The notes below the pieces were generated by a model. That model searched no databases. It was not told the origin of the DNA and was given only the letters and a program-made list of their open reading frames with translations. The translations under genes were made by a program, and so were the position numbers. Shown piece after piece: positions 1 to 64,000 of a DNA stretch of 64,000 nt (positions are counted from its first letter, which is position 1; every line of letters starts with the position of its first letter). Source of the DNA: Granulicella cerasi (lineage in GTDB: Bacteria; Acidobacteriota; Terriglobia; Terriglobales; Acidobacteriaceae); NCBI RefSeq assembly GCF_025685575.1, contig NZ_JAGSYD010000001.1:499852-563851 (forward strand). Reading direction: 5' to 3'.

Positions 1-55
1 GCGTCGCAAGGCCGAGGTCACGATGAAGGAGTATGTGCGCGATGGACGAGCATAA
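1..55 (+). CDS. C-terminal end of a truncated upstream gene, possibly an ECF sigma factor
   Basis: An open frame enters from the left edge and stops with TAA at 53-55, giving a very basic tail (RRKAEVTMKEYVRDGRA). It overlaps the next gene by 14 bp, so the two are translationally linked. A basic helical tail before a small one-helix membrane protein fits an ECF sigma factor followed by an anti-sigma-like partner, but only 17 residues are visible, so the family is a guess. Confidence 0.4.
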   Translation, partial: RRKAEVTMKEYVRDGRA

Positions 56-461
56 GGGCCAGGTTGGTGGTAACGAAGGAATCTCTGCACGGGACGCGGC
101 TTTTGAGCGCGCGGTGCAGGCAGCGATGGTGCGCCTTGAGGCACCGGGATCGTTGATGGCTTCGCTGATGGCGAAGGCTGAAGCAGAGAACTCTGCTGCC
201 GGGAAGAAGTCGCAAACGGTGCTGGCGTTCCGACCGAAGGCAGGCGTCGCTTCGCGCTGGAAGGTGTGGACCGGCGGTGCGATCGCCGCGGCGCTGGCTG
301 TCGGGATGTTGGGCATTCAGGGCGTTCATGCGCACCGCGAACGCGAGCAGGAACGTGTGATGGCGCAGCAGCAGTTTGCCGAGTCTGAAGCGATCACGCA
401 GCATGCGTTGGAGCATGTGCGTGAGCAGATGGCGAAGGCCGGAGTTTCGCTGGATCAGTAG
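42..461 (+). CDS. Small one-helix membrane protein, anti-sigma-like
   Basis: This 139-residue protein has a charged N-terminal half, one hydrophobic stretch (about residues 78-98, after SRWKVW) and a charged, probably helical C-terminal part rich in Glu, Gln and Arg. The ATG at 42 is preferred over the one at 33 because an AAGGAG ribosome site ends at 31, giving about 10 bases of spacing. The start lies inside the preceding gene. Position, topology and overlap resemble small membrane anti-sigma or sigma-associated proteins, but no zinc-binding HxxxCxxC motif is present, so the function is inferred from context only. Confidence 0.6.
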   Translation: MDEHKGQVGGNEGISARDAAFERAVQAAMVRLEAPGSLMASLMAKAEAENSAAGKKSQTVLAFRPKAGVASRWKVWTGGAIAAALAVGMLGIQGVHAHREREQERVMAQQQFAESEAITQHALEHVREQMAKAGVSLDQ

Positions 462-463
462 AG

Positions 464-506
464 CCAGCTCAGTAAGACCAGCTCAGCAAGGCCAGCTCAG
501 TAAGGA
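464..506 (+). repeat. Three tandem copies of a 14-bp unit
   Basis: The unit CCAGCTCAGTAAGA occurs at 464, 478 and 492 with one or two mismatches, followed by a partial CCAG. It fills the spacer just after the stop of the preceding gene. It may be replication slippage or a small local repeat; no function is evident. Confidence 0.75.
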
Positions 507-546
507 CCAGATCTGTAGGCAGAGAGCGTTCAAGGGAGAGATGACG

Positions 547-1443
547 ATGAAGAAGACAGCGGTAGTGATGGCAGCGTTGATGATGGGTGCGACGGTTGCA
601 TCCGCACAGGGCACGTACACGATGGGCCGCAACATGATGCCCGCAGCAGCGATGGCGCAGGGCGGCGAAGAGCCGGGCCAGAGCGGTCGCCCGAAGGACG
701 ATCTCTTTGCAGGCACCGAGGTGTTCGAGAAGAACGCCACCGAGGTGAGCGACATCAACATGGGACCGGACATGCTGGGCATGGTCAGCGGCCATCAGGC
801 GCCGAAAGCCCACAGCATGTTGCTGAACACCGTGCGCACCTATGAGTATGACCAGCCCGGCCTGTACAACATGGCGGAGGTGGAGAAGTTTCGCCAGAAG
901 CTGAACAGCGGTGACTGGCACTGCTCGGTGCACACGAAGAACCTGAAGACGGGCGAGTCCACCGACGTCTGCCAGAAGGACCGCACGGACGGCTATCGTG
1001 AGTCGGCGATCATCACCGTGGAGAAGAAGGAGCTGACCTTCATCCATCGCATTGAGCGCGTTGGCGAAGGTGGTCACTCGGATGCGAGCTTCATCGTGAT
1101 GCCCGGCGGTTCTGAAAAGAGCATGACGATGGCGATGGTCGGCAACGCGAAGATGCAGGGCAAGATGGCGGAGATGCAGGCGCATCTCGCAACGATGAAC
1201 GGCTCCATGATGGTGCTGCCGGAGAGTGGAACCTCGCTCTTCATCGCACCGAGCGGCACGCACACCATGACGCTGAAGAGCCTGCATCGCTTCCCGGCTG
1301 GCCCGAGCGGCAAGACGACGATGAACAGCGAAGACTCGAAGGCCCCTGTGGCCGCAGTGGGTGCAGCCCCTACCGCCGCTCCTTCGCCTGTAGCACCGCC
1401 GCTTCCGGCTGCGGCTCCTGCGCCGATCACACCGCAGCAGTAA
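547..1443 (+). CDS. Secreted protein of unknown function
   Basis: This 298-residue protein opens with a clear signal peptide (MKKTAVVMAALMMGATVASA, cleavage before Q). The ATG at 547 is favoured over 541 because GGGAG lies 8 bases upstream. The middle part is Met- and Lys-rich with two Cys (near DWHC and DVCQK) that could form a disulfide. The last 35 residues are an Ala-Pro-rich tail. I do not recognise the family. It is probably the third gene of the putative sigma-linked cassette and should act in the periplasm or outside the cell. Confidence 0.7.
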   Translation: MKKTAVVMAALMMGATVASAQGTYTMGRNMMPAAAMAQGGEEPGQSGRPKDDLFAGTEVFEKNATEVSDINMGPDMLGMVSGHQAPKAHSMLLNTVRTYEYDQPGLYNMAEVEKFRQKLNSGDWHCSVHTKNLKTGESTDVCQKDRTDGYRESAIITVEKKELTFIHRIERVGEGGHSDASFIVMPGGSEKSMTMAMVGNAKMQGKMAEMQAHLATMNGSMMVLPESGTSLFIAPSGTHTMTLKSLHRFPAGPSGKTTMNSEDSKAPVAAVGAAPTAAPSPVAPPLPAAAPAPITPQQ

Positions 1444-1459
1444 GGGCAAACCCTCTAGA

Positions 1460-2722
1460 ATGGAGGGGATGTCGTTATCGTTCAACGTAACCGAAACTAC
1501 CGATGCAGGCGGACGCCGTGCGGAGCTTGAGCTTCCGCACGGCGTTGTGCAGACGCCTGTATTTATGCCCGTAGGCACAGCCGCCACGGTGAAGACCGTC
1601 GATCAGGCGACGCTCGAAACACTCGGGCCTGTCGTCGAGAGCTCGCAGTATGCGCCGCGCGATGGCGCGAGCGGCACCGGCCCGGAGATCATCCTGGCCA
1701 ACACGTATCACCTGTATCTGCGCCCGGGGCATGAGCTGATCCGCCGCATGGGTGGCGTGCATCGCTTCATGAGCTGGCAGAGACCGATGCTCACGGACTC
1801 CGGCGGCTTCCAGGTCTTCTCGCTCGCAGCGCTGCGCAAGATTTCTGACGACGGCGTAGAGTTCCGCTCGCACCTCGATGGCTCCAAGCACTTCTTCTCG
1901 CCCGAGCACTCGATGGAAGTGCAGATCGCACTCGGCGCGGACATCATGATGGCCTTTGACGAGTGCGTGGAAACACCAGCCACATGGGAGCGTACGAAGC
2001 AGTCGATGGGGCTGACGCATGCGTGGGCCAGGCGCTCGCATGACTACTGGACCGCGCATCGCCATGAAGTGCCGTGGGCGGATGAGGTTCCAGGGCTCAG
2101 GGCCCAGGGCCCAGAAAGCATCTCTGCCGAACGCTGGGGATTGGACCCCGCACCCTTTGCGGGCAAGCATCAGGCGCTGTTTGGCATCGTGCAGGGCGGC
2201 ATGTACAAGGATCTTCGCAAGGAGTCTGCCGAGACGCTGGTGGAGATGGATTTTCCGGGCTATGCGATCGGTGGTCTTGCTGTGGGCGAGCCGCGCGAAG
2301 TGACGCGCGAGATGATCGCGCACACGCTCGAGTTTCTGCCGAAGAACAAGCCGCGCTATGTGATGGGCGTCGGTTATCCCGATGAGATTGAAGAGTACGC
2401 GCGCATGGGCGTGGACATGATGGACTGCGTGCTGCCGACGCGCGCGGGGCGTCATGGGTTGGTGTTCGTGCGCGAAGACCCGCAGGACCGCTCCAGTGCT
2501 GTGCTGCGGAACAACGTGAAGAAGCAGATGTATGCCGACGATCAGCGGCCGCTCGACGAAGGTTGCAGCTGCATGGTTTGCCGGCGCTACACGCGTGCGT
2601 ATCTGCGGCACTTGTTCCACAGCGGCGAGCCGCTGGGAGCGATGCTGAACTCGATTCACAACCTGCACTTCTATTTGGAGACGATGGAGCGCGTGAGAGG
2701 CGATCTGCGCGCGGGCCGCTAA
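1460..2722 (+). CDS. tgt: Queuine tRNA-ribosyltransferase (tRNA-guanine transglycosylase)
   Basis: The enzyme exchanges guanine 34 of GUN-anticodon tRNAs for the queuosine precursor. Family landmarks are TDSGGFQVFSL, MAFDECVETPA, LFGIVQGG, a nucleophile Asp in MMDCVLPTR (about D322) and the zinc site CSCMVC with a downstream His. At 420 residues it is about 45 longer than E. coli Tgt. The excess lies in two places: about residues 60-75, and about residues 205-235 between the RRSHDYW and LFGIVQGG regions. The second insert contains an AGGGCCCAGGG repeat read in frame. A start at 1469 is possible but GGAGGGG would then abut it. Confidence 0.95.
   Translation: MEGMSLSFNVTETTDAGGRRAELELPHGVVQTPVFMPVGTAATVKTVDQATLETLGPVVESSQYAPRDGASGTGPEIILANTYHLYLRPGHELIRRMGGVHRFMSWQRPMLTDSGGFQVFSLAALRKISDDGVEFRSHLDGSKHFFSPEHSMEVQIALGADIMMAFDECVETPATWERTKQSMGLTHAWARRSHDYWTAHRHEVPWADEVPGLRAQGPESISAERWGLDPAPFAGKHQALFGIVQGGMYKDLRKESAETLVEMDFPGYAIGGLAVGEPREVTREMIAHTLEFLPKNKPRYVMGVGYPDEIEEYARMGVDMMDCVLPTRAGRHGLVFVREDPQDRSSAVLRNNVKKQMYADDQRPLDEGCSCMVCRRYTRAYLRHLFHSGEPLGAMLNSIHNLHFYLETMERVRGDLRAGR
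2086..2119 (+). repeat. AGGGCCCAGGG-word repeat inside tgt
   Basis: The sequence GGTTCCAGGGCTCAGGGCCC and the following CAGGGCCCAGAA match the arms of the repeat at 22333-22484 and inside ispE. It is translated as part of a loop insertion (VPGLRAQGPE). Only one arm is obvious here. The match is seen directly; mobility is inferred. Confidence 0.7.
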
Positions 2723-2830
2723 GTCATCGCTGTTACCGATCACACCGTTCTTTGCAAAATGCGACACGTTGCAAGGCCGCGCGATACTCCGCGCGGCCTT
2801 TGCTGCATCTGAGCCAGTAAGGAGATTTCC

Positions 2831-4567
2831 ATGGCAACGGTGGCTGAGGTACTGGTTGAGACTCTTGTGGCATCTGGCGTGAAGCGCATCTATGGCTTGC
2901 CCGGTGATTCGTTGAACGCGGTGACCGAGACGATCCGCACTCGCAACGATGTGCAGTGGGTGCACGTGCGGCATGAAGAGGCCGCCGCATTCGCTGCAGG
3001 AGCTGAGGCCCATCTCACCGGTGAGTTGACCGTGTGTGCCGGAAGCTGCGGGCCGGGCAATCTCCACTTCATCAACGGGCTGTATGACGCGCATCGCAGT
3101 CGCGTTCCGGTGCTTGCGCTGGCCGCGCAGATTCCCACGACCGAGATCGGCACGGGCTATTTTCAAGAGACCTCGCCGATGCACATCTTCAAGGAGTGCA
3201 GCCACTACTGCGGCGAGGTGAACGAGCCCGAGCAACTTACGCGCGTGCTGGGTATCGCGATGCAGACGGCGATTGCACAGCGAGGTGTGGCCGTCGTGAT
3301 TCTGCCGGGCAACATCGCGTTGAAGGAAGCCACCGCAGCCGCGCAGGCGCTGGCGTTTACGCGCAACGAAGCGCGTGTCGTGCCGAGTGTTTCAAGCCTC
3401 GAGCAGGCAGCGGAGATTCTGCGTGAATCCAAGCGCGTGACGATTCTTGCCGGTGCCGGATGCGAGGGCGCACATGCGGAATTGCTTGCGCTCGCCGAGC
3501 AGTTGCAGGCACCGATCGTTCATGCGCTCCGCGGCAAAGAGTTCGTCGAATATGACAATCCTTACGACGTTGGCATGACGGGCCTGCTGGGCTTCTCCTC
3601 GGGTTATCGCGCGATGAAGCGCTGCGATGCACTGCTCGCACTGGGCACGGACTTTCCGTACACGCAGTTCTATCCCGAAGGCGCAAAGAAGATTCAGGTG
3701 GATGTGCGCGGCGAGCAGATCGGCCGTCGCACGGCGGTCGATGTGGGCTTGATCGGCACGGTGAAGGAGACGATTGGCGCGCTGCTACCGCTGCTCGGAA
3801 AGAAGAAGAGCAGCTCGCACCTGAAGAGCTGCGTGGAGCACTACAAGGACGCGCGCAAGGAACTCGATGATCTGGCCGTGGGCAAGGAAGGCTCGACGCC
3901 GCTGCATCCGGAGTTTGTGGCGAAGACGTTGAACGACATGGCGAACGATGATGCGGTTTTCACCGTCGATGTCGGTTCGCCGAGCATCTGGGCGGCCCGC
4001 TATTTGAAGTTCAACGGCAAGCGACGCATGGTGGGCTCGTGGGTGCATGGCACGATGGCGTGTGCGCTGCCGCAGGCTCTCGGCGTGCAGGCGGCGTTCG
4101 CCGGTCGACAGGTGATTTCGATGTCCGGCGACGGCGGTCTGGCGATGCTTATGGGTGAGCTGCTCACCGCAGTGCAGAACAAGCTGCCAGTGAAGATCGT
4201 GGTCTTCAACAACAGCTCGCTGGCGTTTGTGGAAACCGAGATGATGGCGGCGGGCATCATGCCCTTCGGCACGGAGCTTCATAACCCGAACTTCGCGGAC
4301 GTGGCTACGGCGTGTGGTCTGCTTGGCGTGCGCGTGGAAACCCCGGAACAGTTGCGGCCCGCGCTGGACAAAGCGTTTGCGCACGATGGTCCGGCGTTGA
4401 TCGATGTGCTGACCGCCCGGCGCGAACTCTCCATGCCGCCGACAATCACGGCGCAGCAGGCGATGGGCTTTGGCCTGTATCTATCGAAGTGCGTGCTGAG
4501 TGGTCGCGGCGATGAGGTGCTCGATCTCGCGAAGACAAACCTGCTCGATCGCATCTTCGGGGACTAG
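2831..4567 (+). CDS. poxB: Pyruvate dehydrogenase (quinone)/pyruvate oxidase, ThDP-dependent
   Basis: This 578-residue protein fits PoxB, which decarboxylates pyruvate to acetate and passes electrons to the quinone pool through FAD. It has the three-domain ThDP layout: an N-terminal PYR domain with the catalytic Glu in RHEEAAAFAAGA, a central FAD-binding domain, and a C-terminal PP domain with the GDGGLAMLMGEL motif followed by NNSSLAF. Length matches E. coli PoxB (572). An AAGGAG site sits 7-8 bases before the ATG. Acetolactate synthase is a relative, but the GSCGPGNLHFINGLYDAHR region and overall length favour PoxB. Confidence 0.88.
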   Translation: MATVAEVLVETLVASGVKRIYGLPGDSLNAVTETIRTRNDVQWVHVRHEEAAAFAAGAEAHLTGELTVCAGSCGPGNLHFINGLYDAHRSRVPVLALAAQIPTTEIGTGYFQETSPMHIFKECSHYCGEVNEPEQLTRVLGIAMQTAIAQRGVAVVILPGNIALKEATAAAQALAFTRNEARVVPSVSSLEQAAEILRESKRVTILAGAGCEGAHAELLALAEQLQAPIVHALRGKEFVEYDNPYDVGMTGLLGFSSGYRAMKRCDALLALGTDFPYTQFYPEGAKKIQVDVRGEQIGRRTAVDVGLIGTVKETIGALLPLLGKKKSSSHLKSCVEHYKDARKELDDLAVGKEGSTPLHPEFVAKTLNDMANDDAVFTVDVGSPSIWAARYLKFNGKRRMVGSWVHGTMACALPQALGVQAAFAGRQVISMSGDGGLAMLMGELLTAVQNKLPVKIVVFNNSSLAFVETEMMAAGIMPFGTELHNPNFADVATACGLLGVRVETPEQLRPALDKAFAHDGPALIDVLTARRELSMPPTITAQQAMGFGLYLSKCVLSGRGDEVLDLAKTNLLDRIFGD

Positions 4568-4713
4568 CGGGGGTCATCGAGGATGTGCGCGACGGTTTTC
4601 CATCGCGCACATCGCGTCAGAACTTTGTGCTTCGCGTTAGAGCTTTCGCCACGGCAGCAGAAAACTCCAACGCGAAGTATGCAAGCTTTCAGACGCAAAG
4701 CACGCGGAAGCGC

Positions 4714-6201
4714 TTAGCCCACGCCGACCATGAACTGGCTCAGATATTTGTCGGCATCCTGCCAGCAGGCACCCACACCCGCGAAGGCGACATAGCCATC
4801 CGGACGCACGAGGTGTACGCCGTCTTCATCGAAGGCCGGGCGGATCTCCGGATCGACGAGACCGGGGAAGCAGCTTACGAGAATCCTGCTGTTCACATCT
4901 TCCTTGGCGAAGAGCGTAAAGGTCGGCTTGCTGCCGGTGCTCACAGGCTTGTCGCCTGCGTGGAAGGGCGCTCGCGTGCCGACGCGCGGGGCGGACTTCA
5001 CCTTGTCGTCGCGCCCGTTCAGCGGAGAGTCCGGGTAGTAGATCGCCAGCTGCGAGGCCTTCTCGGCGAAGCTCTGCTGGGCGACATCGAAGCCGAAGGC
5101 CAGACGCAGTGCCGCATTGCGCGCCTTACCCAGCAGCGGGTTCTCAACCGAGGCCATGCGCGTGAGCAGGCCGGCGTCGTGCAGCACGTCGTGAGCCACG
5201 GGGCCGCGCTCGGCGGTGTAGCTCTGCAGCAGCACCTCTTCCGTAGCCTTCTCCGGTATTCCACCGGATATCAACGCAAGTTTCCACGCAAGATTCACAG
5301 CGTCCTGCATGCCGGTGTTCATGCCCTGCCCGCCAGCGGGCGAGTGCACATGCGCGGCGTCGCCAGCAAGGAAGACGCTGCCACGGCGGAAGTTTTGCAC
5401 CTTGCGCTCGTTGATCTTGAATGTGGAAAGCCACTCAGGGTCGGAGGCGACGATGCCCGGCGTGGCGCGTTGCTCGAGCAGGCGCTGCACTTCTTCAAGC
5501 GTTGGCGCAGCTTCTGCTCCGCCGGAGTATCCACCGATGACGCGGAAACGATCGCCGGGTATCGGGAAGATGGCGAGGATGCCCTCCTCATGCAGATGCA
5601 GGTGGATCGCCTCGCGCGGAACATCGCCTGCAAGCTTCACGTCGGCCAGCATCCAGTTCGAATGCAACTCGTCACCGTCGAAGCTGACGCCGAGGCCGTG
5701 TCGCACGGCGGAGTGCGCGCCGTCGCAGCCGACGAGCCAGCGCGTGGTCAGCTCTTCGGTCGTGCCGTCCTCGTGCGCCAGCACGGAGGTTACGGAGTTG
5801 CCGTTCTCGCGGAAGCTGGTGAGCGTGGAGCCGCGCTCGATCTTGCCGCCCAGCTGCTGCAGTCGCTCGGCGAGCAGGCGTTCGGTGTCGTTCTGCGGCA
5901 GCAGCAGCGCGTAGGCATAGGGCGAATCGATGGTGTCGAGCTTTACCTGCGTCAGCGGCTCGGCGCCGTGGAAGAAACGCGCTTCTGTGGCGTGGATGCC
6001 GAGCGTGGTGAACTTCTGGTCCAGCCCCGGGTGCCGCGCCAGATGCTCGAGCGTGCGCGACCAGACGGCCAGCGCGCGGCTCTGCGTCTCGGCCGCGTCC
6101 TCCTTATCGATCAGGCGAACGCTCAGCCCGTAGCGGGCGAGTTCAATGGCGAGCGTGAGACCCACGGGCCCGGCTCCGGCGATCAGTACGTCAGCGGACA
6201 T
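4714..6201 (-). CDS. FAD-dependent aromatic monooxygenase (PHBH/PheA-type)
   Basis: This 495-residue flavoprotein has an N-terminal Rossmann motif GAGPVG, the DG motif in VGCDGAHSAVRHG near residue 160 and the GD motif GDAAHVHSPAGGQGMN near residue 285, followed by a C-terminal thioredoxin-like region. This set marks class A flavoprotein hydroxylases, which use NAD(P)H and O2 to hydroxylate aromatic or polyketide substrates (PHBH, pentachlorophenol or rifampicin monooxygenases). The start at 6201 has GGAGG 8 bases upstream. The substrate cannot be told and the neighbours do not help. Confidence 0.85.
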   Translation of the reverse strand: MSADVLIAGAGPVGLTLAIELARYGLSVRLIDKEDAAETQSRALAVWSRTLEHLARHPGLDQKFTTLGIHATEARFFHGAEPLTQVKLDTIDSPYAYALLLPQNDTERLLAERLQQLGGKIERGSTLTSFRENGNSVTSVLAHEDGTTEELTTRWLVGCDGAHSAVRHGLGVSFDGDELHSNWMLADVKLAGDVPREAIHLHLHEEGILAIFPIPGDRFRVIGGYSGGAEAAPTLEEVQRLLEQRATPGIVASDPEWLSTFKINERKVQNFRRGSVFLAGDAAHVHSPAGGQGMNTGMQDAVNLAWKLALISGGIPEKATEEVLLQSYTAERGPVAHDVLHDAGLLTRMASVENPLLGKARNAALRLAFGFDVAQQSFAEKASQLAIYYPDSPLNGRDDKVKSAPRVGTRAPFHAGDKPVSTGSKPTFTLFAKEDVNSRILVSCFPGLVDPEIRPAFDEDGVHLVRPDGYVAFAGVGACWQDADKYLSQFMVGVG

Positions 6202-6546
6202 GGCAAATGCCTCCAAATGACTGCAACAGTGTAGATGCAGAATTCTTCCCGGGATGTGACGACCGTCATCGGGGGTGAAATTTCGGGGCGGCAGGTGTGA
6301 CGAAAGGCGCGTCCTGACGCGATTTTCTTGACACCGGGGCCTTCGGCAGCGATGCTTAATGCTCAGGTGTGATTTTCAGGCCGTGGCCGACGTGTGTCTT
6401 GCGTTCGGGCGAGGTTCTGGGCGCGAGGTTCGCGCAGGCTGTGCCTTCGGCAGCCAGATTCAGCCGCTATTTCTACGAAGAGGACGTCCGCGTTCGTTTG
6501 CAGCCTATGGCTGCCGCGTTTCGCAGGGCGATCAGGTCCCGACTCC
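6202..6546. promoter_or_regulatory. 345-bp divergent spacer, probable promoters for the yajC operon
   Basis: No convincing gene is visible between the monooxygenase start and yajC. A TTGACA hexamer lies at 6328-6333 on the plus strand with an AT-richer stretch (CTTAAT) ending at 6360. The spacing (about 21 bases) is long for a sigma-70 promoter, so this is only a candidate. Open frames through this interval have no ribosome site or recognisable product. Confidence 0.3.
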
Positions 6547-6891
6547 GTGTTGTTCGCATCAGCTCATGCACTCGCCGTTCTGCTGGCCGCTCCTGCCGGT
6601 GGATTCCTTGGCGCGTTGGGTGGTTTCCCCATCCTCATCCTCATGTTCGTCGCCATGTACTTCCTCATGGTGGTTCCGAACCAGCGCAAGCAGAAGCAGT
6701 GGGCTGCGATGCTGGCGGCCATCAAGGTCGGCGACAAGGTCACCTCGACCGGCGGTCTGCGCGGTTCGGTGATCGCGATCAAGGACGACGCGTATGTCGT
6801 GAAGACGCAGCCGGATGGCATCAAGCTCGAGTTCGTGAAGAGCTCTATCGCCGCAGTGACGACCGAAGAGTCCGAAGCTTCGAAGAGCTAG
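6547..6891 (+). CDS. yajC: Preprotein translocase subunit YajC
   Basis: A single N-terminal transmembrane helix (FPILILMFVAMYFLMVVPNQ) is followed by the YajC signature RKQKQWAAMLAAIKVGDKVT and a small basic cytoplasmic domain ending in a charged tail. YajC associates with SecDF to help SecYEG secretion. The GTG at 6547 gives 114 residues, normal for the family; a longer in-frame version has an unlikely Arg/Cys-rich leader and no ribosome site. It is followed by secD and secF, the usual order. Confidence 0.85.
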   Translation: MLFASAHALAVLLAAPAGGFLGALGGFPILILMFVAMYFLMVVPNQRKQKQWAAMLAAIKVGDKVTSTGGLRGSVIAIKDDAYVVKTQPDGIKLEFVKSSIAAVTTEESEASKS

Positions 6892-6979
6892 TTCCTCAAG
6901 CTCTCCACAGGATTTCAACCCTTTAGACACAAGTTCTCCAGCACCAACAAGTTCTTCAGCAGGAAGCAAGCAAACGACG

Positions 6980-8572
6980 ATGGGCAAGAACCTTGCAATC
7001 AAGACCTGGGCGATCATTGGCATTCTGATCGTCTTCCTCTACGGAATCTTTGGGATTCCGCACGGCAGCCTGAAGCAGTCGATCACCGACCGCATTCACC
7101 TCGGCCTCGATCTTCGCGGCGGCACGCATCTCGTGCTGCAGGTGCAGGTGGCGGAGGCGATCAGCTCGGCCACCGACCGCGATCTCGCGGCGCTGACCAC
7201 GGCCCTCTCGGCCGATGGCGCGACGGTGTCGAAGGCCGATCCGACCGCTCATCCCGACACCCTCACCGTGAACGTGCTCGATCCGTCGAAGTTGTCGGAT
7301 GTGCGCAGCGTCATCACCGGAACGTCCTACTCCTCCACCTACGCGGTGGAGTCCACGACGAACGGCTTCACGATGAAGATGACGCAGGCCGCGCAGCGCG
7401 ATCTCTCCGACCGCACGCTCGAGACCTCCATCGAAACGATCCGCCAGCGTATCGACTCGCTGGGCGTTTCGGAGCCGGTGATTGAGAAGTACGGCGTGGG
7501 CGAGAACGAAATCCTCGTCGAACTGCCGGGCGTCAGCGATCTGTCGCGCGTCGAGGGCATCATCCAGTCGACCGCGAAGTTGGAGATCCACGAAGTCGTG
7601 ACCGGCTCGCCGTATCCTGATGCGGCTCAGGCGCTCACCGCTGTGGGCGGCGTGCTGCCTCCGGATGAATCGATCATCATGGGCTCGGCCACCGGCAACG
7701 GACCCGACCAGGCCTGGGTGCTGAAGCGCGCTTCGATCGTAGAAGGCACGGACTTCCGCGGCGCAACGACGCAGCAGGACGCCAACGGTCGCCCGGACAT
7801 CGGCTTCACGCTGACGACCGAAGCTGGCGAGCGCTTCTACAAGTACACCGACGCGAACAAGGGCACCGGCCAGATGGCCATCGTGCTGGAGAACAAGGTG
7901 CGCGAAGTGGCGACGATTCAGTCGGCCATCCGCGACCAGGGCCAGATCACCGGCGGCTTCTCGCAGCAGCAGGCCGATGACCTCAGCCTGATGCTCCGCA
8001 CGGGCTCACTGCCCGCGTCGATCAAGTTCCTCGAGTCGCACACGGTCGGACCCAGCCTCGGCGTCACCAGCATCCACCAGGGTGTAACGGCGGCGGTCGC
8101 TGGACTCGTCGTGGTCATGCTCTTCATGCTTCTGTACTACAAGGGCGCGGGCATCAACGCCGACCTCGCACTTCTGCTGAACCTTGTGATCCTGTTGGGC
8201 TTCATGGGCTTCACCGGCGCGACGCTCACCCTGCCGGGTATCGCCGGCGTCATCCTAACCATCGGTATGGGCGTCGACTCGAACGTGCTGATCTTCGAGC
8301 GCGTACGTGAAGAACTGCGCCTCGGCAAGAGCGCCGCTTCGGCGATTGAAGACGGCTTCGGCCACGCCTGGACGACGATCTTCGACACGCACGTGACGAC
8401 GATCGTTTCGGCCGGCATTCTCTTCATGTTCGGTACCGGCCCAGTGAAGGGCTTTGCCGTCACGCTGGTCTTCGGTCTCATCGCCAACCTGTTCACCGCT
8501 GTTTTCGTCTCGCGCGTCATCTTCGACTACCTGCTCGAAAAGCGCGGCCGCGAAGCAACGATTTCGATCTAA
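6980..8572 (+). CDS. secD: Protein translocase subunit SecD
   Basis: This 530-residue inner-membrane protein has an N-terminal helix, the LGLDLRGGTHLVLQV motif, a large periplasmic region (P1) with LETSIETIRQRIDSLG, and a C-terminal RND-type bundle of about five helices with GMGVDSNVLIFERVREEL. SecD with SecF uses the proton-motive force to help pull translocating proteins into the periplasm. It lies 88 bp after yajC and 123 bp before secF. It is somewhat shorter than E. coli SecD (615), mostly in the periplasmic part. Confidence 0.95.
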   Translation: MGKNLAIKTWAIIGILIVFLYGIFGIPHGSLKQSITDRIHLGLDLRGGTHLVLQVQVAEAISSATDRDLAALTTALSADGATVSKADPTAHPDTLTVNVLDPSKLSDVRSVITGTSYSSTYAVESTTNGFTMKMTQAAQRDLSDRTLETSIETIRQRIDSLGVSEPVIEKYGVGENEILVELPGVSDLSRVEGIIQSTAKLEIHEVVTGSPYPDAAQALTAVGGVLPPDESIIMGSATGNGPDQAWVLKRASIVEGTDFRGATTQQDANGRPDIGFTLTTEAGERFYKYTDANKGTGQMAIVLENKVREVATIQSAIRDQGQITGGFSQQQADDLSLMLRTGSLPASIKFLESHTVGPSLGVTSIHQGVTAAVAGLVVVMLFMLLYYKGAGINADLALLLNLVILLGFMGFTGATLTLPGIAGVILTIGMGVDSNVLIFERVREELRLGKSAASAIEDGFGHAWTTIFDTHVTTIVSAGILFMFGTGPVKGFAVTLVFGLIANLFTAVFVSRVIFDYLLEKRGREATISI

Positions 8573-8580
8573 AGGAAACA

Positions 8581-8693
8581 CGAGGTGCGAGATTCGAGAC
8601 TCGAATTTCGTACCTCGGTTCCTCAATAAGTTTCGTGGGGTTCGGGCTGCGGTCTCTCGCATCTCGTCTCTCGCATCTCGTACCTGAGGTCTC
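8581..8693 (+). repeat. Multi-copy inverted word repeat in the secD-secF spacer
   Basis: CGAGGTGCGAGATTCGAGAC at 8581 pairs with an inverted, slightly different copy ending at 8617, forming a near-perfect hairpin. A second part holds an exact 14-bp tandem duplication (TCTCTCGCATCTCG at 8653 and 8667) that is the same word in inverted orientation. The repeat fills almost the whole spacer and ends at the ribosome site of secF. Confidence 0.8.
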
Positions 8694-8695
8694 AC

Positions 8696-9655
8696 GTGGA
8701 ATTCTTTCGTTCAACCAATATCGACTGGCTCGGCAAGAAGTGGTATTTTCTTGGCTTCTCGCTGATCTTCTCCGTCGCCGGTGTGCTCAGCATGTGCTTC
8801 TGGCATGGCATCCCGAAGGGCGTCGACTTCAAGGGCGGCTCGCAGGTGAAGGTCTCCTTCACGCAGCAGCCGAATGAAGACACGATCCGCACTTCGATGG
8901 ACAGGTCCGGCATCAAGGACGCGACCATCCAGCGCCTGAACGGCGACGTGCCCAACGAAGTGCTGATCACGCTGCCGCAGCAGAACGAAGCGTCGCTCGA
9001 CGCTTCGCGCCAGGCCGTCATCAACGCGCTCGGTACGAACTTTTCGACCGGCAGCTTCAAAATCGAGGACTCGTACACCGTAGGCCCCAAGGCGGGCCAG
9101 CAACTGCAGCAGCAGGCGCTGCTTGCCACCGTGTACTCGCTGCTCGGCATGTTGATCTACCTGTGGTTCCGCTTTGAGCTGATCTACGGCGTCGCCGCCG
9201 TGGTCGCGGTCTTCCACGACACCCTGATCACCATCGGTGCCTTCTCGCTCACGAACAAGGAGATCTCTCTGACGGTCATCGCCGCGCTGCTGACGCTCAT
9301 CGGTTACTCGATGAACGACACCATCGTGGTCTTCGACCGCATCCGCGAAGACCTGCTGGAGAACCGCCGCGAGACCCTCGCCGAAACGGTAAACCGCGCC
9401 ATCAACCAGACGTTGAGCCGAACCGTTCTGACCTCGGGTCTGACGTTCCTCACGGTGCTTTGCCTCTTCCTCTTCGGCGGCGAGGTGCTGCACCCGTTCT
9501 CCTTCGCGCTGGTGGTGGGCATCCTGATCGGCACGTACTCTTCGATCGCGGTAGCCGCGCCGATGCTGGTGGCCTACCAGGAGTGGCGCAGCCGCACCAA
9601 GGGCACCGCCGCAACCCTGCCGACAGGCAAAGCCGCCAAGCCGGTGGTTCGCTAA
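8696..9655 (+). CDS. secF: Protein translocase subunit SecF
   Basis: This 319-residue partner of SecD begins MEFFRSTNIDW, has an N-terminal helix, the GVDFKGGSQVKV motif, a short periplasmic domain and a C-terminal helix bundle with SMNDTIVVFDRIREDL. The length is typical. The start is GTG with GAGG 6 bases upstream. The intrinsic terminator at 9679 closes the yajC-secD-secF transcript. Confidence 0.95.
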   Translation: MEFFRSTNIDWLGKKWYFLGFSLIFSVAGVLSMCFWHGIPKGVDFKGGSQVKVSFTQQPNEDTIRTSMDRSGIKDATIQRLNGDVPNEVLITLPQQNEASLDASRQAVINALGTNFSTGSFKIEDSYTVGPKAGQQLQQQALLATVYSLLGMLIYLWFRFELIYGVAAVVAVFHDTLITIGAFSLTNKEISLTVIAALLTLIGYSMNDTIVVFDRIREDLLENRRETLAETVNRAINQTLSRTVLTSGLTFLTVLCLFLFGGEVLHPFSFALVVGILIGTYSSIAVAAPMLVAYQEWRSRTKGTAATLPTGKAAKPVVR

Positions 9656-9678
9656 GCCTGCGGAAACCCTGTGAAAAA

Positions 9679-9713
9679 GAGCCTGCCGATCCTTCGGCAG
9701 GCTCTTTACTTTT
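9679..9713 (+). terminator. Intrinsic terminator after secF
   Basis: An 11-bp perfect stem (GAGCCTGCCGA with TCGGCAGGCTC, loop TCCT) is followed by TTTACTTTT. It lies 23 bp after the secF stop and separates the Sec operon from tonB. Confidence 0.9.
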
Positions 9714-9865
9714 GAGTAACAAATAAGCTGTTTTGCACTGTATTTGCAACAACTTTGCAGGAATATCCTTCGTGGACTTGCCAAGCTTAGTTTTCTCGGG
9801 AACAATCACTCTCATTACGGTGTCTAAGCGCAGTAGCTTTCCCCTTTGGGGAACCGAGGTTGCTC

Positions 9866-10618
9866 ATGTTTGAAGATTCAATGTTGGAATCGAGCGGCAA
9901 GATCAAGTCGAAGTCCAAGTACTGGATGATCGCGACCTTCTCGCTGAACGGCGCGATCCTTGCGACGATGATCCTGATTCCGCTGCTGTATCCGGAAGCT
10001 CTGCCGAAGAGCTCGCTGTCAGCCTCGTTGACGGCACCGCCGCCTCCTCCGCCGCCTCCCCCTCCGCCGCCTCCCCCGGCTGCTGCGGCGCCGAAGGTGA
10101 TGCCGCACATGTCGGAGATCGATCAGGGCCTCCACGCCCCGACGAAGATCCCCAAGGACATCAAGATGATTAAGGAGGACGCTGCTCCTCCCCCGTCGAG
10201 CTCGACCGCTGGCGTAGCTGGCATGAGCGGTATGGCGGGTGGCGTCCCGGGTGGCGTCATGGGTGGTATCGCTGGCGGTACGGGCGCAGGCCCGGCGATC
10301 GTCGTAGCGAAGCCCAAGCCCACCGGTCCGGCACGTATCTCGTCGGGTGTAATGGCAGGCCAGCTCGTCAACAAGACGCAGCCGGTGTATCCGCCGATCG
10401 CTCGCGCAGCTCACCAGTCGGGTTCGGTCGTGCTGCACGCGATCATCTCGAAGACTGGTTCGATCGAAGACCTCAAGGTAGTTTCGGGTCCGGCGATGCT
10501 GCAGGGTGCAGCGCTCGACGCGGTTCGCAGCTGGCGCTACAAGCCGTATATCTTGAACGGCGAGCCGACCGAGGTCGAAACGACCGTCGTCGTGAACTTC
10601 AACCTCAACGGTGGTTGA
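9866..10618 (+). CDS. tonB: Energy transducer TonB
   Basis: This 250-residue protein shows the TonB layout: a short cytoplasmic start, one transmembrane helix (about residues 25-48), a poly-proline stretch of about 15 Pro (near residue 55), a Gly/Met-rich linker and a C-terminal TonB domain with QPVYPPIARAAHQSG, SGPAMLQGAALDAVRSWRY and KPYILNGEPTEVETTV. It transmits proton-motive force from ExbBD to outer-membrane receptors. The ATG at 9866 is chosen over an upstream TTG. The exbB-exbD genes follow, supporting the assignment. Confidence 0.92.
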   Translation: MFEDSMLESSGKIKSKSKYWMIATFSLNGAILATMILIPLLYPEALPKSSLSASLTAPPPPPPPPPPPPPPAAAAPKVMPHMSEIDQGLHAPTKIPKDIKMIKEDAAPPPSSSTAGVAGMSGMAGGVPGGVMGGIAGGTGAGPAIVVAKPKPTGPARISSGVMAGQLVNKTQPVYPPIARAAHQSGSVVLHAIISKTGSIEDLKVVSGPAMLQGAALDAVRSWRYKPYILNGEPTEVETTVVVNFNLNGG

Positions 10619-10713
10619 TCGGGTCTCGGGTAAGGGTGGCGTGAATCGGTTCCGCCCCCTTCTCCGTCCTACGATTCGCCTCTCGAAAGAATTCTCACTT
10701 TTGACTCAGGGCG

Positions 10714-10725
10714 CGGCTTAAGCCG
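10714..10725. repeat. 12-bp perfect palindrome in the tonB-exbB spacer
   Basis: CGGCTTAAGCCG lies midway in the 215-bp spacer between tonB and exbB, about 110 bp before the exbB start. It could be an operator for a dimeric regulator of the exb genes; nothing else in this spacer stands out apart from the GGAGG ribosome site of exbB. Confidence 0.3.
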
Positions 10726-10833
10726 TTCTCGCGTCCTCAACCAGGTTCACGCTGCAAAATATCGCAGCTCAAGCCTCAGAACGAATGCTCTGAGCCATTA
10801 CGATTACCGCAAGACACCCCAGGAGGGATTTCC

Positions 10834-11580
10834 GTGATTCTCGCTCACATCGCAAACTTCGCCACCACCTCGGCCCATTCGATGGCCATGTTCTTCGAGG
10901 GCGATGCCCAGGTTGGCTTCTCCCCGACCGAACTCTGGGCCCACATGGGTGGCCTGGCGAAGGCTGTCGTTATCATCCTCTTCATCATGTCGATCTGGTC
11001 GCTGGCTGTGATCATCGATCGCGCGCTCTACTTCTCGGCAGCTCGCAAGCAGTCGCGTGAGTTCGCTCCGAAGGTTGCCGGCGCTCTGAAGGAAGGCCGT
11101 CTGGACGAAGCGATCAAGGTTGCTGACCGTTCGAAGAAGTCGCACCTTGCTGAAGTTGTGACCTCGGGCCTCACCGAGTTCCGTTCGTTCGGTTCGGGCG
11201 GCGCGATCACCGACGACCAGATCGAGTCGGCCAAGCGCGCTCTTGAGCGTTCGGAAGCCATCGTTCACGCGAAGCTGAAGAAGGGCCTCGGCTCGCTTGC
11301 AACCATCGGCTCGGTAGCACCGTTCATCGGCCTGTTCGGAACCGTCGTCGGCATTCTGAACGCCTTCCAGACGATCGCTGCGATGAAGACCTCTTCGCTG
11401 GCTGCCATCGCTGGTGGTATCTCGGAAGCCCTCGTAACGACCGCTTTCGGTCTGCTCGTAGCTATCCCGGCCGTTATGTGCTTCAACTACTTCACCAACA
11501 AGCTGGAAGCGTTCGACGTTGAAATGGACAACAGCTCGTCGGAGCTGGTGGACTACTTCATCAAGCAGGCGCACCGCTAA
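10834..11580 (+). CDS. exbB: ExbB/TolQ-type proton channel protein
   Basis: This 248-residue MotA/TolQ/ExbB-family protein has three transmembrane segments: near residues 45-70 (VVIILFIMSIWSLAVII), about 145-170 (ATIGSVAPFIGLFGTVVGIL) and about 190-215 (EALVTTAFGLLVAIPAVMCF). The GLFGTVVG motif is diagnostic. With ExbD it forms the inner-membrane motor that energises TonB. The GTG start has an AGGAGGG site at the right distance. Three exbD genes follow on the same strand. Confidence 0.9.
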   Translation: MILAHIANFATTSAHSMAMFFEGDAQVGFSPTELWAHMGGLAKAVVIILFIMSIWSLAVIIDRALYFSAARKQSREFAPKVAGALKEGRLDEAIKVADRSKKSHLAEVVTSGLTEFRSFGSGGAITDDQIESAKRALERSEAIVHAKLKKGLGSLATIGSVAPFIGLFGTVVGILNAFQTIAAMKTSSLAAIAGGISEALVTTAFGLLVAIPAVMCFNYFTNKLEAFDVEMDNSSSELVDYFIKQAHR

Positions 11581-11607
11581 ACTGCCCTCTCTGCGAGAGT
11601 CCCCGGG

Positions 11608-11643
11608 TGCCCGGAGATTGGTTGCGAAGCCGATCTCCGGGCA
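11608..11643 (+). repeat. Hairpin between exbB and exbD, related to the GGGTGCCC repeats
   Basis: TGCCCGGAGAT at 11608 pairs perfectly with ATCTCCGGGCA ending at 11643, with a 14-base loop. The left side begins GGGTGCCC, as in the repeat family at 19440, 34650, 45787 and 62121. There is no T-tract, so it looks like a repeat or an RNA-processing or attenuating hairpin rather than a terminator. Confidence 0.6.
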
Positions 11644-11770
11644 AACCGGACAAAGCAGAAGAGCAATGCAGGTTTGCAGTACTGAAGTCTCGAGATTTGC
11701 GTAGTACTCGAGCAAAGATCCTGAGCAACTCTACGGAGCGCATCGCGCCCGTGGCAGGGAGTGAACTCAT

Positions 11771-12205
11771 ATGGCAATGGCAAAGCGGGATGAAGGGAAG
11801 AAGGTCAATTCAGACATCAACGTGACTCCGATGGTGGACATCATGTTGGTGCTGCTGATTATCTTCATGGTCATCACTCCCATGGTGAACAACAAGGTGT
11901 CCGTCGATCTGCCGAAGGTTCCGGAAGCGATCGTTCTGGAGAACGCCAACAAGGAAGACGCCATCAACGTGGCTGTCACCCGCGATGGCAAGACCTTTGT
12001 GGGCGGCGATCAGGTCAACCTCGATCAGGTGGGCGACCGCGTGAGCGCGATCCTGGCGAAGAAGACCGACGCTTCGGCTGACAAGACGATCTATATGCGT
12101 GCAGACATGCGCGCAAACTACGGCAAGGTGATGGACGCGATCGACGCTCTGCGCGCCGCGGGCGTTAGCCAGCTGGATCTGATGACCGACAACTCGGCCC
12201 AGTAA
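11771..12205 (+). CDS. exbD: ExbD/TolR-type transport protein, first of three
   Basis: This 144-residue protein has a short basic cytoplasmic start, the hallmark membrane segment beginning INVTPMVDIMLVLLIIFMVI with its essential Asp, then a periplasmic domain ending DALRAAGVSQLDLMTD. It couples proton flow to movement of TonB together with ExbB. It lies 190 bp after exbB, across the hairpin at 11608, and 65 bp before a second exbD. It differs clearly from the other two copies (for example PMVNNKVSVDLPKVPEA after the helix). Confidence 0.9.
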   Translation: MAMAKRDEGKKVNSDINVTPMVDIMLVLLIIFMVITPMVNNKVSVDLPKVPEAIVLENANKEDAINVAVTRDGKTFVGGDQVNLDQVGDRVSAILAKKTDASADKTIYMRADMRANYGKVMDAIDALRAAGVSQLDLMTDNSAQ

Positions 12206-12270
12206 GGCTGAGTGCAATGTTTCGCCGGTGTGGGCTTCGGCCCCGCCGGAATCGATAAGGAGATATTCCC

Positions 12271-12708
12271 ATGGGAATGAGTGCTGGATCGTCCGGCGGA
12301 GCGGTGGCGAGCATCAACGTCACGCCGATGATCGACGTTTTGCTGGTACTGCTGATCATCTTCATGGTGATCCAGCCGACCACACCGAAGGGCCTGGAAG
12401 CGCTGGTTCCCCAGCCGCCGAAGAACCCGCAGAACCATCCGCCTGACAACGATCGCACGATCGTGGTTCAGGTTCTCGGTAGCGGCTCTGGAGCACCGAC
12501 CTACAAGATCAACGAGCAGACCGTGCCTCGCGAAGACCTCACGTCGGAACTGACGAAGATCTTTGCAACGCGTCAGGAAAAGGTCATGTTCGTCAAGGGC
12601 GACAAGGATCTGGACTTCGCACCTGTGGCAGAAGCGATCAGCTTCGGCAAGCAGGCTGACGTGACCAACATCGGTCTGATGACGCCGCAGTCGGAAGCCG
12701 GACACTAA
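12271..12708 (+). CDS. exbD: ExbD/TolR-type transport protein, second of three
   Basis: This 145-residue protein has the segment SINVTPMIDVLLVLLIIFMV with the conserved Asp, a PTTPKGLEALVPQPPKNP linker and the periplasmic ExbD fold (EKVMFVKGDKDLDFAPVAEA). A strong AAGGAG site precedes the ATG. It is much closer to the third copy at 12924 than to the first, which implies a local duplication. A hairpin with a T-rich end follows its stop. Confidence 0.9.
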   Translation: MGMSAGSSGGAVASINVTPMIDVLLVLLIIFMVIQPTTPKGLEALVPQPPKNPQNHPPDNDRTIVVQVLGSGSGAPTYKINEQTVPREDLTSELTKIFATRQEKVMFVKGDKDLDFAPVAEAISFGKQADVTNIGLMTPQSEAGH

Positions 12709-12738
12709 ACCGCGCTTCTGCCTCGCGCAGAAAGATGG

Positions 12739-12786
12739 ACGCCGGTTGTTTGTGGGTAAGAACCCATGAGCAGCCGGCGTTTCTGT
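12739..12786 (+). terminator. Possible terminator between the second and third exbD
   Basis: ACGCCGGTTG at 12739 pairs with CAGCCGGCGT ending at 12780, with a nested GTGGGT/ACCCAT stem, followed by TTCTGTTT. It may partly terminate transcription so that the third exbD is expressed at a lower level or from its own promoter in the 215-bp spacer. Confidence 0.55.
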
Positions 12787-12923
12787 TTGCACGTGAGGTC
12801 CTCTCGCACGCCTGGAACCGGGGCCTTCTCCGTGGTGTCTAAGCAGGCATACAGCGCCCGCTCGCGATTTCCTACGGGCCTGTCCGTCTCGCTCCCCTCA
12901 CCTGAACGCCTGTGAGGTGGAAG

Positions 12924-13348
<425 letters not shown>

Positions 13349-13352
<4 letters not shown>

Positions 13353-14164
13353 TTCGGCTCGCCAGGCATTCTCGGCGGGGCCGCAGAGCCGGCGAGCAGG
13401 CCTCCATCAAGGTTGATCTCGCTGCCGGTCATGTAGGCGGCCTCGTCGGACGCCAGCATCACGGCCACCGCTGCGACCTCCGCCGTAGTGCCAAAGCGCT
13501 GCATTGGAACATCGCGCACGATCGCCCTCATGCGCGCGTCCCGGCCTTCGCCGTTGCCGAGCATCGGTTCCCACATCGGTGTGAGGATGGCCGCCGGGTG
13601 AATCGAGTTGCAGCGGATGTTCCAGCCCTGCTCTGCGCAGTAGAGCGCCACGGACTTCGTGTGGTTGCGCACAGCCGCCTTGCTCGCCGCATAAGCGGCC
13701 GCGGTGGAGACGCCCACAAGGCCAGAGCGTGACGAGATGTTGATGATCGATCCACGCCTGCGCAGCTTCATCACGCGGATTGCATGCTTGCAGCCGAGGA
13801 AGGTGCCGTCGACGTTCGTGGCGAAGACGCGATGCCAGTCCTCCAGCGAGGCGTGCTCGGGATCATGCGCCGTCGCGCCTGCTTCAAAACCTGTGATGCC
13901 GGCGTTGTTCACCAGCACGTCGAGCTTGCCGTAGCGCGCGTAAACCTCGTCTGTCACGCGGGTCCAGTCAGCTTCCACGCGAACATCGAGCCGTCGATAG
14001 AGCGCTTGTTCGCCGATGGATGCTGCTTGCTGTTCGCCTGCGCGATCGTTGATATCGCACAGGATGACATGCGCGCCTTCGTGAGCGAATGCGAGTGCGA
14101 TGGCCGCGCCGATGCCGGATGCGGCGCCGGTGATCAAGGCGACAGAGCCTTGGAGTCGATGCAT
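13349..14164 (-). CDS. Short-chain dehydrogenase/reductase
   Basis: This 271-residue classical SDR has the cofactor motif [10 protein letters not shown], the acidic switch CDIND (Asp, suggesting NAD(H)), NNAGITG, the catalytic Ser in [13 protein letters not shown] and a C-terminal [11 protein letters not shown] typical of the FabG-like group. The ATG at 14164 has GAGAGGA 6 bases upstream; an upstream extension lacks family similarity. The substrate is unknown. It faces the marR operon across a 352-bp spacer and may be controlled from there. Confidence 0.88.
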
Positions 14165-14516
14165 AAAAAGTCCTCTCAGAGTGAAGGCAAACCTGCACAC
14201 GCCGCACGGAGCTGGGCGCTGCGATGCAGAGTGACAAGCTGCCGTAAACGATGACATCGCACGAGAAGCTCAAGCCGAAAAGGCGAGTACCTCGTGCGCT
14301 CGAATCTGTTTGCGGGCTAACGCTTGTTCATGGGAGTGGTGCCGTCCTTGGTGTGATGAACAACACCGGAGAGTGTTTTCAGTGTATCGCAGGCGTGGAA
14401 TTGCGCGCATTTCGGCCCGGTTTTATCGAGTTTTTATGTTTGCTGCGCGGACGCACCCGCGTCAATATCTACAGCTAAACTGTACAGATTTCCTGATGGA
14501 GGAGTAGCATCAAGCT
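14165..14516. promoter_or_regulatory. 352-bp divergent spacer between SDR and marR genes
   Basis: No gene is convincing here. The interval should hold promoters for both directions. Its right end carries the palindrome described at 14470-14484 and a GGAGGAG ribosome site for marR. Confidence 0.4.
14470..14484. promoter_or_regulatory. Probable MarR operator
   Basis: TACAG-CTAAA-CTGTA is a perfect inverted repeat with 5-bp arms and 5-bp centre, ending 32 bp before the marR start; an overlapping CTGTACAG extends it. MarR-family dimers bind palindromes of this size and often repress their own operon. Assignment rests on symmetry and position. Confidence 0.6.
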
Positions 14517-14966
14517 ATGGCGGGCGATCAGGAAAACGACGTTCAATTTGCATCGGCGTTGGCAGCTGATTTGCGCGCGACGATTGGGCGACTGAAGCGG
14601 CGGCTGCAGGAGCAGAGTGGCGCTTCCGACCTCACTTCCTCGCAAATTACGGTGCTCGTGCGGTTGGATAAGGAAGGCCCTGCAACGGCCTCTGCGCTTG
14701 CGCGTGCGGAGAAGATGAGGCCGCAGTCGATGAGCGCGATTCTCGCTTCGTTGGAGGAGGCGGGGATGGTCGTTGGCTCGGCTGATCCGCATGACGGTCG
14801 CAAGACGCTGATCTCCCTCACGAAGCTGTGCAAGCGCTGGATTGATGTAGGGCGCGCAGCGCGGCAGGACTGGTTGACGCGCGCAGTGCGGGAGCATCTC
14901 TCGCCTGCGGAGCAGAAGCGTGTTGCCGCGGCTCTGCCGCTGATCAAGCGGCTGGCCGAGAAGTAG
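14517..14966 (+). CDS. MarR-family transcriptional regulator
   Basis: This 149-residue winged-helix protein has the MarR layout: SSQITVLVRLDKEGPAT leading into the recognition helix (ALARAEKMRPQSMSAIL), then the wing motif ADPHDGRKTLISLT with the conserved DxRxxxxxLT pattern. It likely represses its own operon (hydrolase, membrane protein and MFS pump) and perhaps the divergent SDR, releasing DNA when a small, often phenolic, ligand binds. A GGAGGAG site precedes the ATG. Confidence 0.9.
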   Translation: MAGDQENDVQFASALAADLRATIGRLKRRLQEQSGASDLTSSQITVLVRLDKEGPATASALARAEKMRPQSMSAILASLEEAGMVVGSADPHDGRKTLISLTKLCKRWIDVGRAARQDWLTRAVREHLSPAEQKRVAAALPLIKRLAEK

Positions 14967-15022
14967 CGCGCCGTCGTCTCCACGCGGCTGCCTGGGTGGC
15001 CCTCAACGCGAAAGGAGTTCAG

Positions 15023-15592
15023 ATGCCTTTGACTCAGTTGGATCCGCAGACAGCGTTGCTTGTCGTGGACTTGCAGGAAGGCTTGCGGCAGATGCCGTTC
15101 GTTCATCCGCTGGCAGATGTCCTGACGTGCAATGGCGCGCTGCTCGCGGCGTTTCGCGAGCGTGGATTGCCGGTGGTGCTCATCAACGTTGTCGGCTCCG
15201 CGCCGGGACGAACGGAAGAGCCGCCGCGCATCCGTGAGATTCCGCCGAACTTCGCGACGCTGATGTCCGAGCTGGATGTGCGGCCGAGTGACATCCTCAT
15301 CACGAAGCGTACGTGGGGAGCGTTCACGCATACGGAGCTGGAGTCGGCGCTGCGCGAGCGTGGCGTGACGCAGGTGGTCGTGACGGGTGTGGCGACAGGC
15401 ACAGGTGTCGACGCGACGGCGCGGCAGGCGTATGAGGCGGGCTTCAACGTGACGCTTGCGCTCGACGCGATAACGGACCGTCGTGAGTTTGCGCACGAGT
15501 ACAGCGTGCAACATGTGTTTCCGCGGCTGGGTGAGACGGGCACGACGGCCGAAGTGCTGGCGTTGCTCGCGAAAGGTGAGGTGAAGGCATGA
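15023..15592 (+). CDS. Isochorismatase-fold hydrolase with Gly at the nucleophile position
   Basis: This 189-residue cysteine-hydrolase-fold protein has the acid Asp in LLVVDLQEGL, the Lys in ILITKRTWGAF and the loop GVATGTGVDATAR. In amidase members of the family this loop reads as GVxTxxCVxxTAR; here the Cys is Gly (about G128). True isochorismatases and PhzD are known to have Gly there and act by acid catalysis on a vinyl ether. The ATG at 15023 has AAAGGAG 5 bases upstream. It overlaps the next gene by 4 bp (ATGA). Confidence 0.85.
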   Translation: MPLTQLDPQTALLVVDLQEGLRQMPFVHPLADVLTCNGALLAAFRERGLPVVLINVVGSAPGRTEEPPRIREIPPNFATLMSELDVRPSDILITKRTWGAFTHTELESALRERGVTQVVVTGVATGTGVDATARQAYEAGFNVTLALDAITDRREFAHEYSVQHVFPRLGETGTTAEVLALLAKGEVKA

Positions 15593-15918
15593 ACGTACTG
15601 CATGGCGTGTCGTACTTCTTCGGCGGCATGTTCCTGGTGAACATGGTGCCGCACTTCGTGGCCGGGATGATGGGCGAGCCGTTCCAGACGCCGTTTGCAA
15701 AGCCGCCGGGCGAGGGCTTGTCGTCGTCGACGGTGAATGTGGTGTGGGGCTTTGCGAACGGCGTGATCGCCTACCTGCTGCTGGTGTGCGTGGGCCGGTT
15801 CGAGGTGCGCTCGCTCGCGTGTGTGCTGCCTGCGGCTGCAGGTGCGCTGCTGTTGGCGGTTCAGATGTCGCGGCACTTTGGGCGCTTCCACGGCGGTAAC
15901 GATCCGGAGCAAGCTTGA
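15589..15918 (+). CDS. Small membrane protein of unknown function
   Basis: This 109-residue protein has about three hydrophobic segments: residues 5-25, 48-68 (VVWGFANGVIAYLLLVCV) and 75-92. It starts within the stop of the preceding hydrolase (ATGA) and its own stop overlaps the TTG start of the MFS gene, so all three are probably translated together. The family is not recognised. Confidence 0.75.
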   Translation: MNVLHGVSYFFGGMFLVNMVPHFVAGMMGEPFQTPFAKPPGEGLSSSTVNVVWGFANGVIAYLLLVCVGRFEVRSLACVLPAAAGALLLAVQMSRHFGRFHGGNDPEQA

Positions 15919-17141
15919 AGAACCCATTCGCGGCTACGTTCCGCGCGCTGAAGAGCTATAACTTCCGCTTGTGGCTGATGGGTTCGCTGGTGTCGAACAT
16001 CGGCACATGGATGCAGCGCGTGGCGCAGGACTGGCTGGTGCTCGTGCAGCTGACGCACCACGATGCGCGCGCCGTGGGCATCGTGATGGCGATGCAGTTT
16101 GCACCGCAGTTGCTGCTGCTGCCGTGGAGCGGCATGGCTGCTGATCGCTTCAACCAGCGCAAGCTGCTGATGCTGACGCAGGCGACGATGGGCTTCTTCG
16201 CGCTTGTGCTTGGAACGCTGACGCTAACCGGGCATGTGCGTCTGTGGGAGGTCTATCTGCTGGCGTTGCTGTCGGGCTCTGCAGCGGCGCTGGATGCGCC
16301 CGCGCGTCAGGCGTTTGTCGGCGAGCTCGTGGGCGATGAGCACCTGAGCAATGCGGTGGCGTTGAACTCCACGGCGTTCAACGCAGCGATGATGATCGGC
16401 CCGGCGGTGGCGGGGCTGCTGATCGCGAAGGTGGGGACGGGATGGGCGTTCCTGCTGAACGGATTTTCGTTCATCGCGGTGCTGATCTCGCTGGCGTTGC
16501 TGCGTGTGCGCGAGATGCGCAACCACGAGCGCGCCAAGCGTGAGCCGGGCCGTCTGCTCGAGGGATTTCGCTACGTGTGGCAGCGGCCGGACCAGCGCGC
16601 GATGGTGATCATGCTCGCGCTCATCGGTACGTTCGGGCTGAACTTTCCGATCTACATTTCGACGATGGCGGTGAATGTCTTCCACGTCGAAGCGCGCGGG
16701 TTCGGCATGTTGTCGTCTGCGCTGGCGGTGGGCACGTTGACGGGAGCGCTGCTGGCGGCGTCGCGTAGTGCGCCGAAGTTCGGTGCGCTGTTCATCGGCG
16801 CGCTGTTCTTTGGGGTGGGCTGCACGGCGGGCGCGTTTGCGCCGGGCTACTGGACGTTTGCGCTCGCGCTGGCGGTCACCGGTGCGGCTGCGCTGACGTT
16901 TACGAACTCCACGAACAGCCTGATGCAGCTCAGCACGCCGCCCGCGATGCGCGGGCGTGTGCTGGCGATTCGCGTCGGTGTGGCGCTCGGTGGCACCCCG
17001 ATCGGTGCGCCGATTGCGGGCTGGGTGGCGCACCATGCGGGGCCGCGTTGGTCGTTAGGAATCGGTGCGTTGTCGGCGTACATCGCGGCAGTGGTTGCGC
17101 TGGTGGCGATCAAGCGTGGGCACGGAGAGGCAGCAACGTAG
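15915..17141 (+). CDS. Major facilitator superfamily exporter (EntS-like)
   Basis: This 408-residue protein has about 12 transmembrane helices, a loop 2-3 motif (GMAADRFNQRKLLML, the GxxxDRxxR/K signature) and the GTWMQRVAQDWLV start seen in the EntS/MFS_3 exporter group. It probably expels a small organic molecule or siderophore-like compound. The start is TTG overlapping the previous stop. With MarR and an isochorismatase-fold enzyme upstream, a role in efflux of an aromatic compound is a reasonable inference. Confidence 0.88.
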   Translation: MKNPFAATFRALKSYNFRLWLMGSLVSNIGTWMQRVAQDWLVLVQLTHHDARAVGIVMAMQFAPQLLLLPWSGMAADRFNQRKLLMLTQATMGFFALVLGTLTLTGHVRLWEVYLLALLSGSAAALDAPARQAFVGELVGDEHLSNAVALNSTAFNAAMMIGPAVAGLLIAKVGTGWAFLLNGFSFIAVLISLALLRVREMRNHERAKREPGRLLEGFRYVWQRPDQRAMVIMLALIGTFGLNFPIYISTMAVNVFHVEARGFGMLSSALAVGTLTGALLAASRSAPKFGALFIGALFFGVGCTAGAFAPGYWTFALALAVTGAAALTFTNSTNSLMQLSTPPAMRGRVLAIRVGVALGGTPIGAPIAGWVAHHAGPRWSLGIGALSAYIAAVVALVAIKRGHGEAAT

Positions 17142-17177
17142 CGAGGTGTGCGGCTTTCTGCGCGGCTGCATGGATGT

Positions 17178-17204
17178 GTCGTCCTTCGCGGCGCTCAGGA
17201 TGAC
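17178..17204 (-). repeat. Acidobacterial GTCATCCTGAGCG-type interspersed repeat
   Basis: On the minus strand this reads GTCATCCTGAGCGCCGCGAA then GGACGAC, a well-known very abundant intergenic word in acidobacterial and other environmental genomes. It lies between the MFS gene and the terminator at 17298. Confidence 0.7.
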
Positions 17205-17297
17205 GCTGCTGCGGGGATGTGAGAGCTGAAGACGACGCAAGCTATGAAGGCGGTTGAGTCTGGCGATGAAGAAGTCTGCAGCAAGCATCGAGCAACG

Positions 17298-17327
17298 AGA
17301 AGAGCCTCCCCGAAGGGAGGCTCTTCT
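17298..17327. terminator. Bidirectional terminator hairpin
   Basis: AGAAGAGCCTCCC at 17298 pairs perfectly (13 bp) with GGGAGGCTCTTCT ending at 17327 with a CGAA loop. It lies between the convergent MFS and lipoprotein genes. T-tracts are weak on both sides. Confidence 0.75.
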
Positions 17328-17366
17328 GTTCTTGCTCCGCGAAGACTTACGCCGTCGCGAGGAGGA

Positions 17367-18182
17367 CTACATGGTGACGCCGCCCTTGAGCTTGGCTTCC
17401 TTCGCGGCTTCGTTGGCGCGGCGAGCGCCGGTAGCCTTCTGGACCCACTCATCCGCCGTGCTGAGGTCAGCCTTGCGTGCCGCGTCATCGCCGCACTCGA
17501 GGTCAGCCTTGCGGCGGTAGGTGAGGTTCAGGTACTGCATCGCGTCGTCGTAGTTCGGGTTGATCTCAACAGCCTTGTGCAGGTTGTCGAGCGCCTCGGT
17601 GACGAGCGTGGAGTTGGCCGTAACGAGCTGCTGGCAGACGTCCTTGGACTTCTTCACGTTGCCCATGCCGTCATCGGTCAGGCCAGCCTTGCCGAGAATC
17701 TGCACGGCGTTCTTGTAGGCGAGGTTCCAGTCGATCCAGGCGATGGTGTAGTAGGCTTCCGAGTCCTTGGCGTCGATCGAGATGATCTTCTGCTCGATGG
17801 CCTTGGCCTTGTCGTACTGCTTGATGTTGCGGTAGATCGAAGCTTCCTGCTTGAGCGCGCCGAGGTCGTTCGGATTGGCCGAGAGCACATCGTCAAAACC
17901 CGAGAGAGCCTTCTTCGCTACAGCGATGTTCTCCGGCGAATCGAGACCCGGAACCACGCGGTAGCTGTAGGCGGTCGCGAGGTACAGATGCGCGGCCTGA
18001 TAGCTGGGGTCGAGCTGGATTGATTCCTGGAACAGGTTGGTAGCAACTTCATACTGGCCGGATTTGAAGGCCTGTACGCCCTTCACAAGGCGATCACGGG
18101 CCTTGAGTTTGGCGCAGCCAGTCGTGCCAGCAAGAAGCATAAGCGCTGCCGCGCCTGCTACAAATCGAGAAATCAGTTTCAT
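17367..18182 (-). CDS. TPR-repeat lipoprotein
   Basis: This 271-residue protein has a lipoprotein signal with lipobox LAGTTGC (about C23), so it should be anchored in an envelope membrane. It has tandem tetratricopeptide units: about residues 32-65 (LVKGVQAFKSGQYEVATNLF), 85-150 and 200-225 (EALDNLHKAVEINPNYDDA). TPR lipoproteins usually scaffold envelope complexes. The ATG has AGGAAAGG 6 bases upstream. The C-terminal tail is charged. The partner is unknown. Confidence 0.85.
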   Translation of the reverse strand: MKLISRFVAGAAALMLLAGTTGCAKLKARDRLVKGVQAFKSGQYEVATNLFQESIQLDPSYQAAHLYLATAYSYRVVPGLDSPENIAVAKKALSGFDDVLSANPNDLGALKQEASIYRNIKQYDKAKAIEQKIISIDAKDSEAYYTIAWIDWNLAYKNAVQILGKAGLTDDGMGNVKKSKDVCQQLVTANSTLVTEALDNLHKAVEINPNYDDAMQYLNLTYRRKADLECGDDAARKADLSTADEWVQKATGARRANEAAKEAKLKGGVTM

Positions 18183-18451
18183 CGGAACCTTTCCTGTTCA
18201 GACAATTGCCCCAGTGCTCGCCCGGTGGCGCCAAAGTGCTCAAAGGCAGCCTTGCGAGCAAATTGTACCGGCTCACGTACAGCTTTACCAAGATTAGAGG
18301 GTCATTGACAAGTTGAGGGTTTGCTCAAGCGGCCAAACGTTATCGACAAGGACTCGATTGCCGCATGAATTCGGACGCAATAACGCCAGTGTAGGCTTAC
18401 ACGGAACAGAAGCTTCGTGCATCAAAAAAAAGTGAAAGCAGGAAAAGACGA

Positions 18452-19384
18452 ATGAAGTGGACAGCGGCGAACATTCCTTCGCAGACAGGTAAGACGGCCG
18501 TGGTGACCGGCGCGAACAGCGGGATCGGCTATCAGGCCGCGTTGGAACTGGCGCGCGCAGGCGCTCACGTGCTGCTGGGAGCGCGCGATGTGGGCAAAGG
18601 CGACGTGGCTGCAGCGAAAATCCGTGCGGCGGTGCCGAACGCCAACGTAGAGGTCGTCGCGCTCGATATGGCCTCGCTGTCGTCGATCCACTCGTTTGCG
18701 GAGAGCTTTGCCGCGCGCGGGGTGGCACTGGAGATTCTGATCAACAACGCCGGCGTGATGGCGATCAAAGACCGCGAGCTGACGGTCGATGGCTTCGAAA
18801 AGCAGATGGGCACGAATCATCTTGGCCATTTCGCGCTGACGGGCCTTTTGCTGCCGCAGTTGCTGTACTCCAGGGATGAATCTTCGCCGCGTGTGGTCAC
18901 CGTAGCGTCGCTGGCGCACCGCGGCGGCAAGATTGAGCTCGACAACCTGAATGCCGAGACCGGCTACACGCCGTGGGGCGCGTACAACAACTCGAAGCTG
19001 GCGAACATTCTCTTCGCGCGTGAGCTGCATCGCCGTCTGCAGGGGCGTGCGCTGTCGCTGAAGAGCCTGGCGGTGCACCCTGGGGTGTCGAAGACGAACA
19101 TCTTCCAGAACGGCCTGAAGGGCAAGGACCTGAAGAGTCTCATCATGTCGTCAGTAGGCGGATTCATGATGCAGGACGACGCGATGGGCGCGCTGCCGAC
19201 GCTGTTTGCGGCGACGGCTCCTGAGGCGCGTGGCGGGCAGTACATCGGGCCGGACGGCTTTATGGCGTTCAAGGGCTACCCGACGGTGGAGCAGCCGAAG
19301 CCGCAGGCGCTGGACGATGACATGGCGCGGAAGCTTTGGGAGAAGAGCGAAGAGCTTACCGGCGTGAAGTATCACGGGCTCTAG
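18452..19384 (+). CDS. Short-chain dehydrogenase, retinol-dehydrogenase-like
   Basis: This 310-residue SDR has TGANSGIGYQ, GARDVGKG (an Arg after the second strand, suggesting NADP(H)), INNAGVM, a catalytic Ser in TVASLAHRGG, YNNSK and the VHPGVSKTNIF loop. The length and motifs match the DHRS/WWOX-like oxidoreductases often annotated as retinol dehydrogenase-like, but substrates in bacteria are mostly unknown. AGGAAAAG precedes the ATG. It is followed by a long repeat unit, not an operon partner. Confidence 0.87.
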   Translation: MKWTAANIPSQTGKTAVVTGANSGIGYQAALELARAGAHVLLGARDVGKGDVAAAKIRAAVPNANVEVVALDMASLSSIHSFAESFAARGVALEILINNAGVMAIKDRELTVDGFEKQMGTNHLGHFALTGLLLPQLLYSRDESSPRVVTVASLAHRGGKIELDNLNAETGYTPWGAYNNSKLANILFARELHRRLQGRALSLKSLAVHPGVSKTNIFQNGLKGKDLKSLIMSSVGGFMMQDDAMGALPTLFAATAPEARGGQYIGPDGFMAFKGYPTVEQPKPQALDDDMARKLWEKSEELTGVKYHGL

Positions 19385-19439
19385 AGCGCTCGAGGAAGTT
19401 GGAGAGGCGAGAAGTAGGTTCTTGCTCGCCACAGACGTC

Positions 19440-19623
19440 GGGTGCCCCAGGTCTCGATTTTTGAGACCTGGGAGAGCGAGAGTCATCGCGCGGCCTGTCC
19501 TCGTGGTCTCCGTGGAGTTCGCTGGAAACCCACGTCTCCAAGAATCGAGACGTGGGACCCCGGTGGAGGTCTCCGGTGGATGCTCTGGAAACCCAGGTCT
19601 CAGAATCGAGACCTGGGGCACCC
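19440..19623. repeat. 184-bp composite GGGTGCCCC repeat unit with inverted ends
   Basis: The left end begins GGGTGCCCC (19440-19448) and the right end finishes GGGGCACCC (19615-19623), extended to about 20 matching bases in inverted orientation (GGGTGCCCCAGGTCTCGATT). Each end is itself a hairpin: CCCAGGTCTC/GAGACCTGGG at 19446-19472 and 19592-19617. A third, different hairpin CCCACGTCTC/GAGACGTGGG lies at 19529-19556. The unit occupies most of the spacer before ispE. Confidence 0.85.
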
Positions 19624-19662
19624 GTTCGTGGTGGAACGAAGCCACGTACACTGACCTACGTT

Positions 19663-20820
19663 ATGTCCACGCGCGTTCGTTCGTTTTCGAAGATCAATCT
19701 TGGCCTGCGGGTCGGGCCTCCGCAGGTGGGCACGGGCTTTCATGCACTACGCACCTGCTACCAGACGCTGGCCGCGTGCGACTTCATCACGGTGAGTGCG
19801 AAGGCGGCGAGCACGACGAAGATCACGCTCGCGGCAAACCACCCAGGCGTGCCCCGCACCGAGACCGGTGATGCGGAGAAGAACACGGCGTACCGCCTGG
19901 TGGCGCTGGCGTTGGAGTCGCTGGGTGTGACGGCGGAAGTTCACATCGAGCTCGACAAGCGGATGCCGGTGCAGGGCGGGCTCGGCGCGGGGTCTGCGAA
20001 CGCGGCCGCGGCGCTGATCGCGCTGGAGCGTGAGTTGGGGCAGAGCCTGAGCTGGGACGATCGGCTGCGGCTGGCGGCGGATGTCGGGTCGGATGTGCCG
20101 ATGTTCCTGGTCGGCGGCACGATGCTGGGCGTGAATCGCGGCGAAGAAGTGTATCCGCTGCCGGATCTGCCGGAGACGCCGTGTGTGCTGGCGATTCCGG
20201 ATGTGGGCGTGTCGACGAAGCTGGCATTCGAGGCCATAGACGAGGAGTACGCGAGGGCAGCAGGGGCGAGGGGCCAGGGCTCAGGGCGCAGGGCCCAGAA
20301 GGCGGGTTCCGCTGCGGCGCAAGATCTGGAGATTCCTCGGGAGACTGCAAGTGCTGGAAGCGCCGAGGCATCCCCTGAACCCTGGGCCCTGGAACCTGGA
20401 CCCTTGACTCCCAGCCCGCCTGTGGATAAACTAGAAAGGTTGAGCCACGCTCTGGCAGGGGCATTTGCGTACCCCGGCCGTTTAGAGCCTGGACTCTCCG
20501 GTATCGTCGGCGAAGCCGATGATCTGGCGGAGAACCCTCTTCTCACGCTTGTCCGCACCGGGATCGAGAACGACTTCGAAGAAGTAGCGTTTTCAATGCA
20601 TCCCTCCTTGCGTACAGTGAAGCGTGAATTGGCGGGCAGCGGCCCGGAGGCAGCGATATTCGCTGGTCTTTCGGGATCCGGCTCGGCTTTGTTTGGCTTG
20701 TATGCCAGCGAAGACGATGCGCTCAGGGCTCAACAACGTGTGCAGGCATCCGGCACGAAGGCAGTCGTCACGAAGACGCTGTCTCGCCACGGATATTGGC
20801 ATACGATGTTCGCAGAGTAG
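19663..20820 (+). CDS. ispE: 4-diphosphocytidyl-2-C-methyl-D-erythritol kinase
   Basis: This GHMP-family kinase of the non-mevalonate isoprenoid pathway phosphorylates CDP-methylerythritol. Motifs are KINLGLRVG at the N-terminus, the ATP loop PVQGGLGAGSANAAAAL near residue 105, DVGSDVPMFLVGG and the C-terminal GLSGSGSALFGLY. At 385 residues it is about 100 longer than E. coli IspE (283). Roughly 60 extra residues (about 200-260, RGQGSGRRAQKAG through EPGPLTPSPPVDK) come from an in-frame repeat copy. The ATG at 19663 is chosen because upstream sequence is repeat DNA. tRNA-Gln and prs follow. Confidence 0.9.
   Translation: MSTRVRSFSKINLGLRVGPPQVGTGFHALRTCYQTLAACDFITVSAKAASTTKITLAANHPGVPRTETGDAEKNTAYRLVALALESLGVTAEVHIELDKRMPVQGGLGAGSANAAAALIALERELGQSLSWDDRLRLAADVGSDVPMFLVGGTMLGVNRGEEVYPLPDLPETPCVLAIPDVGVSTKLAFEAIDEEYARAAGARGQGSGRRAQKAGSAAAQDLEIPRETASAGSAEASPEPWALEPGPLTPSPPVDKLERLSHALAGAFAYPGRLEPGLSGIVGEADDLAENPLLTLVRTGIENDFEEVAFSMHPSLRTVKRELAGSGPEAAIFAGLSGSGSALFGLYASEDDALRAQQRVQASGTKAVVTKTLSRHGYWHTMFAE
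20271..20410 (+). repeat. AGGGCCCAGGG-word inverted repeat inside ispE
   Basis: The left arm (20271-20300, GGGCCAGGGCTCAGGGCGCA then GGGCCCAGAA) and the right arm (20372-20410, CCTGAACCCTGGGCCCTGGA and on) are inverted copies separated by about 70 bp. The same arms and similar spacing occur between prs and rplY at 22333-22484. Here the whole element stays in frame and is translated. Confidence 0.8.
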
Positions 20821-20857
20821 CTTTTCGGCACGCGCAACAGTTTTGCCGAAGACACAC

Positions 20858-20931
20858 TGGGCGATCGACTAACGGTAGGTCAAGTGCCTTTGACGCACTC
20901 AGTCCAGGTTCGAATCCTGGTCGCCCAACCA
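20858..20931 (+). tRNA. tRNA-Gln (anticodon TTG)
   Basis: A full cloverleaf can be drawn: acceptor TGGGCGA/TCGCCCA, D arm GAC/GTC, anticodon stem AGTGC/GCACT with loop CTTTGAC (anticodon TTG at 20890-20892), T arm CCAGG-TTCGAAT-CCTGG, discriminator A and an encoded CCA at 20929-20931. It reads CAA (Gln). Confidence 0.95.
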
Positions 20932-21219
20932 CTCAAGGTCGAACGCCTGCGTCACCTCCCCGACGCTTCTGCGAATGCAAGGTACTTGGAGCTTTTGCAG
21001 TTTCTCCGCCGACGGAACAACATTTGTCGGCAGCAGGATCACCAGTAAAGAAGTTCGGGCCAAAGCGGCGAAGTAACGAAGTCTGCCGCTCGACGCCCTG
21101 AAGAAGCCGAGTTTTGAAACAGTTAGAAGAGGCGACAAACAGCGCCCGACCCGACGTTTAGCAAGACAGCAGCATTTGAACCAATCAAGCAGGTCAACCA
21201 GCCTGGAGGATGTTCACGA

Positions 21220-22329
21220 ATGAGTACGCAGAACTCGACTGCGGTTTCTTCCCCAAGTTCCATCCCCGGCGATCTGGATACGGCTCAGGCCGAACAGCTC
21301 GCCACGAAGCAGGCGGGAGCTGATAATGCAGCTCCCGCAGCTTCGGTAGTCAAGACCGCACCGGCGAAAAAGCCGTCGCGGTTGAGCGAGGACAAGCGCT
21401 TCAAGGTCTTCTCCGGTTCCGCCAATGTGGCGCTTGCCGAAGAGGTTTGCGAGTTTCTTGGTGTTCCTCTCGGACAGACGCGTTTGCAGCAGTTCTCGGA
21501 CGGCGAAACGCACTTCCAGCTCCTTGAAAACGTGCGCGGCGTGGATGTGTTTCTCATCCAGCCCACCTGCTACCCGGTCGACAAGCATCTTGTCGACTTG
21601 CTGATCATGATCGACGCGCTGCGTCGTGCATCGGCGGGACGCATTACTGTGGTGGTTCCCTACTACGGCTATGCCCGTCAGGACCGCAAAGATCGCCCGC
21701 GTGTGGCGATCACCTCGAAGCTTGTTGCCGATCTTTTGGTGACCGCTGGCGCGAACCGCGCCCTCTTCGTGGACTTACACGCAGCCCAGATTCAGGGCTA
21801 CTTCAACATTCCAGTGGACCACCTGTTCGCTTCGCCGGTTCTCGTCGGATACTTCCGCGATCTCAACCTGCCGAACCTGACGGTTGTCAGCCCGGACGCC
21901 GGCGGCGTCGAGCGTGCACGCTTCTTTGCAAAGAAGCTGGAAGTGCCGCTCGCGATCGTCGACAAGCGTCGTACCGACATCAACGTCACGGAAGTGATGA
22001 ACGTGATTGGCGATGTGAAAGGCAGGACGTGCTTGATCCTCGACGACATCGTCGATACGGCAGGCACGCTGGTCAAGACAGCGGAAGCGCTGCTGGACCA
22101 GGGAGCGACAGAAGTCTACGCCTGCGCTTCGCACGCGGTGCTCTCGGGCCCGGCGGTGGACCGCATCAAGGCTTCGCGACTGAAGGAGCTGGTGGTGTCG
22201 AACTCCATCCCGCTCACGGAAGCCGCGCGCGCAGTACCCAAGATTAAGGTGCTCTCGATTGCCGGCCTGCTCGGCCGCGCGATTGAAAGTATCCACATGG
22301 AGACGTCGGTTTCGACGCTCTTCAACTAG
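21220..22329 (+). CDS. prs: Ribose-phosphate pyrophosphokinase (PRPP synthetase)
   Basis: The enzyme makes PRPP from ribose 5-phosphate and ATP for nucleotide, His and Trp synthesis. Motifs are KVFSGSANVALAEEV, FSDGETHFQLLENVRG, YYGYARQDRKDRPR, the signature DLHAAQIQGYFNIPVDHL and the PRPP loop LILDDIVDTAGTL. At 369 residues it is about 50 longer than usual because of an Ala/Ser/Thr-rich N-terminal extension (residues 1-57). GGAGG sits upstream of the ATG at 21220 and no internal start with a ribosome site is visible, so the extension seems genuine. Confidence 0.95.
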   Translation: MSTQNSTAVSSPSSIPGDLDTAQAEQLATKQAGADNAAPAASVVKTAPAKKPSRLSEDKRFKVFSGSANVALAEEVCEFLGVPLGQTRLQQFSDGETHFQLLENVRGVDVFLIQPTCYPVDKHLVDLLIMIDALRRASAGRITVVVPYYGYARQDRKDRPRVAITSKLVADLLVTAGANRALFVDLHAAQIQGYFNIPVDHLFASPVLVGYFRDLNLPNLTVVSPDAGGVERARFFAKKLEVPLAIVDKRRTDINVTEVMNVIGDVKGRTCLILDDIVDTAGTLVKTAEALLDQGATEVYACASHAVLSGPAVDRIKASRLKELVVSNSIPLTEAARAVPKIKVLSIAGLLGRAIESIHMETSVSTLFN

Positions 22330-22332
22330 GAT

Positions 22333-22484
22333 TCAGGGTCCAGGGCTTAGGGCCCAGGGCTCAGAAAACAAAACGCCGGAGAGATTCGGCGTCAACTATG
22401 CGGTGAACTCCGCGAACGGATTGGAAGTAAGGAAGAGCTGGACACAGGCGTCTTCTGGACCCTGGGCCCTAAGCCCTGAACCCT
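22333..22484 (+). repeat. AGGGCCCAGGG-word inverted repeat between prs and rplY
   Basis: The left arm GTCCAGGGCTTAGGGCCCAG (from 22339) and the right arm CTGGGCCCTAAGCCCTG (within 22461-22479) form a stem of about 20 bp around an approximately 90-bp spacer. The arms match those inside ispE (20271-20410) and tgt (2086). This arrangement resembles a REPIN (paired inverted REP words). Confidence 0.85.
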
Positions 22485-22511
22485 CGCTTCTAAGCCCGAA
22501 AGGAAAATACG

Positions 22512-23171
22512 ATGTCCAGCAACAGCACTGTTCCCACCTCCGTCGTCGCAACGCCGCGTACCGGCACCTTCAACAAGAACCACGCTCGCCGCGTGCGCGT
22601 TGCAGGCCTGATCCCGGCAGTCGTTTACGGCGCCAACCAGCCTTCGGTCGCCGTGACGGTCGACCCGCGCGTCATCACGCGCATCCTGCACTCGGAAGCT
22701 GGCCACAACTCGATCTTCGATCTCCAGATCGAAGGCGGCGAGAGCGGCAAGGCGATGATCGTGGACTGGCAGAACGAGCCCATCAAGGGCACGCTGCTGC
22801 ACATCGACTTCAAGCGCATCGCGCTGGGCGCGAAGATGAAGGTTTCGGTTCCCGTGCACCTCGTGGGCACCTCGACCGGTGTGAAGAACCAGGGCGGCGT
22901 TCTCAGCCAGATCCTGCACGAAGTGGAGCTCGAGTGCCTGCCGACCGACATCCCGTCGCACATCGACGTGGACATCACGAGCCTCGAGATCAACGGCGCG
23001 ATCCACATCTCGGACCTGCCCCACACCGCGAAGTACAAGTTCCTGACGGCAGACGAGAACCAGCTCGTTGCTCACGTGACGGCTCCGAAGGCTGAAGCGG
23101 AAGCTGAGCCGGCTGCTGGTTCGGCTGAGCCGGAAGTTGCCAAGAAGGGCAAGAAGGAAGAAGCGAAGTAA
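22512..23171 (+). CDS. rplY: 50S ribosomal protein bL25 (general stress protein Ctc type)
   Basis: This 219-residue protein has the L25 5S-rRNA-binding domain (residues about 10-100, with RRVRVAGLIPAVVYG and LHIDFKRI), followed by the longer TL5/Ctc C-terminal domain (VPVHLVGTSTGVKNQGGVL to HISDLPHTAKYKFL) and a charged Ala/Glu/Lys tail. It binds 5S rRNA in the large subunit. It is paired with pth downstream, a very common bacterial neighbourhood. Confidence 0.95.
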   Translation: MSSNSTVPTSVVATPRTGTFNKNHARRVRVAGLIPAVVYGANQPSVAVTVDPRVITRILHSEAGHNSIFDLQIEGGESGKAMIVDWQNEPIKGTLLHIDFKRIALGAKMKVSVPVHLVGTSTGVKNQGGVLSQILHEVELECLPTDIPSHIDVDITSLEINGAIHISDLPHTAKYKFLTADENQLVAHVTAPKAEAEAEPAAGSAEPEVAKKGKKEEAK

Positions 23172-23177
23172 CGAATT

Positions 23178-23237
23178 AGCTCCTGGCTTCTAGCTCCTGG
23201 CTTCTAGCTAGAGGCCAGAAGCCAGGAGCTAGAAGCT
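23178..23237 (+). repeat. Long inverted repeat between rplY and pth
   Basis: The word AGCTCCTGGCTTCT occurs twice forward (from 23178) and then inverted (AGAAGCCAGGAGCTAGAAGC, 23218-23237). The arms can fold into a stem of about 20 bp (23187-23206 with 23218-23237). The only AGGAG close to the pth start is inside the right arm. Confidence 0.85.
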
Positions 23238-23242
23238 GCCTC

Positions 23243-23836
23243 ATGAAGCTGATCGTCGGACTTGGAAATCCCGGACTGGAATACCTTCTGACGCCGCACA
23301 ACGCGGGTTTCATGGCTGTGGATCGCATCGCAGAAGGTTGCGGTGTGCAGTTGTTGAACCGTCGTGGCAAAGCCATGACGGCGAAGGCGAAGCTGGCAGG
23401 CGAAGACGTGCTGCTGGCCAAGCCGGACACCTTTATGAACCTCAGCGGCATGTCCGCTGCAGCGCTTCTGAAGGAGTTGAACCTCGAAGTGAGCGAGATG
23501 ATCGTGCTCTACGACGAGTTGGCGTTTCCGCTGGGCACGCTGCGTTTGGCGCAGCGCGGTTCGGCAAACGGGCACAACGGTGTGAAGTCGATCACCAGCG
23601 TGCTCGGCACGGAAGAGTGGATGCGCGTGCGCATCGGGGTAGGCAAGACGACTCCCGATGGACAGCCGATCAAAGCTGGCGGGAGCAACTACCTGCTGGC
23701 CCCGATGAAGAACGCGGCGCTCGACGTGCTGGACAAGGTTCTCGATGAGGCTGTGAAGGCTGTCGAGACGTGGCTGACCAGAGGACCGGCGGCTGCGATG
23801 AATGAGTACAACCGGAAGAGCGAAAGCGCGTTGTAA
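23243..23836 (+). CDS. pth: Peptidyl-tRNA hydrolase
   Basis: This 197-residue Pth releases peptides from peptidyl-tRNAs dropped by ribosomes. Motifs are KLIVGLGNPGLEYLLTPHN (with the catalytic His and Asn of the NAGF region), KPDTFMNLSG, LYDELAFPLGTLRL (Asp) and RGSANGHNGVKSI. Length matches the family. It lies 71 bp after rplY, and the spacer is almost entirely the inverted repeat at 23178. Confidence 0.95.
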   Translation: MKLIVGLGNPGLEYLLTPHNAGFMAVDRIAEGCGVQLLNRRGKAMTAKAKLAGEDVLLAKPDTFMNLSGMSAAALLKELNLEVSEMIVLYDELAFPLGTLRLAQRGSANGHNGVKSITSVLGTEEWMRVRIGVGKTTPDGQPIKAGGSNYLLAPMKNAALDVLDKVLDEAVKAVETWLTRGPAAAMNEYNRKSESAL

Positions 23837-23903
23837 GTTGTACGTTCTAAGTTGTAACGGCGACCTGAAAACACTTAGAACCTACAATGTAGAACGTACG
23901 ACT
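23836..23903 (+). repeat. Long inverted repeat between pth and rpsF
   Basis: AGTTGTACGTTCTAAGTTGT at 23836 faces an inverted relative ending at 23903 (AGAACGTACGACT), with an internal TTAGAACC/GTTCTAA match. The word differs from the neighbouring repeats, but the layout (word, short spacer, inverted word) is the same. The repeat starts at the stop codon of pth. Confidence 0.75.
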
Positions 23904-23929
23904 CTCTTCCCTAACCAGAGCCAGACTCA

Positions 23930-23966
23930 CCTCAGAAATACCTGAGGGGGTGCGAGTAGAACTCGC
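23930..23966 (+). promoter_or_regulatory. Two stem-loops in the rpsF leader
   Basis: CCTCAG-AAATAC-CTGAGG (23930-23947) and GCGAGT-AGA-ACTCGC (23952-23966) lie just before the ribosome site of rpsF. Bacterial rpsF-rpsR leaders are known to carry an S6:S18-binding structure that regulates the operon. Whether these hairpins are that motif is inference; the diagnostic bulge was not verified. Confidence 0.4.
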
Positions 23967-23978
23967 AGAAGGAAACAC

Positions 23979-24386
23979 ATGAACCGCTCTTACGAAATCA
24001 TGTTCATTGTCCGCCCGGATCTCGACGAGACCGAAGTGGACAAGATCGTCGAGACGTTTTCGGGCTATGTCACCACCGGTGGTGGTGCTGTAAAGTCCGC
24101 CGAGAAGATGGGCCGTCGCCGCCTGGCGTATACGGTGCAGAAGTTCAATGACGGCATCTACCTGTTGCTCATCGTTGAGTCGCCGGCATCGCTGATTGCT
24201 GAGCTCGAGCGCCGCCTCCGCGTGTCGGAGCAGGTGATCAAGTTCATCACCGTGCGCATGGACGAAGAAGAGAAGCGCGTCGCGAAGATCCAGAAGCTGC
24301 GTGCTTCGAAGGTCAAGCGTTCGGCTCTGCCGACCGAAGCTCCGGCTGAGGCTGCAGCTCCCGCGGCTGAACCGGCTGCTGTCTAA
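23979..24386 (+). CDS. rpsF: 30S ribosomal protein bS6
   Basis: This 135-residue protein begins NRSYEIMFIVRPDLDETEVD and has MGRRRLAYTVQKFNDGIYLL and ERRLRVSEQVIKFITVRMDE, all typical of S6, plus an Ala/Glu-rich tail. S6 dimerises with S18 in the platform of the small subunit. An AAGGAAA site precedes the ATG. rpsR and rplI follow in the classic order. Confidence 0.96.
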   Translation: MNRSYEIMFIVRPDLDETEVDKIVETFSGYVTTGGGAVKSAEKMGRRRLAYTVQKFNDGIYLLLIVESPASLIAELERRLRVSEQVIKFITVRMDEEEKRVAKIQKLRASKVKRSALPTEAPAEAAAPAAEPAAV

Positions 24387-24450
24387 GCGAACCTCTCGCA
24401 TCGAACGATCGACATTATCCGGCGCTTAGAGCGCCGAGAAGGAAATGAAC

Positions 24451-24810
24451 ATGGCTGACGAAACAACGACTCCGCAAGCTTCCACTCCGGCTACCGAGCA
24501 GACCTCGGCTCCGGCACAAGCACCGCGCGCTCCGCGCCCTGCTGGTGCACGTCCTCCGCGTCCCGCGGGCCCTGGCGGCCCTGGCGGTCGCAAGTTCTTC
24601 CGTCGCAAGAAGGTTTGCAAGTTCACGGTAGAGAAGATCGATTCGATCTCGTACCGCGACGTGCGCCTGCTGCAGCAGTTTGTGTCGGATCGCGGCAAGA
24701 TCATTCCGCGCCGCCTCACGGGTACCTCGGCTCCGTTCCAGCGCAAGCTGACGAAGGCCATCAAGCAGGCCCGCGCAATCGCTCTGCTGCCCTACGCGGC
24801 TAAGTACTAA
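24451..24810 (+). CDS. rpsR: 30S ribosomal protein bS18
   Basis: The conserved core [58 protein letters not shown] and [11 protein letters not shown] is S18. It is preceded by an unusual 47-residue Pro/Ala/Thr/Gly-rich extension, making the protein 119 residues rather than about 75. The ATG at 24451 has AAGGA 8 bases upstream; the ATG at 24445 would be too close to it. Confidence 0.95.
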
Positions 24811-24856
24811 GCACGCGCCGCCTGAGCGCGGCCTAGAACGAGATCTGGAGATCACA

Positions 24857-25390
24857 ATGGAAGTCATTCTCAAGGAAGATGTACAGAAGCTGGGTCACCG
24901 CGGCGACGTGGTGAAGGTTGCTGACGGTTATGCCCGCAACTACCTGCTGCCCACCAAGCTCGCGATCGCTGCGACCGCGAACAACAAGGCCGTCATCGAG
25001 CAGATGAAGGTATCGGCACTGCGCAAGTCGGCGTCGGAAAAGTCGGGCGCAGATGAGCTCGGCGCCAAGCTGAACGAAGCCGTGGTTCTGTTCGAGCGCA
25101 AGACCGGCTCGGCTGGCCAGCTCTTCGGTTCGGTCACGTCGTCGGACATCGCGAAGGCTCTGGAAGAGCAGGGCTTCTCGATCGACCGTCGCAAGATCCA
25201 CCTCGACGAGCCGCTGAAGACCGTGGGCGAGTACCACATCCCGGTGAAGATTCACCGCGAAGTGACCGCACACGTGCAGGTCACGATCAAGTCTGACGCA
25301 CCGGAAGTCGACCCGACCGCCGAGCAGCCGGAAGACGAGACCGCGTTCAAGTCGCTCTATGAGGGCGAAGTGGACTTCCAGCGCGAGTAG
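24857..25390 (+). CDS. rplI: 50S ribosomal protein bL9
   Basis: This 177-residue protein has the L9 N-terminal rRNA-binding signature (EVILKEDVQKLGHRGDVVKV, DGYARNYLLPTKLA), a long central helix and the C-terminal domain (KTGSAGQLFGSVTSSDIAKAL to VTAHVQVTIKSD) with a short acidic extension. It ends the rpsF-rpsR-rplI operon, which closes at the terminator at 25417. Confidence 0.96.
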   Translation: MEVILKEDVQKLGHRGDVVKVADGYARNYLLPTKLAIAATANNKAVIEQMKVSALRKSASEKSGADELGAKLNEAVVLFERKTGSAGQLFGSVTSSDIAKALEEQGFSIDRRKIHLDEPLKTVGEYHIPVKIHREVTAHVQVTIKSDAPEVDPTAEQPEDETAFKSLYEGEVDFQRE

Positions 25391-25416
25391 TTTCTCCGCT
25401 GCGGTTACCGCATAAG

Positions 25417-25446
25417 AAAGCGCCACCTTCGGGTGGCGCTTTTGCT
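25417..25446 (+). terminator. Intrinsic terminator after rplI
   Basis: An 11-bp perfect stem AAAGCGCCACC/GGTGGCGCTTT with a TTCG tetraloop is followed by TGCTTT. It sits between convergent rplI and the SDR gene and may serve both. Confidence 0.85.
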
Positions 25447-25463
25447 TTGCAGCGCAGACTTCA

Positions 25464-26186
25464 CTACCAGGGGTAGTTGCCGTCCTTGTGGATGAAGGTC
25501 GCGGTCGGCGCGTCGTCGCTGGTGGCGAGGCGCACGATGGCAATGGCCCCTTCCTCGATCGTCTGGTGACCGCTGTGGCCGTTGAGATCGGTGGCGGTGT
25601 AGCCGGGGCAGACCGAGTTCACCGTGACGTCGGTGTCGCGGAAGTCATAGGCGAGGTCGGCGGTGAACATGTTCAGCGCGGCCTTGGAGGTGTTGTAGGC
25701 GAGCACCTTCGTGTCGTAGTAAGGCGTGTTCGGATCGGTGTTGATGCCGATCGAGCCGAGGCCGCTCGAGACATTGATGACCTTCGCCTTGCCTGCAGCG
25801 CGCAGCAGCGGAACGAACGGCTGCGTGAAGGCGACGGTGCCAAAGAAGTTCACCTCAAAGGTGCTGCGAAGAATGTCAAGGCTCACGTCGCTGGCGTGGC
25901 CGTCCCCGGCCTGGAAGACTCCGGCGTTGTTGACGAGCACATCGAGGTGACCGAACTCTTCCGTGATGGACTTCGCGAGTGCAGCGCTGCTTGCGGCGGC
26001 GTTGTTGAGGTCCGCTGCGACATAGCGAACGTCGCCACCTTCGGCGCGCAGTTTGCTTGCGGCTTCTTCGCCACGCGCAGCATCGCGAGCGCCGAGCAGC
26101 ACGGTGAAGCCAGCCTTGCTGAGCTGACGAGCTACTTCAAAGCCGATGCCTTTGTTGGCGCCTGTAATCAGAACGACCTTTGCCAT
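25464..26186 (-). CDS. Short-chain dehydrogenase (carbonyl-reductase-like)
   Basis: This 240-residue SDR has VLITGANKGIGFEVAR, GARDAARGEEA (an Arg favouring NADPH), VNNAGVFQ, VINVSSGLGS, YNTSKAAL and VCPGYTATDLNG. The TGANKGIG form and the PGYTATDLN loop are typical of the carbonyl reductase/menthone reductase-like group. The ATG at 26186 has GAGGAG 4 bases upstream. The hydrolase gene upstream on the same strand is 87 bp away. The substrate is unknown. Confidence 0.88.
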   Translation of the reverse strand: MAKVVLITGANKGIGFEVARQLSKAGFTVLLGARDAARGEEAASKLRAEGGDVRYVAADLNNAAASSAALAKSITEEFGHLDVLVNNAGVFQAGDGHASDVSLDILRSTFEVNFFGTVAFTQPFVPLLRAAGKAKVINVSSGLGSIGINTDPNTPYYDTKVLAYNTSKAALNMFTADLAYDFRDTDVTVNSVCPGYTATDLNGHSGHQTIEEGAIAIVRLATSDDAPTATFIHKDGNYPW

Positions 26187-26273
26187 GATTCTCCTCAAGG
26201 ACATGCTGGCTCGCGGGTTCTTCCGCTCGTTGCCGATGTCCGCAAGGTTAGATGTCCCGCTCCGGCAGGGGGC

Positions 26274-27191
26274 TTATGAATTTTCAACGCTGCTGCGTGC
26301 AGCGGACGCGTCCGTATTCCGGCGCTCGAGCCACCGGCTGATGGAACTCGCGCACTCCTGCGGAGCCTCCTCCGCAAGCAGATGCCCCATGCCTGCCAGG
26401 GTCACGCGTTCGTTATCGGCGAGGTGCTCTTCCAGCTTGTCAGCGCTCGCGATGGGGACGACGGGATCTTCGTCTCCCCAGATCAGCAGCGTCGGGATGG
26501 CGATCCTCTTGAGCGTGAGCGCGCGGCGCAACTGGTCCATATCTTCGTCCCAGGTCCTCAGCATTTCGAGGATGCGGCGTAGCGTGTTGCGATTGCGCAG
26601 CACGTTCAGTTGCTTGCGCAGGTGCCGCATGTGGATGCGGCTCTTCGAGCCTGCGGCTTCGTTGTATGCGCGAAGAATCATCCAGTTCGGCGCGAGCGGA
26701 ATGCTCAGGGCGAGCATGCGGCCAGGCTGGCGAAGATAGAAGTTCACCACGCGGCTTCTGTATCCGCCGAAGGGATGCGCGGGGCACATCAATACCAGCC
26801 CGTTCAATGCCAACGAAGTCGTCGCGGCCAGTCGTAACGCGAGAACGCCGCCGTGCGAATGGCCGATGATCACCGCCTCCGACAGACCGACGCTCTGCAT
26901 GAAATCGTGAATGAGGCGCGTCAGGTTTCCCTGTCGAACATCCAGCTTCCTGGTCTTATCGAGGGGCTGCGCGGAGAGCAGATCGATCGCCACGATGCGC
27001 CGGTTCTTCGGCAACTCGGAGATCAGTTCCTTCAGCGTATCGGCTGTTGCCAGCAGTGCGTGGAGCAACAAGATCGGCGGTAGCTCCGGCGATGTATCTT
27101 CGCGAGCAGCTTCGCGCTCGATATAGCCAAAGCGAATTTCGTTGACCACGGCTTCGCGGAGTATCACGTCGTCGTACCGGTGAGGCGTCAA
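26274..27191 (-). CDS. Alpha/beta-hydrolase fold enzyme
   Basis: This protein of about 305 residues has the oxyanion region ILLLHALLATADTL, the nucleophile elbow VIIGHSHGG (Ser), an acid in LLIWGDEDPVVP and a late His in LAGMGHLLAEE, giving a full Ser-Asp-His triad. A cap region with basic helices (RKQLNVLRNRNTLRRIL) lies between. The start is uncertain: the TTG at 27191 has no ribosome site, and GTG codons at 27167 or a little further in are alternatives. The substrate cannot be told. Confidence 0.8.
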   Translation of the reverse strand: MTPHRYDDVILREAVVNEIRFGYIEREAAREDTSPELPPILLLHALLATADTLKELISELPKNRRIVAIDLLSAQPLDKTRKLDVRQGNLTRLIHDFMQSVGLSEAVIIGHSHGGVLALRLAATTSLALNGLVLMCPAHPFGGYRSRVVNFYLRQPGRMLALSIPLAPNWMILRAYNEAAGSKSRIHMRHLRKQLNVLRNRNTLRRILEMLRTWDEDMDQLRRALTLKRIAIPTLLIWGDEDPVVPIASADKLEEHLADNERVTLAGMGHLLAEEAPQECASSISRWLERRNTDASAARSSVENS

Positions 27192-27357
27192 AGTCCGAGA
27201 GCTCTTGCAAGATTCCGCATGTTTGCAGGATAACGAACAACGAGCTGCCTACGTGGTCTTATCCTAGATAACTTCAACTTCACTTGCGGCTGCTCAAGCA
27301 AGGATCGAATCGTTATCGGCACCGGCGCCTGGAAAGGCGGCAACGTGGAGAGAGCTT

Positions 27358-27897
27358 GTGCAGTCCAAAGAAGATATGGCGCGTCAGTCTCTCTTCGCTT
27401 CGTTACTGCTTTCGCTCAGCTTCGCTGCTCATGCAGCGGACCGTCCTGCATTGAAAACGGTGGATCACGTAGATCTTTCTCGCTATCTTGGCCGCTGGTA
27501 CGAGATGGCGCGCTTGCCCAATCGTTTCGAAAAGAAGTGCGACCGTGATGTGACCGCGCAGTACAGCCAGGATGGCGAGGGTGTGCGCGTGGTGAATACC
27601 TGCACCGAAGCCGATGGGAAGATCACGCAGTCCAAGGGGAAAGCGAAGATCGTAGATGCACCCGCGAACGCGAAGCTGAAGGTGACGTTCTTCTGGCCGT
27701 TCTATGGCGACTACTGGATCATTGGCTTGGACCCCAGTTACAGGTGGGCCGTTGTGGGGGAGCCGAGTCGCAAGTATCTCTGGGTGCTGGCGCGGGAGTC
27801 GAAGTTATCGGCGGGTGAGAAGAGCGAAGTCGATCGCGTGATTCGCGAGGCTGGCTATGATCCGTCCGCAGTCGTGATGACGAAGCAGACGCGCTAG
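27358..27897 (+). CDS. blc: Lipocalin family protein (Blc-like), secreted
   Basis: The core is a bacterial lipocalin: LSRYLGRWYEMARLPNRFEK (GxWYE motif), NTCTEADGKITQSKGKAKI, FWPFYGDYWIIGLDPSYRWAVVGEPSRKYLWVLAR. These beta-barrels bind lipids in the envelope. The N-terminus has a cleavable signal (ending AAHA), but I see no lipobox Cys, so unlike E. coli Blc it is probably soluble in the periplasm. GTG 27358 has GGAGAG 5 bases upstream; ATG 27376 gives a more typical signal peptide. Confidence 0.9.
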   Translation: MQSKEDMARQSLFASLLLSLSFAAHAADRPALKTVDHVDLSRYLGRWYEMARLPNRFEKKCDRDVTAQYSQDGEGVRVVNTCTEADGKITQSKGKAKIVDAPANAKLKVTFFWPFYGDYWIIGLDPSYRWAVVGEPSRKYLWVLARESKLSAGEKSEVDRVIREAGYDPSAVVMTKQTR

Positions 27898-27911
27898 AGA
27901 ATGCAAAACGA

Positions 27912-27943
27912 AACGCCTCGCCCGATTCGTAGGGCGAGGCGTT
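27912..27943. terminator. Terminator shared by lipocalin and serA
   Basis: A 12-bp perfect stem AACGCCTCGCCC/GGGCGAGGCGTT with loop GATTCGTA lies between convergent genes. On the minus strand it is followed by TTCGTTTTGC, so it mainly serves serA. Confidence 0.85.
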
Positions 27944-27963
27944 GTTCGGTGATGCGTCTGAGT

Positions 27964-29640
27964 TTAGAGCGCGCCGAACTGCACGACACGGACGCTTTCG
28001 ATGGACTCGGAGGCGCGCAGCGTGGCGACGGCGGTCTCGACTGCATCCTGCGAAGCGGCGGTGGTATCGACCTGAACGAGAGCAAGCGCCTTGCCTTCGG
28101 GGATGCGGCTCGAGCGAGCGGTCTTGCTCGTCGCGCGGCCCAGAGCGAAGCTCGCGATGTTGAGACCAGCCTCACCGATCACCGAGCCGACGCGGCCGAT
28201 CACGCCGGGGACGTCGTGGTTGCGGATGACGATGACCGTGCCGGAGAGTTCGCTTTCGATGTCGATGCCGTCGTAGCTGAGCAGGCGCGGCGAGCTGCCG
28301 TGCAGCACGGTGCCGAGGCCGGTCCAGTCGCCTTCTGCTGCCGGGCCGCTGGAGTCCTTACGGGTCCAGTGCAGCGAGAGGCGCAGCGTGGCGCCTGTGC
28401 CACCGGCGACGTGCTCGCGCTTGTCTTCGGTGATGCGGATGCCGCGCTCCACCGCAACGGATGCGGCGTTGATGCGGTTGACGCCGTCGGCGCCGCGCAG
28501 CACGCCAGCGATCGCAGCGTTCTTGATCGTCTCAGTCTTCTGCGTGGCGAGGCGGCCGTTGTACGTGAGCGAGATGCTCTCGACGGAGCCGAGGAGCGAG
28601 TCGTTGTTCACGCCGGCGTCGTGGCCGAGAAGCTGGCCGAGGCGGTACGCCATCTCCATGTACGGCGCGAGCTCGGCGTACTCATCTTCGTTCAGCGAGG
28701 GCACGTTCACGGCGTTCTGCACGACGCCGAGCTTGAGGTAGTCGCGCACCTGGTTCGCGAGCTGGATGCCGATGGCCTCCTGCGCTTCGTCGGTGGAGCC
28801 GCCGAGGTGCGGGCTGAGGAAGACGTTGTCGATGCCGTGGTAGACCGACTCCTTGAGCGGCTCGGTGCGGAAGACGTCGAGCGCTGCACCGGCGACCTTG
28901 CCGTCCTTCAGCGCGTCGGCGAGGGCTTCGTCCACGATGAGCTCGCCGCGGGCGCAGTTCACGATGCGGATGCCGGGCTTCATGATCGCGATGGAGTGCT
29001 TGTTGATCAGGCCTTCGGTCTGCGGCGTCAGGCCGACGTGCAGCGAGAGGAAGTCGGAGTCGGAGAAGATCTCGTCGATGGGCACGAGCGTGATGCCGTG
29101 CTCGCGCGCGATCGCCGGAGCGATGAAGGGGTCGTAGCCGATGAGGTTCATGCCGAAGGCGCGGGCGCGGCGCGCGACCTCGAGGCCGATGCGGCCGCAG
29201 CCGACGATGCCGAGCGTCTTGCCGCGCAGCTCGGTGCCCTGCAGCGACTTCTTGTCCCACTTGCCGGCGTGCATGGTGGCGTTGGCGCGGGGAATCTGGC
29301 GGACCATAGCGATCATGAGGCCGAGCGTGAACTCGGCGACGGCCACGGCGTTGGCGCCGGGGGTGTTCATGACGACGATGCCGCGGCGGGTGGCTTCAGC
29401 AGCGTCGATGTTGTCCACACCCACGCCAGCGCGGCCGATGATGCGGAGTTTGGGAGCGTGCGAGAGCAGCTCGGCGTCAGCCTGAACGGCCGAACGCACG
29501 ATGAGCGCGTCCGCGTCAGCGAGCTCAGCCGGAAGGCCACCTGCCGGAATCTGATCGGCGGTGACAACATTCCAGCCAGCTTCTTCTTTGAAGATGGCGA
29601 GAGTGGCGGGTGAGACTTTTTCTGCGAGGACGATCTTCAC
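27964..29640 (-). CDS. serA: D-3-phosphoglycerate dehydrogenase
   Basis: This is the first enzyme of serine synthesis, oxidising 3-phosphoglycerate. It is the long (type I) form of about 558 residues: an N-terminal substrate domain (MKIVLAEKVS start), NAD domain with GIVGCGRIGLEVARRA near residue 145, NCARGELIVDEAL, the catalytic His in LSPHLGGSTDEAQ, then an intervening domain and a C-terminal ACT domain (VIVIRNHDVPGVIGRVGSVI), which usually allows serine feedback. GTG 29640 is favoured by GGAG 8 bases upstream; ATG 29646 would put the site one base away. Confidence 0.94.
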   Translation of the reverse strand: MKIVLAEKVSPATLAIFKEEAGWNVVTADQIPAGGLPAELADADALIVRSAVQADAELLSHAPKLRIIGRAGVGVDNIDAAEATRRGIVVMNTPGANAVAVAEFTLGLMIAMVRQIPRANATMHAGKWDKKSLQGTELRGKTLGIVGCGRIGLEVARRARAFGMNLIGYDPFIAPAIAREHGITLVPIDEIFSDSDFLSLHVGLTPQTEGLINKHSIAIMKPGIRIVNCARGELIVDEALADALKDGKVAGAALDVFRTEPLKESVYHGIDNVFLSPHLGGSTDEAQEAIGIQLANQVRDYLKLGVVQNAVNVPSLNEDEYAELAPYMEMAYRLGQLLGHDAGVNNDSLLGSVESISLTYNGRLATQKTETIKNAAIAGVLRGADGVNRINAASVAVERGIRITEDKREHVAGGTGATLRLSLHWTRKDSSGPAAEGDWTGLGTVLHGSSPRLLSYDGIDIESELSGTVIVIRNHDVPGVIGRVGSVIGEAGLNIASFALGRATSKTARSSRIPEGKALALVQVDTTAASQDAVETAVATLRASESIESVRVVQFGAL

Positions 29641-29844
29641 AAACATGCTCCAGGGCGTAGAAGCGCCGGAACCAGTTTAGCGGCTGCAGAGGCCGTATCT
29701 GTCAGACAGGTAGCCTTACTGACCGATAAACGATTTCCCGATCCGAAGATCGGCCATATTTTGAGCCGGTGGCTAAGGCTTTCCGTGAGGGATGGTCGGT
29801 TATCGGCACTAAGGGCATCCGCGCTGCCCATCTACACTATCCGC

Positions 29845-30771
29845 ATGGCTTCAGCGAACGACCTTAACGCCCTATACAGCATCCCCGGAGTCCTCGAGTT
29901 CACCACTGGCCCGAATGAACTCGTCCGTGCCGAGATCACCTCGCCCTCCTGCAGCGCCGAGCTTTATCTGCATGGCGCGCACCTCACGCAGTGGAAGCCG
30001 ACGGATACCGCCGAGCCTGTGCTCTTTCTTTCGCCGCTCTCCGGCTTTGCGCCCGGCAAGGCGATTCGAGGCGGTATCCCCGTCATCTTCCCGTGGTTCG
30101 GGGCGCGCAGCGAAGAGGTCACCGGTCACTCCAAGGATGGCGGCCAGCACGGCTTCGCGCGCACCACGGAGTGGGAGGTTGCTTTCGCGGCATCGGTCGG
30201 TGACGCGGTGCATCTCGTGCTGACGTTTGGCCCCAGCAATGCCACACGCGCGCTGGGCTTTGACGGCTTTCGCGCCGCGCTGGAGTTTCGCCTCGGCGAG
30301 GAGCTGCATGTGCGTATGACCGTCGCCAACGAAGGCAGCGAGCCGTTGGTCTTCGAAGAGGCGTTGCATACCTACCTGCAGGTAGGCGACCCCAGGCAGG
30401 TCAAGCTCCACGGCCTCGGCCAGACCGAGTTCCTCGACAAGTTCGACGACTTCAAGCGTAAGACGCAGGACAACGAAGTGCTCACGTTGACCGGCGCCAC
30501 CGACCGCCCGTACCTCAACACCACCGCGAGCATCACCATCGAAGATCCTGCGTTCGCGCGCAAGCTCGTCGTCGGCAAGGGCGGTTCGCGCACGACCGTG
30601 GTGTGGAATCCGTGGAGCGAGCTTTCGGGCACCATGGCTGATCTCGGCCCCGACGCATGGCAGCACTTCGTCTGCGTCGAAGCCGCGAACGCCTTCGAGG
30701 ACCGCATTACGCTCTCGCCTAAGGCCGCGCACATCATGGAGACGACGATCAGCGTGGAGCCGCTCGCGTGA
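29845..30771 (+). CDS. yeaD: D-hexose-6-phosphate mutarotase (YeaD-like aldose 1-epimerase)
   Basis: This 308-residue beta-sandwich enzyme interconverts the anomers of glucose 6-phosphate. Landmarks are YLHGAHLTQWKP, IRGGIPVIFPWFGA, HGFARTTEWEV (catalytic His), ALHTYLQVGDPRQVKLHGL and FVCVEAANAFE (Glu/Asn near the end). The ATG at 29845 has no clear ribosome site. Its stop overlaps the GTG start of maf by 4 bp, so they are co-translated. Confidence 0.9.
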   Translation: MASANDLNALYSIPGVLEFTTGPNELVRAEITSPSCSAELYLHGAHLTQWKPTDTAEPVLFLSPLSGFAPGKAIRGGIPVIFPWFGARSEEVTGHSKDGGQHGFARTTEWEVAFAASVGDAVHLVLTFGPSNATRALGFDGFRAALEFRLGEELHVRMTVANEGSEPLVFEEALHTYLQVGDPRQVKLHGLGQTEFLDKFDDFKRKTQDNEVLTLTGATDRPYLNTTASITIEDPAFARKLVVGKGGSRTTVVWNPWSELSGTMADLGPDAWQHFVCVEAANAFEDRITLSPKAAHIMETTISVEPLA

Positions 30772-31337
30772 AGCTGATTCTGGCTTCGCAATCACCGCGC
30801 CGTCGCGAACTTCTCACGCTCGCGGGCTTCACCTTCACGGTGTTGCCCGCGAACATCGATGAAACGCGGCGCGCGGGCGAGGCTCCCGATGCGTACGTGC
30901 AGCGCCTCGCGCTGGAGAAGGCGCGGGCGATTGCGAAGCTGCATCCTGAGGCCACGGTGCTCGGCGCCGACACCACAGTCGTGCTCGACGGCGAGGCGCT
31001 CGAAAAGCCACTCGATCTCAACGACGCGCGCCGCATGTTGCTTGCGCTGAGCAATCGCGCGCACGAAGTGCACACCGGCATCGCGGTCGTATCCCCCACC
31101 GAGACACACACGCACATCGAGACCACACGCGTCGTCTTCTCCGCTATCCATCAAGCAGAGTTAGAGACCTACGTCGCCAGCGGTGACCCGCTCGACAAGG
31201 CCGGTGCCTACGGCATTCAGGGCTACGCTTCGCGCTGGATTCCACGCATTGAAGGCGACTACTTCAACGTCGTGGGTTTGCCTGTGGCCGCGACCGTGAA
31301 ACTGCTCACGCGAACCTCACTGCTCGAGTTCGAATAG
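30768..31337 (+). CDS. maf: Maf-family nucleoside triphosphate pyrophosphatase
   Basis: This 189-residue protein begins KLILASQSPRRRELL, has VLGADTTVVLDG, the EKARAIAK Lys region, AHEVHTGIAVV and DKAGAYGIQGYASRWI. Maf proteins hydrolyse non-canonical and pyrimidine NTPs (dTTP/UTP type) and affect septum formation. The start is GTG inside the stop of the mutarotase gene. Confidence 0.93.
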   Translation: MKLILASQSPRRRELLTLAGFTFTVLPANIDETRRAGEAPDAYVQRLALEKARAIAKLHPEATVLGADTTVVLDGEALEKPLDLNDARRMLLALSNRAHEVHTGIAVVSPTETHTHIETTRVVFSAIHQAELETYVASGDPLDKAGAYGIQGYASRWIPRIEGDYFNVVGLPVAATVKLLTRTSLLEFE

Positions 31338-31343
31338 AGATCT

Positions 31344-32486
31344 CTACTCCACCGCAGCAATCATCGCGGCGAGCAGCACCGTGCGCTCGATCACATGCGC
31401 AGCCACCACATGCTCATGCGCTGCGTGTGCGCCGCCGCCCACGGCGCCCATGCCGTCGAGCGTAGGCACGCCAAGCGCGGCGGTGAAGTTGCCGTCGGAG
31501 CCACCGCCCGTTGCGGCTTCATCCAACGCAAAACCCATCTGCTTCGCGATCGCCTGTGCTTTGCGGAACAAAGCGACCGTGCCCTTGCCGCGCTCCATCG
31601 GCGGGCGGTTGAAGCCGCCCGATACCGTCAGCTTGCAACGCTTGTCCGTCGGCTTCAGCCTGGCAAAGAGCTTCTCCACCGCCGCCGCATCGCGCATCGT
31701 CACCGAACGCACATCGACTTCAGCGACACACTCTGCCGCGATCACGTTAGAGCGCGTGCCGCCATGCACTACGCCCACGTTCACCGTGCGCCCTTTGCTC
31801 AGGTCTGTAAATGCCGAGACCTTCTCGATCAACCGCGCCATCTCCAGCACCGCTGACGCGCCGCGCTCGAAGTCCACGCCCGCGTGCGAGGCCACGCCTT
31901 CCACGCGCAATTCAAAGTGAGCTACGCCTTTGCGCGCCGTCTTGTACGCGAGTCCCTGCGCGGGTTCCATCACAAAGACCGCGCTCGACTCCAGTGCAAT
32001 CTTCTCGGTGATCGGCCGCGAGACGGGGCTGCCAATCTCCTCTTCGCTCACCAGGAGCAGTGTGATCGGCCGCGTCACGCCGAGCTTCTGCACGGCGGCG
32101 ACGGCCTCCAGCGCCATCATCACGCCGATCTTCATGTCCACGACGCCGGGGCCTTTCCACTTGCCCTCTTCTTCGCGCCACGGCATCTTCGCCAGGGTGC
32201 CGTGCGACCACACGGTGTCGAGATGACCGAGCAGAAGTACGGGCTTCACACCCTTCTTCGCGCGGCCGAATCGCAGCTCCAGCACGTCGCCGTAGCCGCG
32301 CTGCTTGTGGCGCTTCACCTTCGCACCCAGCTCCGCAGCCCACTCCAGAAACAGCGTGCCTGCGCGGTCTACTGCGGGCTTGTCTTCGCTGGGAGACTCG
32401 ACCTCCACCAACGCGCGTGTCCGCGCCTTCAACCGTGCTGCCTGTGCTTCAATCTCTGCCTGAACCGCTGCTACTGCAATCGCCAT
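31344..32486 (-). CDS. M20-family metallopeptidase (carboxypeptidase G2-like)
   Basis: This 380-residue zinc peptidase has the conserved ligands in order: LLGHLDTVWSHG (His, catalytic Asp), GPGVVDMKIGVMM (bridging Asp), LLVSEEEIGS (catalytic Glu plus ligand), VMEPAQG (Glu) and a final His in GGGAHAAHEHV. A dimerisation domain lies between (VEGVASHAGVDFERGASA). The pattern is closest to glutamate carboxypeptidases such as CPG2. No signal peptide is seen, so it is probably cytoplasmic. It converges with maf with only 6 bp between stops. Confidence 0.88.
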   Translation of the reverse strand: MAIAVAAVQAEIEAQAARLKARTRALVEVESPSEDKPAVDRAGTLFLEWAAELGAKVKRHKQRGYGDVLELRFGRAKKGVKPVLLLGHLDTVWSHGTLAKMPWREEEGKWKGPGVVDMKIGVMMALEAVAAVQKLGVTRPITLLLVSEEEIGSPVSRPITEKIALESSAVFVMEPAQGLAYKTARKGVAHFELRVEGVASHAGVDFERGASAVLEMARLIEKVSAFTDLSKGRTVNVGVVHGGTRSNVIAAECVAEVDVRSVTMRDAAAVEKLFARLKPTDKRCKLTVSGGFNRPPMERGKGTVALFRKAQAIAKQMGFALDEAATGGGSDGNFTAALGVPTLDGMGAVGGGAHAAHEHVVAAHVIERTVLLAAMIAAVE

Positions 32487-32555
32487 CGCTTCGTCTAAAC
32501 CTCGTCACGACCAGAGTAAACGCACCCCGCATCCCACACCTGAGATAATCAAACC

Positions 32556-33563
32556 GTGCTGAACACCTTGCGCCTCCCCGTCCTTTTGCTGGCCCTTTCG
32601 GCTCTCCGCTTCGGCTGCCATGCGCAGACACCCGCACCGGCAGCTCCCGCGCAGCCTGCGGTGATGTCCACCGGCAAGCCGCTCTCGCCCGACACCGCGT
32701 GGCGCGTCGAAAACCTCATTCGCCGCAAGGCTAACGAGCTGCCGCCTATGGCGACCGTCACGCTCAGCGGCTTGCAGCCCTCGAACGTCAGCGGCTTCAG
32801 CAAGCTCTACGCGACGCTCTCCAGCGAAGGCAACGTGTCGCGGCCCATCGAGTTCCTGCTCTCTGACGACGGCAACACGCTCGAGCAGGTGACGACCTTC
32901 GACATCTCCGCCAGCCCGCGCACCGGTATTCCGTACACGCATCGCCCGTCGCGTGGTGGAGCCGAGAACGCCCCGGTCATCATCGTCGGGTTTGACGATC
33001 TCGAGTGCCCCTACTGCGCGCGCCTGCACGCGAGCATCTTCCCGGCAATCACCAACCGCTACGGCAACAAGATCCACGTCGTGTATCACGACTACCCGCT
33101 GGAGATTCATCCCTGGGCGATGCGTGCCGCGGTGGATGTGAACTGCCTTGCGCCGCAGTCAGACACGGCTTATTGGAGTGCAGTCGATCGCGTACACGCC
33201 GAGGCCTCCACCATCGGCATGGACCCGAAGGACGCGAAGGCTGAACGCACCATGGCTCGCGCCAGTGACCAGCTCGACGCGATCACGCGCGAAGAAGGCC
33301 ATAAGGCCAAGCTCGACGCGAACAAGATCGACGACTGCATTCACAAGCAGGACCAGACGAACATCAATGACGAAGTGCACCTCGCGCAATCGCTGAGCCT
33401 CGGCTCTACGCCGGTGCTTTTCATCAATGGCAACAAGGTGGAAGGCGCGCTGCCGATTGAGTACATCTTCAGCGTGATCGATAAGGCGCTCGTCGCGCAG
33501 GGCGTTACTCCACCCGCGCCGTATGTTCCGCCAACGCCTCCAGCCGCAGCGCCGAAGAGCTAG
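32556..33563 (+). CDS. Exported DsbA-like thioredoxin-fold protein
   Basis: This 335-residue protein has an N-terminal signal (LLLALSALRFGCHA; the Cys is not in a standard lipobox), about 80 residues of unknown domain, then a DsbA-type thioredoxin domain with VGFDDLECPYCARLHAS (CPYC active site), an inserted helical part and the cis-Pro loop SLGSTPVLFINGNKVEGA. Domain order matches proteins used for disulfide formation or exchange in the periplasm. The tail is Pro/Ala-rich. The start is GTG; it is divergent from the M20 gene. Confidence 0.85.
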   Translation: MLNTLRLPVLLLALSALRFGCHAQTPAPAAPAQPAVMSTGKPLSPDTAWRVENLIRRKANELPPMATVTLSGLQPSNVSGFSKLYATLSSEGNVSRPIEFLLSDDGNTLEQVTTFDISASPRTGIPYTHRPSRGGAENAPVIIVGFDDLECPYCARLHASIFPAITNRYGNKIHVVYHDYPLEIHPWAMRAAVDVNCLAPQSDTAYWSAVDRVHAEASTIGMDPKDAKAERTMARASDQLDAITREEGHKAKLDANKIDDCIHKQDQTNINDEVHLAQSLSLGSTPVLFINGNKVEGALPIEYIFSVIDKALVAQGVTPPAPYVPPTPPAAAPKS

Positions 33564-33575
33564 TGCCCTTCGCAG

Positions 33576-33609
33576 AAAGGCCGGGAGCGATGATGCTCCC
33601 GGCCTTTTT
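33576..33609 (+). terminator. Intrinsic terminator after the thioredoxin-fold gene
   Basis: A 13-bp perfect stem AAAGGCCGGGAGC/GCTCCCGGCCTTT with a GATGAT loop ends in TTTTT. It is strong on the plus strand and lies between convergent genes. Confidence 0.9.
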
Positions 33610-33644
33610 CTGTGCGCCATCATTGAGGCTGAGCTTGTATCGCT

Positions 33645-34421
33645 TCAGGGCTCCAGCTTCAACTCGTTGGTGTTGCGCTGGCCTGTAGGGCATATCTTGA
33701 GCAACGGGCAGGGCTCGCACTTGGGGCTGTCGAAGGTGCAGAGAGTCTGCGCGTGAAGCTTCACGAGGGAGTGGTCTTCGTCGAGCATCTCGGCGTCCCA
33801 GGTCTCGGGAACGAAGCGCATGAGGCGCTCCTCGGTGGTCGCGGCGTCGGCGCGCGGAACGACACAGAGGCGCTGGATGACGCGAAGATGGTTCGCGTCG
33901 ATGACCAGCGCGCGTCGGCGTAGTGTGGAGAAATTCACGACCGCCGCAGAGACCTGCGGCCCGATGCCTTCAAACTGTTCGAGCCATGCGCGGATCTTGT
34001 CCGTGCGGTAGCGCGCGAGGAAGTCGAGCGAGAGTGCGCCTGTGCGTGCAGTGATCTGCAGCAGCAGGTCTTTCAGGCGCGGTGCTTTCTGGTCGGGAAA
34101 GGTGACGATTGCGATGGCGCGTTCGATGTCGCTGACGCTGGCATCGCGCACCGGCTCCCAGTGGCCGGGGCCTGCTCCGGGAAAGCTGCGTTCGAGCTCG
34201 CGCATCACCTGATTGGAGGTCGGTGTTTTGGTGCGAGCGGCCAGCAAAGAGTAGATCAGTTGCGAGAGCGGATCGCGCAGTTCACGAGGCTTGGGTTCGC
34301 CGTAGTAGCCGAGCAGCAGCCGGTGAATGTGCGGCAGCTTGTCGGCCTGCTCAGGCGTGAGCGGGCGGCGAAAGGTGGCAACATCTTCGGGACTGGTGAA
34401 AAGCTCGGTGGTTGTGCTCAT
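33645..34421 (-). CDS. Endonuclease III-like HhH-GPD protein with [4Fe-4S] motif, catalytic Lys absent
   Basis: This 258-residue protein has the HhH-GPD fold and an exact C-X6-C-X2-C-X5-C cluster motif at the C-terminus (about residues 232-248, CTFDSPKCEPCPLLKIC). The hairpin reads FEGIGPQVSAAV where Nth has GVGRKTA, so the Schiff-base Lys is Gln (Q156), while the Asp is kept in LVIDANHLRV (D175). It may be a monofunctional glycosylase or a non-catalytic DNA-binding relative. A 49-codon gene lies 9 bp upstream on the same strand. Confidence 0.85.
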   Translation of the reverse strand: MSTTTELFTSPEDVATFRRPLTPEQADKLPHIHRLLLGYYGEPKPRELRDPLSQLIYSLLAARTKTPTSNQVMRELERSFPGAGPGHWEPVRDASVSDIERAIAIVTFPDQKAPRLKDLLLQITARTGALSLDFLARYRTDKIRAWLEQFEGIGPQVSAAVVNFSTLRRRALVIDANHLRVIQRLCVVPRADAATTEERLMRFVPETWDAEMLDEDHSLVKLHAQTLCTFDSPKCEPCPLLKICPTGQRNTNELKLEP

Positions 34422-34430
34422 GCAGGGCGA

Positions 34431-34580
34431 CTAGACGGCGCGCAGCTCTCGGACGAGAGACTTGACCGGATGCGTGGTGGCGTCTTTCGCTATCGTACCG
34501 AGCTTTTCGCCGCGTTTGAACATGAGAGCAGCGGCGACACCGCCCGAAATCACAAAACTCCAGAAAAAGATGCGACGCAT
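34431..34580 (-). CDS. 49-residue single-helix membrane protein
   Basis: The frame encodes 49 residues: a basic start (MRR), one hydrophobic helix (IFFWSFVISGGVAAALMF), then a basic soluble tail (KRGEKLGTIAKDATTHPVKS). A GAGGAG ribosome site sits 7 bases before the ATG. It is 9 bp from the Nth-like gene and should share its transcript. The YtxH-like pattern (helix then basic amphipathic tail) is suggestive but not diagnostic. Confidence 0.7.
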   Translation of the reverse strand: MRRIFFWSFVISGGVAAALMFKRGEKLGTIAKDATTHPVKSLVRELRAV

Positions 34581-34649
34581 AGCTGTTCTCCTCGATTCGT
34601 TTCAAGAAGTTGGATGCGCCGCGCGGGCTCTATCGTTGCTAAGCGTGCT

Positions 34650-34769
34650 GGGTGCCCCACGTCTCGATTCTTGAGACGTGGGAGAGCGAGGATGCTGGCT
34701 GTCTGAATGTTTCGGCCTCCAGAGATCTCTCTGGAAACCCAGGTCTCAGAGGCGAGACCTGGGGCACCC
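34650..34769. repeat. 120-bp GGGTGCCCC repeat unit with inverted ends
   Basis: The left end GGGTGCCCC (34650-34658) runs into the hairpin CCCACGTCTC/GAGACGTGGG, and the right hairpin CCCAGGTCTC/GAGACCTGGG runs into GGGGCACCC (34761-34769). It has the same architecture and flanking words (GAGAGCGAG, CTCTGGAAA) as the unit at 19440, but lacks its middle hairpin. It lies between the asparaginase stop and the small membrane gene. Confidence 0.85.
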
Positions 34770-34791
34770 GGGTTCGTGGCGGCGCAGGAGG

Positions 34792-35736
34792 TTACTCGTT
34801 GCAGGTGACGCCGAGTTCGAGGCCCTTCGCCGTCGCGACGCCCCAGGCCATGCGCGGCGTGTTGTGCGCGAGGCCGATGCGGCCATCGGGGCCGAGCAGG
34901 ATCATGCCGCCGTGGCCGCCGAGGCGGTCGTAGAGGTACGCGATGGCGTCCTTCGCCGCTTGCTCGGGCGAAGCGCCAGCGGCGACGCGATCGGTGGCCC
35001 ACTTGCCCAGCACGAGCTTCATGATCGGCTCGCCCCAGCCCGTGAGTGAGACGGCGGCGGAGTCGTTGTCCGCGTAGCAGCCGCAGCCGATCAGCGAGGA
35101 GTCGCCGACGCGGCCGGGAGACTTCGAGAGCGTGCCCCCGGTGGAGGTGCCGGCCGCAAGGTTGCCGAACTGGTCGAGCGCGACGGCGCCGACGGTGTCG
35201 TGCGAGTGCGCGGTGGGGTCCTGCGGGCCGGAGAAGGTCGTGTCCGGATGGCCTGCGGCTTCGGCGATCTGGAAGTCCATCAGGCGCTTCTGCTCGCGCG
35301 GCACGACGAGCTCCATGTTGTCGACGAGCCTCATGCCGTTCTGCGTGGCGAAGCGCTCGGCGCCGAGGCCGACGAAGTAGACGTGCGGCGACTTCTCCAG
35401 CACGAGACGCGCGGCCTGGATGGGATTCTTCAGCTTCTCCACGCAGGCGACGCCGCCAGCGCGGAGATCGCTGCCGTTCATCATCAGCGCGTCGCACTGC
35501 ACGCGGCCATCGCGGGTGAGGAAGCTGCCGGTGCCAGCGTCAAAGGTGTCATCGTCTTCCATCACGGTGATGGCGGCCTCGACGGCGTCGGTGGCGGTGC
35601 CGCCACGCTCAAGCGCAGCCCAACCCGCTGCAAGCGCGTTGCGGATGCCGTTTTCATGGACGCCGATGGCGTCGTCGGGCATGGCCCACGCGCCGCCGTG
35701 AATGACGAGGATCGGTTGGTGTGTCGGTACAGACAT
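34792..35736 (-). CDS. iaaA: Isoaspartyl peptidase/L-asparaginase (Ntn hydrolase, plant type)
   Basis: This 314-residue protein matches the plant-type asparaginase family: VIHGGAWAMPDD start, TDAVEAAITVMEDDDTFDAGTGS, self-cleavage and nucleophile Thr in SHDTVGAVALDQFGNLAAGTSTGG, then GRVGDSSLIGCGCYAD and GHGGMILLG. It should mature by autocleavage before the Thr into alpha and beta subunits and degrade isoaspartyl peptides and asparagine. A 16-bp palindrome covers the start codon; no ribosome site is evident. Confidence 0.92.
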   Translation of the reverse strand: MSVPTHQPILVIHGGAWAMPDDAIGVHENGIRNALAAGWAALERGGTATDAVEAAITVMEDDDTFDAGTGSFLTRDGRVQCDALMMNGSDLRAGGVACVEKLKNPIQAARLVLEKSPHVYFVGLGAERFATQNGMRLVDNMELVVPREQKRLMDFQIAEAAGHPDTTFSGPQDPTAHSHDTVGAVALDQFGNLAAGTSTGGTLSKSPGRVGDSSLIGCGCYADNDSAAVSLTGWGEPIMKLVLGKWATDRVAAGASPEQAAKDAIAYLYDRLGGHGGMILLGPDGRIGLAHNTPRMAWGVATAKGLELGVTCNE

Positions 35737-35743
35737 GTCTGTA
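35728..35743. promoter_or_regulatory. 16-bp perfect palindrome over the asparaginase start codon
   Basis: TACAGACATGTCTGTA is perfectly symmetric and contains the start codon of the minus-strand gene. Its outer arms (TACAG/CTGTA) equal those of the putative MarR operator at 14470, with one more base between. It may be an operator or chance. Confidence 0.3.
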
Positions 35744-35869
35744 TGAGTGTAGAACGATCACCTGCAGTTCTACATCCCATCGGTGCAGGAAGTCGTCATG
35801 GGTGGAAAGTCAAGGCGTGAGCCGCCTTGAAACACTTGTGACTTACGACTCCACACTTAAACTGCATCT

Positions 35870-36502
35870 CTACGCGATGCCCGCGAGCTTGCGCCGCTCC
35901 GTCTCCAGATACGTATAGCGCATGCGGTGGATCACGGTGATCGTCGAGAGCACCGCAAGCACCCACAGCGCGGCGGGCATCATGTCCCAGCGCTCGAAGA
36001 GGCCGCCGAGGATGATCAGCACGATGCGCTCGGGGCGCTCCATGAAGCCGACCTTGCAGGAGCCGATGAGCGCTTCAGCGCGGGCGCGCGTGTAGCTCAC
36101 CATCAGCGACGTGGTCATGACGAAGGCCACGAGGAAGACGTAGAAGTAGCGGTTGCCGCGCGCGTAGAAGACAAGCAGGCCGAAGAACAGCGCGACATCG
36201 GAGTAGCGGTCGAGCACGGAGTCAAAGAAGGCGCCGAAGACCGACACCTGATTGGTCTGGCGCGCGACGCGACCATCGACCATGTCGAAGAGGCCCGCGC
36301 CGATGATGACCAGCGACGCGTAGAGAAACATGCGGACGTAGTTTTCCTGCCGCGCGTAGCCGAAGAAGAACGCGGCCACGATGTTGATGAGCAGGCCGAT
36401 GAAGGTCAGGGTGTTCGGCGAGATCTTCGAGATCGCGAGGCCGTTCACGATCTTCTGCAGCAGCCAGCCGCTGCCCTTCCCAAATTGGCTTGTCCAGGTC
36501 AT
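35870..36502 (-). CDS. CDP-alcohol phosphatidyltransferase
   Basis: This 210-residue membrane enzyme has about six helices and the exact family motif D-G-X2-A-R-X8-G-X3-D-X3-D (DGRVARQTNQVSVFGAFFDS, then VLDRYSD) near residue 75. Such enzymes transfer a phosphoalcohol from CDP-diacylglycerol. The FMERPERIVLIILGG segment resembles phosphatidylinositol(-phosphate) synthases, so that is the best guess, but PgsA or PssA activity cannot be excluded. It is divergent from the prolyl oligopeptidase gene. Confidence 0.87.
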   Translation of the reverse strand: MTWTSQFGKGSGWLLQKIVNGLAISKISPNTLTFIGLLINIVAAFFFGYARQENYVRMFLYASLVIIGAGLFDMVDGRVARQTNQVSVFGAFFDSVLDRYSDVALFFGLLVFYARGNRYFYVFLVAFVMTTSLMVSYTRARAEALIGSCKVGFMERPERIVLIILGGLFERWDMMPAALWVLAVLSTITVIHRMRYTYLETERRKLAGIA

Positions 36503-36585
36503 GTTCGTCTTTCAGTTTACCGCTAACGGCGCAGCTTCGGCGCGCGTCGTAGACTATTCGCAATCTCGGCAATACAGGAGCGATC

Positions 36586-38694
36586 GTGAAGATCAGCAAT
36601 CTCGCGCGGGTTTTGGCGTTGGTGGCAGCGGTTTCGGCGGTGGGCGCTCGGGCGCAGCAGGCGCCGGAAGACAAGTATCTCTGGCTCGAAGACCCCACCG
36701 GGCCCAAGGCGATGCAGTGGGTGAACGCGGAGAACGCAAAGACCACCGCGAAGTTTGAGGCAGACCCGCGGTTTGCGAAGGACTATGCCGATGCACTGGC
36801 GATTCTGAACGATCCGCAGAAGCTCGCCATGCCGGGGCTGAAGCAGGATGTCGTGTACAACTCCTGGAACGATGCGCAGCACCTGCGCGGCCTGTTGCGC
36901 CGCACGTCGCTCGCGGATTACCTCACCGATGCGCCGCACTGGCAGCCGGTTCTGGATGTGGACGCGTTGAACAAGGAAGAGCATGCCAAGTGGGTTTCGC
37001 GCGGCATGAACTGCCTCTACCCCGGCAACGATATGTGCCTGGCGATGCTCTCGAACGGCGGCGAAGATGCCACCTCGGGCCGCGAGTTCGACTTGAAGGC
37101 GGCGAAGTTTGTGCCGGGCGGCTTCACGCTGCCGCGCAGCAAGAATCAGGTCGCCTGGCAGGACAAGGACACGTTGCTTATCGCGCGCGACTGGGGCGCC
37201 GGTACGGTGACGAACTCGGGCTATCCGTTTGTGGTGAAGCGCTGGAAGCGTGGCACGCCGCTCGAGTCGGCTGTCGAAGTCTTCCGTGGCGCTGAGACCG
37301 ATCAGCTCTACTCGGCGGGCTACGTGCTGCATGACGCCTCGGGGAACTCTGCGGTGCTCTTCCATCGCGGCGATACGTTCTTCACTTCGAAGACCTTCAT
37401 CGAAACGCCGAAGGGGCTGAAGCAGCTTGGCATTCCGGCGAAGGCATCGGTCGAGACGATGGTCGATGGCCGCGTGCTGATCCATACGCACGAAGACTGG
37501 AAGACGGATGCGGGCAAGCTGATCCCGGCGGGCTCGCTGGTGGAAGTGCCGCTGGTTGAGGTCAAGCGTGATCCTGAGCATCTGAAGCCGCACGTAGTCT
37601 TTGCGCCGACGGCCAAGGAGTTCCTGCAGACGGTGCGCGACACCCCGCATGGCTTGATCGTCACGACACTCGACAACGTGCAGGGCCGCGCGTATCTGTA
37701 CACGCCGACGACAAAGGGCTGGGCCTCGAAGCGTCTCGCACTGCCGGAGAACTCCGCGATTGCGATCGTCTCGACCGACGATCAGAGTGACCACTATGTG
37801 CTCAGCGTGACGAGCTTCCTCACTCCGACGACGCTGTACCTTGGCGATGCGAAGACGGGTGAGCTGAAGGTGATCAAGACCGCGCCAGCGCGCTTCGATG
37901 CGAGCAAGGATGAGGTCGAGCAGTTCTTCGCGACGTCGAAGGATGGCACGAAGGTGCCGTACTTTGTGGTGCATCCGAAGGGCATGAAGCTCGACGGCAT
38001 GAACCCGACGTTGCTCACGGCATATGGTGGCTTCGAGGTTTCGCGCACCCCCGCTTACAACGCGGTGGACGGCAAGCTGTGGTTGGAGAAGGGCGGGGTC
38101 TACGTGCTCGCGAACATTCGCGGCGGTGGCGAATTTGGCCCGGCGTGGCATGAGGCTGGACTGGACGTGAAGCGTCAGGTGGTCTATGACGACTTCGCGG
38201 CGGTGGGCGAAGACCTCATCCGCCGCAAGATCACGTCTGTGCCGCACCTCGGCATCATGGGCGGCTCCAACGGCGGCCTGCTGATGGGCGTGGAGATGAC
38301 GGAGCGTTCTGATCTTTGGAACGCTGTGATCATCGAAGTGCCGCTGCTCGACATGATCCGCATCTCGAAGATCGCGGCGGGTGCAAGCTGGGTCGGCGAG
38401 TACGGCTCGGTGGATGACCCCAAGGTGATGCAGTTCTGGCTCGACCACTCGCCGTACCACCAGTTGAAGCCGGGCGTGAAGTACCCCGAGCCCTTCATCT
38501 GGACGACGACGAAGGACGACCGCGTCGGCCCGCAGCATGCGCGCAAGTTTGCGGCGAAGATGGCCGAGCTTGGCTATCCGTATTACTTCTATGAAGTGAT
38601 CGAAGGCGGCCACGGCTCCGGCGCAGACGCCAAACAGACCGCGCACACCGATGCGATGAACTACGTCTATCTGAAGCAAAAGCTGATGAACTAG
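36586..38694 (+). CDS. Prolyl oligopeptidase family serine peptidase (S9A), exported
   Basis: This 702-residue protein has a signal peptide (about residues 1-23, ending VGARAQ), the S9A start YLWLEDPTGPKAMQWV, a seven-bladed propeller region and a C-terminal alpha/beta-hydrolase domain. The triad is Ser561 in GIMGGSNGGLLMG, Asp in TTKDDRVGPQHARKF and His676 in EGGHGSG. It should cut short Pro-containing peptides in the periplasm. The start is GTG with CAGGAG upstream. A strong terminator follows. Confidence 0.93.
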   Translation: MKISNLARVLALVAAVSAVGARAQQAPEDKYLWLEDPTGPKAMQWVNAENAKTTAKFEADPRFAKDYADALAILNDPQKLAMPGLKQDVVYNSWNDAQHLRGLLRRTSLADYLTDAPHWQPVLDVDALNKEEHAKWVSRGMNCLYPGNDMCLAMLSNGGEDATSGREFDLKAAKFVPGGFTLPRSKNQVAWQDKDTLLIARDWGAGTVTNSGYPFVVKRWKRGTPLESAVEVFRGAETDQLYSAGYVLHDASGNSAVLFHRGDTFFTSKTFIETPKGLKQLGIPAKASVETMVDGRVLIHTHEDWKTDAGKLIPAGSLVEVPLVEVKRDPEHLKPHVVFAPTAKEFLQTVRDTPHGLIVTTLDNVQGRAYLYTPTTKGWASKRLALPENSAIAIVSTDDQSDHYVLSVTSFLTPTTLYLGDAKTGELKVIKTAPARFDASKDEVEQFFATSKDGTKVPYFVVHPKGMKLDGMNPTLLTAYGGFEVSRTPAYNAVDGKLWLEKGGVYVLANIRGGGEFGPAWHEAGLDVKRQVVYDDFAAVGEDLIRRKITSVPHLGIMGGSNGGLLMGVEMTERSDLWNAVIIEVPLLDMIRISKIAAGASWVGEYGSVDDPKVMQFWLDHSPYHQLKPGVKYPEPFIWTTTKDDRVGPQHARKFAAKMAELGYPYYFYEVIEGGHGSGADAKQTAHTDAMNYVYLKQKLMN

Positions 38695-38713
38695 CGCGGC
38701 TTCACCAAGCAAG

Positions 38714-38750
38714 AAAACGCGGTACAGCAAGCGCTGTACCGCGTTTTATT
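38714..38750 (+). terminator. Intrinsic terminator after the prolyl oligopeptidase gene
   Basis: A 15-bp perfect stem AAAACGCGGTACAGC/GCTGTACCGCGTTTT with an AAGC loop, ending in T-rich DNA on both strands. It also lies just after the NYN gene stop on the opposite strand. Confidence 0.9.
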
Positions 38751-38760
38751 GCGCCCACGC

Positions 38761-39396
38761 TTATGCCCATTGCGGAGGACGTCGAATTATCTTGCCTCGA
38801 TTTCCCACCTCGAGGACTTCCGGAAACTGCGCGGCTCTGAGCCGTTCCGGCGTTACTGTTCGCACGAAGGAAGCATACTTTTTAAGAGACCCAGGTTCGC
38901 GTCCATCAAGGCTGACAATACCAATTGTTTTCGCCAACTCTTCTCTGACGATTCGCAAAGGCTCCAAGAGATCGGAATCTTGACTCAGCAGAAGAGCTAC
39001 ATCGAAATCATCTTTCCACGCGTCGTTGAGTAGGTGAGTGGCGAGGTTTACGTCGGAACCTTTCTCCTCCATATCTTCGATCTCAACGTGGGTGGGGCCA
39101 CCAGGCAATGGATCAGCTAGAGGACGCATCTTCCTGCGAGCTAGAAACGATCCATAGTGGATCTCAACCTGCGGAAGAGACTCCAAGGCTCTCAGATACA
39201 GCGCTTGCCGCACTGGATTTCCCGGGTCCTGCTTACCACTCACGCGTGCGGTGAAGTAGCGAATCTTGTGAATTTGATTCTCCGCCGAGAGGAGATTCAC
39301 GGCGAGTTCATGGATATTCAACCAGCGAAAAGGCGTGCGGCGCAGCGCACGGTAATAGAGGTTGAATCCATCAACATAGATCGACGTTCTGAGCAT
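38761..39396 (-). CDS. NYN-domain (LabA-like) putative ribonuclease
   Basis: This 211-residue protein has the NYN/PIN-like fold: the first catalytic Asp in SIYVDGFNLYYRAL, then KGSDVNLATHLLNDAW and FDVALLLSQDSDLLEPLRIV with further acidic residues, ending near IGIVSLDG. Members are metal-dependent RNases or RNA-binding proteins. The ATG at 39396 has AGAGGAA 5 bases upstream; a longer N-terminus lacks a ribosome site. Nothing nearby defines its target. GC is somewhat lower than in the neighbours, suggesting possible acquisition. Confidence 0.85.
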   Translation of the reverse strand: MLRTSIYVDGFNLYYRALRRTPFRWLNIHELAVNLLSAENQIHKIRYFTARVSGKQDPGNPVRQALYLRALESLPQVEIHYGSFLARRKMRPLADPLPGGPTHVEIEDMEEKGSDVNLATHLLNDAWKDDFDVALLLSQDSDLLEPLRIVREELAKTIGIVSLDGREPGSLKKYASFVRTVTPERLRAAQFPEVLEVGNRGKIIRRPPQWA

Positions 39397-39436
39397 TTGT
39401 TCCTCTACTCTGCTTGCTCCAATTGACATGCAAAAG

Positions 39437-39464
39437 CAGAAGCCACTCCGAAGAGTGGCTTCTG
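39437..39464 (-). terminator. Terminator downstream of greA
   Basis: A 12-bp perfect stem CAGAAGCCACTC/GAGTGGCTTCTG with loop CGAA; on the minus strand it is followed by CTTTTGC. It lies between greA and the NYN gene, both on the minus strand. Confidence 0.75.
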
Positions 39465-39553
39465 AACTGCCCTGACTTTTGAGTACAGAGCAGCGGGTGA
39501 GATTAGTGTAACAACGCGCGCGCACGATGTACGCAAAATTTACAGCACGAGAT

Positions 39554-40039
39554 CTATAGCGCGAGGTCTTCCGGCACGGTCTCGTGGATCGTGTAGAGCT
39601 TTTTGATTTCCATGATGCGCTTGCCGGTGGGAATGACGATGGTGACTTCGTCGCCGACTTCCTTGCCCAGCAGCGCGCGGCCGATCGGCGAGGTCGTCGA
39701 GATGAGGCCCTTGGCCACGTCCGCCTCTTCGCTCATCACGAGCTTGTAGGTGATCTCCTGGTCCTTGGCTTCCTCGTAGACCACGACGGTCGAGCCGAAG
39801 CCGACCTTGTCGGTGGGCAGGTTGTCGAGGTTCACCAGCGCGAGCTCGCCCATGCGCTTCTTCAGCTGGCCGAGGCGCGCGTTCACGAACTCCTGGCGCT
39901 GCTTGGCCATGTGGTACTCGGCGTTTTCGCTCAGATCGCCGAGCGCTACGGCCTTCTTGATCTCGGCGGGCAGCTCGGTAGTGAGCTCGTATTCGAGCAC
40001 TCGAATCTGCTCGGTCAGGGACTTCAGAATGTCTTGCAT
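39554..40039 (-). CDS. greA: Transcription elongation factor GreA
   Basis: This 161-residue factor has the N-terminal coiled coil (LTEQIRVLEYELTTELPAEI) with the acidic tip GDLSENAEYHMAKQRQ, whose Asp/Glu project into the RNA polymerase channel, and the C-terminal FKBP-like domain (TTSPIGRALLGKEVGDEVTI). It restarts backtracked RNA polymerase by stimulating transcript cleavage. A perfect TATAAT lies upstream at 40112. Confidence 0.95.
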   Translation of the reverse strand: MQDILKSLTEQIRVLEYELTTELPAEIKKAVALGDLSENAEYHMAKQRQEFVNARLGQLKKRMGELALVNLDNLPTDKVGFGSTVVVYEEAKDQEITYKLVMSEEADVAKGLISTTSPIGRALLGKEVGDEVTIVIPTGKRIMEIKKLYTIHETVPEDLAL

Positions 40040-40111
40040 ATGGCGTCTCGTTTCGAGCAGGCAAAAGCGCGCAACATGCAGCGACCCGAGCCTGCTTGGA
40101 CTGGATATTTC

Positions 40112-40117
40112 ATTATA
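40112..40117 (-). promoter_or_regulatory. Possible -10 element of the greA promoter
   Basis: A perfect TATAAT on the minus strand lies 73 bases before greA, in the 176-bp spacer after ruvX. No good -35 hexamer is visible at 16-18 bases, so confidence is limited. Confidence 0.45.
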
Positions 40118-40215
40118 AAGCGAGCCGTTTGCGGACCGGCACCTTAGCGCGGCGGTGAAGGCGATGGCGGGATTTCTATGGAGCTGCGGCTGGCGAGCTA
40201 TCAGGTAAGAGCGAG

Positions 40216-40689
40216 CTAAGCCTGGTCCGGATCGGGCAGCAGCGTTATGCCGTTCTGCTGGCTCATGAAGGCCTCGAGCAGCAGCACGGCGGCGACCTGG
40301 TCGATGAGGTCTTTGCGGTCGAGCCGCGCGGCATGGCCGGCGAAGCGGCTGGCGTGCCCGGTCTGCGTCAGCAATTCGTGGGCTTCGCGCGTGGTAAGGC
40401 GCTCGTCGAGCAGGTGATGCGTCAGCTCAGGATGCGCCGCGCGTACTTCTTCGGCGAAGGCGCGGGCCTTGGCGGCCTGCGGGCTTTCGGTGCCGTCGGC
40501 GTTGAGCGGCAGCCCTGCGACCACGACCGTCACTCCCCGCTGGCGAATAAAGCGCGCTACCGACTTCAGGTCAGCTTTCAGCGTCGTGCGATGCAGCGTG
40601 AAGAGCGGCTGCGCGGTCAGGCCGAGTTCGTCGGTGATGGCGAGGCCGATGCGGCGATCGCCGACGTCGAGTGCAAGGATGCGTTCCAC
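40216..40689 (-). CDS. ruvX: Holliday junction resolvase-like protein RuvX (YqgF)
   Basis: The frame from the GTG at 40689 gives 157 residues starting MERILALDVGDRRIGLAITD, the standard YqgF start with the first acidic residue, then VVVAGLPLNADGTES, HHLLDERLTTREA and DLIDQVAAVLLLEAF. YqgF has an RNase H fold and acts in 16S rRNA 5' end maturation and possibly on Holliday junctions. An ATG at 40728 would overlap the divergent gene and is less likely. Confidence 0.88.
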   Translation of the reverse strand: MERILALDVGDRRIGLAITDELGLTAQPLFTLHRTTLKADLKSVARFIRQRGVTVVVAGLPLNADGTESPQAAKARAFAEEVRAAHPELTHHLLDERLTTREAHELLTQTGHASRFAGHAARLDRKDLIDQVAAVLLLEAFMSQQNGITLLPDPDQA

Positions 40690-40726
40690 GGGTTTGAGTG
40701 TAGCTCTTCGCGCTAGACTCAGGGAC

Positions 40727-41764
40727 ATGCGAATGGCATGGGTTCTGGCGACGGCGTTGAGTGTGATGACGATGAGTGCGAAGGCACAGCAGCCTGCGGC
40801 GCAGGAGCCGCTGCCGGACGCCGACTCGGTGCTGAAGGTGCAGTCCAGCATCGTCTTCATCCCCACCACTGTGCAGACGAAGAAGGGCGAGGTTATCTAC
40901 GGCCTGCGTGCGGGGCAGTTCGTCGTGGAAGCCGACGGCGTGCCGCAGACTGTGATGCTCGACAACAGCGAAGATGTGCGCCCTGTCGCGCTTGCTGTGG
41001 TGGTGCAGTGCTCGCGGTCGTATGCGGACGAGTATCCGAAGATGCAGGGCGTGAACACGATGATCGAAGCGATGCTCGGCGGCGGACCCTCGCAGGTCGC
41101 GGTGCTCGACTTCGGTTCCGAGCCGGAGGTCATCACGAACTTCACCACGAACACCACGCGCCGCGAGCGCGCGCTGGGGAGCATCACGCCCTGCGACGAC
41201 GATCCGAAAGCCGCGATCTTCGACGCTGTGGCTGCGGCGAACAAGCTCTTTGAACGCATGGACCCGAAGGGCCGTCACGTCATTCTGCTGCTCAGCGAAA
41301 CGCGCGATCACGGCTCGAAGATCAAGGCGGAAGAGGTCATCCGCGCGCTCGGCAAGACCGATACGATCGTGGAGTCGCTGGCATACTCGCCGGGACGCGA
41401 CGCTGTCGTCGAAGACCTGAAGCACAGCGATGGCGCGGCCGGCGGACCTATCGGGCTGATCCTGATGGCGGTGCAGGCGCTGCGGAAGAATGTGTCGAAG
41501 GAACTGGCGCGCGAGAGCGGCGGCGAGTACATCAACTTCGGCTCGCAGCAGAAGTTCGATATGGGCCTGAACGGTCTGGCGAACCGCGTGGACAACTACT
41601 ATTTGCTCAGCTTTCAGCCACACTTTGCGCCCGGGCAAGGCGAGGCCGGCAACTTCCATCGCCTGACCGTAAAGCTGCCTGAGTATCCGAACGCAAACAT
41701 CCATCATCGCGAATCGTATTGGTCGGATGCTGCGGGGAACGCAGAGAAACCTGCGGCGAAGTAG
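40727..41764 (+). CDS. Secreted VWFA-related acidobacterial domain protein
   Basis: This 345-residue protein has a signal peptide (about residues 1-20, ending SAKAQQ) and the layout of the VWFA-related acidobacterial family: VFIPTTVQTKKGEVIYGLRAGQF, then DNSEDVRPVALAVVVQCSRS in the position of the MIDAS strand, and a C-terminal NYYLLSFQP region. The canonical DxSxS metal site reads QCSRS here, so the first Asp is lost. The family is abundant in Acidobacteriota; function is unknown, probably extracellular adhesion or signalling. Confidence 0.85.
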   Translation: MRMAWVLATALSVMTMSAKAQQPAAQEPLPDADSVLKVQSSIVFIPTTVQTKKGEVIYGLRAGQFVVEADGVPQTVMLDNSEDVRPVALAVVVQCSRSYADEYPKMQGVNTMIEAMLGGGPSQVAVLDFGSEPEVITNFTTNTTRRERALGSITPCDDDPKAAIFDAVAAANKLFERMDPKGRHVILLLSETRDHGSKIKAEEVIRALGKTDTIVESLAYSPGRDAVVEDLKHSDGAAGGPIGLILMAVQALRKNVSKELARESGGEYINFGSQQKFDMGLNGLANRVDNYYLLSFQPHFAPGQGEAGNFHRLTVKLPEYPNANIHHRESYWSDAAGNAEKPAAK

Positions 41765-41767
41765 CGC

Positions 41768-44413
41768 TTACGAGAGAACGGTTTCTTCGGGAAGTTCGAC
41801 GGTCATCGTCGTGCCGACGCCAGGCGTGGACTCCACGTGGATCGTGCCGCCGTGGCGCTCCGCAATCTCCTTGGAGATGTACAGGCCGAGGCCGTTGCCG
41901 AGGTCGCCCTTCGTCGAGATGAAGGGCTGGAAGAGGCGGCCCTGCAGTTCTGCGGGGATGCCTGCACCGTTGTCCGTCACCGAGAAGCCGCGGAGCCCGT
42001 CACCCTCAAAGAGGCGGATCGTCAGCTGTCCACCCACGGGTGCAGCGTCGATACCGTTCGAGACGAGGTTCGCGAGGATCTGACGAAGCTGTCCGAGGAT
42101 GCCGTGGAAGCTCACTTCGCGGTCGCCGATGGTTTCTACGTGGATGTGGCGGTTGCGAATCTTGCCCGCGAAGAGGCGCAGCACATCTTCCACCATCGCG
42201 ATGCCGGAGAACTGCTCGGCGAGATCGCTGTTTTCGCGGTTCCAGCGCAGCGTCTGCTTGGTGATGCCGCTAATGCGCTCCAGCTCGCTTTCCACCATTC
42301 CGATGTATGTGCACGCCGAGCCTTCGGTCTGTTGGACTTCGTTGCGCAGCAGGTACATCAGGTTCGTAATCGCCTCGAGCGGATTGTTGATCTCGTGCGC
42401 GATGACGCTCGTCATGCGTCCCGTAAGTGCGAGCTTCTCGTTCACGCGCATCGCGGCTTCGCGTTCTTTGCTCTCGGTCAGATCGACAAACGTTCCGACC
42501 CAGCCCGCACGCGAAGCGCCTGCGCGTTGGAACGGCACAGCGCGCACAATGTTCCAGCGATCGCGATCACCGCGTCCGTCGTGCGTCAGTACCTCCGCTT
42601 CAAACGGGCGATTATGCTGCGTGGACTCCATCCAGCGCTCGCGGCAGAGTTCGCGGTCTTCGTCCGAGAGGATCGACGTCTCGAACCAGCGTCCCGTCAG
42701 CGGCAAACCTGCGTGGAGCCATTGATCATTCGTGTAGGTCAGACGGCCTTCATCGTCGGCGAGGAAGATCTTCACCGGCAGCGATTCTGTCAGCCGTTGG
42801 AAGCGTGCTTCGCCCAGCTCCACGGCTTCCTCCGCCTTTCGCAGACCGATCGTCGTGAGCGCCGCACGGAAATCATTCGCGGACTCCACTTCGGTCTTGC
42901 TCCACGGCTCAGCCTGTCCGCGTACCGTCTCTTTCCACTCGGCGAAGGACCCACGCGGATGCAGACGACGGTCCTGGCCGACGATCTTCTCAGGCTCACC
43001 GGCCCAGCGCACCGTGCGCACAATCTCCGGTCGAAACCACATCACGTAGCGGTCGAGCACCGACGAAATACTCATGCTCAGCACACCGCTTGCGGTCGCC
43101 AGGACCTCCTCGCGGTCGGCCCACTCCGGTTCGCGTCCCATCGCCGAGCTGGCGAAGACTTCGCCTTCCTTCGATCGACCGCTGACCCACGTGGCGATCT
43201 CGGCGATCGAAGCCGCACTCGGCACTTCGCCGTGCATGAAGACATTGCCGTCGACGACGAGCGCCACACCGCCGGCGTTGGCAATCTGTTGCACCTTGCC
43301 GAGCTGCTGTAGCAGGCCGTTCATATGGTCCGGCTCTGCGGCAAGCTGTGTCAGCACTTCGCGCTGCGTGGCGTGGAGATGCACCATCTCCTCAAGCCGT
43401 GCGGTGGTCTGGAAATTATTGATCTGCGTACTGGCAAGACGTGCCAGCATGTCACACGCCGAGCGGATCAGATACGGCACCGAATGCGGCTCCGCGTGAT
43501 GTCCGCTGACCAGGCCCCACAGCTTGCCGTTCACGAGGATCGATACGCTGAAAGACGACTTCGTCCCCATGTTGCGCATGTACTCCACATGCACCGGCGA
43601 CACCGAGCGCAACGTGCTGTAGGAGAGATCGATTTCGTGGGTCGAAAGCGTATTCGGCGCGGCCACCAGTGGCGACGGCGTGTAGTACACGTCCGGGATG
43701 ATGCGCACCGTGTTGATCGTGTAGAGCCTGCGCGCCTGCGCGGGAATGTCGGTGCCCGGAAAGCGAAGATGCAGGTAGGACGGCAGTTTGCCGTTGTTTA
43801 CCTCGGCCAGTACCGTGCCCACGCCGGCGTCGTCGAAGCTGTAGACCATGATGCGGTCAAAGCTGGTAATGGCGGCGATTTGCAGGGCAAGTGCATGGCA
43901 GAGTTCGCGCTCCGAGCGAAGGCTGCCGATGGTCGAAACGAAGTTCGTGATGACGCCGTTCATCATCTCCGCGGGCACCAGGCGGTTCTGCACTTCGAAC
44001 TCCAGCACGCGCTGCAGGCCAACGCAGTGCGAAACGATGGAGAAGGCCTCGCCGTGAATGGAGAAGATGCCGAGGAAGGTGACCGGCGTGTTCAGCTCCA
44101 CGCTGGGCGTCGTCTCGCAGACGTCCGGATGCACGCGCTTGAGCGAGAAGATAACTTCCCTCTCGAAGAGGTCGGCGAGGCGGGAGTTCAGGATGAGCTT
44201 GAGAGGAATGCCGAGAAAGCGCTCGGCGTTTTCGCTGGCTGCGATCACGCGCTCAAACGGCGGATCGAGCATGAGGTAGAAGCCGTGCTGCTGAACACTG
44301 CCTGCGAGATGGATTGGCTCATCCGCGCAGGGGATGACGTTGTCCATAGGCGACGACGCGGTGTTCGACAAAACTTCCTCCTGGGCCCAACGAACGCGTG
44401 GCGGTTCTGCCAA
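41768..44413 (-). CDS. bphP: Bacteriophytochrome histidine kinase
   Basis: This 881-residue red/far-red sensor has the biliverdin-binding Cys29 in NVIPCADEPIHLAGSVQQHG, a PAS-GAF-PHY photosensory module with FPGTDIPAQARRLYTINTVR (PASDIP-type motif) and the PHY tongue HPRGSFAEWKE, then an extra PAS domain (about residues 535-650), a HisKA helix with H673 in SVIAHEINNPLEAI and an ATPase domain (NLVSNGIDAA, VTDNGAGIP, GNGLGLYISKEI). A heme oxygenase gene sits directly upstream. No response regulator is adjacent. Confidence 0.94.
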   Translation of the reverse strand: MAEPPRVRWAQEEVLSNTASSPMDNVIPCADEPIHLAGSVQQHGFYLMLDPPFERVIAASENAERFLGIPLKLILNSRLADLFEREVIFSLKRVHPDVCETTPSVELNTPVTFLGIFSIHGEAFSIVSHCVGLQRVLEFEVQNRLVPAEMMNGVITNFVSTIGSLRSERELCHALALQIAAITSFDRIMVYSFDDAGVGTVLAEVNNGKLPSYLHLRFPGTDIPAQARRLYTINTVRIIPDVYYTPSPLVAAPNTLSTHEIDLSYSTLRSVSPVHVEYMRNMGTKSSFSVSILVNGKLWGLVSGHHAEPHSVPYLIRSACDMLARLASTQINNFQTTARLEEMVHLHATQREVLTQLAAEPDHMNGLLQQLGKVQQIANAGGVALVVDGNVFMHGEVPSAASIAEIATWVSGRSKEGEVFASSAMGREPEWADREEVLATASGVLSMSISSVLDRYVMWFRPEIVRTVRWAGEPEKIVGQDRRLHPRGSFAEWKETVRGQAEPWSKTEVESANDFRAALTTIGLRKAEEAVELGEARFQRLTESLPVKIFLADDEGRLTYTNDQWLHAGLPLTGRWFETSILSDEDRELCRERWMESTQHNRPFEAEVLTHDGRGDRDRWNIVRAVPFQRAGASRAGWVGTFVDLTESKEREAAMRVNEKLALTGRMTSVIAHEINNPLEAITNLMYLLRNEVQQTEGSACTYIGMVESELERISGITKQTLRWNRENSDLAEQFSGIAMVEDVLRLFAGKIRNRHIHVETIGDREVSFHGILGQLRQILANLVSNGIDAAPVGGQLTIRLFEGDGLRGFSVTDNGAGIPAELQGRLFQPFISTKGDLGNGLGLYISKEIAERHGGTIHVESTPGVGTTMTVELPEETVLS

Positions 44414-44489
44414 ACGAGAAACAGCTATACGTCTTCCTTCAGATGCAGAGTATGCGTTCGCGTGCAGCTCAGGACAGAAAAACGCGAAG

Positions 44490-45065
44490 CTAGTTTGCAG
44501 GGGACGCGAGCGGTGCTAGTGGAAGTATAGCCTCACGAAAGAGCCCAAACATGCGTCGTGCAGCGAAGATGACCTCTTCGGCTTTGTCGTCGGGCAGCGC
44601 CAGCAATGCCGCCTGAAACTCCTTCCAGCGCGCTCCGGTCTCTTCGCGGTAGCCGCGAAAATATGCCGTGCCATGCTCCGCATCGATTCCGAGCAGCGGC
44701 TCTACATGCTTGGCAATGTACTGCCCGCCGAGCGTAGAGCCTTCGACCACATACATTGCCCCGAGGAAGCCGGCAGGCGTACTGAAGCTCGCATCGGCGA
44801 CGAAATGCGGCGCAGGCATGGCCTCGCCGAACGCCGCGAGATCGCGCTCCAGCAGCGGCGCACGCTTGCGAGCCGCGATCAACTCCGCGTACTCCGCGGG
44901 AACGTGCGTGGCGGCCCATGCTTCCCATCCCGCGATGATCGGTGCAAAGCAGCGCAGCACCTGCGCATACTCCACGCGCGTCAGGTCAGTCTTCATCACG
45001 GGCATCAGAGCTTCGGTCGCTTGGTGTTCGGGCATCGTCGCCGTGCGCAACAGTTGGAGGTCCAT
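44490..45065 (-). CDS. bphO: Biliverdin-producing heme oxygenase
   Basis: This protein of about 191 residues has the heme oxygenase start LLRTATMPEHQATEALMP with the proximal His (about residue 14 of this start), the central GWEAWA segment and the distal-helix region FLGAMYVVEGSTLGGQYIAKH with its Gly residues. It opens heme to biliverdin, the chromophore of the phytochrome encoded 76 bp downstream, so they form one operon. Several starts are possible; the one at 45065 keeps all family motifs although GGAGG is very close to it. Confidence 0.88.
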   Translation of the reverse strand: MDLQLLRTATMPEHQATEALMPVMKTDLTRVEYAQVLRCFAPIIAGWEAWAATHVPAEYAELIAARKRAPLLERDLAAFGEAMPAPHFVADASFSTPAGFLGAMYVVEGSTLGGQYIAKHVEPLLGIDAEHGTAYFRGYREETGARWKEFQAALLALPDDKAEEVIFAARRMFGLFREAILPLAPLASPAN

Positions 45066-45235
45066 GCCTCCATTCTTCCATGCGCTCTCCTGCTTTGCAG
45101 GCCGTGCCTGCGCGGCTGTTAGCCCCGTAGTAAACATGGACTCAGCCTCAGCCAACGTGAAAAACTCGAAGCAGCATCAGACTCAGCAACAGGAAAACGA
45201 ACAGCCGAAGAGGCTGCGTGGAGGCGAGCGTCGCA

Positions 45236-45745
45236 ATGCGCGTGATCAGCGGAATGGTTTTGGCGGGAGTGTTAATGGCAGGTGTGGCAACGACCAGCGC
45301 GGAGCCGCTGCCGTCCAGGCTGCAGGGCACATGGCGTATCACGCGCGTGCTGCCTACGAGCAATCGCTCCTGCTGGAACCGCAATCAGGCAATGCCTCTG
45401 GTGGGTTCCACGCTGACGTACACGCCGAGCGCCATGCGTTGGCAGGGCGGAGAAGTCACGCTGACCGACATCGCCACACGCACCGTCACGGCGAATGATT
45501 TCTCCGAGGAGAACCCCGGCGAAGCGGGCAAGTCCGCCAGCTTCACGCAGCTTGGCATCCACGCCCCGCAGGTTGTCGAAGTCGACATGCAGCACGAAGA
45601 CATGGACATCACCGGAGCGACCACCGAAGTCCCCGGCGACTCTGTCCTGATCGCTGGCCCCGGTCGCATCGTCGTCAGCGCCTGCGGTGTCTACTTCGAG
45701 GCGACCCGTACCGGCGGCGTAGAACGCGCCTCCATCCGCCGCTAG
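45236..45745 (+). CDS. Secreted protein of unknown function
   Basis: This protein of about 169 residues starts with a signal peptide (MRVISGMVLAGVLMAGVATT, cleavage near SAEP). The mature part begins LQGTWRITRVLPTSNRSCWN, a lipocalin-like GxW opening, and contains two Cys. The rest looks beta-rich. I do not recognise a family with confidence. GGAGG lies about 11 bases before the ATG. It is divergent from the heme oxygenase gene and followed by a GGGTGCCCC repeat. Confidence 0.65.
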   Translation: MRVISGMVLAGVLMAGVATTSAEPLPSRLQGTWRITRVLPTSNRSCWNRNQAMPLVGSTLTYTPSAMRWQGGEVTLTDIATRTVTANDFSEENPGEAGKSASFTQLGIHAPQVVEVDMQHEDMDITGATTEVPGDSVLIAGPGRIVVSACGVYFEATRTGGVERASIRR

Positions 45746-45766
45746 GTACTCTCCGCGCCGAAAACC

Positions 45767-45817
45767 GGGTGCCCATAGCCAAGACCGGGTGCCCCATATC
45801 TGCGCAGCAGATGTGGG
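45767..45817. repeat. GGGTGCCCC repeat, TATCTGC stem variant
   Basis: Two direct copies of ACCGGGTGCCC (from 45764 and 45784) are followed by the hairpin CCCATATCTGC-GCA-GCAGATGTGGG at 45793-45817. The head is the same as at 19440 and 34650, but the stem sequence is unrelated to theirs. Confidence 0.8.
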
Positions 45818-45864
45818 CTTGTAGAATTCATCCGCTCCAGAATCCGCTCCAAAACCCGCGACGA

Positions 45865-48309
45865 TTAGTTCCGCAGTTCCACCACAGTCGCTCCCTGCCC
45901 GCCTTCGTTATAAGGAGGCTCGGTGATCGACGCCACATGCGGATGGTTCTTGAGGAAGTCCCGCAGCGTGCGCCGCAAAATCCCCATACCCACGCCGTGC
46001 ACCACGCGCACCCGCGGCAATCCCGCTAAGAACGCCTGCTCCACAAACCGATCGACCTCGCCTTCAGCCTCATCCGCCGTGCGGCCGATCACGTTGATCT
46101 CCGTCGTCATGTAGTCCGAGTCACTCGACGAGCTCTGCACATGCACGCCGCCGCCACGACGACGCACCGCATCGATCGGACGCTCGCGCACCGGCGTCAC
46201 CTCAAGCACATCGCTCATCGGCACACGCATCTTCATCGCGCCCACGTTCACTTCGAGCGTCTTCGCATCAATCACACGCGCCACTCGGCCTTCGCTGTTC
46301 AACGACTTCAACCGCACCAGATCGCCAGCCTTCGGTTCGCGCTTGTTGTCCTGCTTCTTCGCACTCGCAGGGGTAGGGTCCTTCGCCGCCACGGTCGACT
46401 GAAAACGCTCACCAAACTCGCGCTTCAGCCCCGCAATGCGCACCGCCGCATCGCGCGCAATCTTCTTCGCGACGGTCTTGTCGTCAATCGCCTTCACGGT
46501 GTCGCGAAGCTGACCTTCAAACTCCTCGATCAGCTTCTCGAGATCGCGGCGCATCTCGCGCGCATACGCCTGCATCTGCGCGCGCCCTTCCACCGCAAGG
46601 TGCGAGCGCTCGTTGTCGAGCTTGCGCTGCGTCTCCGCAAGCGTCTCGCGTTCCTGCGCGGCAAGGCCGAGCTGATTGTGCAACTCGTCAAGAAAGCGCG
46701 CAATGTCGGCCTGCTGCGTCGTACGCTGCGCTCGCGCCACCTCGACAATCGCGGGGTCCATGCCCAAACGCGCGGCGATGTTCAAACCCGCCGAAGCACC
46801 CGGCACGCCAAGCCGCAGCTCGTACGTTGGCGAGAGCGTCGCTTCATCAAATCCCACCGCTGCGTTGAACACGCCAGCCTCACCCGCGGCATACACTTTC
46901 AACGCCGTAAGGTGCGTGGTGATGAACGTCCACGTGTTGCGCGCGAGGAAGTGCTTCGCCACCGCAACTGCAAGCGCCGCGCCCTCTTCCGGATCAGTCG
47001 CCGAGCCAAGCTCATCCAGCAGCACGAGCGAACGATCATCCGCCACGCGCGAGATGCGGTCCACATTCACCACATGCGCGGAGAAGGTGGAGAGGTTCTG
47101 CTCAATCGACTGCGCATCGCCGATGTCCGCGTAAACAGCGGTGAAAAGCGGCAGCGTCGCGCGCATCGCCGGCACCGGCATACCTGCCTGCGCCATCAGC
47201 ACGAGCAGTCCACTCGTCTTCAGTGCCACCGTTTTACCGCCTGTATTCGGGCCGGAGATGATCATCTCGCGCGGCCCCGCAGGCAGCATGATGTCGAGCG
47301 GCGTGATGCGTCCATCGCTCTCGCGCAGACGCATCTCCAGCAAAGGATGCCGCGCCTGCTCCAACGCAAACTCGCCTTCAAAGCTCGGCCGCACGCACGC
47401 GAAATCTTCGGCAAAACGCGCCACCGCTTGATGCGCGTCCACCTGCGCCAACACCTCGGCGCCAAGCTGCAACGATGCAGCGTTCGTCGCCACGGCGCGC
47501 GTCATCATCACGAGAATGCGATGAATCTCCGCCTGCTCTTCATCGAGCAAACGCACGAGTTCGTTGTTGGCCTCAATCGTCTCCAGCGGCTCCACAAACA
47601 CCGTCTGCCCCGTGGAGCTCGAGCCATGCACGACGCCCTGCACTTTGCGCCGCGCTTCCACCTTCACAGGAATCACAAAGCGCTCACCGCGCACGGTGAT
47701 CAGCGCATCCTGCACGCTGCCGTCTTCGCTCAAGCGCCCCAGCGCGCGGCGCAACGTGTCCTCAATCGCACGATGCTGCCGCGCCATCTCGCGACGAATG
47801 CGTGCGAGGTCCGGCGACGCATCATCAGCCAGCGAACCATCCGGCTCAATCTTGCCCTGCAACGTGCGCAGCAATCCGCCAAGATCAAACTCCAGCAGCG
47901 GAGCCGACAACGCTTCAATCGCAGGCCACTTGCAGCGCACCGCATCCGGCGGCGACATCACCAGCTGCGTCCACTCAGCCACGCGCTCGGCGTGCGCCAA
48001 CACATCGAGCAACTCCGCAGCTTCCAACGCCGCGCCCTGAATGCGCGCCTTGTCCAGCAGGTTCTTCGGATCGATCAGTCCGCGAAAATTGAAGAGCGCG
48101 CCTGCAGTCACCAACGGACGCATCTCCGCTGTGCGCGTCTGCTGCGCGGCAATCCACTCACGCTCCGCCGATGGCTCCAACGCCAGCACGCGCGCCTTGC
48201 CCAGCGGCGAACGCGCACCGCTGCTCACGCGCTCGCGCAGCAACTCCCACTGCAGCGCCGCGCCGCCGCGTTCAGACAAGCTCATCGGTACTTCGGACCC
48301 TACGTTCAT
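45865..48309 (-). CDS. mutS2: Endonuclease MutS2
   Basis: This 814-residue protein has the MutS core without the mismatch-binding domain: lever/clamp helices, the Walker A GPNTGGKT near residue 355, Walker B LVLLDELGSATDPEEG and the ABC signature region STFSAH, then a long coiled coil and a C-terminal Smr domain (residues about 735-814, with HGVGMGILRRTLRDFL). MutS2 proteins act on branched DNA and limit recombination, and some split collided ribosomes. The ATG at 48309 has GGAGAG nearby; 48285 is an alternative start. Confidence 0.94.
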   Translation of the reverse strand: MNVGSEVPMSLSERGGAALQWELLRERVSSGARSPLGKARVLALEPSAEREWIAAQQTRTAEMRPLVTAGALFNFRGLIDPKNLLDKARIQGAALEAAELLDVLAHAERVAEWTQLVMSPPDAVRCKWPAIEALSAPLLEFDLGGLLRTLQGKIEPDGSLADDASPDLARIRREMARQHRAIEDTLRRALGRLSEDGSVQDALITVRGERFVIPVKVEARRKVQGVVHGSSSTGQTVFVEPLETIEANNELVRLLDEEQAEIHRILVMMTRAVATNAASLQLGAEVLAQVDAHQAVARFAEDFACVRPSFEGEFALEQARHPLLEMRLRESDGRITPLDIMLPAGPREMIISGPNTGGKTVALKTSGLLVLMAQAGMPVPAMRATLPLFTAVYADIGDAQSIEQNLSTFSAHVVNVDRISRVADDRSLVLLDELGSATDPEEGAALAVAVAKHFLARNTWTFITTHLTALKVYAAGEAGVFNAAVGFDEATLSPTYELRLGVPGASAGLNIAARLGMDPAIVEVARAQRTTQQADIARFLDELHNQLGLAAQERETLAETQRKLDNERSHLAVEGRAQMQAYAREMRRDLEKLIEEFEGQLRDTVKAIDDKTVAKKIARDAAVRIAGLKREFGERFQSTVAAKDPTPASAKKQDNKREPKAGDLVRLKSLNSEGRVARVIDAKTLEVNVGAMKMRVPMSDVLEVTPVRERPIDAVRRRGGGVHVQSSSSDSDYMTTEINVIGRTADEAEGEVDRFVEQAFLAGLPRVRVVHGVGMGILRRTLRDFLKNHPHVASITEPPYNEGGQGATVVELRN

Positions 48310-48420
48310 CTCTCCATCTTAAGCCGCGCGCAGATTTTTCTCCGTACGCACCGCTTTCGCCGTAGCATCGGAGCCAGTTCTCAGGACGACAATCTACGCA
48401 TCTCCAAAAGAGAGATACCC

Positions 48421-49140
48421 ATGCCCACACCCCTTGCTCCACCGGTGATGAAGCGTGCCGACGACGTCTTCTTCACCACTCTTTCCGTGATCATGCTCGC
48501 CTTCGTCGTCGTTGGATTCGCCCCCAGCTACTTTCTCCGCGGAGCCGTCTTCGCCACGCTCCCCAGCCTTCTCGTCCACCTCCATGGCGCAGCGTTTTCG
48601 TCGTGGATCATCCTCTTCGTCGTGCAGTCGAGCCTGGTCGCAACCGGCAACATCCGTCTGCATCGCAAACTTGGCTACGCGGGCGCTGTGCTCGCGGCGC
48701 TGATGGTCATCTTCGGCATCACCGCCACCATCGGTGCACTACGTCGTGGCGCGGAGCTGCCTTCGTTCTTCACGCCCCCCTCGTTTCTCGTCACGAACAC
48801 GCTCGGTATCCTCATCTTCGGCGCGTACGTTGGCGTGGCTGTTTGGAAGCGAAACAATCGCAAGGTGCACAAGCGCCTGATGCTCATCGCGAACACGATG
48901 ATCCTTCCGCCCGCGCTCTCGCGCATCGAGTTCGTGCAGACGCACTTCTACATGATCCCGGTGATCTGCCTTGGCACGGTCGTGCTGCTCTTCGTCTACG
49001 ACCTCTTCACCTGGCGCAAGCCGCTGCTCGTTACAGTGCTCGGCGGCTTACTCTACGTCGCGGCCAACCCGCTGATGGACGCCGTGCAGCACACCGCCTT
49101 CGCCCAACGCGCGGTGGCGTGGGCTCAGCATCATCCATGA
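48421..49140 (+). CDS. Polytopic membrane protein of unknown function
   Basis: This 239-residue protein has about seven transmembrane segments, starting at residues 16-40 (FFTTLSVIMLAFVVVGF) and ending near residue 220. Repeated HxxH-like pairs occur at LLVHLHGAAFSSW and near RLHRKLGY and KVHKRLML, which resemble heme- or metal-associated membrane proteins such as the DUF2306-type group, but this is only similarity of pattern. A GAGAG site precedes the ATG. hemB follows 35 bp downstream and may be co-transcribed. Confidence 0.75.
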   Translation: MPTPLAPPVMKRADDVFFTTLSVIMLAFVVVGFAPSYFLRGAVFATLPSLLVHLHGAAFSSWIILFVVQSSLVATGNIRLHRKLGYAGAVLAALMVIFGITATIGALRRGAELPSFFTPPSFLVTNTLGILIFGAYVGVAVWKRNNRKVHKRLMLIANTMILPPALSRIEFVQTHFYMIPVICLGTVVLLFVYDLFTWRKPLLVTVLGGLLYVAANPLMDAVQHTAFAQRAVAWAQHHP

Positions 49141-49175
49141 GGCTGAGGATGAGGCCGCGCGCGTAAACTAAGAGC

Positions 49176-50162
49176 ATGAGCTTTCCCGCCACACGCCTTC
49201 GTCGTCTGCGTTCTTCTGCCGCTATGCGCTCGCTCGTGCGCGAGACGCGGCTCGAACGCTCCGCGCTGATCTACCCGCTCTTCATCTGCGAGGGCGAAGG
49301 CGTGCGTCGCGAAGTCAGCTCCATGCCCGGCGTCTTCAACCTCTCCATCGACGAGGCCGTGAAGGAAGCCGAGCAGTGCGCTGAGCTCGGACTCGGCGGC
49401 CTGCTGCTCTTCGGCATCCCGAGCGAGAAGGACGAGCAAGCCTCCGGCGCCTACGCAAACGACGGCATCGTGCAGCGTGCGATTCGCGCCATCAAGGCCA
49501 ACCGCTCCACGCGCGAACTGCTGTTGATCGCCGACGTTTGCCTCTGCGAGTACACCGCCAACGGCCACTGCGGCCTGATCGAGCAACACCACGACCACTA
49601 CGAAATCGCCAACGACGCCTCGCTGCCGTTGATCGCAAAGACCGCCGCCTCACTCGCTCTCGCGGGCGCAGATATCGTCGCACCGAGCGACATGATGGAC
49701 GGCCGCGTCGCCGCCATCCGCCGCGCGCTCGACGAAGCCGGCAAGCCGAACACGCCCATCATGAGCTACGCCAGCAAGTTCGCCTCTGCCTTCTACGGGC
49801 CCTTCCGCGAAGCCGCTGACTCCGCACCGCAGTTCGGTGATCGCCGCTCGTATCAGATGGATGGCGCCAACCGCCGCGAAGCCCTGCGCGAGATCGCCGA
49901 GGACATCGAAGAGGGCGCGGACATGCTGCTCATGAAGCCCGCCATGCCGTACCTCGACATCGTCCGCGAAGCCCGCGACCGATTCGATCTGCCGATGGGC
50001 GCCTACCAGGTCTCGGGTGAGTACGCGATGCTGCAAGCCGCCTTCGCCAAAGGCTGGCTTGAGCGCGAACGCACCATCGTCGAGTCGCTACTCGCCATGC
50101 GCCGCGCCGGCGCGGACTTCATCGTGACCTACTTCGCCAAGGAAGCGGCACCTCTGCTCTAG
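49176..50162 (+). CDS. hemB: Delta-aminolevulinic acid dehydratase (porphobilinogen synthase)
   Basis: This 328-residue enzyme joins two 5-aminolevulinates to porphobilinogen in heme synthesis. It has the Cys-rich zinc site [14 protein letters not shown] (three Cys, so zinc-dependent), the Schiff-base Lys motifs [16 protein letters not shown] and [13 protein letters not shown], and the C-terminal [11 protein letters not shown]. Length is standard. Its product pathway supplies heme to the heme oxygenase encoded 4 kb away, although no regulatory link is visible. Confidence 0.96.
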
Positions 50163-50171
50163 CTTGTCCGT

Positions 50172-50693
50172 TTAGCTTTCGTCGTATTCGCGGAACAGCT
50201 CTTCCAGGCTCACCGCGATTGCAGTGTTCGCCACACGCAGCACTCCATCGGCAGGCTGCTCGAAGCCTCGTGCTGATGCGTGATAGCCAATCCGCTTCCA
50301 CGGATCGACCACCCAGACGTCGCGAACGCCGATGGACGCGTAGTCTTCAACGCGATTCTGCACTTCGCGCAGACGATCATCCGCCGACAGCACTTCAATG
50401 CAAAGCAGCGGCGCGAAGGTGATGATGTCATCCTTGGGATCATCCGCGCGAAGAACACAAATATCCGGGATGCGATAACGGCTCGAAGTGATCTGCACGC
50501 GCTGCTCAGGCAGAGGGCGAACATGCCACTTCTTGCGCTGATCGCGAAACATTCCATACAGAATGCCTTGAATCAAAGCGTGCGGCTGCTCGCCTACGTT
50601 TCTCTCCTTCAACTCGCCGTCAATGTAGTCAACGTCGGGCCGGTAGGTGGTCCTCAGATATTCCTGTACCGAGACGAGAACGGCAGATGCCAT
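50172..50693 (-). CDS. Uma2-family putative endonuclease
   Basis: This 173-residue protein has the Uma2 (DUF820) layout: VQEYLRTTYRPDVDYIDGEL, EQPHALIQGIL, RIPDICVLRADDP and LCIEVLSADDRLREVQNRVEDYASIGVRDVWVVDP. The PD...ExL...K-type pattern is a PD-(D/E)XK nuclease fold, although the usual Lys is hard to assign. Members are widespread in cyanobacteria and other environmental bacteria, with unknown roles. It is convergent with hemB, with 9 bp between stops. Confidence 0.85.
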   Translation of the reverse strand: MASAVLVSVQEYLRTTYRPDVDYIDGELKERNVGEQPHALIQGILYGMFRDQRKKWHVRPLPEQRVQITSSRYRIPDICVLRADDPKDDIITFAPLLCIEVLSADDRLREVQNRVEDYASIGVRDVWVVDPWKRIGYHASARGFEQPADGVLRVANTAIAVSLEELFREYDES

Positions 50694-50743
50694 AGCGCAA
50701 ACCCTCGTGGAGCCATGCTACTCCGAAATCCTTCAAAACGCCG

Positions 50744-51716
50744 CTAAATCAAGCTCTCACGCAACAACCGCTTCCACCCCGGCACATCCAGCTCCCACAC
50801 CACTTTCACCGGTCTCGCCAACTCCCGCGCCTCGCCCCACACCTTCGCGTTGCGCGCGTCACCGCTTACGCCCAGCACATCCACCACGCTCATGCCACGC
50901 GTGAGTTCGCTCGACGCTTCGATCTGCACATAGTGCTCGCTCGCCCGCAACGCCAACTCAGGCTCGAGCAACAACGCCATCGCCGTCGGGTCCGGCAGCG
51001 AGATCCCATGCTCGCCCGTCTGCGTAAAGTACGCCGCCTTGCCCGTGCTGTTGCACTCAATCGCAAACCGCGCGAGCGGCGTATCCAGCGCCTCCACCTC
51101 AGCGATATCCGCCTCGTTCAGCACCGCCTCATGCCGCGAAAGCTGCCAACCCACCAGCTCCAACTTCAGCTTCGAAAGAAACACACGCCGCGCGGCTTCC
51201 GGGTCCACCCACAGGTTGAACTCCGCCGCCGGAGTCACGTTGCCCTCGCACGCCGGCGCGCCGCCCATCACCAGGCAGCGGCTCACCCACGCCGGCAAAC
51301 GCGGCTCGCGCTCCAACGCCATCGCCAAGTTCGTCAGCGGCCCCAGCGTGATGATCTCCAACCCAGGATGTTCGCGTGCTGCCGCGATGATGGCGTCCAC
51401 AGCAGGCATCGCCTCCGGCTTCTTCGCCACCGGAGCCATGCCGTGATCGCCCAGCCCATCCATGCCGTGAAACCACGTCGCCGGCTCCAGCGGCCGCTGC
51501 AGCGGAGCCTCCGCGCCCACGTACACCGGCACGTCCTTGCCGCAGCTCCACGGTGTAGCACGCGTTGCTCGCGCCCTGCGTCACCGGCACATTGCCCGCG
51601 ACCACGGTGATCGCCACCACCTCCACCAGCGGCGACTGCAACGCCATCATCAACGCCACCGCGTCGTCCGAGGCCGTGTCGGTGTCGATCAAAACTTTGC
51701 GAGGATCAGTCTTCAT
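50744..51716 (-). pseudogene. Inosine-uridine nucleoside hydrolase, frameshifted
   Basis: The N-terminal part ([20 protein letters not shown], with the DxDxxxDD calcium site, then [17 protein letters not shown]) is in one frame and the rest ([66 protein letters not shown]) is in another. The break is near 51542, where one or two bases seem lost between the codons for EL and GKD. Otherwise the family is complete (about 320 residues). It is a recent pseudogene, a programmed shift or a sequence error. Confidence 0.85.
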
Positions 51717-51724
51717 CAACCTTC

Positions 51725-52060
51725 TCACCCCTCAAAGATCGGCACGATGCGATCAATCACTTCCTGCAGAATCGCCTCCGGCAATGACTCGACTCGTTTG
51801 CCAGCACGCGCCTTCATGTCGAGCACGCGAAGCTGGTGACACAGCACGACACCCTGCGTCTTCAAACCAAGCCCACTCAGCGAAACCGTAAACCCAGCCT
51901 CACGCGCGAAGCTTCCGCCTTGCGTGATCGGCGCTACCACAGGATGCCCCGTCAGATCATTGAACGGCTTCTGCGATACCACCAGCACATGTCGCTTGCC
52001 TGCCTGCTCGCGTCCCTTCGTCGGGTCCAGGTCCACGACGTAGATATCGCCCTGTTTCAC
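51725..52060 (-). CDS. mazF: MazF/PemK-type mRNA interferase toxin
   Basis: This 111-residue toxin starts (GTG) [20 protein letters not shown], then [34 protein letters not shown] and the end [20 protein letters not shown]. This is the PemK/MazF fold, which cuts mRNA at short sequences. The start overlaps the antitoxin stop (GTGA), giving translational coupling, and uses the AAGGAG within the end of mazE. Confidence 0.92.
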
Positions 52061-52305
52061 AGCAGCTCCTTGCCAACGGCCGGCGCATCCACCCATTCGC
52101 GGCTGCCGCGCTTCGCTTTGCGATCGCCCTGCTTCACCAACTCCGCCAACGAGTACCGGCGAGGCGTCTTGCGAATCACAATCGCGTCGCCCTTCACCGT
52201 GAGCGTCACGTCCATGTTGGCCTTCAATTCGGCCAATTCCATCAGCGCAGGCGGAATTGCCACCATCACCGATCCACCCACTTTTCTCAGGTTCGCCGTC
52301 AGCAT
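52057..52305 (-). CDS. mazE: MazE-type AbrB-fold antitoxin
   Basis: This 82-residue protein has the SpoVT/AbrB DNA-binding fold (ANLRKVGGSVMVAIPPALMELAEL), followed by VTLTVKGDAIVIRKTPRR and a flexible acidic/basic C-terminus that should bind the toxin. GGAGGAG lies 6 bases before the ATG at 52305. A palindrome covering the -10 element just upstream fits autoregulation by the MazEF complex. Confidence 0.9.
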   Translation of the reverse strand: MLTANLRKVGGSVMVAIPPALMELAELKANMDVTLTVKGDAIVIRKTPRRYSLAELVKQGDRKAKRGSREWVDAPAVGKELL

Positions 52306-52324
52306 CGCAAACTCCTCCATGCAG

Positions 52325-52341
52325 ATTATACAAACGTATAA
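52325..52341 (-). promoter_or_regulatory. mazEF promoter -10 inside an inverted-repeat operator
   Basis: TTATAC-GTTT-GTATAA is a perfect inverted repeat (arms at 52326-52331 and 52336-52341). On the minus strand its end forms TATAAT (52330 to 52325), about 20 bases before mazE. Binding of MazE there would block RNA polymerase. No clear -35 is seen. Confidence 0.65.
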
Positions 52342-52788
52342 CTACGGCATCCCACGAAACATCGCCGCCTCGGCCTTGCGCCGCGCCACCAGCCCTGGCA
52401 ACACCTTGCCACCCGCACGCACCCACGCTCCGAACCCCAGCGCCGCGCTGCGTACATCGCCTCGGTTCAACGCCAGCAGCAGCGACGACCGCTCGAAGCT
52501 CCCACGCCCTACGTTGTAGCAAAAACTCACCAGCGCATCGAACTGACACTGCACGATTGCCACCGTCACCACCTTGTTCACGAAGCGCACCGTCGCGGCG
52601 ACATCCGCCCGCAGCAGCGCCTCGGCCTCGAACTCGCTTACGTGCCGCCCGGCCCTCACGTCCGCGCCCGTATGCCCGTACCCAATCGTCCAAACGCCCG
52701 CGGCATCCTGATACGCGACCTCGCGTAACCCCTCGCAACTGCGAATGAGCTCCAGACCCGCGGCGCTCAACCCAAACTCTTGCAACAT
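52342..52788 (-). CDS. GH24 lysozyme (phage endolysin type)
   Basis: This 148-residue protein has the T4-type/P21 endolysin active-site pattern: LELIRSCEGLREVAYQDAAG (catalytic Glu), VWTIGYGHTGAD (Thr of the E-8aa-D/C-5aa-T triad) and CQFDALVSFCYNVGRGSFERSSLL. It cleaves the glycan strands of peptidoglycan. There is no signal peptide, so as in phages it would need a holin. GGGAGGG precedes the ATG at 52788. It lies between mazEF and lpdA with no phage genes adjacent, although a phage block on the same strand begins 5 kb away. Confidence 0.9.
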   Translation of the reverse strand: MLQEFGLSAAGLELIRSCEGLREVAYQDAAGVWTIGYGHTGADVRAGRHVSEFEAEALLRADVAATVRFVNKVVTVAIVQCQFDALVSFCYNVGRGSFERSSLLLALNRGDVRSAALGFGAWVRAGGKVLPGLVARRKAEAAMFRGMP

Positions 52789-52803
52789 CTTTCCCTCCCA
52801 CGC

Positions 52804-52840
52804 AAAAAAGCCCGGGAGCAGCACATGGCTGCCCCCGGGC
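52804..52840 (-). terminator. Intrinsic terminator just upstream of the lysozyme gene
   Basis: On the minus strand GCCCGGG (7 bp) plus GCAGC (5 bp) fold around a 5-base loop and are followed by six T, ending 15 bases before the lysozyme start. No minus-strand gene lies upstream, so this would end a short leader transcript or is a leftover from another gene order. Confidence 0.75.
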
Positions 52841-52956
52841 GAATGAATCGAAAACCGTATCCGGACATCGAATACCGTTCAGAAGTGTTGTGCGAAAGGC
52901 GTAAACTTACGGCGTCCCTTCGCTGGCGACTCTTACTTTTTACGGAGCGAACTCCC

Positions 52957-54381
52957 TTGGCTGAAACCACGACTTACGACATCACTGTCATCGGCGGCGG
53001 ACCCGCCGGATACACCTGCGCCATCCGCGCCGCGCAACTCGGCCTCAAGGTCGCCCTCGTTGAAAAGACGCCCATGCTCGGCGGCACCTGCCTCCACGTC
53101 GGCTGCATCCCTACCAAGGCCATGCTCTTCTCGGCCGAGGTCTGGGACCACCTGAAGCACGCCGAGAGCTACGGCATCGACAACGTCACCGCCCCCAAGC
53201 TCAACTGGCAGAACGTGCTCACCCGTAAGAACGGCGTCATCAGCACCCACACCAAGGGCCTCGACTACCTGATGAAGAAGAACAAGATCACCGTCGTCCG
53301 CGGACACGGTCGTCTTGCTGGCCCGGCCAAGGCTGGCATCCTCACCGTCGACGTGACCGCAGCGGACAACAAGGTCTCGCAGGTGCTCTCGAAGAAGGTC
53401 GTCATCGCCACCGGTTCGGACGCGCGCATGCTCCCCGGCTACCAGGCCGACGACACCATCCTCACCAACATCGAGATCCTCTCGCTCGCCAGCTTCCCGA
53501 AGTCGCTCGTCGTCATCGGTTCCGGCGCGGTCGGCGTCGAGTTCGCTTCCATCTTCAACAGCTTCGGCGCGGAGGTCTCCATCATCGAAGCCCTGCCGCG
53601 CATCGTACCCGTCGAAGATGAAGACGTCTCCAAGGAACTCACCCGCCAGTTCAAGAAGCGCAAGATCGAAGTGAACACCGGCTGCAAGGTCGAAAAGATC
53701 GAAAAGGTGAAGGGCGGCGCCAAGGTCACCTTCACTGACGCTTCCGGCAAGTCCGTCGTCAAGGAAGCCGAGAAGGTCCTCGTCGCCGTCGGCCGCGCAC
53801 CGCGCACCGCCGATGTCGGCCTCGACAAGACCAACATCCAGCTCGACCGCGGCTTCATCCCCACCAACGAGTGGATGGAGACCTCTGAGCCGGGCGTCTT
53901 TGCCGTCGGCGACATCGTCGCTGGCCTGCCGCAGCTCGCCCACGTCGGCGCCATGGAAGGCATCGTCGTCGCCTCCAAGGCTGCCGGCAAGTACGCTCGT
54001 GCCGTCCGCAAGGACCGCGTCCCGGGCTGCACCTACTGCGACCCGCAGATCGGCTCCGTCGGCCTCACCGAAGCTCAGGCTAAGGAAAAGGGCTACCAGG
54101 TCAAGGTCGGCAAGTTCCCGTTCGTCGGCAACTCGAAGGCCACGATCCTCGACGCGCACGACGGTTTCGTCAAGGTAGTATCCGACGCGAAGTACGGCGA
54201 GATCCTCGGCGTCCACATCATCGGTCCGCAGGCCACCGAGCTCATCAGCGAGTGCGTCACCGCCATCGAGCTCGAAGCCACCGTCGAAGAGATGATGTTC
54301 ACCATCCACGCCCACCCCACGCTCTACGAGGCGCTGCTCGACGGCTTCTCCGCAGTCGAAGGCATGGCGATCAACGTCTAA
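52957..54381 (+). CDS. lpdA: Dihydrolipoyl dehydrogenase (E3)
   Basis: This 474-residue flavoprotein has the FAD motif TVIGGGPAGYTCAIRAAQLG, the redox disulfide GGTCLHVGCIPTKAML (C-x4-C), the NAD motif VVIGSGAVGVEFASIF, the second FAD site FAVGDIVAGLPQLAH and the C-terminal catalytic pair in HAHPTLYEALLD (His, Glu). It reoxidises lipoyl groups of E2. The start is TTG at 52957 with ACGGAGC upstream. lipB and an E2 gene follow within 2 kb, so it probably works with that E2. Confidence 0.94.
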   Translation: MAETTTYDITVIGGGPAGYTCAIRAAQLGLKVALVEKTPMLGGTCLHVGCIPTKAMLFSAEVWDHLKHAESYGIDNVTAPKLNWQNVLTRKNGVISTHTKGLDYLMKKNKITVVRGHGRLAGPAKAGILTVDVTAADNKVSQVLSKKVVIATGSDARMLPGYQADDTILTNIEILSLASFPKSLVVIGSGAVGVEFASIFNSFGAEVSIIEALPRIVPVEDEDVSKELTRQFKKRKIEVNTGCKVEKIEKVKGGAKVTFTDASGKSVVKEAEKVLVAVGRAPRTADVGLDKTNIQLDRGFIPTNEWMETSEPGVFAVGDIVAGLPQLAHVGAMEGIVVASKAAGKYARAVRKDRVPGCTYCDPQIGSVGLTEAQAKEKGYQVKVGKFPFVGNSKATILDAHDGFVKVVSDAKYGEILGVHIIGPQATELISECVTAIELEATVEEMMFTIHAHPTLYEALLDGFSAVEGMAINV

Positions 54382-54402
54382 ACCTAGTACTTAAGTCACA
54401 AC

Positions 54403-54438
54403 AATCGGCATCTCCCGACCCTCCGGGAGCTGCCGATT
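54403..54438 (+). terminator. Intrinsic terminator after lpdA
   Basis: A 15-bp stem AATCGGCATCTCCCG/CGGGAGCTGCCGATT (one mismatch pair) is followed by TCCATTT. It ends the lpdA transcript, so the next gene needs its own promoter in the 230-bp spacer, in which no clear promoter stands out. Confidence 0.85.
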
Positions 54439-54670
54439 TCCATTTGAGTTTCACCAGAGACGTGTCAAAACGGGAATTCTGTTACCACTGCTGCACATCT
54501 CGACATTTCTTTACATTCAACCGCTTGTGGCGCCAATTTCATCCCACTAAAGTAACTACAAACACCACAGCAGCGCCTGTTCCGACGACCATCCTGCGTT
54601 TTACGTCTTTTGCGGGCTGTGGTGTTTGCTCTTTCTTCTCCCCGCGCGCCTCAAGTACGCTTGAAGCCAC

Positions 54671-55303
54671 ATGAGAGTCTTCTTCACCCGCCACGCGCAG
54701 AGCGCGGCCAATGTCGGCCTCAGCTCCGACGACTTCGCGCTCATCCCCCTTACTGAGTACGGCCACGCCCAGGCCGCCGCGCTCGCAGCGCATTGGGACG
54801 TCGTCCCCGACCTCATCATCGTGTCGCCTTTCTTCCGCACACGCCAGACAGCGCAGCCCACACTCGACCGCTTCGCCCATGTCCCGGTTGAGTACTGGCC
54901 GGTACACGAGTTCACGAACCTTGAGCCGTCACGCTGGAACGGCAGCCAGCCGAGCGAGCGCCTACCCTTCGTGCAGCAATATTGGCAGCAATGCGACCCC
55001 GCCTACTGCGACGGTCCGGGCGCCGAAAGTTTTTCGCAGCTCCTCGGCCGCGCCCAGGCAGCTCTTGATCGCCTCAGTCAGCTTCCGCCGGACACCGAGG
55101 TCCTCCTCTTTACGCATGGCTTCTTCCTCAACGCGATCCGCTCGCTCCTGCGTGCTCCTGCGGCCTCACACGCCGAACACATGCTCGGCTTCGTCCCCGC
55201 CTTCCGCCAGCAGACCATCGCCAACGCCGACCGCCTCGAGATGACCTTCACCGCAAATGCAGGCTGGCGGATCGTCGAACACCACGCCGGCTTTATCCTG
55301 TAA
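54671..55303 (+). CDS. Histidine phosphatase family protein (phosphoglycerate mutase-like)
   Basis: This 210-residue protein has the catalytic FFTRHAQSAANVG (RHx motif with His9), LTEYGHAQAAALA, SPFFRTRQTAQPTL (second Arg) and the late His in LLFTHGFFLNAI. These are the phosphohistidine-handling residues of the branch-2-like histidine phosphatases. The substrate is unknown. It lies 6 bp before lipB, so they are one operon. Confidence 0.87.
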   Translation: MRVFFTRHAQSAANVGLSSDDFALIPLTEYGHAQAAALAAHWDVVPDLIIVSPFFRTRQTAQPTLDRFAHVPVEYWPVHEFTNLEPSRWNGSQPSERLPFVQQYWQQCDPAYCDGPGAESFSQLLGRAQAALDRLSQLPPDTEVLLFTHGFFLNAIRSLLRAPAASHAEHMLGFVPAFRQQTIANADRLEMTFTANAGWRIVEHHAGFIL

Positions 55304-55309
55304 AGAGCG

Positions 55310-56050
<741 letters not shown>

Positions 56051-56169
56051 ACCGCACACGCGTTCGCTAACCGCGCACCTGTCGCTGACGCACGCAACCT
56101 CATCGCCGTATAATCCACAGTTGCGCGGACACTACCGCACCTATTCGCAACACCCCACGGAGAAGCTAG

Positions 56170-57786
56170 ATGCCGACCGACGTAGTCATGCCCCAGATGG
56201 GCGAATCCATCACCGAAGGAACCATCACCAAGTGGCTCAAGAAGCCGGGCGACACTGTCCAGCGCGACGAGCCGCTCTTCGAGATTTCGACCGACAAGGT
56301 TGACGCAGAGATCCCGTCGCCGATCGCCGGTACGCTCGGCGAGATCAAGGTCCAGGAAGGCACCACCGTCGGTATCAACACCGTCGTCTGCACCGTGGAA
56401 GAAGGCGGCTCGGCCGCTGCTGCCGCCGCTCCCAAGGAAGACACCGTCACCCCCGCCGCTGACGCCACTGCCGCGCGCGATGAAGCCGTGAACGCTCCCG
56501 CAGGCGCAGGCACTGACGTGCTCATGCCGCAGATGGGCGAGTCGATCACCGAAGGCACCATCACCAAGTGGCTCAAGAAGGTCGGCGACACCGTCCAGCG
56601 CGACGAGCCCATCTTCGAAATCTCCACCGACAAGGTCGACGCAGAAATCCCGTCGCCCGTCGCCGGTACCCTCACCGAGATCAAGGTGCAGGAAGGCGCG
56701 ACCGTCACCGTGAACAGCATCGTGGCCGTCATCGGCGGCGCTGCTGGTGCCGCTGCTCCCAAGGCCGCCACGCCGCAGGGCGCGCAGTCGGCCTCGCCGC
56801 ACACCAAGGAAACCGCTGCACCGGCCGCTGCCGCACCGGCCGCTTCGGCTTCCGCTGGCGAAACCCCGCGCTCCTCGCCGCTCGTCCGCAAGATCGCCTC
56901 GGACAACAACGTGGACCTCACACAGGTTCCGGGCACCGGCGCTTCCGGCCGCATCACCAAGAACGACATCACCTCGCACCTCGAAGGCGGCGCCAAGCCC
57001 GCAGCAGCTCCGGCTGCAGCAGCCGCACCGGCTGCTCCCAAGCCTGCCGCACCGGCAGCGACGCCGCTCTCGGCCCCCACGCCGGGCGAGCTCGTGCCCA
57101 TGACGAAGATGCGCAGCATCATCGCCAAGCGCATGGTCGAGTCCAAGCAGACCAACGCTCACGTCCACACCGTCTTCAAGGTCGACATGACGCGCATCGT
57201 AAAGCTCCGCGAGAAGGAGAAGAACAAGTACGAGCAGCGCAACGGCGCCAAGCTCACGTACATGCCCTTCATCACCCGCGCAGCCATCCAGGCGCTCAAG
57301 AAGCATCCGATCGTCAACGCCAGCACCCAGGGCGACGCGATCCTCTACAACAAGAACATCAACATCGGCATCGCCGTCGCGCTCGAGTGGGGCCTCATCG
57401 TTCCGGTCATCAAGCAGACCGAAGAGCGTAACTTCCTCGGCATCACGCGCGCCATCGTCGACCTCGCCGACCGCGCTCGCAACAAGAAGCTCGCTCCGGA
57501 CGAAGTCGCTGGCGGCACCTTCACACTGACCAACGCCGGCATCTTCGGCGAGCAGTTCGGCACGCCGATCATTCCGATGCCTCAGTCCGCCATCCTCGGC
57601 ATCGGCGGCCTCTTCAAGGAGCCCGCCGTTATCACCGACAAGGAAGGCAACGAGTCCATCGCGATCCGCTCCATCCAGCGCTTCACGCTCGGCTTCGATC
57701 ACCGCATCATCGACGGCTCCGACGCAGGCAAGTTCATGGGCGACTTCAAGGCCTACCTCGAGAACTGGTCCGAAGACATCGGCTAA
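56170..57786 (+). CDS. 2-oxo acid dehydrogenase E2 component with two lipoyl domains
   Basis: This 538-residue E2 has two nearly identical lipoyl domains (residues 1-78 and about 115-190) with lipoyl lysines K43 and K155 in EISTDKVDAE, Ala/Pro-rich linkers, a peripheral-subunit-binding domain (about 232-275, SSPLVRKIASDNN) and a catalytic acyltransferase domain ending FDHRIIDGSDAGKFM (His511, Asp515). It forms the core of a dehydrogenase complex: 2-oxoglutarate, pyruvate or branched-chain. The sequence is closest in style to the SucB/BCDH group; no E1 gene is in the window. Confidence 0.93.
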   Translation: MPTDVVMPQMGESITEGTITKWLKKPGDTVQRDEPLFEISTDKVDAEIPSPIAGTLGEIKVQEGTTVGINTVVCTVEEGGSAAAAAAPKEDTVTPAADATAARDEAVNAPAGAGTDVLMPQMGESITEGTITKWLKKVGDTVQRDEPIFEISTDKVDAEIPSPVAGTLTEIKVQEGATVTVNSIVAVIGGAAGAAAPKAATPQGAQSASPHTKETAAPAAAAPAASASAGETPRSSPLVRKIASDNNVDLTQVPGTGASGRITKNDITSHLEGGAKPAAAPAAAAAPAAPKPAAPAATPLSAPTPGELVPMTKMRSIIAKRMVESKQTNAHVHTVFKVDMTRIVKLREKEKNKYEQRNGAKLTYMPFITRAAIQALKKHPIVNASTQGDAILYNKNINIGIAVALEWGLIVPVIKQTEERNFLGITRAIVDLADRARNKKLAPDEVAGGTFTLTNAGIFGEQFGTPIIPMPQSAILGIGGLFKEPAVITDKEGNESIAIRSIQRFTLGFDHRIIDGSDAGKFMGDFKAYLENWSEDIG

Positions 57787-57802
57787 TCGGCCTCAACACA
57801 AA

Positions 57803-57831
57803 AACGGCGGAGCCCACAAGGCTCCGCCGTT
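57803..57831. terminator. Terminator after the E2 gene
   Basis: A 12-bp perfect stem AACGGCGGAGCC/GGCTCCGCCGTT with a CACAA loop, followed by CTGCTTTT on the plus strand and by TTTGTG on the minus strand. It separates the E2 gene from the convergent phage-type block. Confidence 0.9.
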
Positions 57832-57865
57832 CTGCTTTTCCTCACTGACAAACTGCAAGAACCAT

Positions 57866-58201
57866 CTACAGCGAAATCCCCAGCGCCTTCAAATCAGCAA
57901 CCAGCACCGCATCACCCGCCTTCGCATCCGCGATCAGCTTCTGAATATCCGCGAGCACCGCTTCATCCAGCGTCAGCGAAATCCCCTTCGCCTCAAACGC
58001 CGCGCCCGCATCCTTCACCAGCTTGATCGCATCCGCGCCAATCGTCAGCAACACATTGCGCGTCTCCGCACTCGTCACCAGCAGCCACGCCTGCTTGGCC
58101 CAGCGTAGGTCCGCCGCCAGCTTCGCATAGAAGCTCTTCACATCATTCCCAATCGTCTGCAACACCGTCTCCACGGCTTGTTTCGTTACGTTCACGCTCA
58201 T
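57866..58201 (-). CDS. Small helical protein at the end of the phage block
   Basis: This 111-residue protein is Ala/Leu/Asp-rich and almost entirely helical by composition (AKLAADLRWAKQAWLLVTSA; DEAVLADIQKLIADAKAGDA). There is no signal or membrane segment. A GGAGATAAAGAAGA leader provides the ribosome site. It is the last gene of the minus-strand phage block and 6 bp after the next one. The family is not recognised. Confidence 0.65.
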   Translation of the reverse strand: MSVNVTKQAVETVLQTIGNDVKSFYAKLAADLRWAKQAWLLVTSAETRNVLLTIGADAIKLVKDAGAAFEAKGISLTLDEAVLADIQKLIADAKAGDAVLVADLKALGISL

Positions 58202-58207
58202 TCTTCT

Positions 58208-58429
58208 TTATCTCCTCTCCACAAACCACGCCACAGCCAAATGCGCGAGCGTCAACACGCCGCCCCACGCACTCACAACACCCTTCCATCGCTGCACATC
58301 GCGCTCATGCTCCTCCACGCGACCTTCCAGCGCCTGCAGCCTTCCCGGCTGCCCTATGCCCAGCAACTGCTGCATCTGCGCCTTCAGCACACTCAACTCA
58401 CTCAACACCTGCTGCTCAAACTCACCCAT
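58208..58429 (-). CDS. Small coiled-coil membrane protein, XhlA/holin-like
   Basis: This 73-residue frame starts MGEFEQQVLSELSVLKAQMQ, has a coiled-coil stretch (residues 1-50, with heptad-like spacing through LQALEGRVEEHERDVQRW) and a C-terminal hydrophobic helix (VVSAWGGVLTLAHLAVAWFV) ending in ERR. This layout is that of XhlA-type lysis-associated phage proteins. The start at 58429 has only a weak ribosome site. A holin partner would make sense for the GH24 lysozyme at 52342, but they are not adjacent. Confidence 0.6.
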   Translation of the reverse strand: MGEFEQQVLSELSVLKAQMQQLLGIGQPGRLQALEGRVEEHERDVQRWKGVVSAWGGVLTLAHLAVAWFVERR

Positions 58430-58524
58430 CCCACAACCCCACTCACAACCCGCAACCCACAACTCAAAACTCGAATCAAACCCAGCCACGACTCCTCGTG
58501 AAAGCTGCCACTGAAAGCTGATCC

Positions 58525-60600
58525 CTAATTCACCGGCGCATCCACCGCCACCACCGCACTCCATCGCGAATACTTCACCGGCACACTCGCGTCATACATC
58601 CGCACAAAGAAACGCTCCCTCTGCGCCACGCGAGGAATCGCAAACCCGCGCACCGGACTTTGCAATACCAGGTCAGTGCCGCCGCTTCCAAACGCACCAT
58701 CATGCCGACGCACTTCAAACCCGCCACCACTCGGCGCCACCACACCCGCATCAATCTGTATCGCCGTCTCCGACAAGCTCGTCACCGCAAGCTGCTGCAG
58801 ATTCGCAAGCACCTGCGGCAACGCACTCCTGTCTTCGGCGATCAGCGGCAGCGCAGCATCGCTCGCGAGGTTTGTTTCCACCCGCATCCCCATGCCACCC
58901 TCCACCGCCGCGGCCAGCGTATTCGCAAACGCCACCGCATACCGCATCGTCTCCGGCACACTCGCACCATCGACCACATCCACACTGCGCACCAGAGCCT
59001 GCACCGCATCGCCGGCACTCACCAGCGAAACGAAATCCCCCGGCATCACATCACTCGCCGGATTCACACACGCCAACTCACCCACCACACCCGCACTGCG
59101 ACTCGCCGCACTCGCCAACCAGGCCTTCGCCGCTGTCTCGCAATCTTCGCTCGTACGCGCCGCAGGCTCCGTCACACGCCCCTGCCACATACCAAAGCCA
59201 TCCGCGCCGCTTGCGACCTCCGCAGCCACGCGCGCCTCATCCGCCACACGAGCCACCGCACGCTGCACGCGACGATAGCTCACCATCACGCGCTCACCCG
59301 CCTCCGGCACACGCCCCGCAAAGAACGTCACCGACGCATTCGTACTCGACGACCCATAGCTCGCCTCGCAATCCACGCCATCGTTCGCCGAGCCAATCAT
59401 CCGCGTCGCGCTCACACCCGCAGGCGTCACACTCGCCACCAGCATCGGTCCGCTCTGCGTCACACTCACACCGCGCACCGCATCAAACATCGAAGTCGCA
59501 TTCACTGCAGCGAACGTCGCCATCGCAGGCGTATCCACCACCGGAACACCTGCTGCCACCGAGTCATACAACACCGTCACCGGCATCGATGAAGACACAC
59601 CTTCATCGCGCATCTCAAACACCACCTGCATCGCCGCATCCATCGCACTCGCATCGCCAAACGTCTCCACAGCACCATCGACCACCATCGAGTACCGCTG
59701 CTTCACGCGCAACATCTCGTTGCACGCTAGCCGCACGCGCAGCGTATACAGATGCCCCGCCACCGGCGTGAACACCGTACCTACCTCCGCTCCATTCAAC
59801 AGCGGCACCACCACCGTCTGCGCCGCCTGCGGCCTCACACGCCAACCCGCAAAGCAGTTCGCCAACACCGCCGTCCCCGCATAAAACCCCGCCAACATTC
59901 CATCCGAGCCCGCACCAAACGACACGCCACTCAGCTCCGCGACAATGCTCCCACCAAGCTCCATCGCACTCTTCGCCGCCAGCGTCGTAACACCATCCAC
60001 CCCCGTGCCACCCTTCAGCGTCAGCCCATCGCCGCTCAAGCTCAAGTGCGCGCCAGGATCACTCACCACCCAACGCGTCGCATCCAGCACCGCGCCTTCA
60101 AACGCATCGCTTAGCCACGCACACTTCGTCGCCTGAAACGCCTGTCCGGTCAACGCAAACGCCGTCGTTGTGCCATCGCCCACAAAGCACTCCGTCACAT
60201 ACGCCGCAGGCTCATGCTGGCCGCTCAACGCCACATCACTCGCCAACTCACGCAACCCATCCGCGCTCACTTCTTTCAGCGACACCACTGCATCGCCATC
60301 ACCAAACGCATGCGTCACGCCACGCGAAGCCTGCACCTCACCCATCGCCGTGAGACGCACCCGATACACCGGCCCTTCGCTCGCCGCCCCCGCATACACT
60401 TTCACCGGCTCCGCAACAAGCAACCCCGAGAACAACTCCACACCCGCATCCGTCGTCGCGACCACACGCGCCGCTCGTGCAGGCATCGCCCCCAGCAGCA
60501 ACTCTGCAGTCATCCGTGCCCGTTCGCCCAACACACGCTGCACTGTAATCACGCCCGTCACCGACTCCGTGCGATCCACTCCACCCACCATCAAACGCAT
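58525..60600 (-). CDS. Phage tail/baseplate hub-like protein
   Basis: This 691-residue protein begins MRLMVGGVDRTESVTGVITV, has a hub-like first domain (ELFSGLLVAEPVKVYAG), a central beta-rich concanavalin-like region (about residues 180-330, DAFEGAVLDATRWVVSDPGA), a second hub-like part (DEARVAAEVASGADGFGMWQ; VMPGDFVSLVSAGDAVQALV) and a C-terminal fibronectin-like domain (RFFVRMYDASVPVKYSRWSA). It is probably part of the tail tip that contacts the host. The ATG at 60600 has GGGAG 5 bases upstream. Confidence 0.65.
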   Translation of the reverse strand: MRLMVGGVDRTESVTGVITVQRVLGERARMTAELLLGAMPARAARVVATTDAGVELFSGLLVAEPVKVYAGAASEGPVYRVRLTAMGEVQASRGVTHAFGDGDAVVSLKEVSADGLRELASDVALSGQHEPAAYVTECFVGDGTTTAFALTGQAFQATKCAWLSDAFEGAVLDATRWVVSDPGAHLSLSGDGLTLKGGTGVDGVTTLAAKSAMELGGSIVAELSGVSFGAGSDGMLAGFYAGTAVLANCFAGWRVRPQAAQTVVVPLLNGAEVGTVFTPVAGHLYTLRVRLACNEMLRVKQRYSMVVDGAVETFGDASAMDAAMQVVFEMRDEGVSSSMPVTVLYDSVAAGVPVVDTPAMATFAAVNATSMFDAVRGVSVTQSGPMLVASVTPAGVSATRMIGSANDGVDCEASYGSSSTNASVTFFAGRVPEAGERVMVSYRRVQRAVARVADEARVAAEVASGADGFGMWQGRVTEPAARTSEDCETAAKAWLASAASRSAGVVGELACVNPASDVMPGDFVSLVSAGDAVQALVRSVDVVDGASVPETMRYAVAFANTLAAAVEGGMGMRVETNLASDAALPLIAEDRSALPQVLANLQQLAVTSLSETAIQIDAGVVAPSGGGFEVRRHDGAFGSGGTDLVLQSPVRGFAIPRVAQRERFFVRMYDASVPVKYSRWSAVVAVDAPVN

Positions 60601-60664
60601 CTTCACTCCCTGACACACTGAACCCTGACTCGCTGACATACTGGATGGACCATCCGCACTCACG

Positions 60665-61564
60665 CTAACGGCTCACCACACTCCGCCAACAAACAGCCGT
60701 CTCACCATCCAACGGATCCACCACCGGCAACGCACGAAACGCCCCACGCAAACGCATCGCCTCATAGCCACCCGCATCATCAGCAACGCTCTCCGCAATA
60801 CCACTCGTCGCCTGCAGCCGCGGATAGTACCAACTCACACGCTCACCCTGCGGCCCATCGGCAACAAACAACGCCGACCACTCCTGGAGGAACGTCGATC
60901 CCTCTCGATCGCAGAACCCCACCACCGCACTCGCCTTCATCGCATCGGTTGGCGCACCCGCAATCAGCGGCGTCTCCAACGTCACCGCTCCATCTTTCAC
61001 CGCAGCAACCCGCGCGACATTCAGCGACACACGCCGCACATACTCCGCATCGGTCAACGCCGTCTTCACATACGCCGCATCCACACCCGCACCCACATAG
61101 CCGGTGGCATCCGCATAGTCCACATCCACGACAATAAGATCACCCACCGCAAACGTCGCCGCATCCACCGCGCTCATCTGCAACACCGTCGCCGTGGATC
61201 CACTCAACAACGCCACCGCTTCGCCACGCAGCAAGTTCAACTGCTGCGTCCCCGCGCTCAACGCAAGCTGCAACTTGCCCCAGCTCTCAAACGCCATCGA
61301 CACACCTGCATCCACCTCACTGCGCACTTGTATCGCGGTCGTCAACGGCGCACCACTCTTCACCGCAACCACCCTCGTCTCACAGCTGCGAGCAAACCCA
61401 CGCACCCAACCCAGATCAACCCACGGTGCCGCCGGCGCATCCACATCGAAGCCCACCATCTGCGCCGCATCCCACAACGCCGTCGCACCCCCACTCCGAT
61501 TCCTCGGCGCGAAGAACGCACGCACCCGCTGATAGCGAGGAGCCATCACATCCACCACACTCAT
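60665..61564 (-). CDS. Phage structural protein, probably tail-related
   Basis: This 299-residue protein, starting MSVVDVMAPRYQRVRAFFAP, is beta-rich with repeated hydrophobic-polar alternation (DLIVVDVDYADATGYVG, AAVKDGAVTLETPLIAGA) and YYPRLQATSGIAES near the end. I do not recognise the family, but it lies between the tail-terminator-like gene (4-bp ATGA overlap) and the hub-like gene, so a tail or adaptor role is likely. Confidence 0.6.
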   Translation of the reverse strand: MSVVDVMAPRYQRVRAFFAPRNRSGGATALWDAAQMVGFDVDAPAAPWVDLGWVRGFARSCETRVVAVKSGAPLTTAIQVRSEVDAGVSMAFESWGKLQLALSAGTQQLNLLRGEAVALLSGSTATVLQMSAVDAATFAVGDLIVVDVDYADATGYVGAGVDAAYVKTALTDAEYVRRVSLNVARVAAVKDGAVTLETPLIAGAPTDAMKASAVVGFCDREGSTFLQEWSALFVADGPQGERVSWYYPRLQATSGIAESVADDAGGYEAMRLRGAFRALPVVDPLDGETAVCWRSVVSR

Positions 61565-62055
61565 CGCTCACCCGCTTCCTCAAACGCCATCACATCTACC
61601 GTGGCCACACGCGACACAACATCATCAGCAACCTTCACTTCACCGAACGTCACCGCACTCCACCAGATCTTCGTGCCCAACGTCGTCGCACCTGCAGCCG
61701 CATAGCTCTGCTTCACCGCATCGCGCGGCTCCGCATTCACCATCTGCAGCAACTCCGCATCCATCGCGGCCAACACACGCCCACGATCCATCCCCTGCCG
61801 CTCGCTCGTGCCCGCCGTCGCATACGCAATCTCACAACGCATCGCCACACGCGGCAACGCACCTCGCGCATCGACGCTCACACCCACCCAACGCAAGCGA
61901 AAGCAATCCAGCGGCAACGCCACTTCGCTCAACTCGTTTTCCTCCACCACAACCGCAGGCCTCACCGACCCACGCACCACCGCAGTGCGCAACGGATTCA
62001 CACTCGCCAGCCGCGCCCGCAGCACCTCATAGAACGTGTCCTTCGCGTTCTGCAT
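61561..62055 (-). CDS. Phage tail-terminator/minor tail-like protein
   Basis: This 164-residue protein has an N-terminal helix (DTFYEVLRARLASVNPLRTA), a beta strand set (RPAVVVEENELSEVALPLDC, MRCEIAYATAGTSERQGMDR) and a helix with GRVLAAMDAELLQMVN, similar in outline to tail-terminator proteins (gpU-like). Identification is by size, layout and position between connector and tail genes. Its stop overlaps the next start. Confidence 0.55.
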   Translation of the reverse strand: MQNAKDTFYEVLRARLASVNPLRTAVVRGSVRPAVVVEENELSEVALPLDCFRLRWVGVSVDARGALPRVAMRCEIAYATAGTSERQGMDRGRVLAAMDAELLQMVNAEPRDAVKQSYAAAGATTLGTKIWWSAVTFGEVKVADDVVSRVATVDVMAFEEAGER

Positions 62056-62120
62056 ATCGCTCCTTCAACCGTTCGTCTTCGTTGTCATCGCAAGGAGAAT
62101 CGGCGCACACCAGCATCGTT

Positions 62121-62160
62121 GGGTGCCCCATCCGTACGCGGCTTCACGCGGACGGGTGGG
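62121..62160. repeat. GGGTGCCCC repeat inside the phage block
   Basis: GGGTGCCCCA is followed by an imperfect hairpin CCCATCCGTACGCG-GCTTCA-CGCGGACGGGTGGG (the arms pair with one mismatch and one G-T). It lies in the only large gap (62056-62191) of the otherwise tightly packed phage genes and has the same head as the repeats at 19440, 34650 and 45787. Confidence 0.75.
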
Positions 62161-62191
62161 CGGCCACGAATCTCCGCAAGCTCTTCTCGCG

Positions 62192-62575
62192 CTACGATCT
62201 CGTCTCGCGCAAACCCAGCACATAGCAGTACGCCGAGCCCATCGCTTGCCCCGCCTTACAGCTCGTCACCGCATACAGCACATCGCCAACAACCACACCC
62301 AACGCTGTCGCAAACATCGCCGTCGCAGACTCCGCACCAGCCTCACCCGCGGCCCGCGCCACCGCATTCGCCGACACCATCAACGCAGTGGTCTCCGCGC
62401 TTTTTCGAAACACCGCAGGCTCCAACGCCACATCCTGAAACGCCGGCGTCGCGTAACCGAGCTCCTCGTCTGCATCACCCGCCACCGCCGTCATCGGCAC
62501 ACGCAACGACACTCGCTGCCCACCATTCACACGCAGCAACGCATCCGCCGCTCGCGCATTTGCCTCAGCATTCAT
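62192..62575 (-). CDS. Phage head-tail joining-type protein
   Basis: This 127-residue protein begins MNAEANARAADALLRVNGGQ and has VSLRVPMTAVAGDADEELGY and PAFQDVALEPAVFRKS, followed by a helical Ala-rich part. Its start overlaps the stop of the connector gene by 4 bp. The position after the connector and the size suggest head-tail completion; the family is not firmly recognised. Confidence 0.55.
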   Translation of the reverse strand: MNAEANARAADALLRVNGGQRVSLRVPMTAVAGDADEELGYATPAFQDVALEPAVFRKSAETTALMVSANAVARAAGEAGAESATAMFATALGVVVGDVLYAVTSCKAGQAMGSAYCYVLGLRETRS

Positions 62576-63174
62576 CCGCCCAGCCTCTCCGCCACATACG
62601 GCCGCAGCAACGCCTGCACCTGGCTGTCGATCAACGAGTCGCTAAAGTACTCCGTCTGCAGCGTGTCCATCTTCGTCGACTTCACATTCAGCCCCGGCGT
62701 CGCCTGCGCATTCTTCACCACCTGCGCACAAGCCACCTTCACCGCATCCGGCACCACCGCAAGCCCCGCCGTATACGTGATCTCCACATCGCTATACCGC
62801 AGCCCCAACGCATGACCAAACGCAACCTCACCTGTCGCCGCATCGACATCGAGCGTCGTCACATCCACATCGATCCACTGACCCGTCAATCCGAACGCAC
62901 CTGCGACGAACTCCTGAAACGGCACAAAGCCCTCAAGCCTTTCCGTCAACGTCGCATACTTCGCACGCGCCGCCGTCACTGCACTCACCGGCCCATAGCT
63001 CAGCACCACACGCTGCCGCTCGCCCACACGCATGCGCTCCGTGTAGTTCGTCACCAGCAACGACGCCCGCTTGCAATGCGCATCGATCATCGCGCTCGCC
63101 GCGACCACCCACGCATCCGCCGTCTCTTCACTCAACCCAAACTCCGCATACTCCGCGGGTAACAAATACGCCAT
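62572..63174 (-). CDS. Phage head-tail connector protein (gp6-like)
   Basis: This 200-residue protein starts MAYLLPAEYAEFGLSEETAD and has AASAMIDAHCKRASLLV (the helix typical of gp6/DNA-packaging connectors), LSYGPVSAVTAARAKY, a beta region (VDVTTLDVDAATGEVAF) and SDVEITYTAGLAVVPDAVKV with a C-terminal helix. This is the usual pattern of head-tail connectors placed right after the capsid gene. Confidence 0.75.
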   Translation of the reverse strand: MAYLLPAEYAEFGLSEETADAWVVAASAMIDAHCKRASLLVTNYTERMRVGERQRVVLSYGPVSAVTAARAKYATLTERLEGFVPFQEFVAGAFGLTGQWIDVDVTTLDVDAATGEVAFGHALGLRYSDVEITYTAGLAVVPDAVKVACAQVVKNAQATPGLNVKSTKMDTLQTEYFSDSLIDSQVQALLRPYVAERLGG

Positions 63175-63193
63175 CCAAGCCTCCCCTCAAAGC

Positions 63194-63221
63194 AAAGCGC
63201 CGCAGCAATCGCTGCGGCGCT
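63194..63221 (-). terminator. Terminator after the capsid gene
   Basis: A 12-bp perfect stem AAGCGCCGCAGC/GCTGCGGCGCTT with an AATC loop; on the minus strand it is followed by TGCTTTG. It lies between the capsid gene and the connector gene, as expected for uncoupling high capsid expression. Confidence 0.75.
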
Positions 63222-63252
63222 TCACTCATGACTTCACACTTACGACTCGCCC

Positions 63253-64000
63253 TTAGCGCGTCACCAGCACCTGATAATGCGCATAGCTCGCACCCTTCAC
63301 CACCGGCGCACCAAACTTCACGACCACATGCTGCGAAGCCAGCGAGCCAGGCGTGCCCAGCTGGAACACACGCGGATTCGCATCACCCAACCAGTGATAC
63401 TCAATCAGGTCTTCGGTCACGATGTACGCAGGAAGCACCGCCGATCCCGAACCCGGTGTACCCGTGTACGGCAGCGTCCACTCCGGAATCAGCGGCAGAT
63501 CGCCCGCCTGTGTCGAAAGCGTCTTCACCGTCATGCCGCCTTCCACTTCCTTCGTGTTCATCACCACGTTGAACTCCGACTTCATCTCGCGATCCAGCAG
63601 ATCCAGCAGCACCGGATTCGCATAGATCGCCGTCGGTCGAACACCATAGCTCGTGTTCGAAAGCATCTGCGCCACCGTCGACTTCAGTCCGTCGACAATC
63701 GACTCGCCCGCGCCGATCGCAAGGCTGTTGCCACCCGCCGCAATCTGCGACGCCACGCCATAGTACTGCGCCGTCGTCGGCGAGCTCAGACTCGTGTCTG
63801 TGCCATTCCACAGCGCAATGTCATGTGTGCGCAGAACACCATCGACAGTGTCGGCAAGGTCCTTCGCCTGCAGATACGCAAACTGCGACTGCTGCTTGCC
63901 CAGCTCCAGATCAAACAGGTTGTAGTTGATCTGCGAGACCAGCGCCTTCAGCGGCACACTGCGCTCCACACGCGTCGGTTGAACCACCGGCGCAACGATG
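63253..64000 (-). CDS. Phage major capsid protein, N-terminus beyond the window
   Basis: At least 249 residues are visible and the frame is open to the right edge. Features fit an HK97-fold capsid protein of the DUF5309/SU10 kind: VERSVPLKALVSQINYNLFD, a helix with QFAYLQAKDLADTVDG, DIALWNGTDTSL, VRPTAIYANPVLLDLLDREM and the C-terminal VVVKFGAPVVKGASYAHYQV. It would form the phage head. Terminase, portal and protease genes should lie further right. Confidence 0.75.
   Translation of the reverse strand, partial: IVAPVVQPTRVERSVPLKALVSQINYNLFDLELGKQQSQFAYLQAKDLADTVDGVLRTHDIALWNGTDTSLSSPTTAQYYGVASQIAAGGNSLAIGAGESIVDGLKSTVAQMLSNTSYGVRPTAIYANPVLLDLLDREMKSEFNVVMNTKEVEGGMTVKTLSTQAGDLPLIPEWTLPYTGTPGSGSAVLPAYIVTEDLIEYHWLGDANPRVFQLGTPGSLASQHVVVKFGAPVVKGASYAHYQVLVTR

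Follow-up and report, generated by a model that had tools for sequence, protein, structure and literature searches.

What kind of element ends in inverted hairpins, occurs in two lengths in one region and seems to be built from interchangeable parts, and what has spread it? The 64,000-nucleotide stretch of Granulicella cerasi DNA analysed here (the window, part of contig C1) poses this question through two units of 184 and 120 bp. An earlier note had described their inverted hairpin ends and shared sub-terminal words, and the sequence at both places agrees with that description to the base. Both units end in an inverted 5' tag and hairpin, GGGTGCCCCA-NGTCTC...GAGAC-NTGGG, and the words GAGAGCGAG and CTCTGGAAA are present in both (Table 1). 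With up to three mismatches allowed, the 20-mer GGGTGCCCCAGGTCTCGATT matched the window four times, exactly at the units' four ends, and gave no match in 100 dinucleotide shuffles. Each of these ends comprises an unpaired 6-nt 5' tag, GGGTGC, an 11-bp stem and a loop of 4-5 nt (-11.3 to -12.1 kcal/mol), and the whole units with five flanking bases per side have folding z-scores of -9.3 (184-bp) and -7.0 (120-bp) relative to shuffles. The extra internal hairpin module that the note had seen in the longer unit is present, with a 10-bp stem; because its tag is degenerate and its sub-terminal sequence, TTTCCAG...CGGAGACC, resembles the right-hand half (63 bp apart, 65% alike over 57 nt), it can be read as a tandem copy of that right-hand (A) half. 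An Rfam search of the window at the gathering threshold returned tRNA only and nothing for the units, which rules out a known Rfam family as their identity.

Table 1. Hairpin units and solo REPs of the window (positions counted from the first base of the window).
Feature	Position	Strand
184-bp composite unit, order B - A' - A on the + strand (B-arm, tandem A-half with degenerate tag, A-arm)	19440..19623	.
B-arm REP of the 184-bp unit: GGGTGC tag and hairpin, then AGAGCGAG	19440..19472	+
Internal A'-type hairpin of the 184-bp unit: degenerate tag GGGGTCCCACGTCTC, then TTTCCAG	19529..19563	-
A-arm REP of the 184-bp unit: GGGTGC tag and hairpin, then TTTCCAGAG	19592..19623	-
120-bp REPIN, inverted doublet of B-arm and A-arm	34650..34769	.
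B-arm REP of the 120-bp REPIN	34650..34682	+
A-arm REP of the 120-bp REPIN	34738..34769	-
Solo REP with the units' GGGTGC tag and another stem (class 3, CATATCTG...CAGATGTGGG)	45787..45817	+
Solo REP with GGGTGC tag and class 2 stem, that of the second RAYT (contig C5)	62121..62160	+

The 4,081,283-base genome contains the 16-base end GGGTGCCCCANGTCTC 84 times (43 on the plus and 41 on the minus strand; none for a reversed-pattern control), so that the defined ends and many copies proposed by the note are real, and matches to the palindromic stem CCCANGTCTC-N3..12-GAGACNTGGG number 84 on each strand genome-wide. When two mismatches were allowed in the 16-mer, the stretches around all 84 places yielded 121 tags, 110 of them with a full hairpin. 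Under a slightly laxer stem rule, 113 arms could be sorted by the sequence that follows the stem into 73 A-arms (TTTGCA or TTTCCA), 27 B-arms (AGAGCG) and 13 others; one of the 84 places, C1:457735, lies too close to the end of its stretch and enters only the counts that follow these two. Just outside the tag, CACGAAC precedes A-arms and ACGTC, weakly, part of the B-arms. Arms of all stem classes around the 84 places, apart from 'other' stems without a known follow-up sequence, formed 94 groups, and since 42 of these are lone class-1 A-arms, the doublet is not the sole surviving form. The other groups include 13 of kind A-B1, six A-B3, four of A with an unclassed B stem and three A-C2, the remainder being rarer, and 22 of the 30 facing two-arm groups have preferred spacings, 12 spanning 118-122 bp and 10 spanning 100-111 bp. 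Three-arm units measure 164-184 bp and are of two sorts: A-C2-B (306055, 499091 and 1091835, and by eye 424313 and 1046567, whose middle arm is decayed), with the stem of the second RAYT in the middle hairpin, and A-A-B (470215, and by eye 519291, which is window position 19440, and 376343, its middle decayed); the four read by eye are tallied within the 13 A-B1. At C1:838854 a run of four A-halves is followed by one B. The tag GGGTGC is common to at least three stem classes, and class 1 is joined with class 2 or class 3 inside single units. As a separate observation, C1:440289-442306 holds two B/A arm pairs, back to back and separated by 1.9 kb, whose flanks resemble each other and which may have arisen by local duplication.

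Hairpins with an unpaired 5' tag, in high copy and intergenic, that form inverted doublets at preferred spacing and higher-order mosaics are the hallmarks of REPINs and BIMEs, and the genome also holds a cognate RAYT flanked by the same REPs. The Pfam family Y1_Tnp (PF01797) has four matches in the genome. RAYT1 (C1:280482-280985), a Y1_Tnp gene of 168 aa with a HUH motif and no stop, lies on the units' contig about 219 kb away, between inverted hairpins within 25 bp of both gene ends (GGGTGCCCCAGGTCTCGCTTCTGAGACCTGGGTTTGCAGG on one side, its inverted counterpart opposite) whose tag and stem are those of the units, the stem identical and the loop different. Its score against the NCBIfam model for REP-associated tyrosine transposases, NF047646, is 109 bits (cut-off 80), and its sole PDB match up to E 0.1 is 4er8, the TnpA-REP of E. 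coli (E 2.6e-14), with the HUH and YI-x-x-NPV regions aligned. We therefore regard the units, with high confidence, as REPINs/BIMEs, that is, non-autonomous mini-elements of REP hairpins, probably mobilised by a RAYT with matching hairpins. The 120-bp unit is a REPIN, an inverted REP doublet; the 184-bp unit is one too, but repeats its A half in tandem and forms a BIME-type mosaic. Thus the note was right that the units are assembled from repeatable parts, which is the known BIME idea, and its reading as a miniature non-autonomous element holds, the element belonging to a new REPIN/BIME family of Acidobacteria and not to a separate class; its view that the structure goes beyond simple REP hairpins fails, since the parts are REP hairpins and an intact RAYT is flanked by the same tag and stem. 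Because the unpaired tag of the units and of the RAYT1 ends is GGGTGC, we do not file them in the GTAG- or CGTC-tagged REP super-families.

The same tag recurs around other RAYTs. The second RAYT of this genome, RAYT2 on C5, has flanking hairpins with a GGGTGC tag and a different stem. In seven of the nine best relatives in named records (L082-L090, from Acidobacteriaceae and one Sulfotelmatobacter), the RAYT stands between inverted hairpins that begin with GGGTGCC[C/T]C[A/G], in which the tag is the same or has one mismatch and the stems are various; around L088 the hairpin pair is in the same orientation, and around L089, with 110 bp of upstream sequence examined, no pair was found. To judge from these sequences, the tag is kept while the stems change. 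Two further features were seen in passing: at L033:1335-1398, before the RAYT's upstream REP, stand two 32-bp direct repeats (88% alike) with tag and half stem but no closing half, half-REPs in tandem, and the RAYT relatives in G003, G008, G026, G010 and G023 contain one to three internal stops and are decayed copies or assembly errors.

Each REP is a 6-nt single-stranded 5' tag, GGGTGC, with an 11-bp hairpin; an A-arm and a B-arm with unlike sub-terminal sequences, set in inversion, give the 120-bp unit, and an A-half in tandem the 184-bp unit. In the mechanism that we propose, the HUH/Tyr nuclease of RAYT1 would recognise tag and hairpin on single-stranded DNA, cut at or near the tag and copy or move the doublet, or the doublet with an extra half, into spacers without target duplication. 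On the likeness of its flanking hairpins to the units' ends, RAYT1 has probably spread them.

On the putative mobilisation of the units by a RAYT, the data are their presence and absence between species. In G006, by the matches obtained the closest of 27 same-genus genomes, the 16-mer count is 0, and in the 400 kb searched neither the 16-mer nor the exact tag GGGTGCCCCA was found. Across collinear spacers of up to 2 kb, those with a tag (n=23) are longer here by a median of 190 bp and those without (n=77) by 9 bp (one-sided MWU p 4e-6), which bears out the absence from a relative's orthologous spacers that the note had envisaged; two of the 23 are shorter here, that of the 120-bp unit at 34650 (-659 bp) and one near 276 kb (263 bp). 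For the class 2 solo REP of the window, the orthologous spacer in G006 is 130 bp shorter and without the REP. Of the 120 tag positions tallied, with some sites entering twice, a single one falls inside a block aligned to G006. Empty-site alignments of 11 of the 23 spacers, read by eye, gave the cleanest picture of an insertion at 470 kb, most others being too diverged for exact ends. More widely, an even sample of 299 genomes of the class, this one included, contains the full hairpin in 36, of which 33 are among the 74 of the window's family and three among the 225 others (G165, G198, G234), a patchy spread; neither the lack of further copies in the genome nor the identical presence in all relatives by which the note would have been refuted was observed. 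Some genomes have ends but no close full-length RAYT (G027, 27 ends; G007, 13; G001, 12; at best 24-32% identity or a short fragment), and G006 has a 53%-identical RAYT yet no such ends. RAYT presence and REP number thus do not track each other simply across the genus, which makes it necessary to assume that in some genomes the gene was lost or its specificity changed.

Could the palindromes instead serve the host, as transcription terminators, mRNA stabilisers or nucleoid/gyrase sites, and have spread by ordinary recombination? The hairpins are strong, and A-arm loci lie in convergent (13), co-directional (25) and divergent (3 of 41) spacers, a distribution compatible with such roles in raw counts from rough ORF calls. 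We nevertheless consider this origin very unlikely: it does not sit well with the preferred unit lengths and arm grammar, with a RAYT gene that bears the same ends, with the absence of the units from a relative that has the same genes, or with the Rfam result for the window. The host may have put the hairpins to use later. Least plausible of all is a classical MITE, with terminal inverted repeats, a DDE transposase and target-site duplications, which the inverted ends, small size and absence of copies from the relative might suggest, but which is ruled out by the lack of the target-site duplication that the note had wanted checked (0 of 37 units with at least 3 bp at exact ends; shuffled pairing 1.4), quite apart from unit ends that are each themselves a hairpin with an unpaired tag and a gene with these ends that is a Y1/HUH RAYT. 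Direct repeats of at least 4 bp within 3 bp of the unit ends numbered 1, against 1.1 for shuffled pairing. Such a lack of target duplication is as expected for Y1 single-strand transposition.

Within the genome, the REPIN copies are unevenly placed. Merging the 84 places within 400 bp gave 64 loci, 31 of which fall within C1:190-535 kb, a region that makes up 8.5% of the genome. The richest 300-kb window holds 28 loci, against an expected maximum of 10.2 under uniform placement (p <=2e-4), and a scan without the RAYT locus finds 28 loci in 320 kb (p 5e-5). The dense region contains RAYT1 (280 kb) and dnaA (450.7-452.1 kb), near which no DnaA-box cluster was found with the consensus used; oriC was placed by the gene order dnaA / ribonuclease P gene / yidC alone, with rpmH read by eye. 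From the density, multiplication would appear to be strongest around the RAYT and the dnaA region. The dense region might instead reflect mere tolerance of repeats, or rearrangement via the hairpins, and so say nothing about where copies arose, a reading that we think possible though rather doubtful. In its favour, the region is scrambled on a local scale when compared with G006 (34 breaks), with many breaks at REPs on first look. This apparent association of synteny breakpoints with REPs, strong-looking in REP-centred stretches, was not significant once the whole 225-572 kb stretch was scored: 11 of 34 breaks have REPs, as do 25 of the 116 gaps that are collinear (Fisher p 0.25, or 0.07 with gaps limited to 1 kb). 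The stem classes also differ, 27 of 48 GG/CC loci lying in C1:190-535 kb as against 2 of 14 AT-only loci (CATGTCTC; p 0.007) and 2 of 12 class-2 loci (p 0.02; RAYT2 flanks left out), although the bounds were set after the data were seen, which the scan statistic allows for and these comparisons do not. That only GG/CC loci are in excess speaks against a merely tolerant region.

The orientation of the copies follows GC skew. Of 85 A-arm loci in this genome, not counting the RAYT flanks, 61 have their A-arm on the strand whose local GC skew is negative (skew taken over +-10 kb and truncated at stretch ends; p 7e-5, MWU p 4e-4), and 56 to 61 of the 85 agree across five skew window sizes. A circular-shift control on a continuous stretch was weaker (one-sided p 0.03-0.06, two-sided 0.06-0.10), and a runs test of orientation on C1 gave p 0.06. 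When net gene strand was entered as a covariate (n=41), the p value was 0.005 for skew and 0.29 for gene strand, the two correlating at 0.58; distant skew (4-20 kb) beside near skew gave p 0.03, and near beside distant p 0.12 (n=40). Three relatives show the same direction (G186 p 3e-5, G273 p 0.001, G007 p 0.012), with skew sampled at 20 points each and A- and B-arms not told apart, but these genomes were picked after runs of equal orientation had been noticed and so not blind. Pooled, 46 of 60 sites are concordant by interpolation and 47 of 60 by nearest sample; singly, the sign test is significant only for G186 (23 of 28, excluding a site on a different contig and a palindromic double match), the others giving 14 of 21 (G273) and 9 of 11 (G007). 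Runs tests on six contig sets ranged from p 0.0015 to 1.0, and from 0.015 to 1.0 after thinning (G134:C1, 0.46), with sites listed for five of nine genomes (none for G294, G258, G255 and G249; G134 in part, its C2 and C3 left out).

Insertions of IS200/IS605 track the lagging-strand template. We tentatively suggest, as a possibility that the data favour less than its converse, that REPINs enter in one strand orientation set by replication, with the A-arm on the C-rich strand (negative skew) and the hairpins likewise in three relatives, and that recent copies accumulate close to the RAYT and the origin. The skew-following orientation fits single-strand, replication-linked insertion without proving it, and the dnaA-based test does not support it: by dnaA-defined replichore, A-arm orientation in this genome was not significant, with 24 of 40 within C1:190-600 kb (p 0.27), 23 of 35 within 216-535 kb (p 0.09) and 34 of 59 across C1 (p 0.30), and an orientation switch that seemed to lie near 445 kb was a post hoc impression. 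Target composition is a rival cause of the strand bias. If true, entry set by replication would count as in vivo evidence for a spread of REPs by RAYTs via single-stranded DNA at forks. In the literature searched, which included parts of PMC3116915, PMC6006769 and PMC8266576, we found no report of a REP strand bias, and we make no claim of its absence in print; PMC6006769 cites Gomez et al. 2014 on transposable element orientation. Separately, at about 48000-64000 of the window (C1:548-588 kb) GC skew falls to -0.27 and -0.21 in two 20-kb bins without marked change in G+C, and the part of this low-skew zone up to C1:572 kb is collinear with G006.

The window contains other repeats as well. A second family of AGGGTCCAGGGCTCAGGGCCCAGGG-type words, partly in inverted pairs, occurs at 2084-2119, 20268-20418 and 22334-22498 (the pair at 22335/22450 has arms of 35 nt, 89% complementary), and similar CCCTAAACCCTGGGCCC stretches lie near C1:424.5 kb and between dnaA and yidC. 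Inverted repeats TAGCTCCTGGCTTCTAGC.../...GCCAGAAGCCAGGAGCTA (85-96% complementary, loop 3-5 nt) are found at 23177-23236, and a 14-bp tandem repeat of TCAGTAAGACCAGC-like units at 455-504.

Among the closest known systems, REPINs of Pseudomonas fluorescens SBW25, as described in PMC3116915, are likewise inverted REP doublets with a spacer, extragenic and RAYT-linked, with commonest REP spacings of 71 and 110 bp and the doublet proposed as the replicative unit; the present family differs in its GGGTGC tag, other stems, unequal arms (A and B), many lone A-arms and a dense region in place of random spread. BIMEs of enterobacteria and Stenotrophomonas, according to PMC2817692, are also REP mosaics, alternating or tandem, with hybrid units that combine REPs of two RAYTs and, in some genomes, RAYT-proximal accumulation, which is in print there for three marine gammaproteobacteria and Thauera; here phylum and sequence are other, three-arm units reach ~180 bp and the region ~320 kb, against at most ~200 kb there. 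RAYT1 resembles the E. coli RAYT / TnpA-REP (PDB 4er8) and the REPtron in being a Y1 HUH transposase relative between inverted REPs, but its tag is GGGTGC and not GTAG, and its cleavage is predicted. Nearer in phylum, PMC3733652 describes TIRtrons/TIRYTs, which include an Acidobacteria group: tyrosine transposases of T. saanensis, K. versatilis, A. capsulatum and G. mallensis with flanking inverted repeats, one Koribacter repeat being a genomic family. RAYT1 shares the flanking inverted repeats, and is set apart by motif description, since the GGGGWSAS common to some of those repeats does not fit GGGGCACC.

The window units are therefore ordinary in kind and newly described, a new acidobacterial REPIN/BIME family with its RAYT. 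The family adds an unusual GGGTGC tag and swappable stems, which helps to ask what RAYTs recognise. The spread of REPs is called poorly understood in PMC8266576, and density near the RAYT and dnaA, together with skew-linked strand bias, allows replication-linked spread to be tested cheaply on closed genomes.
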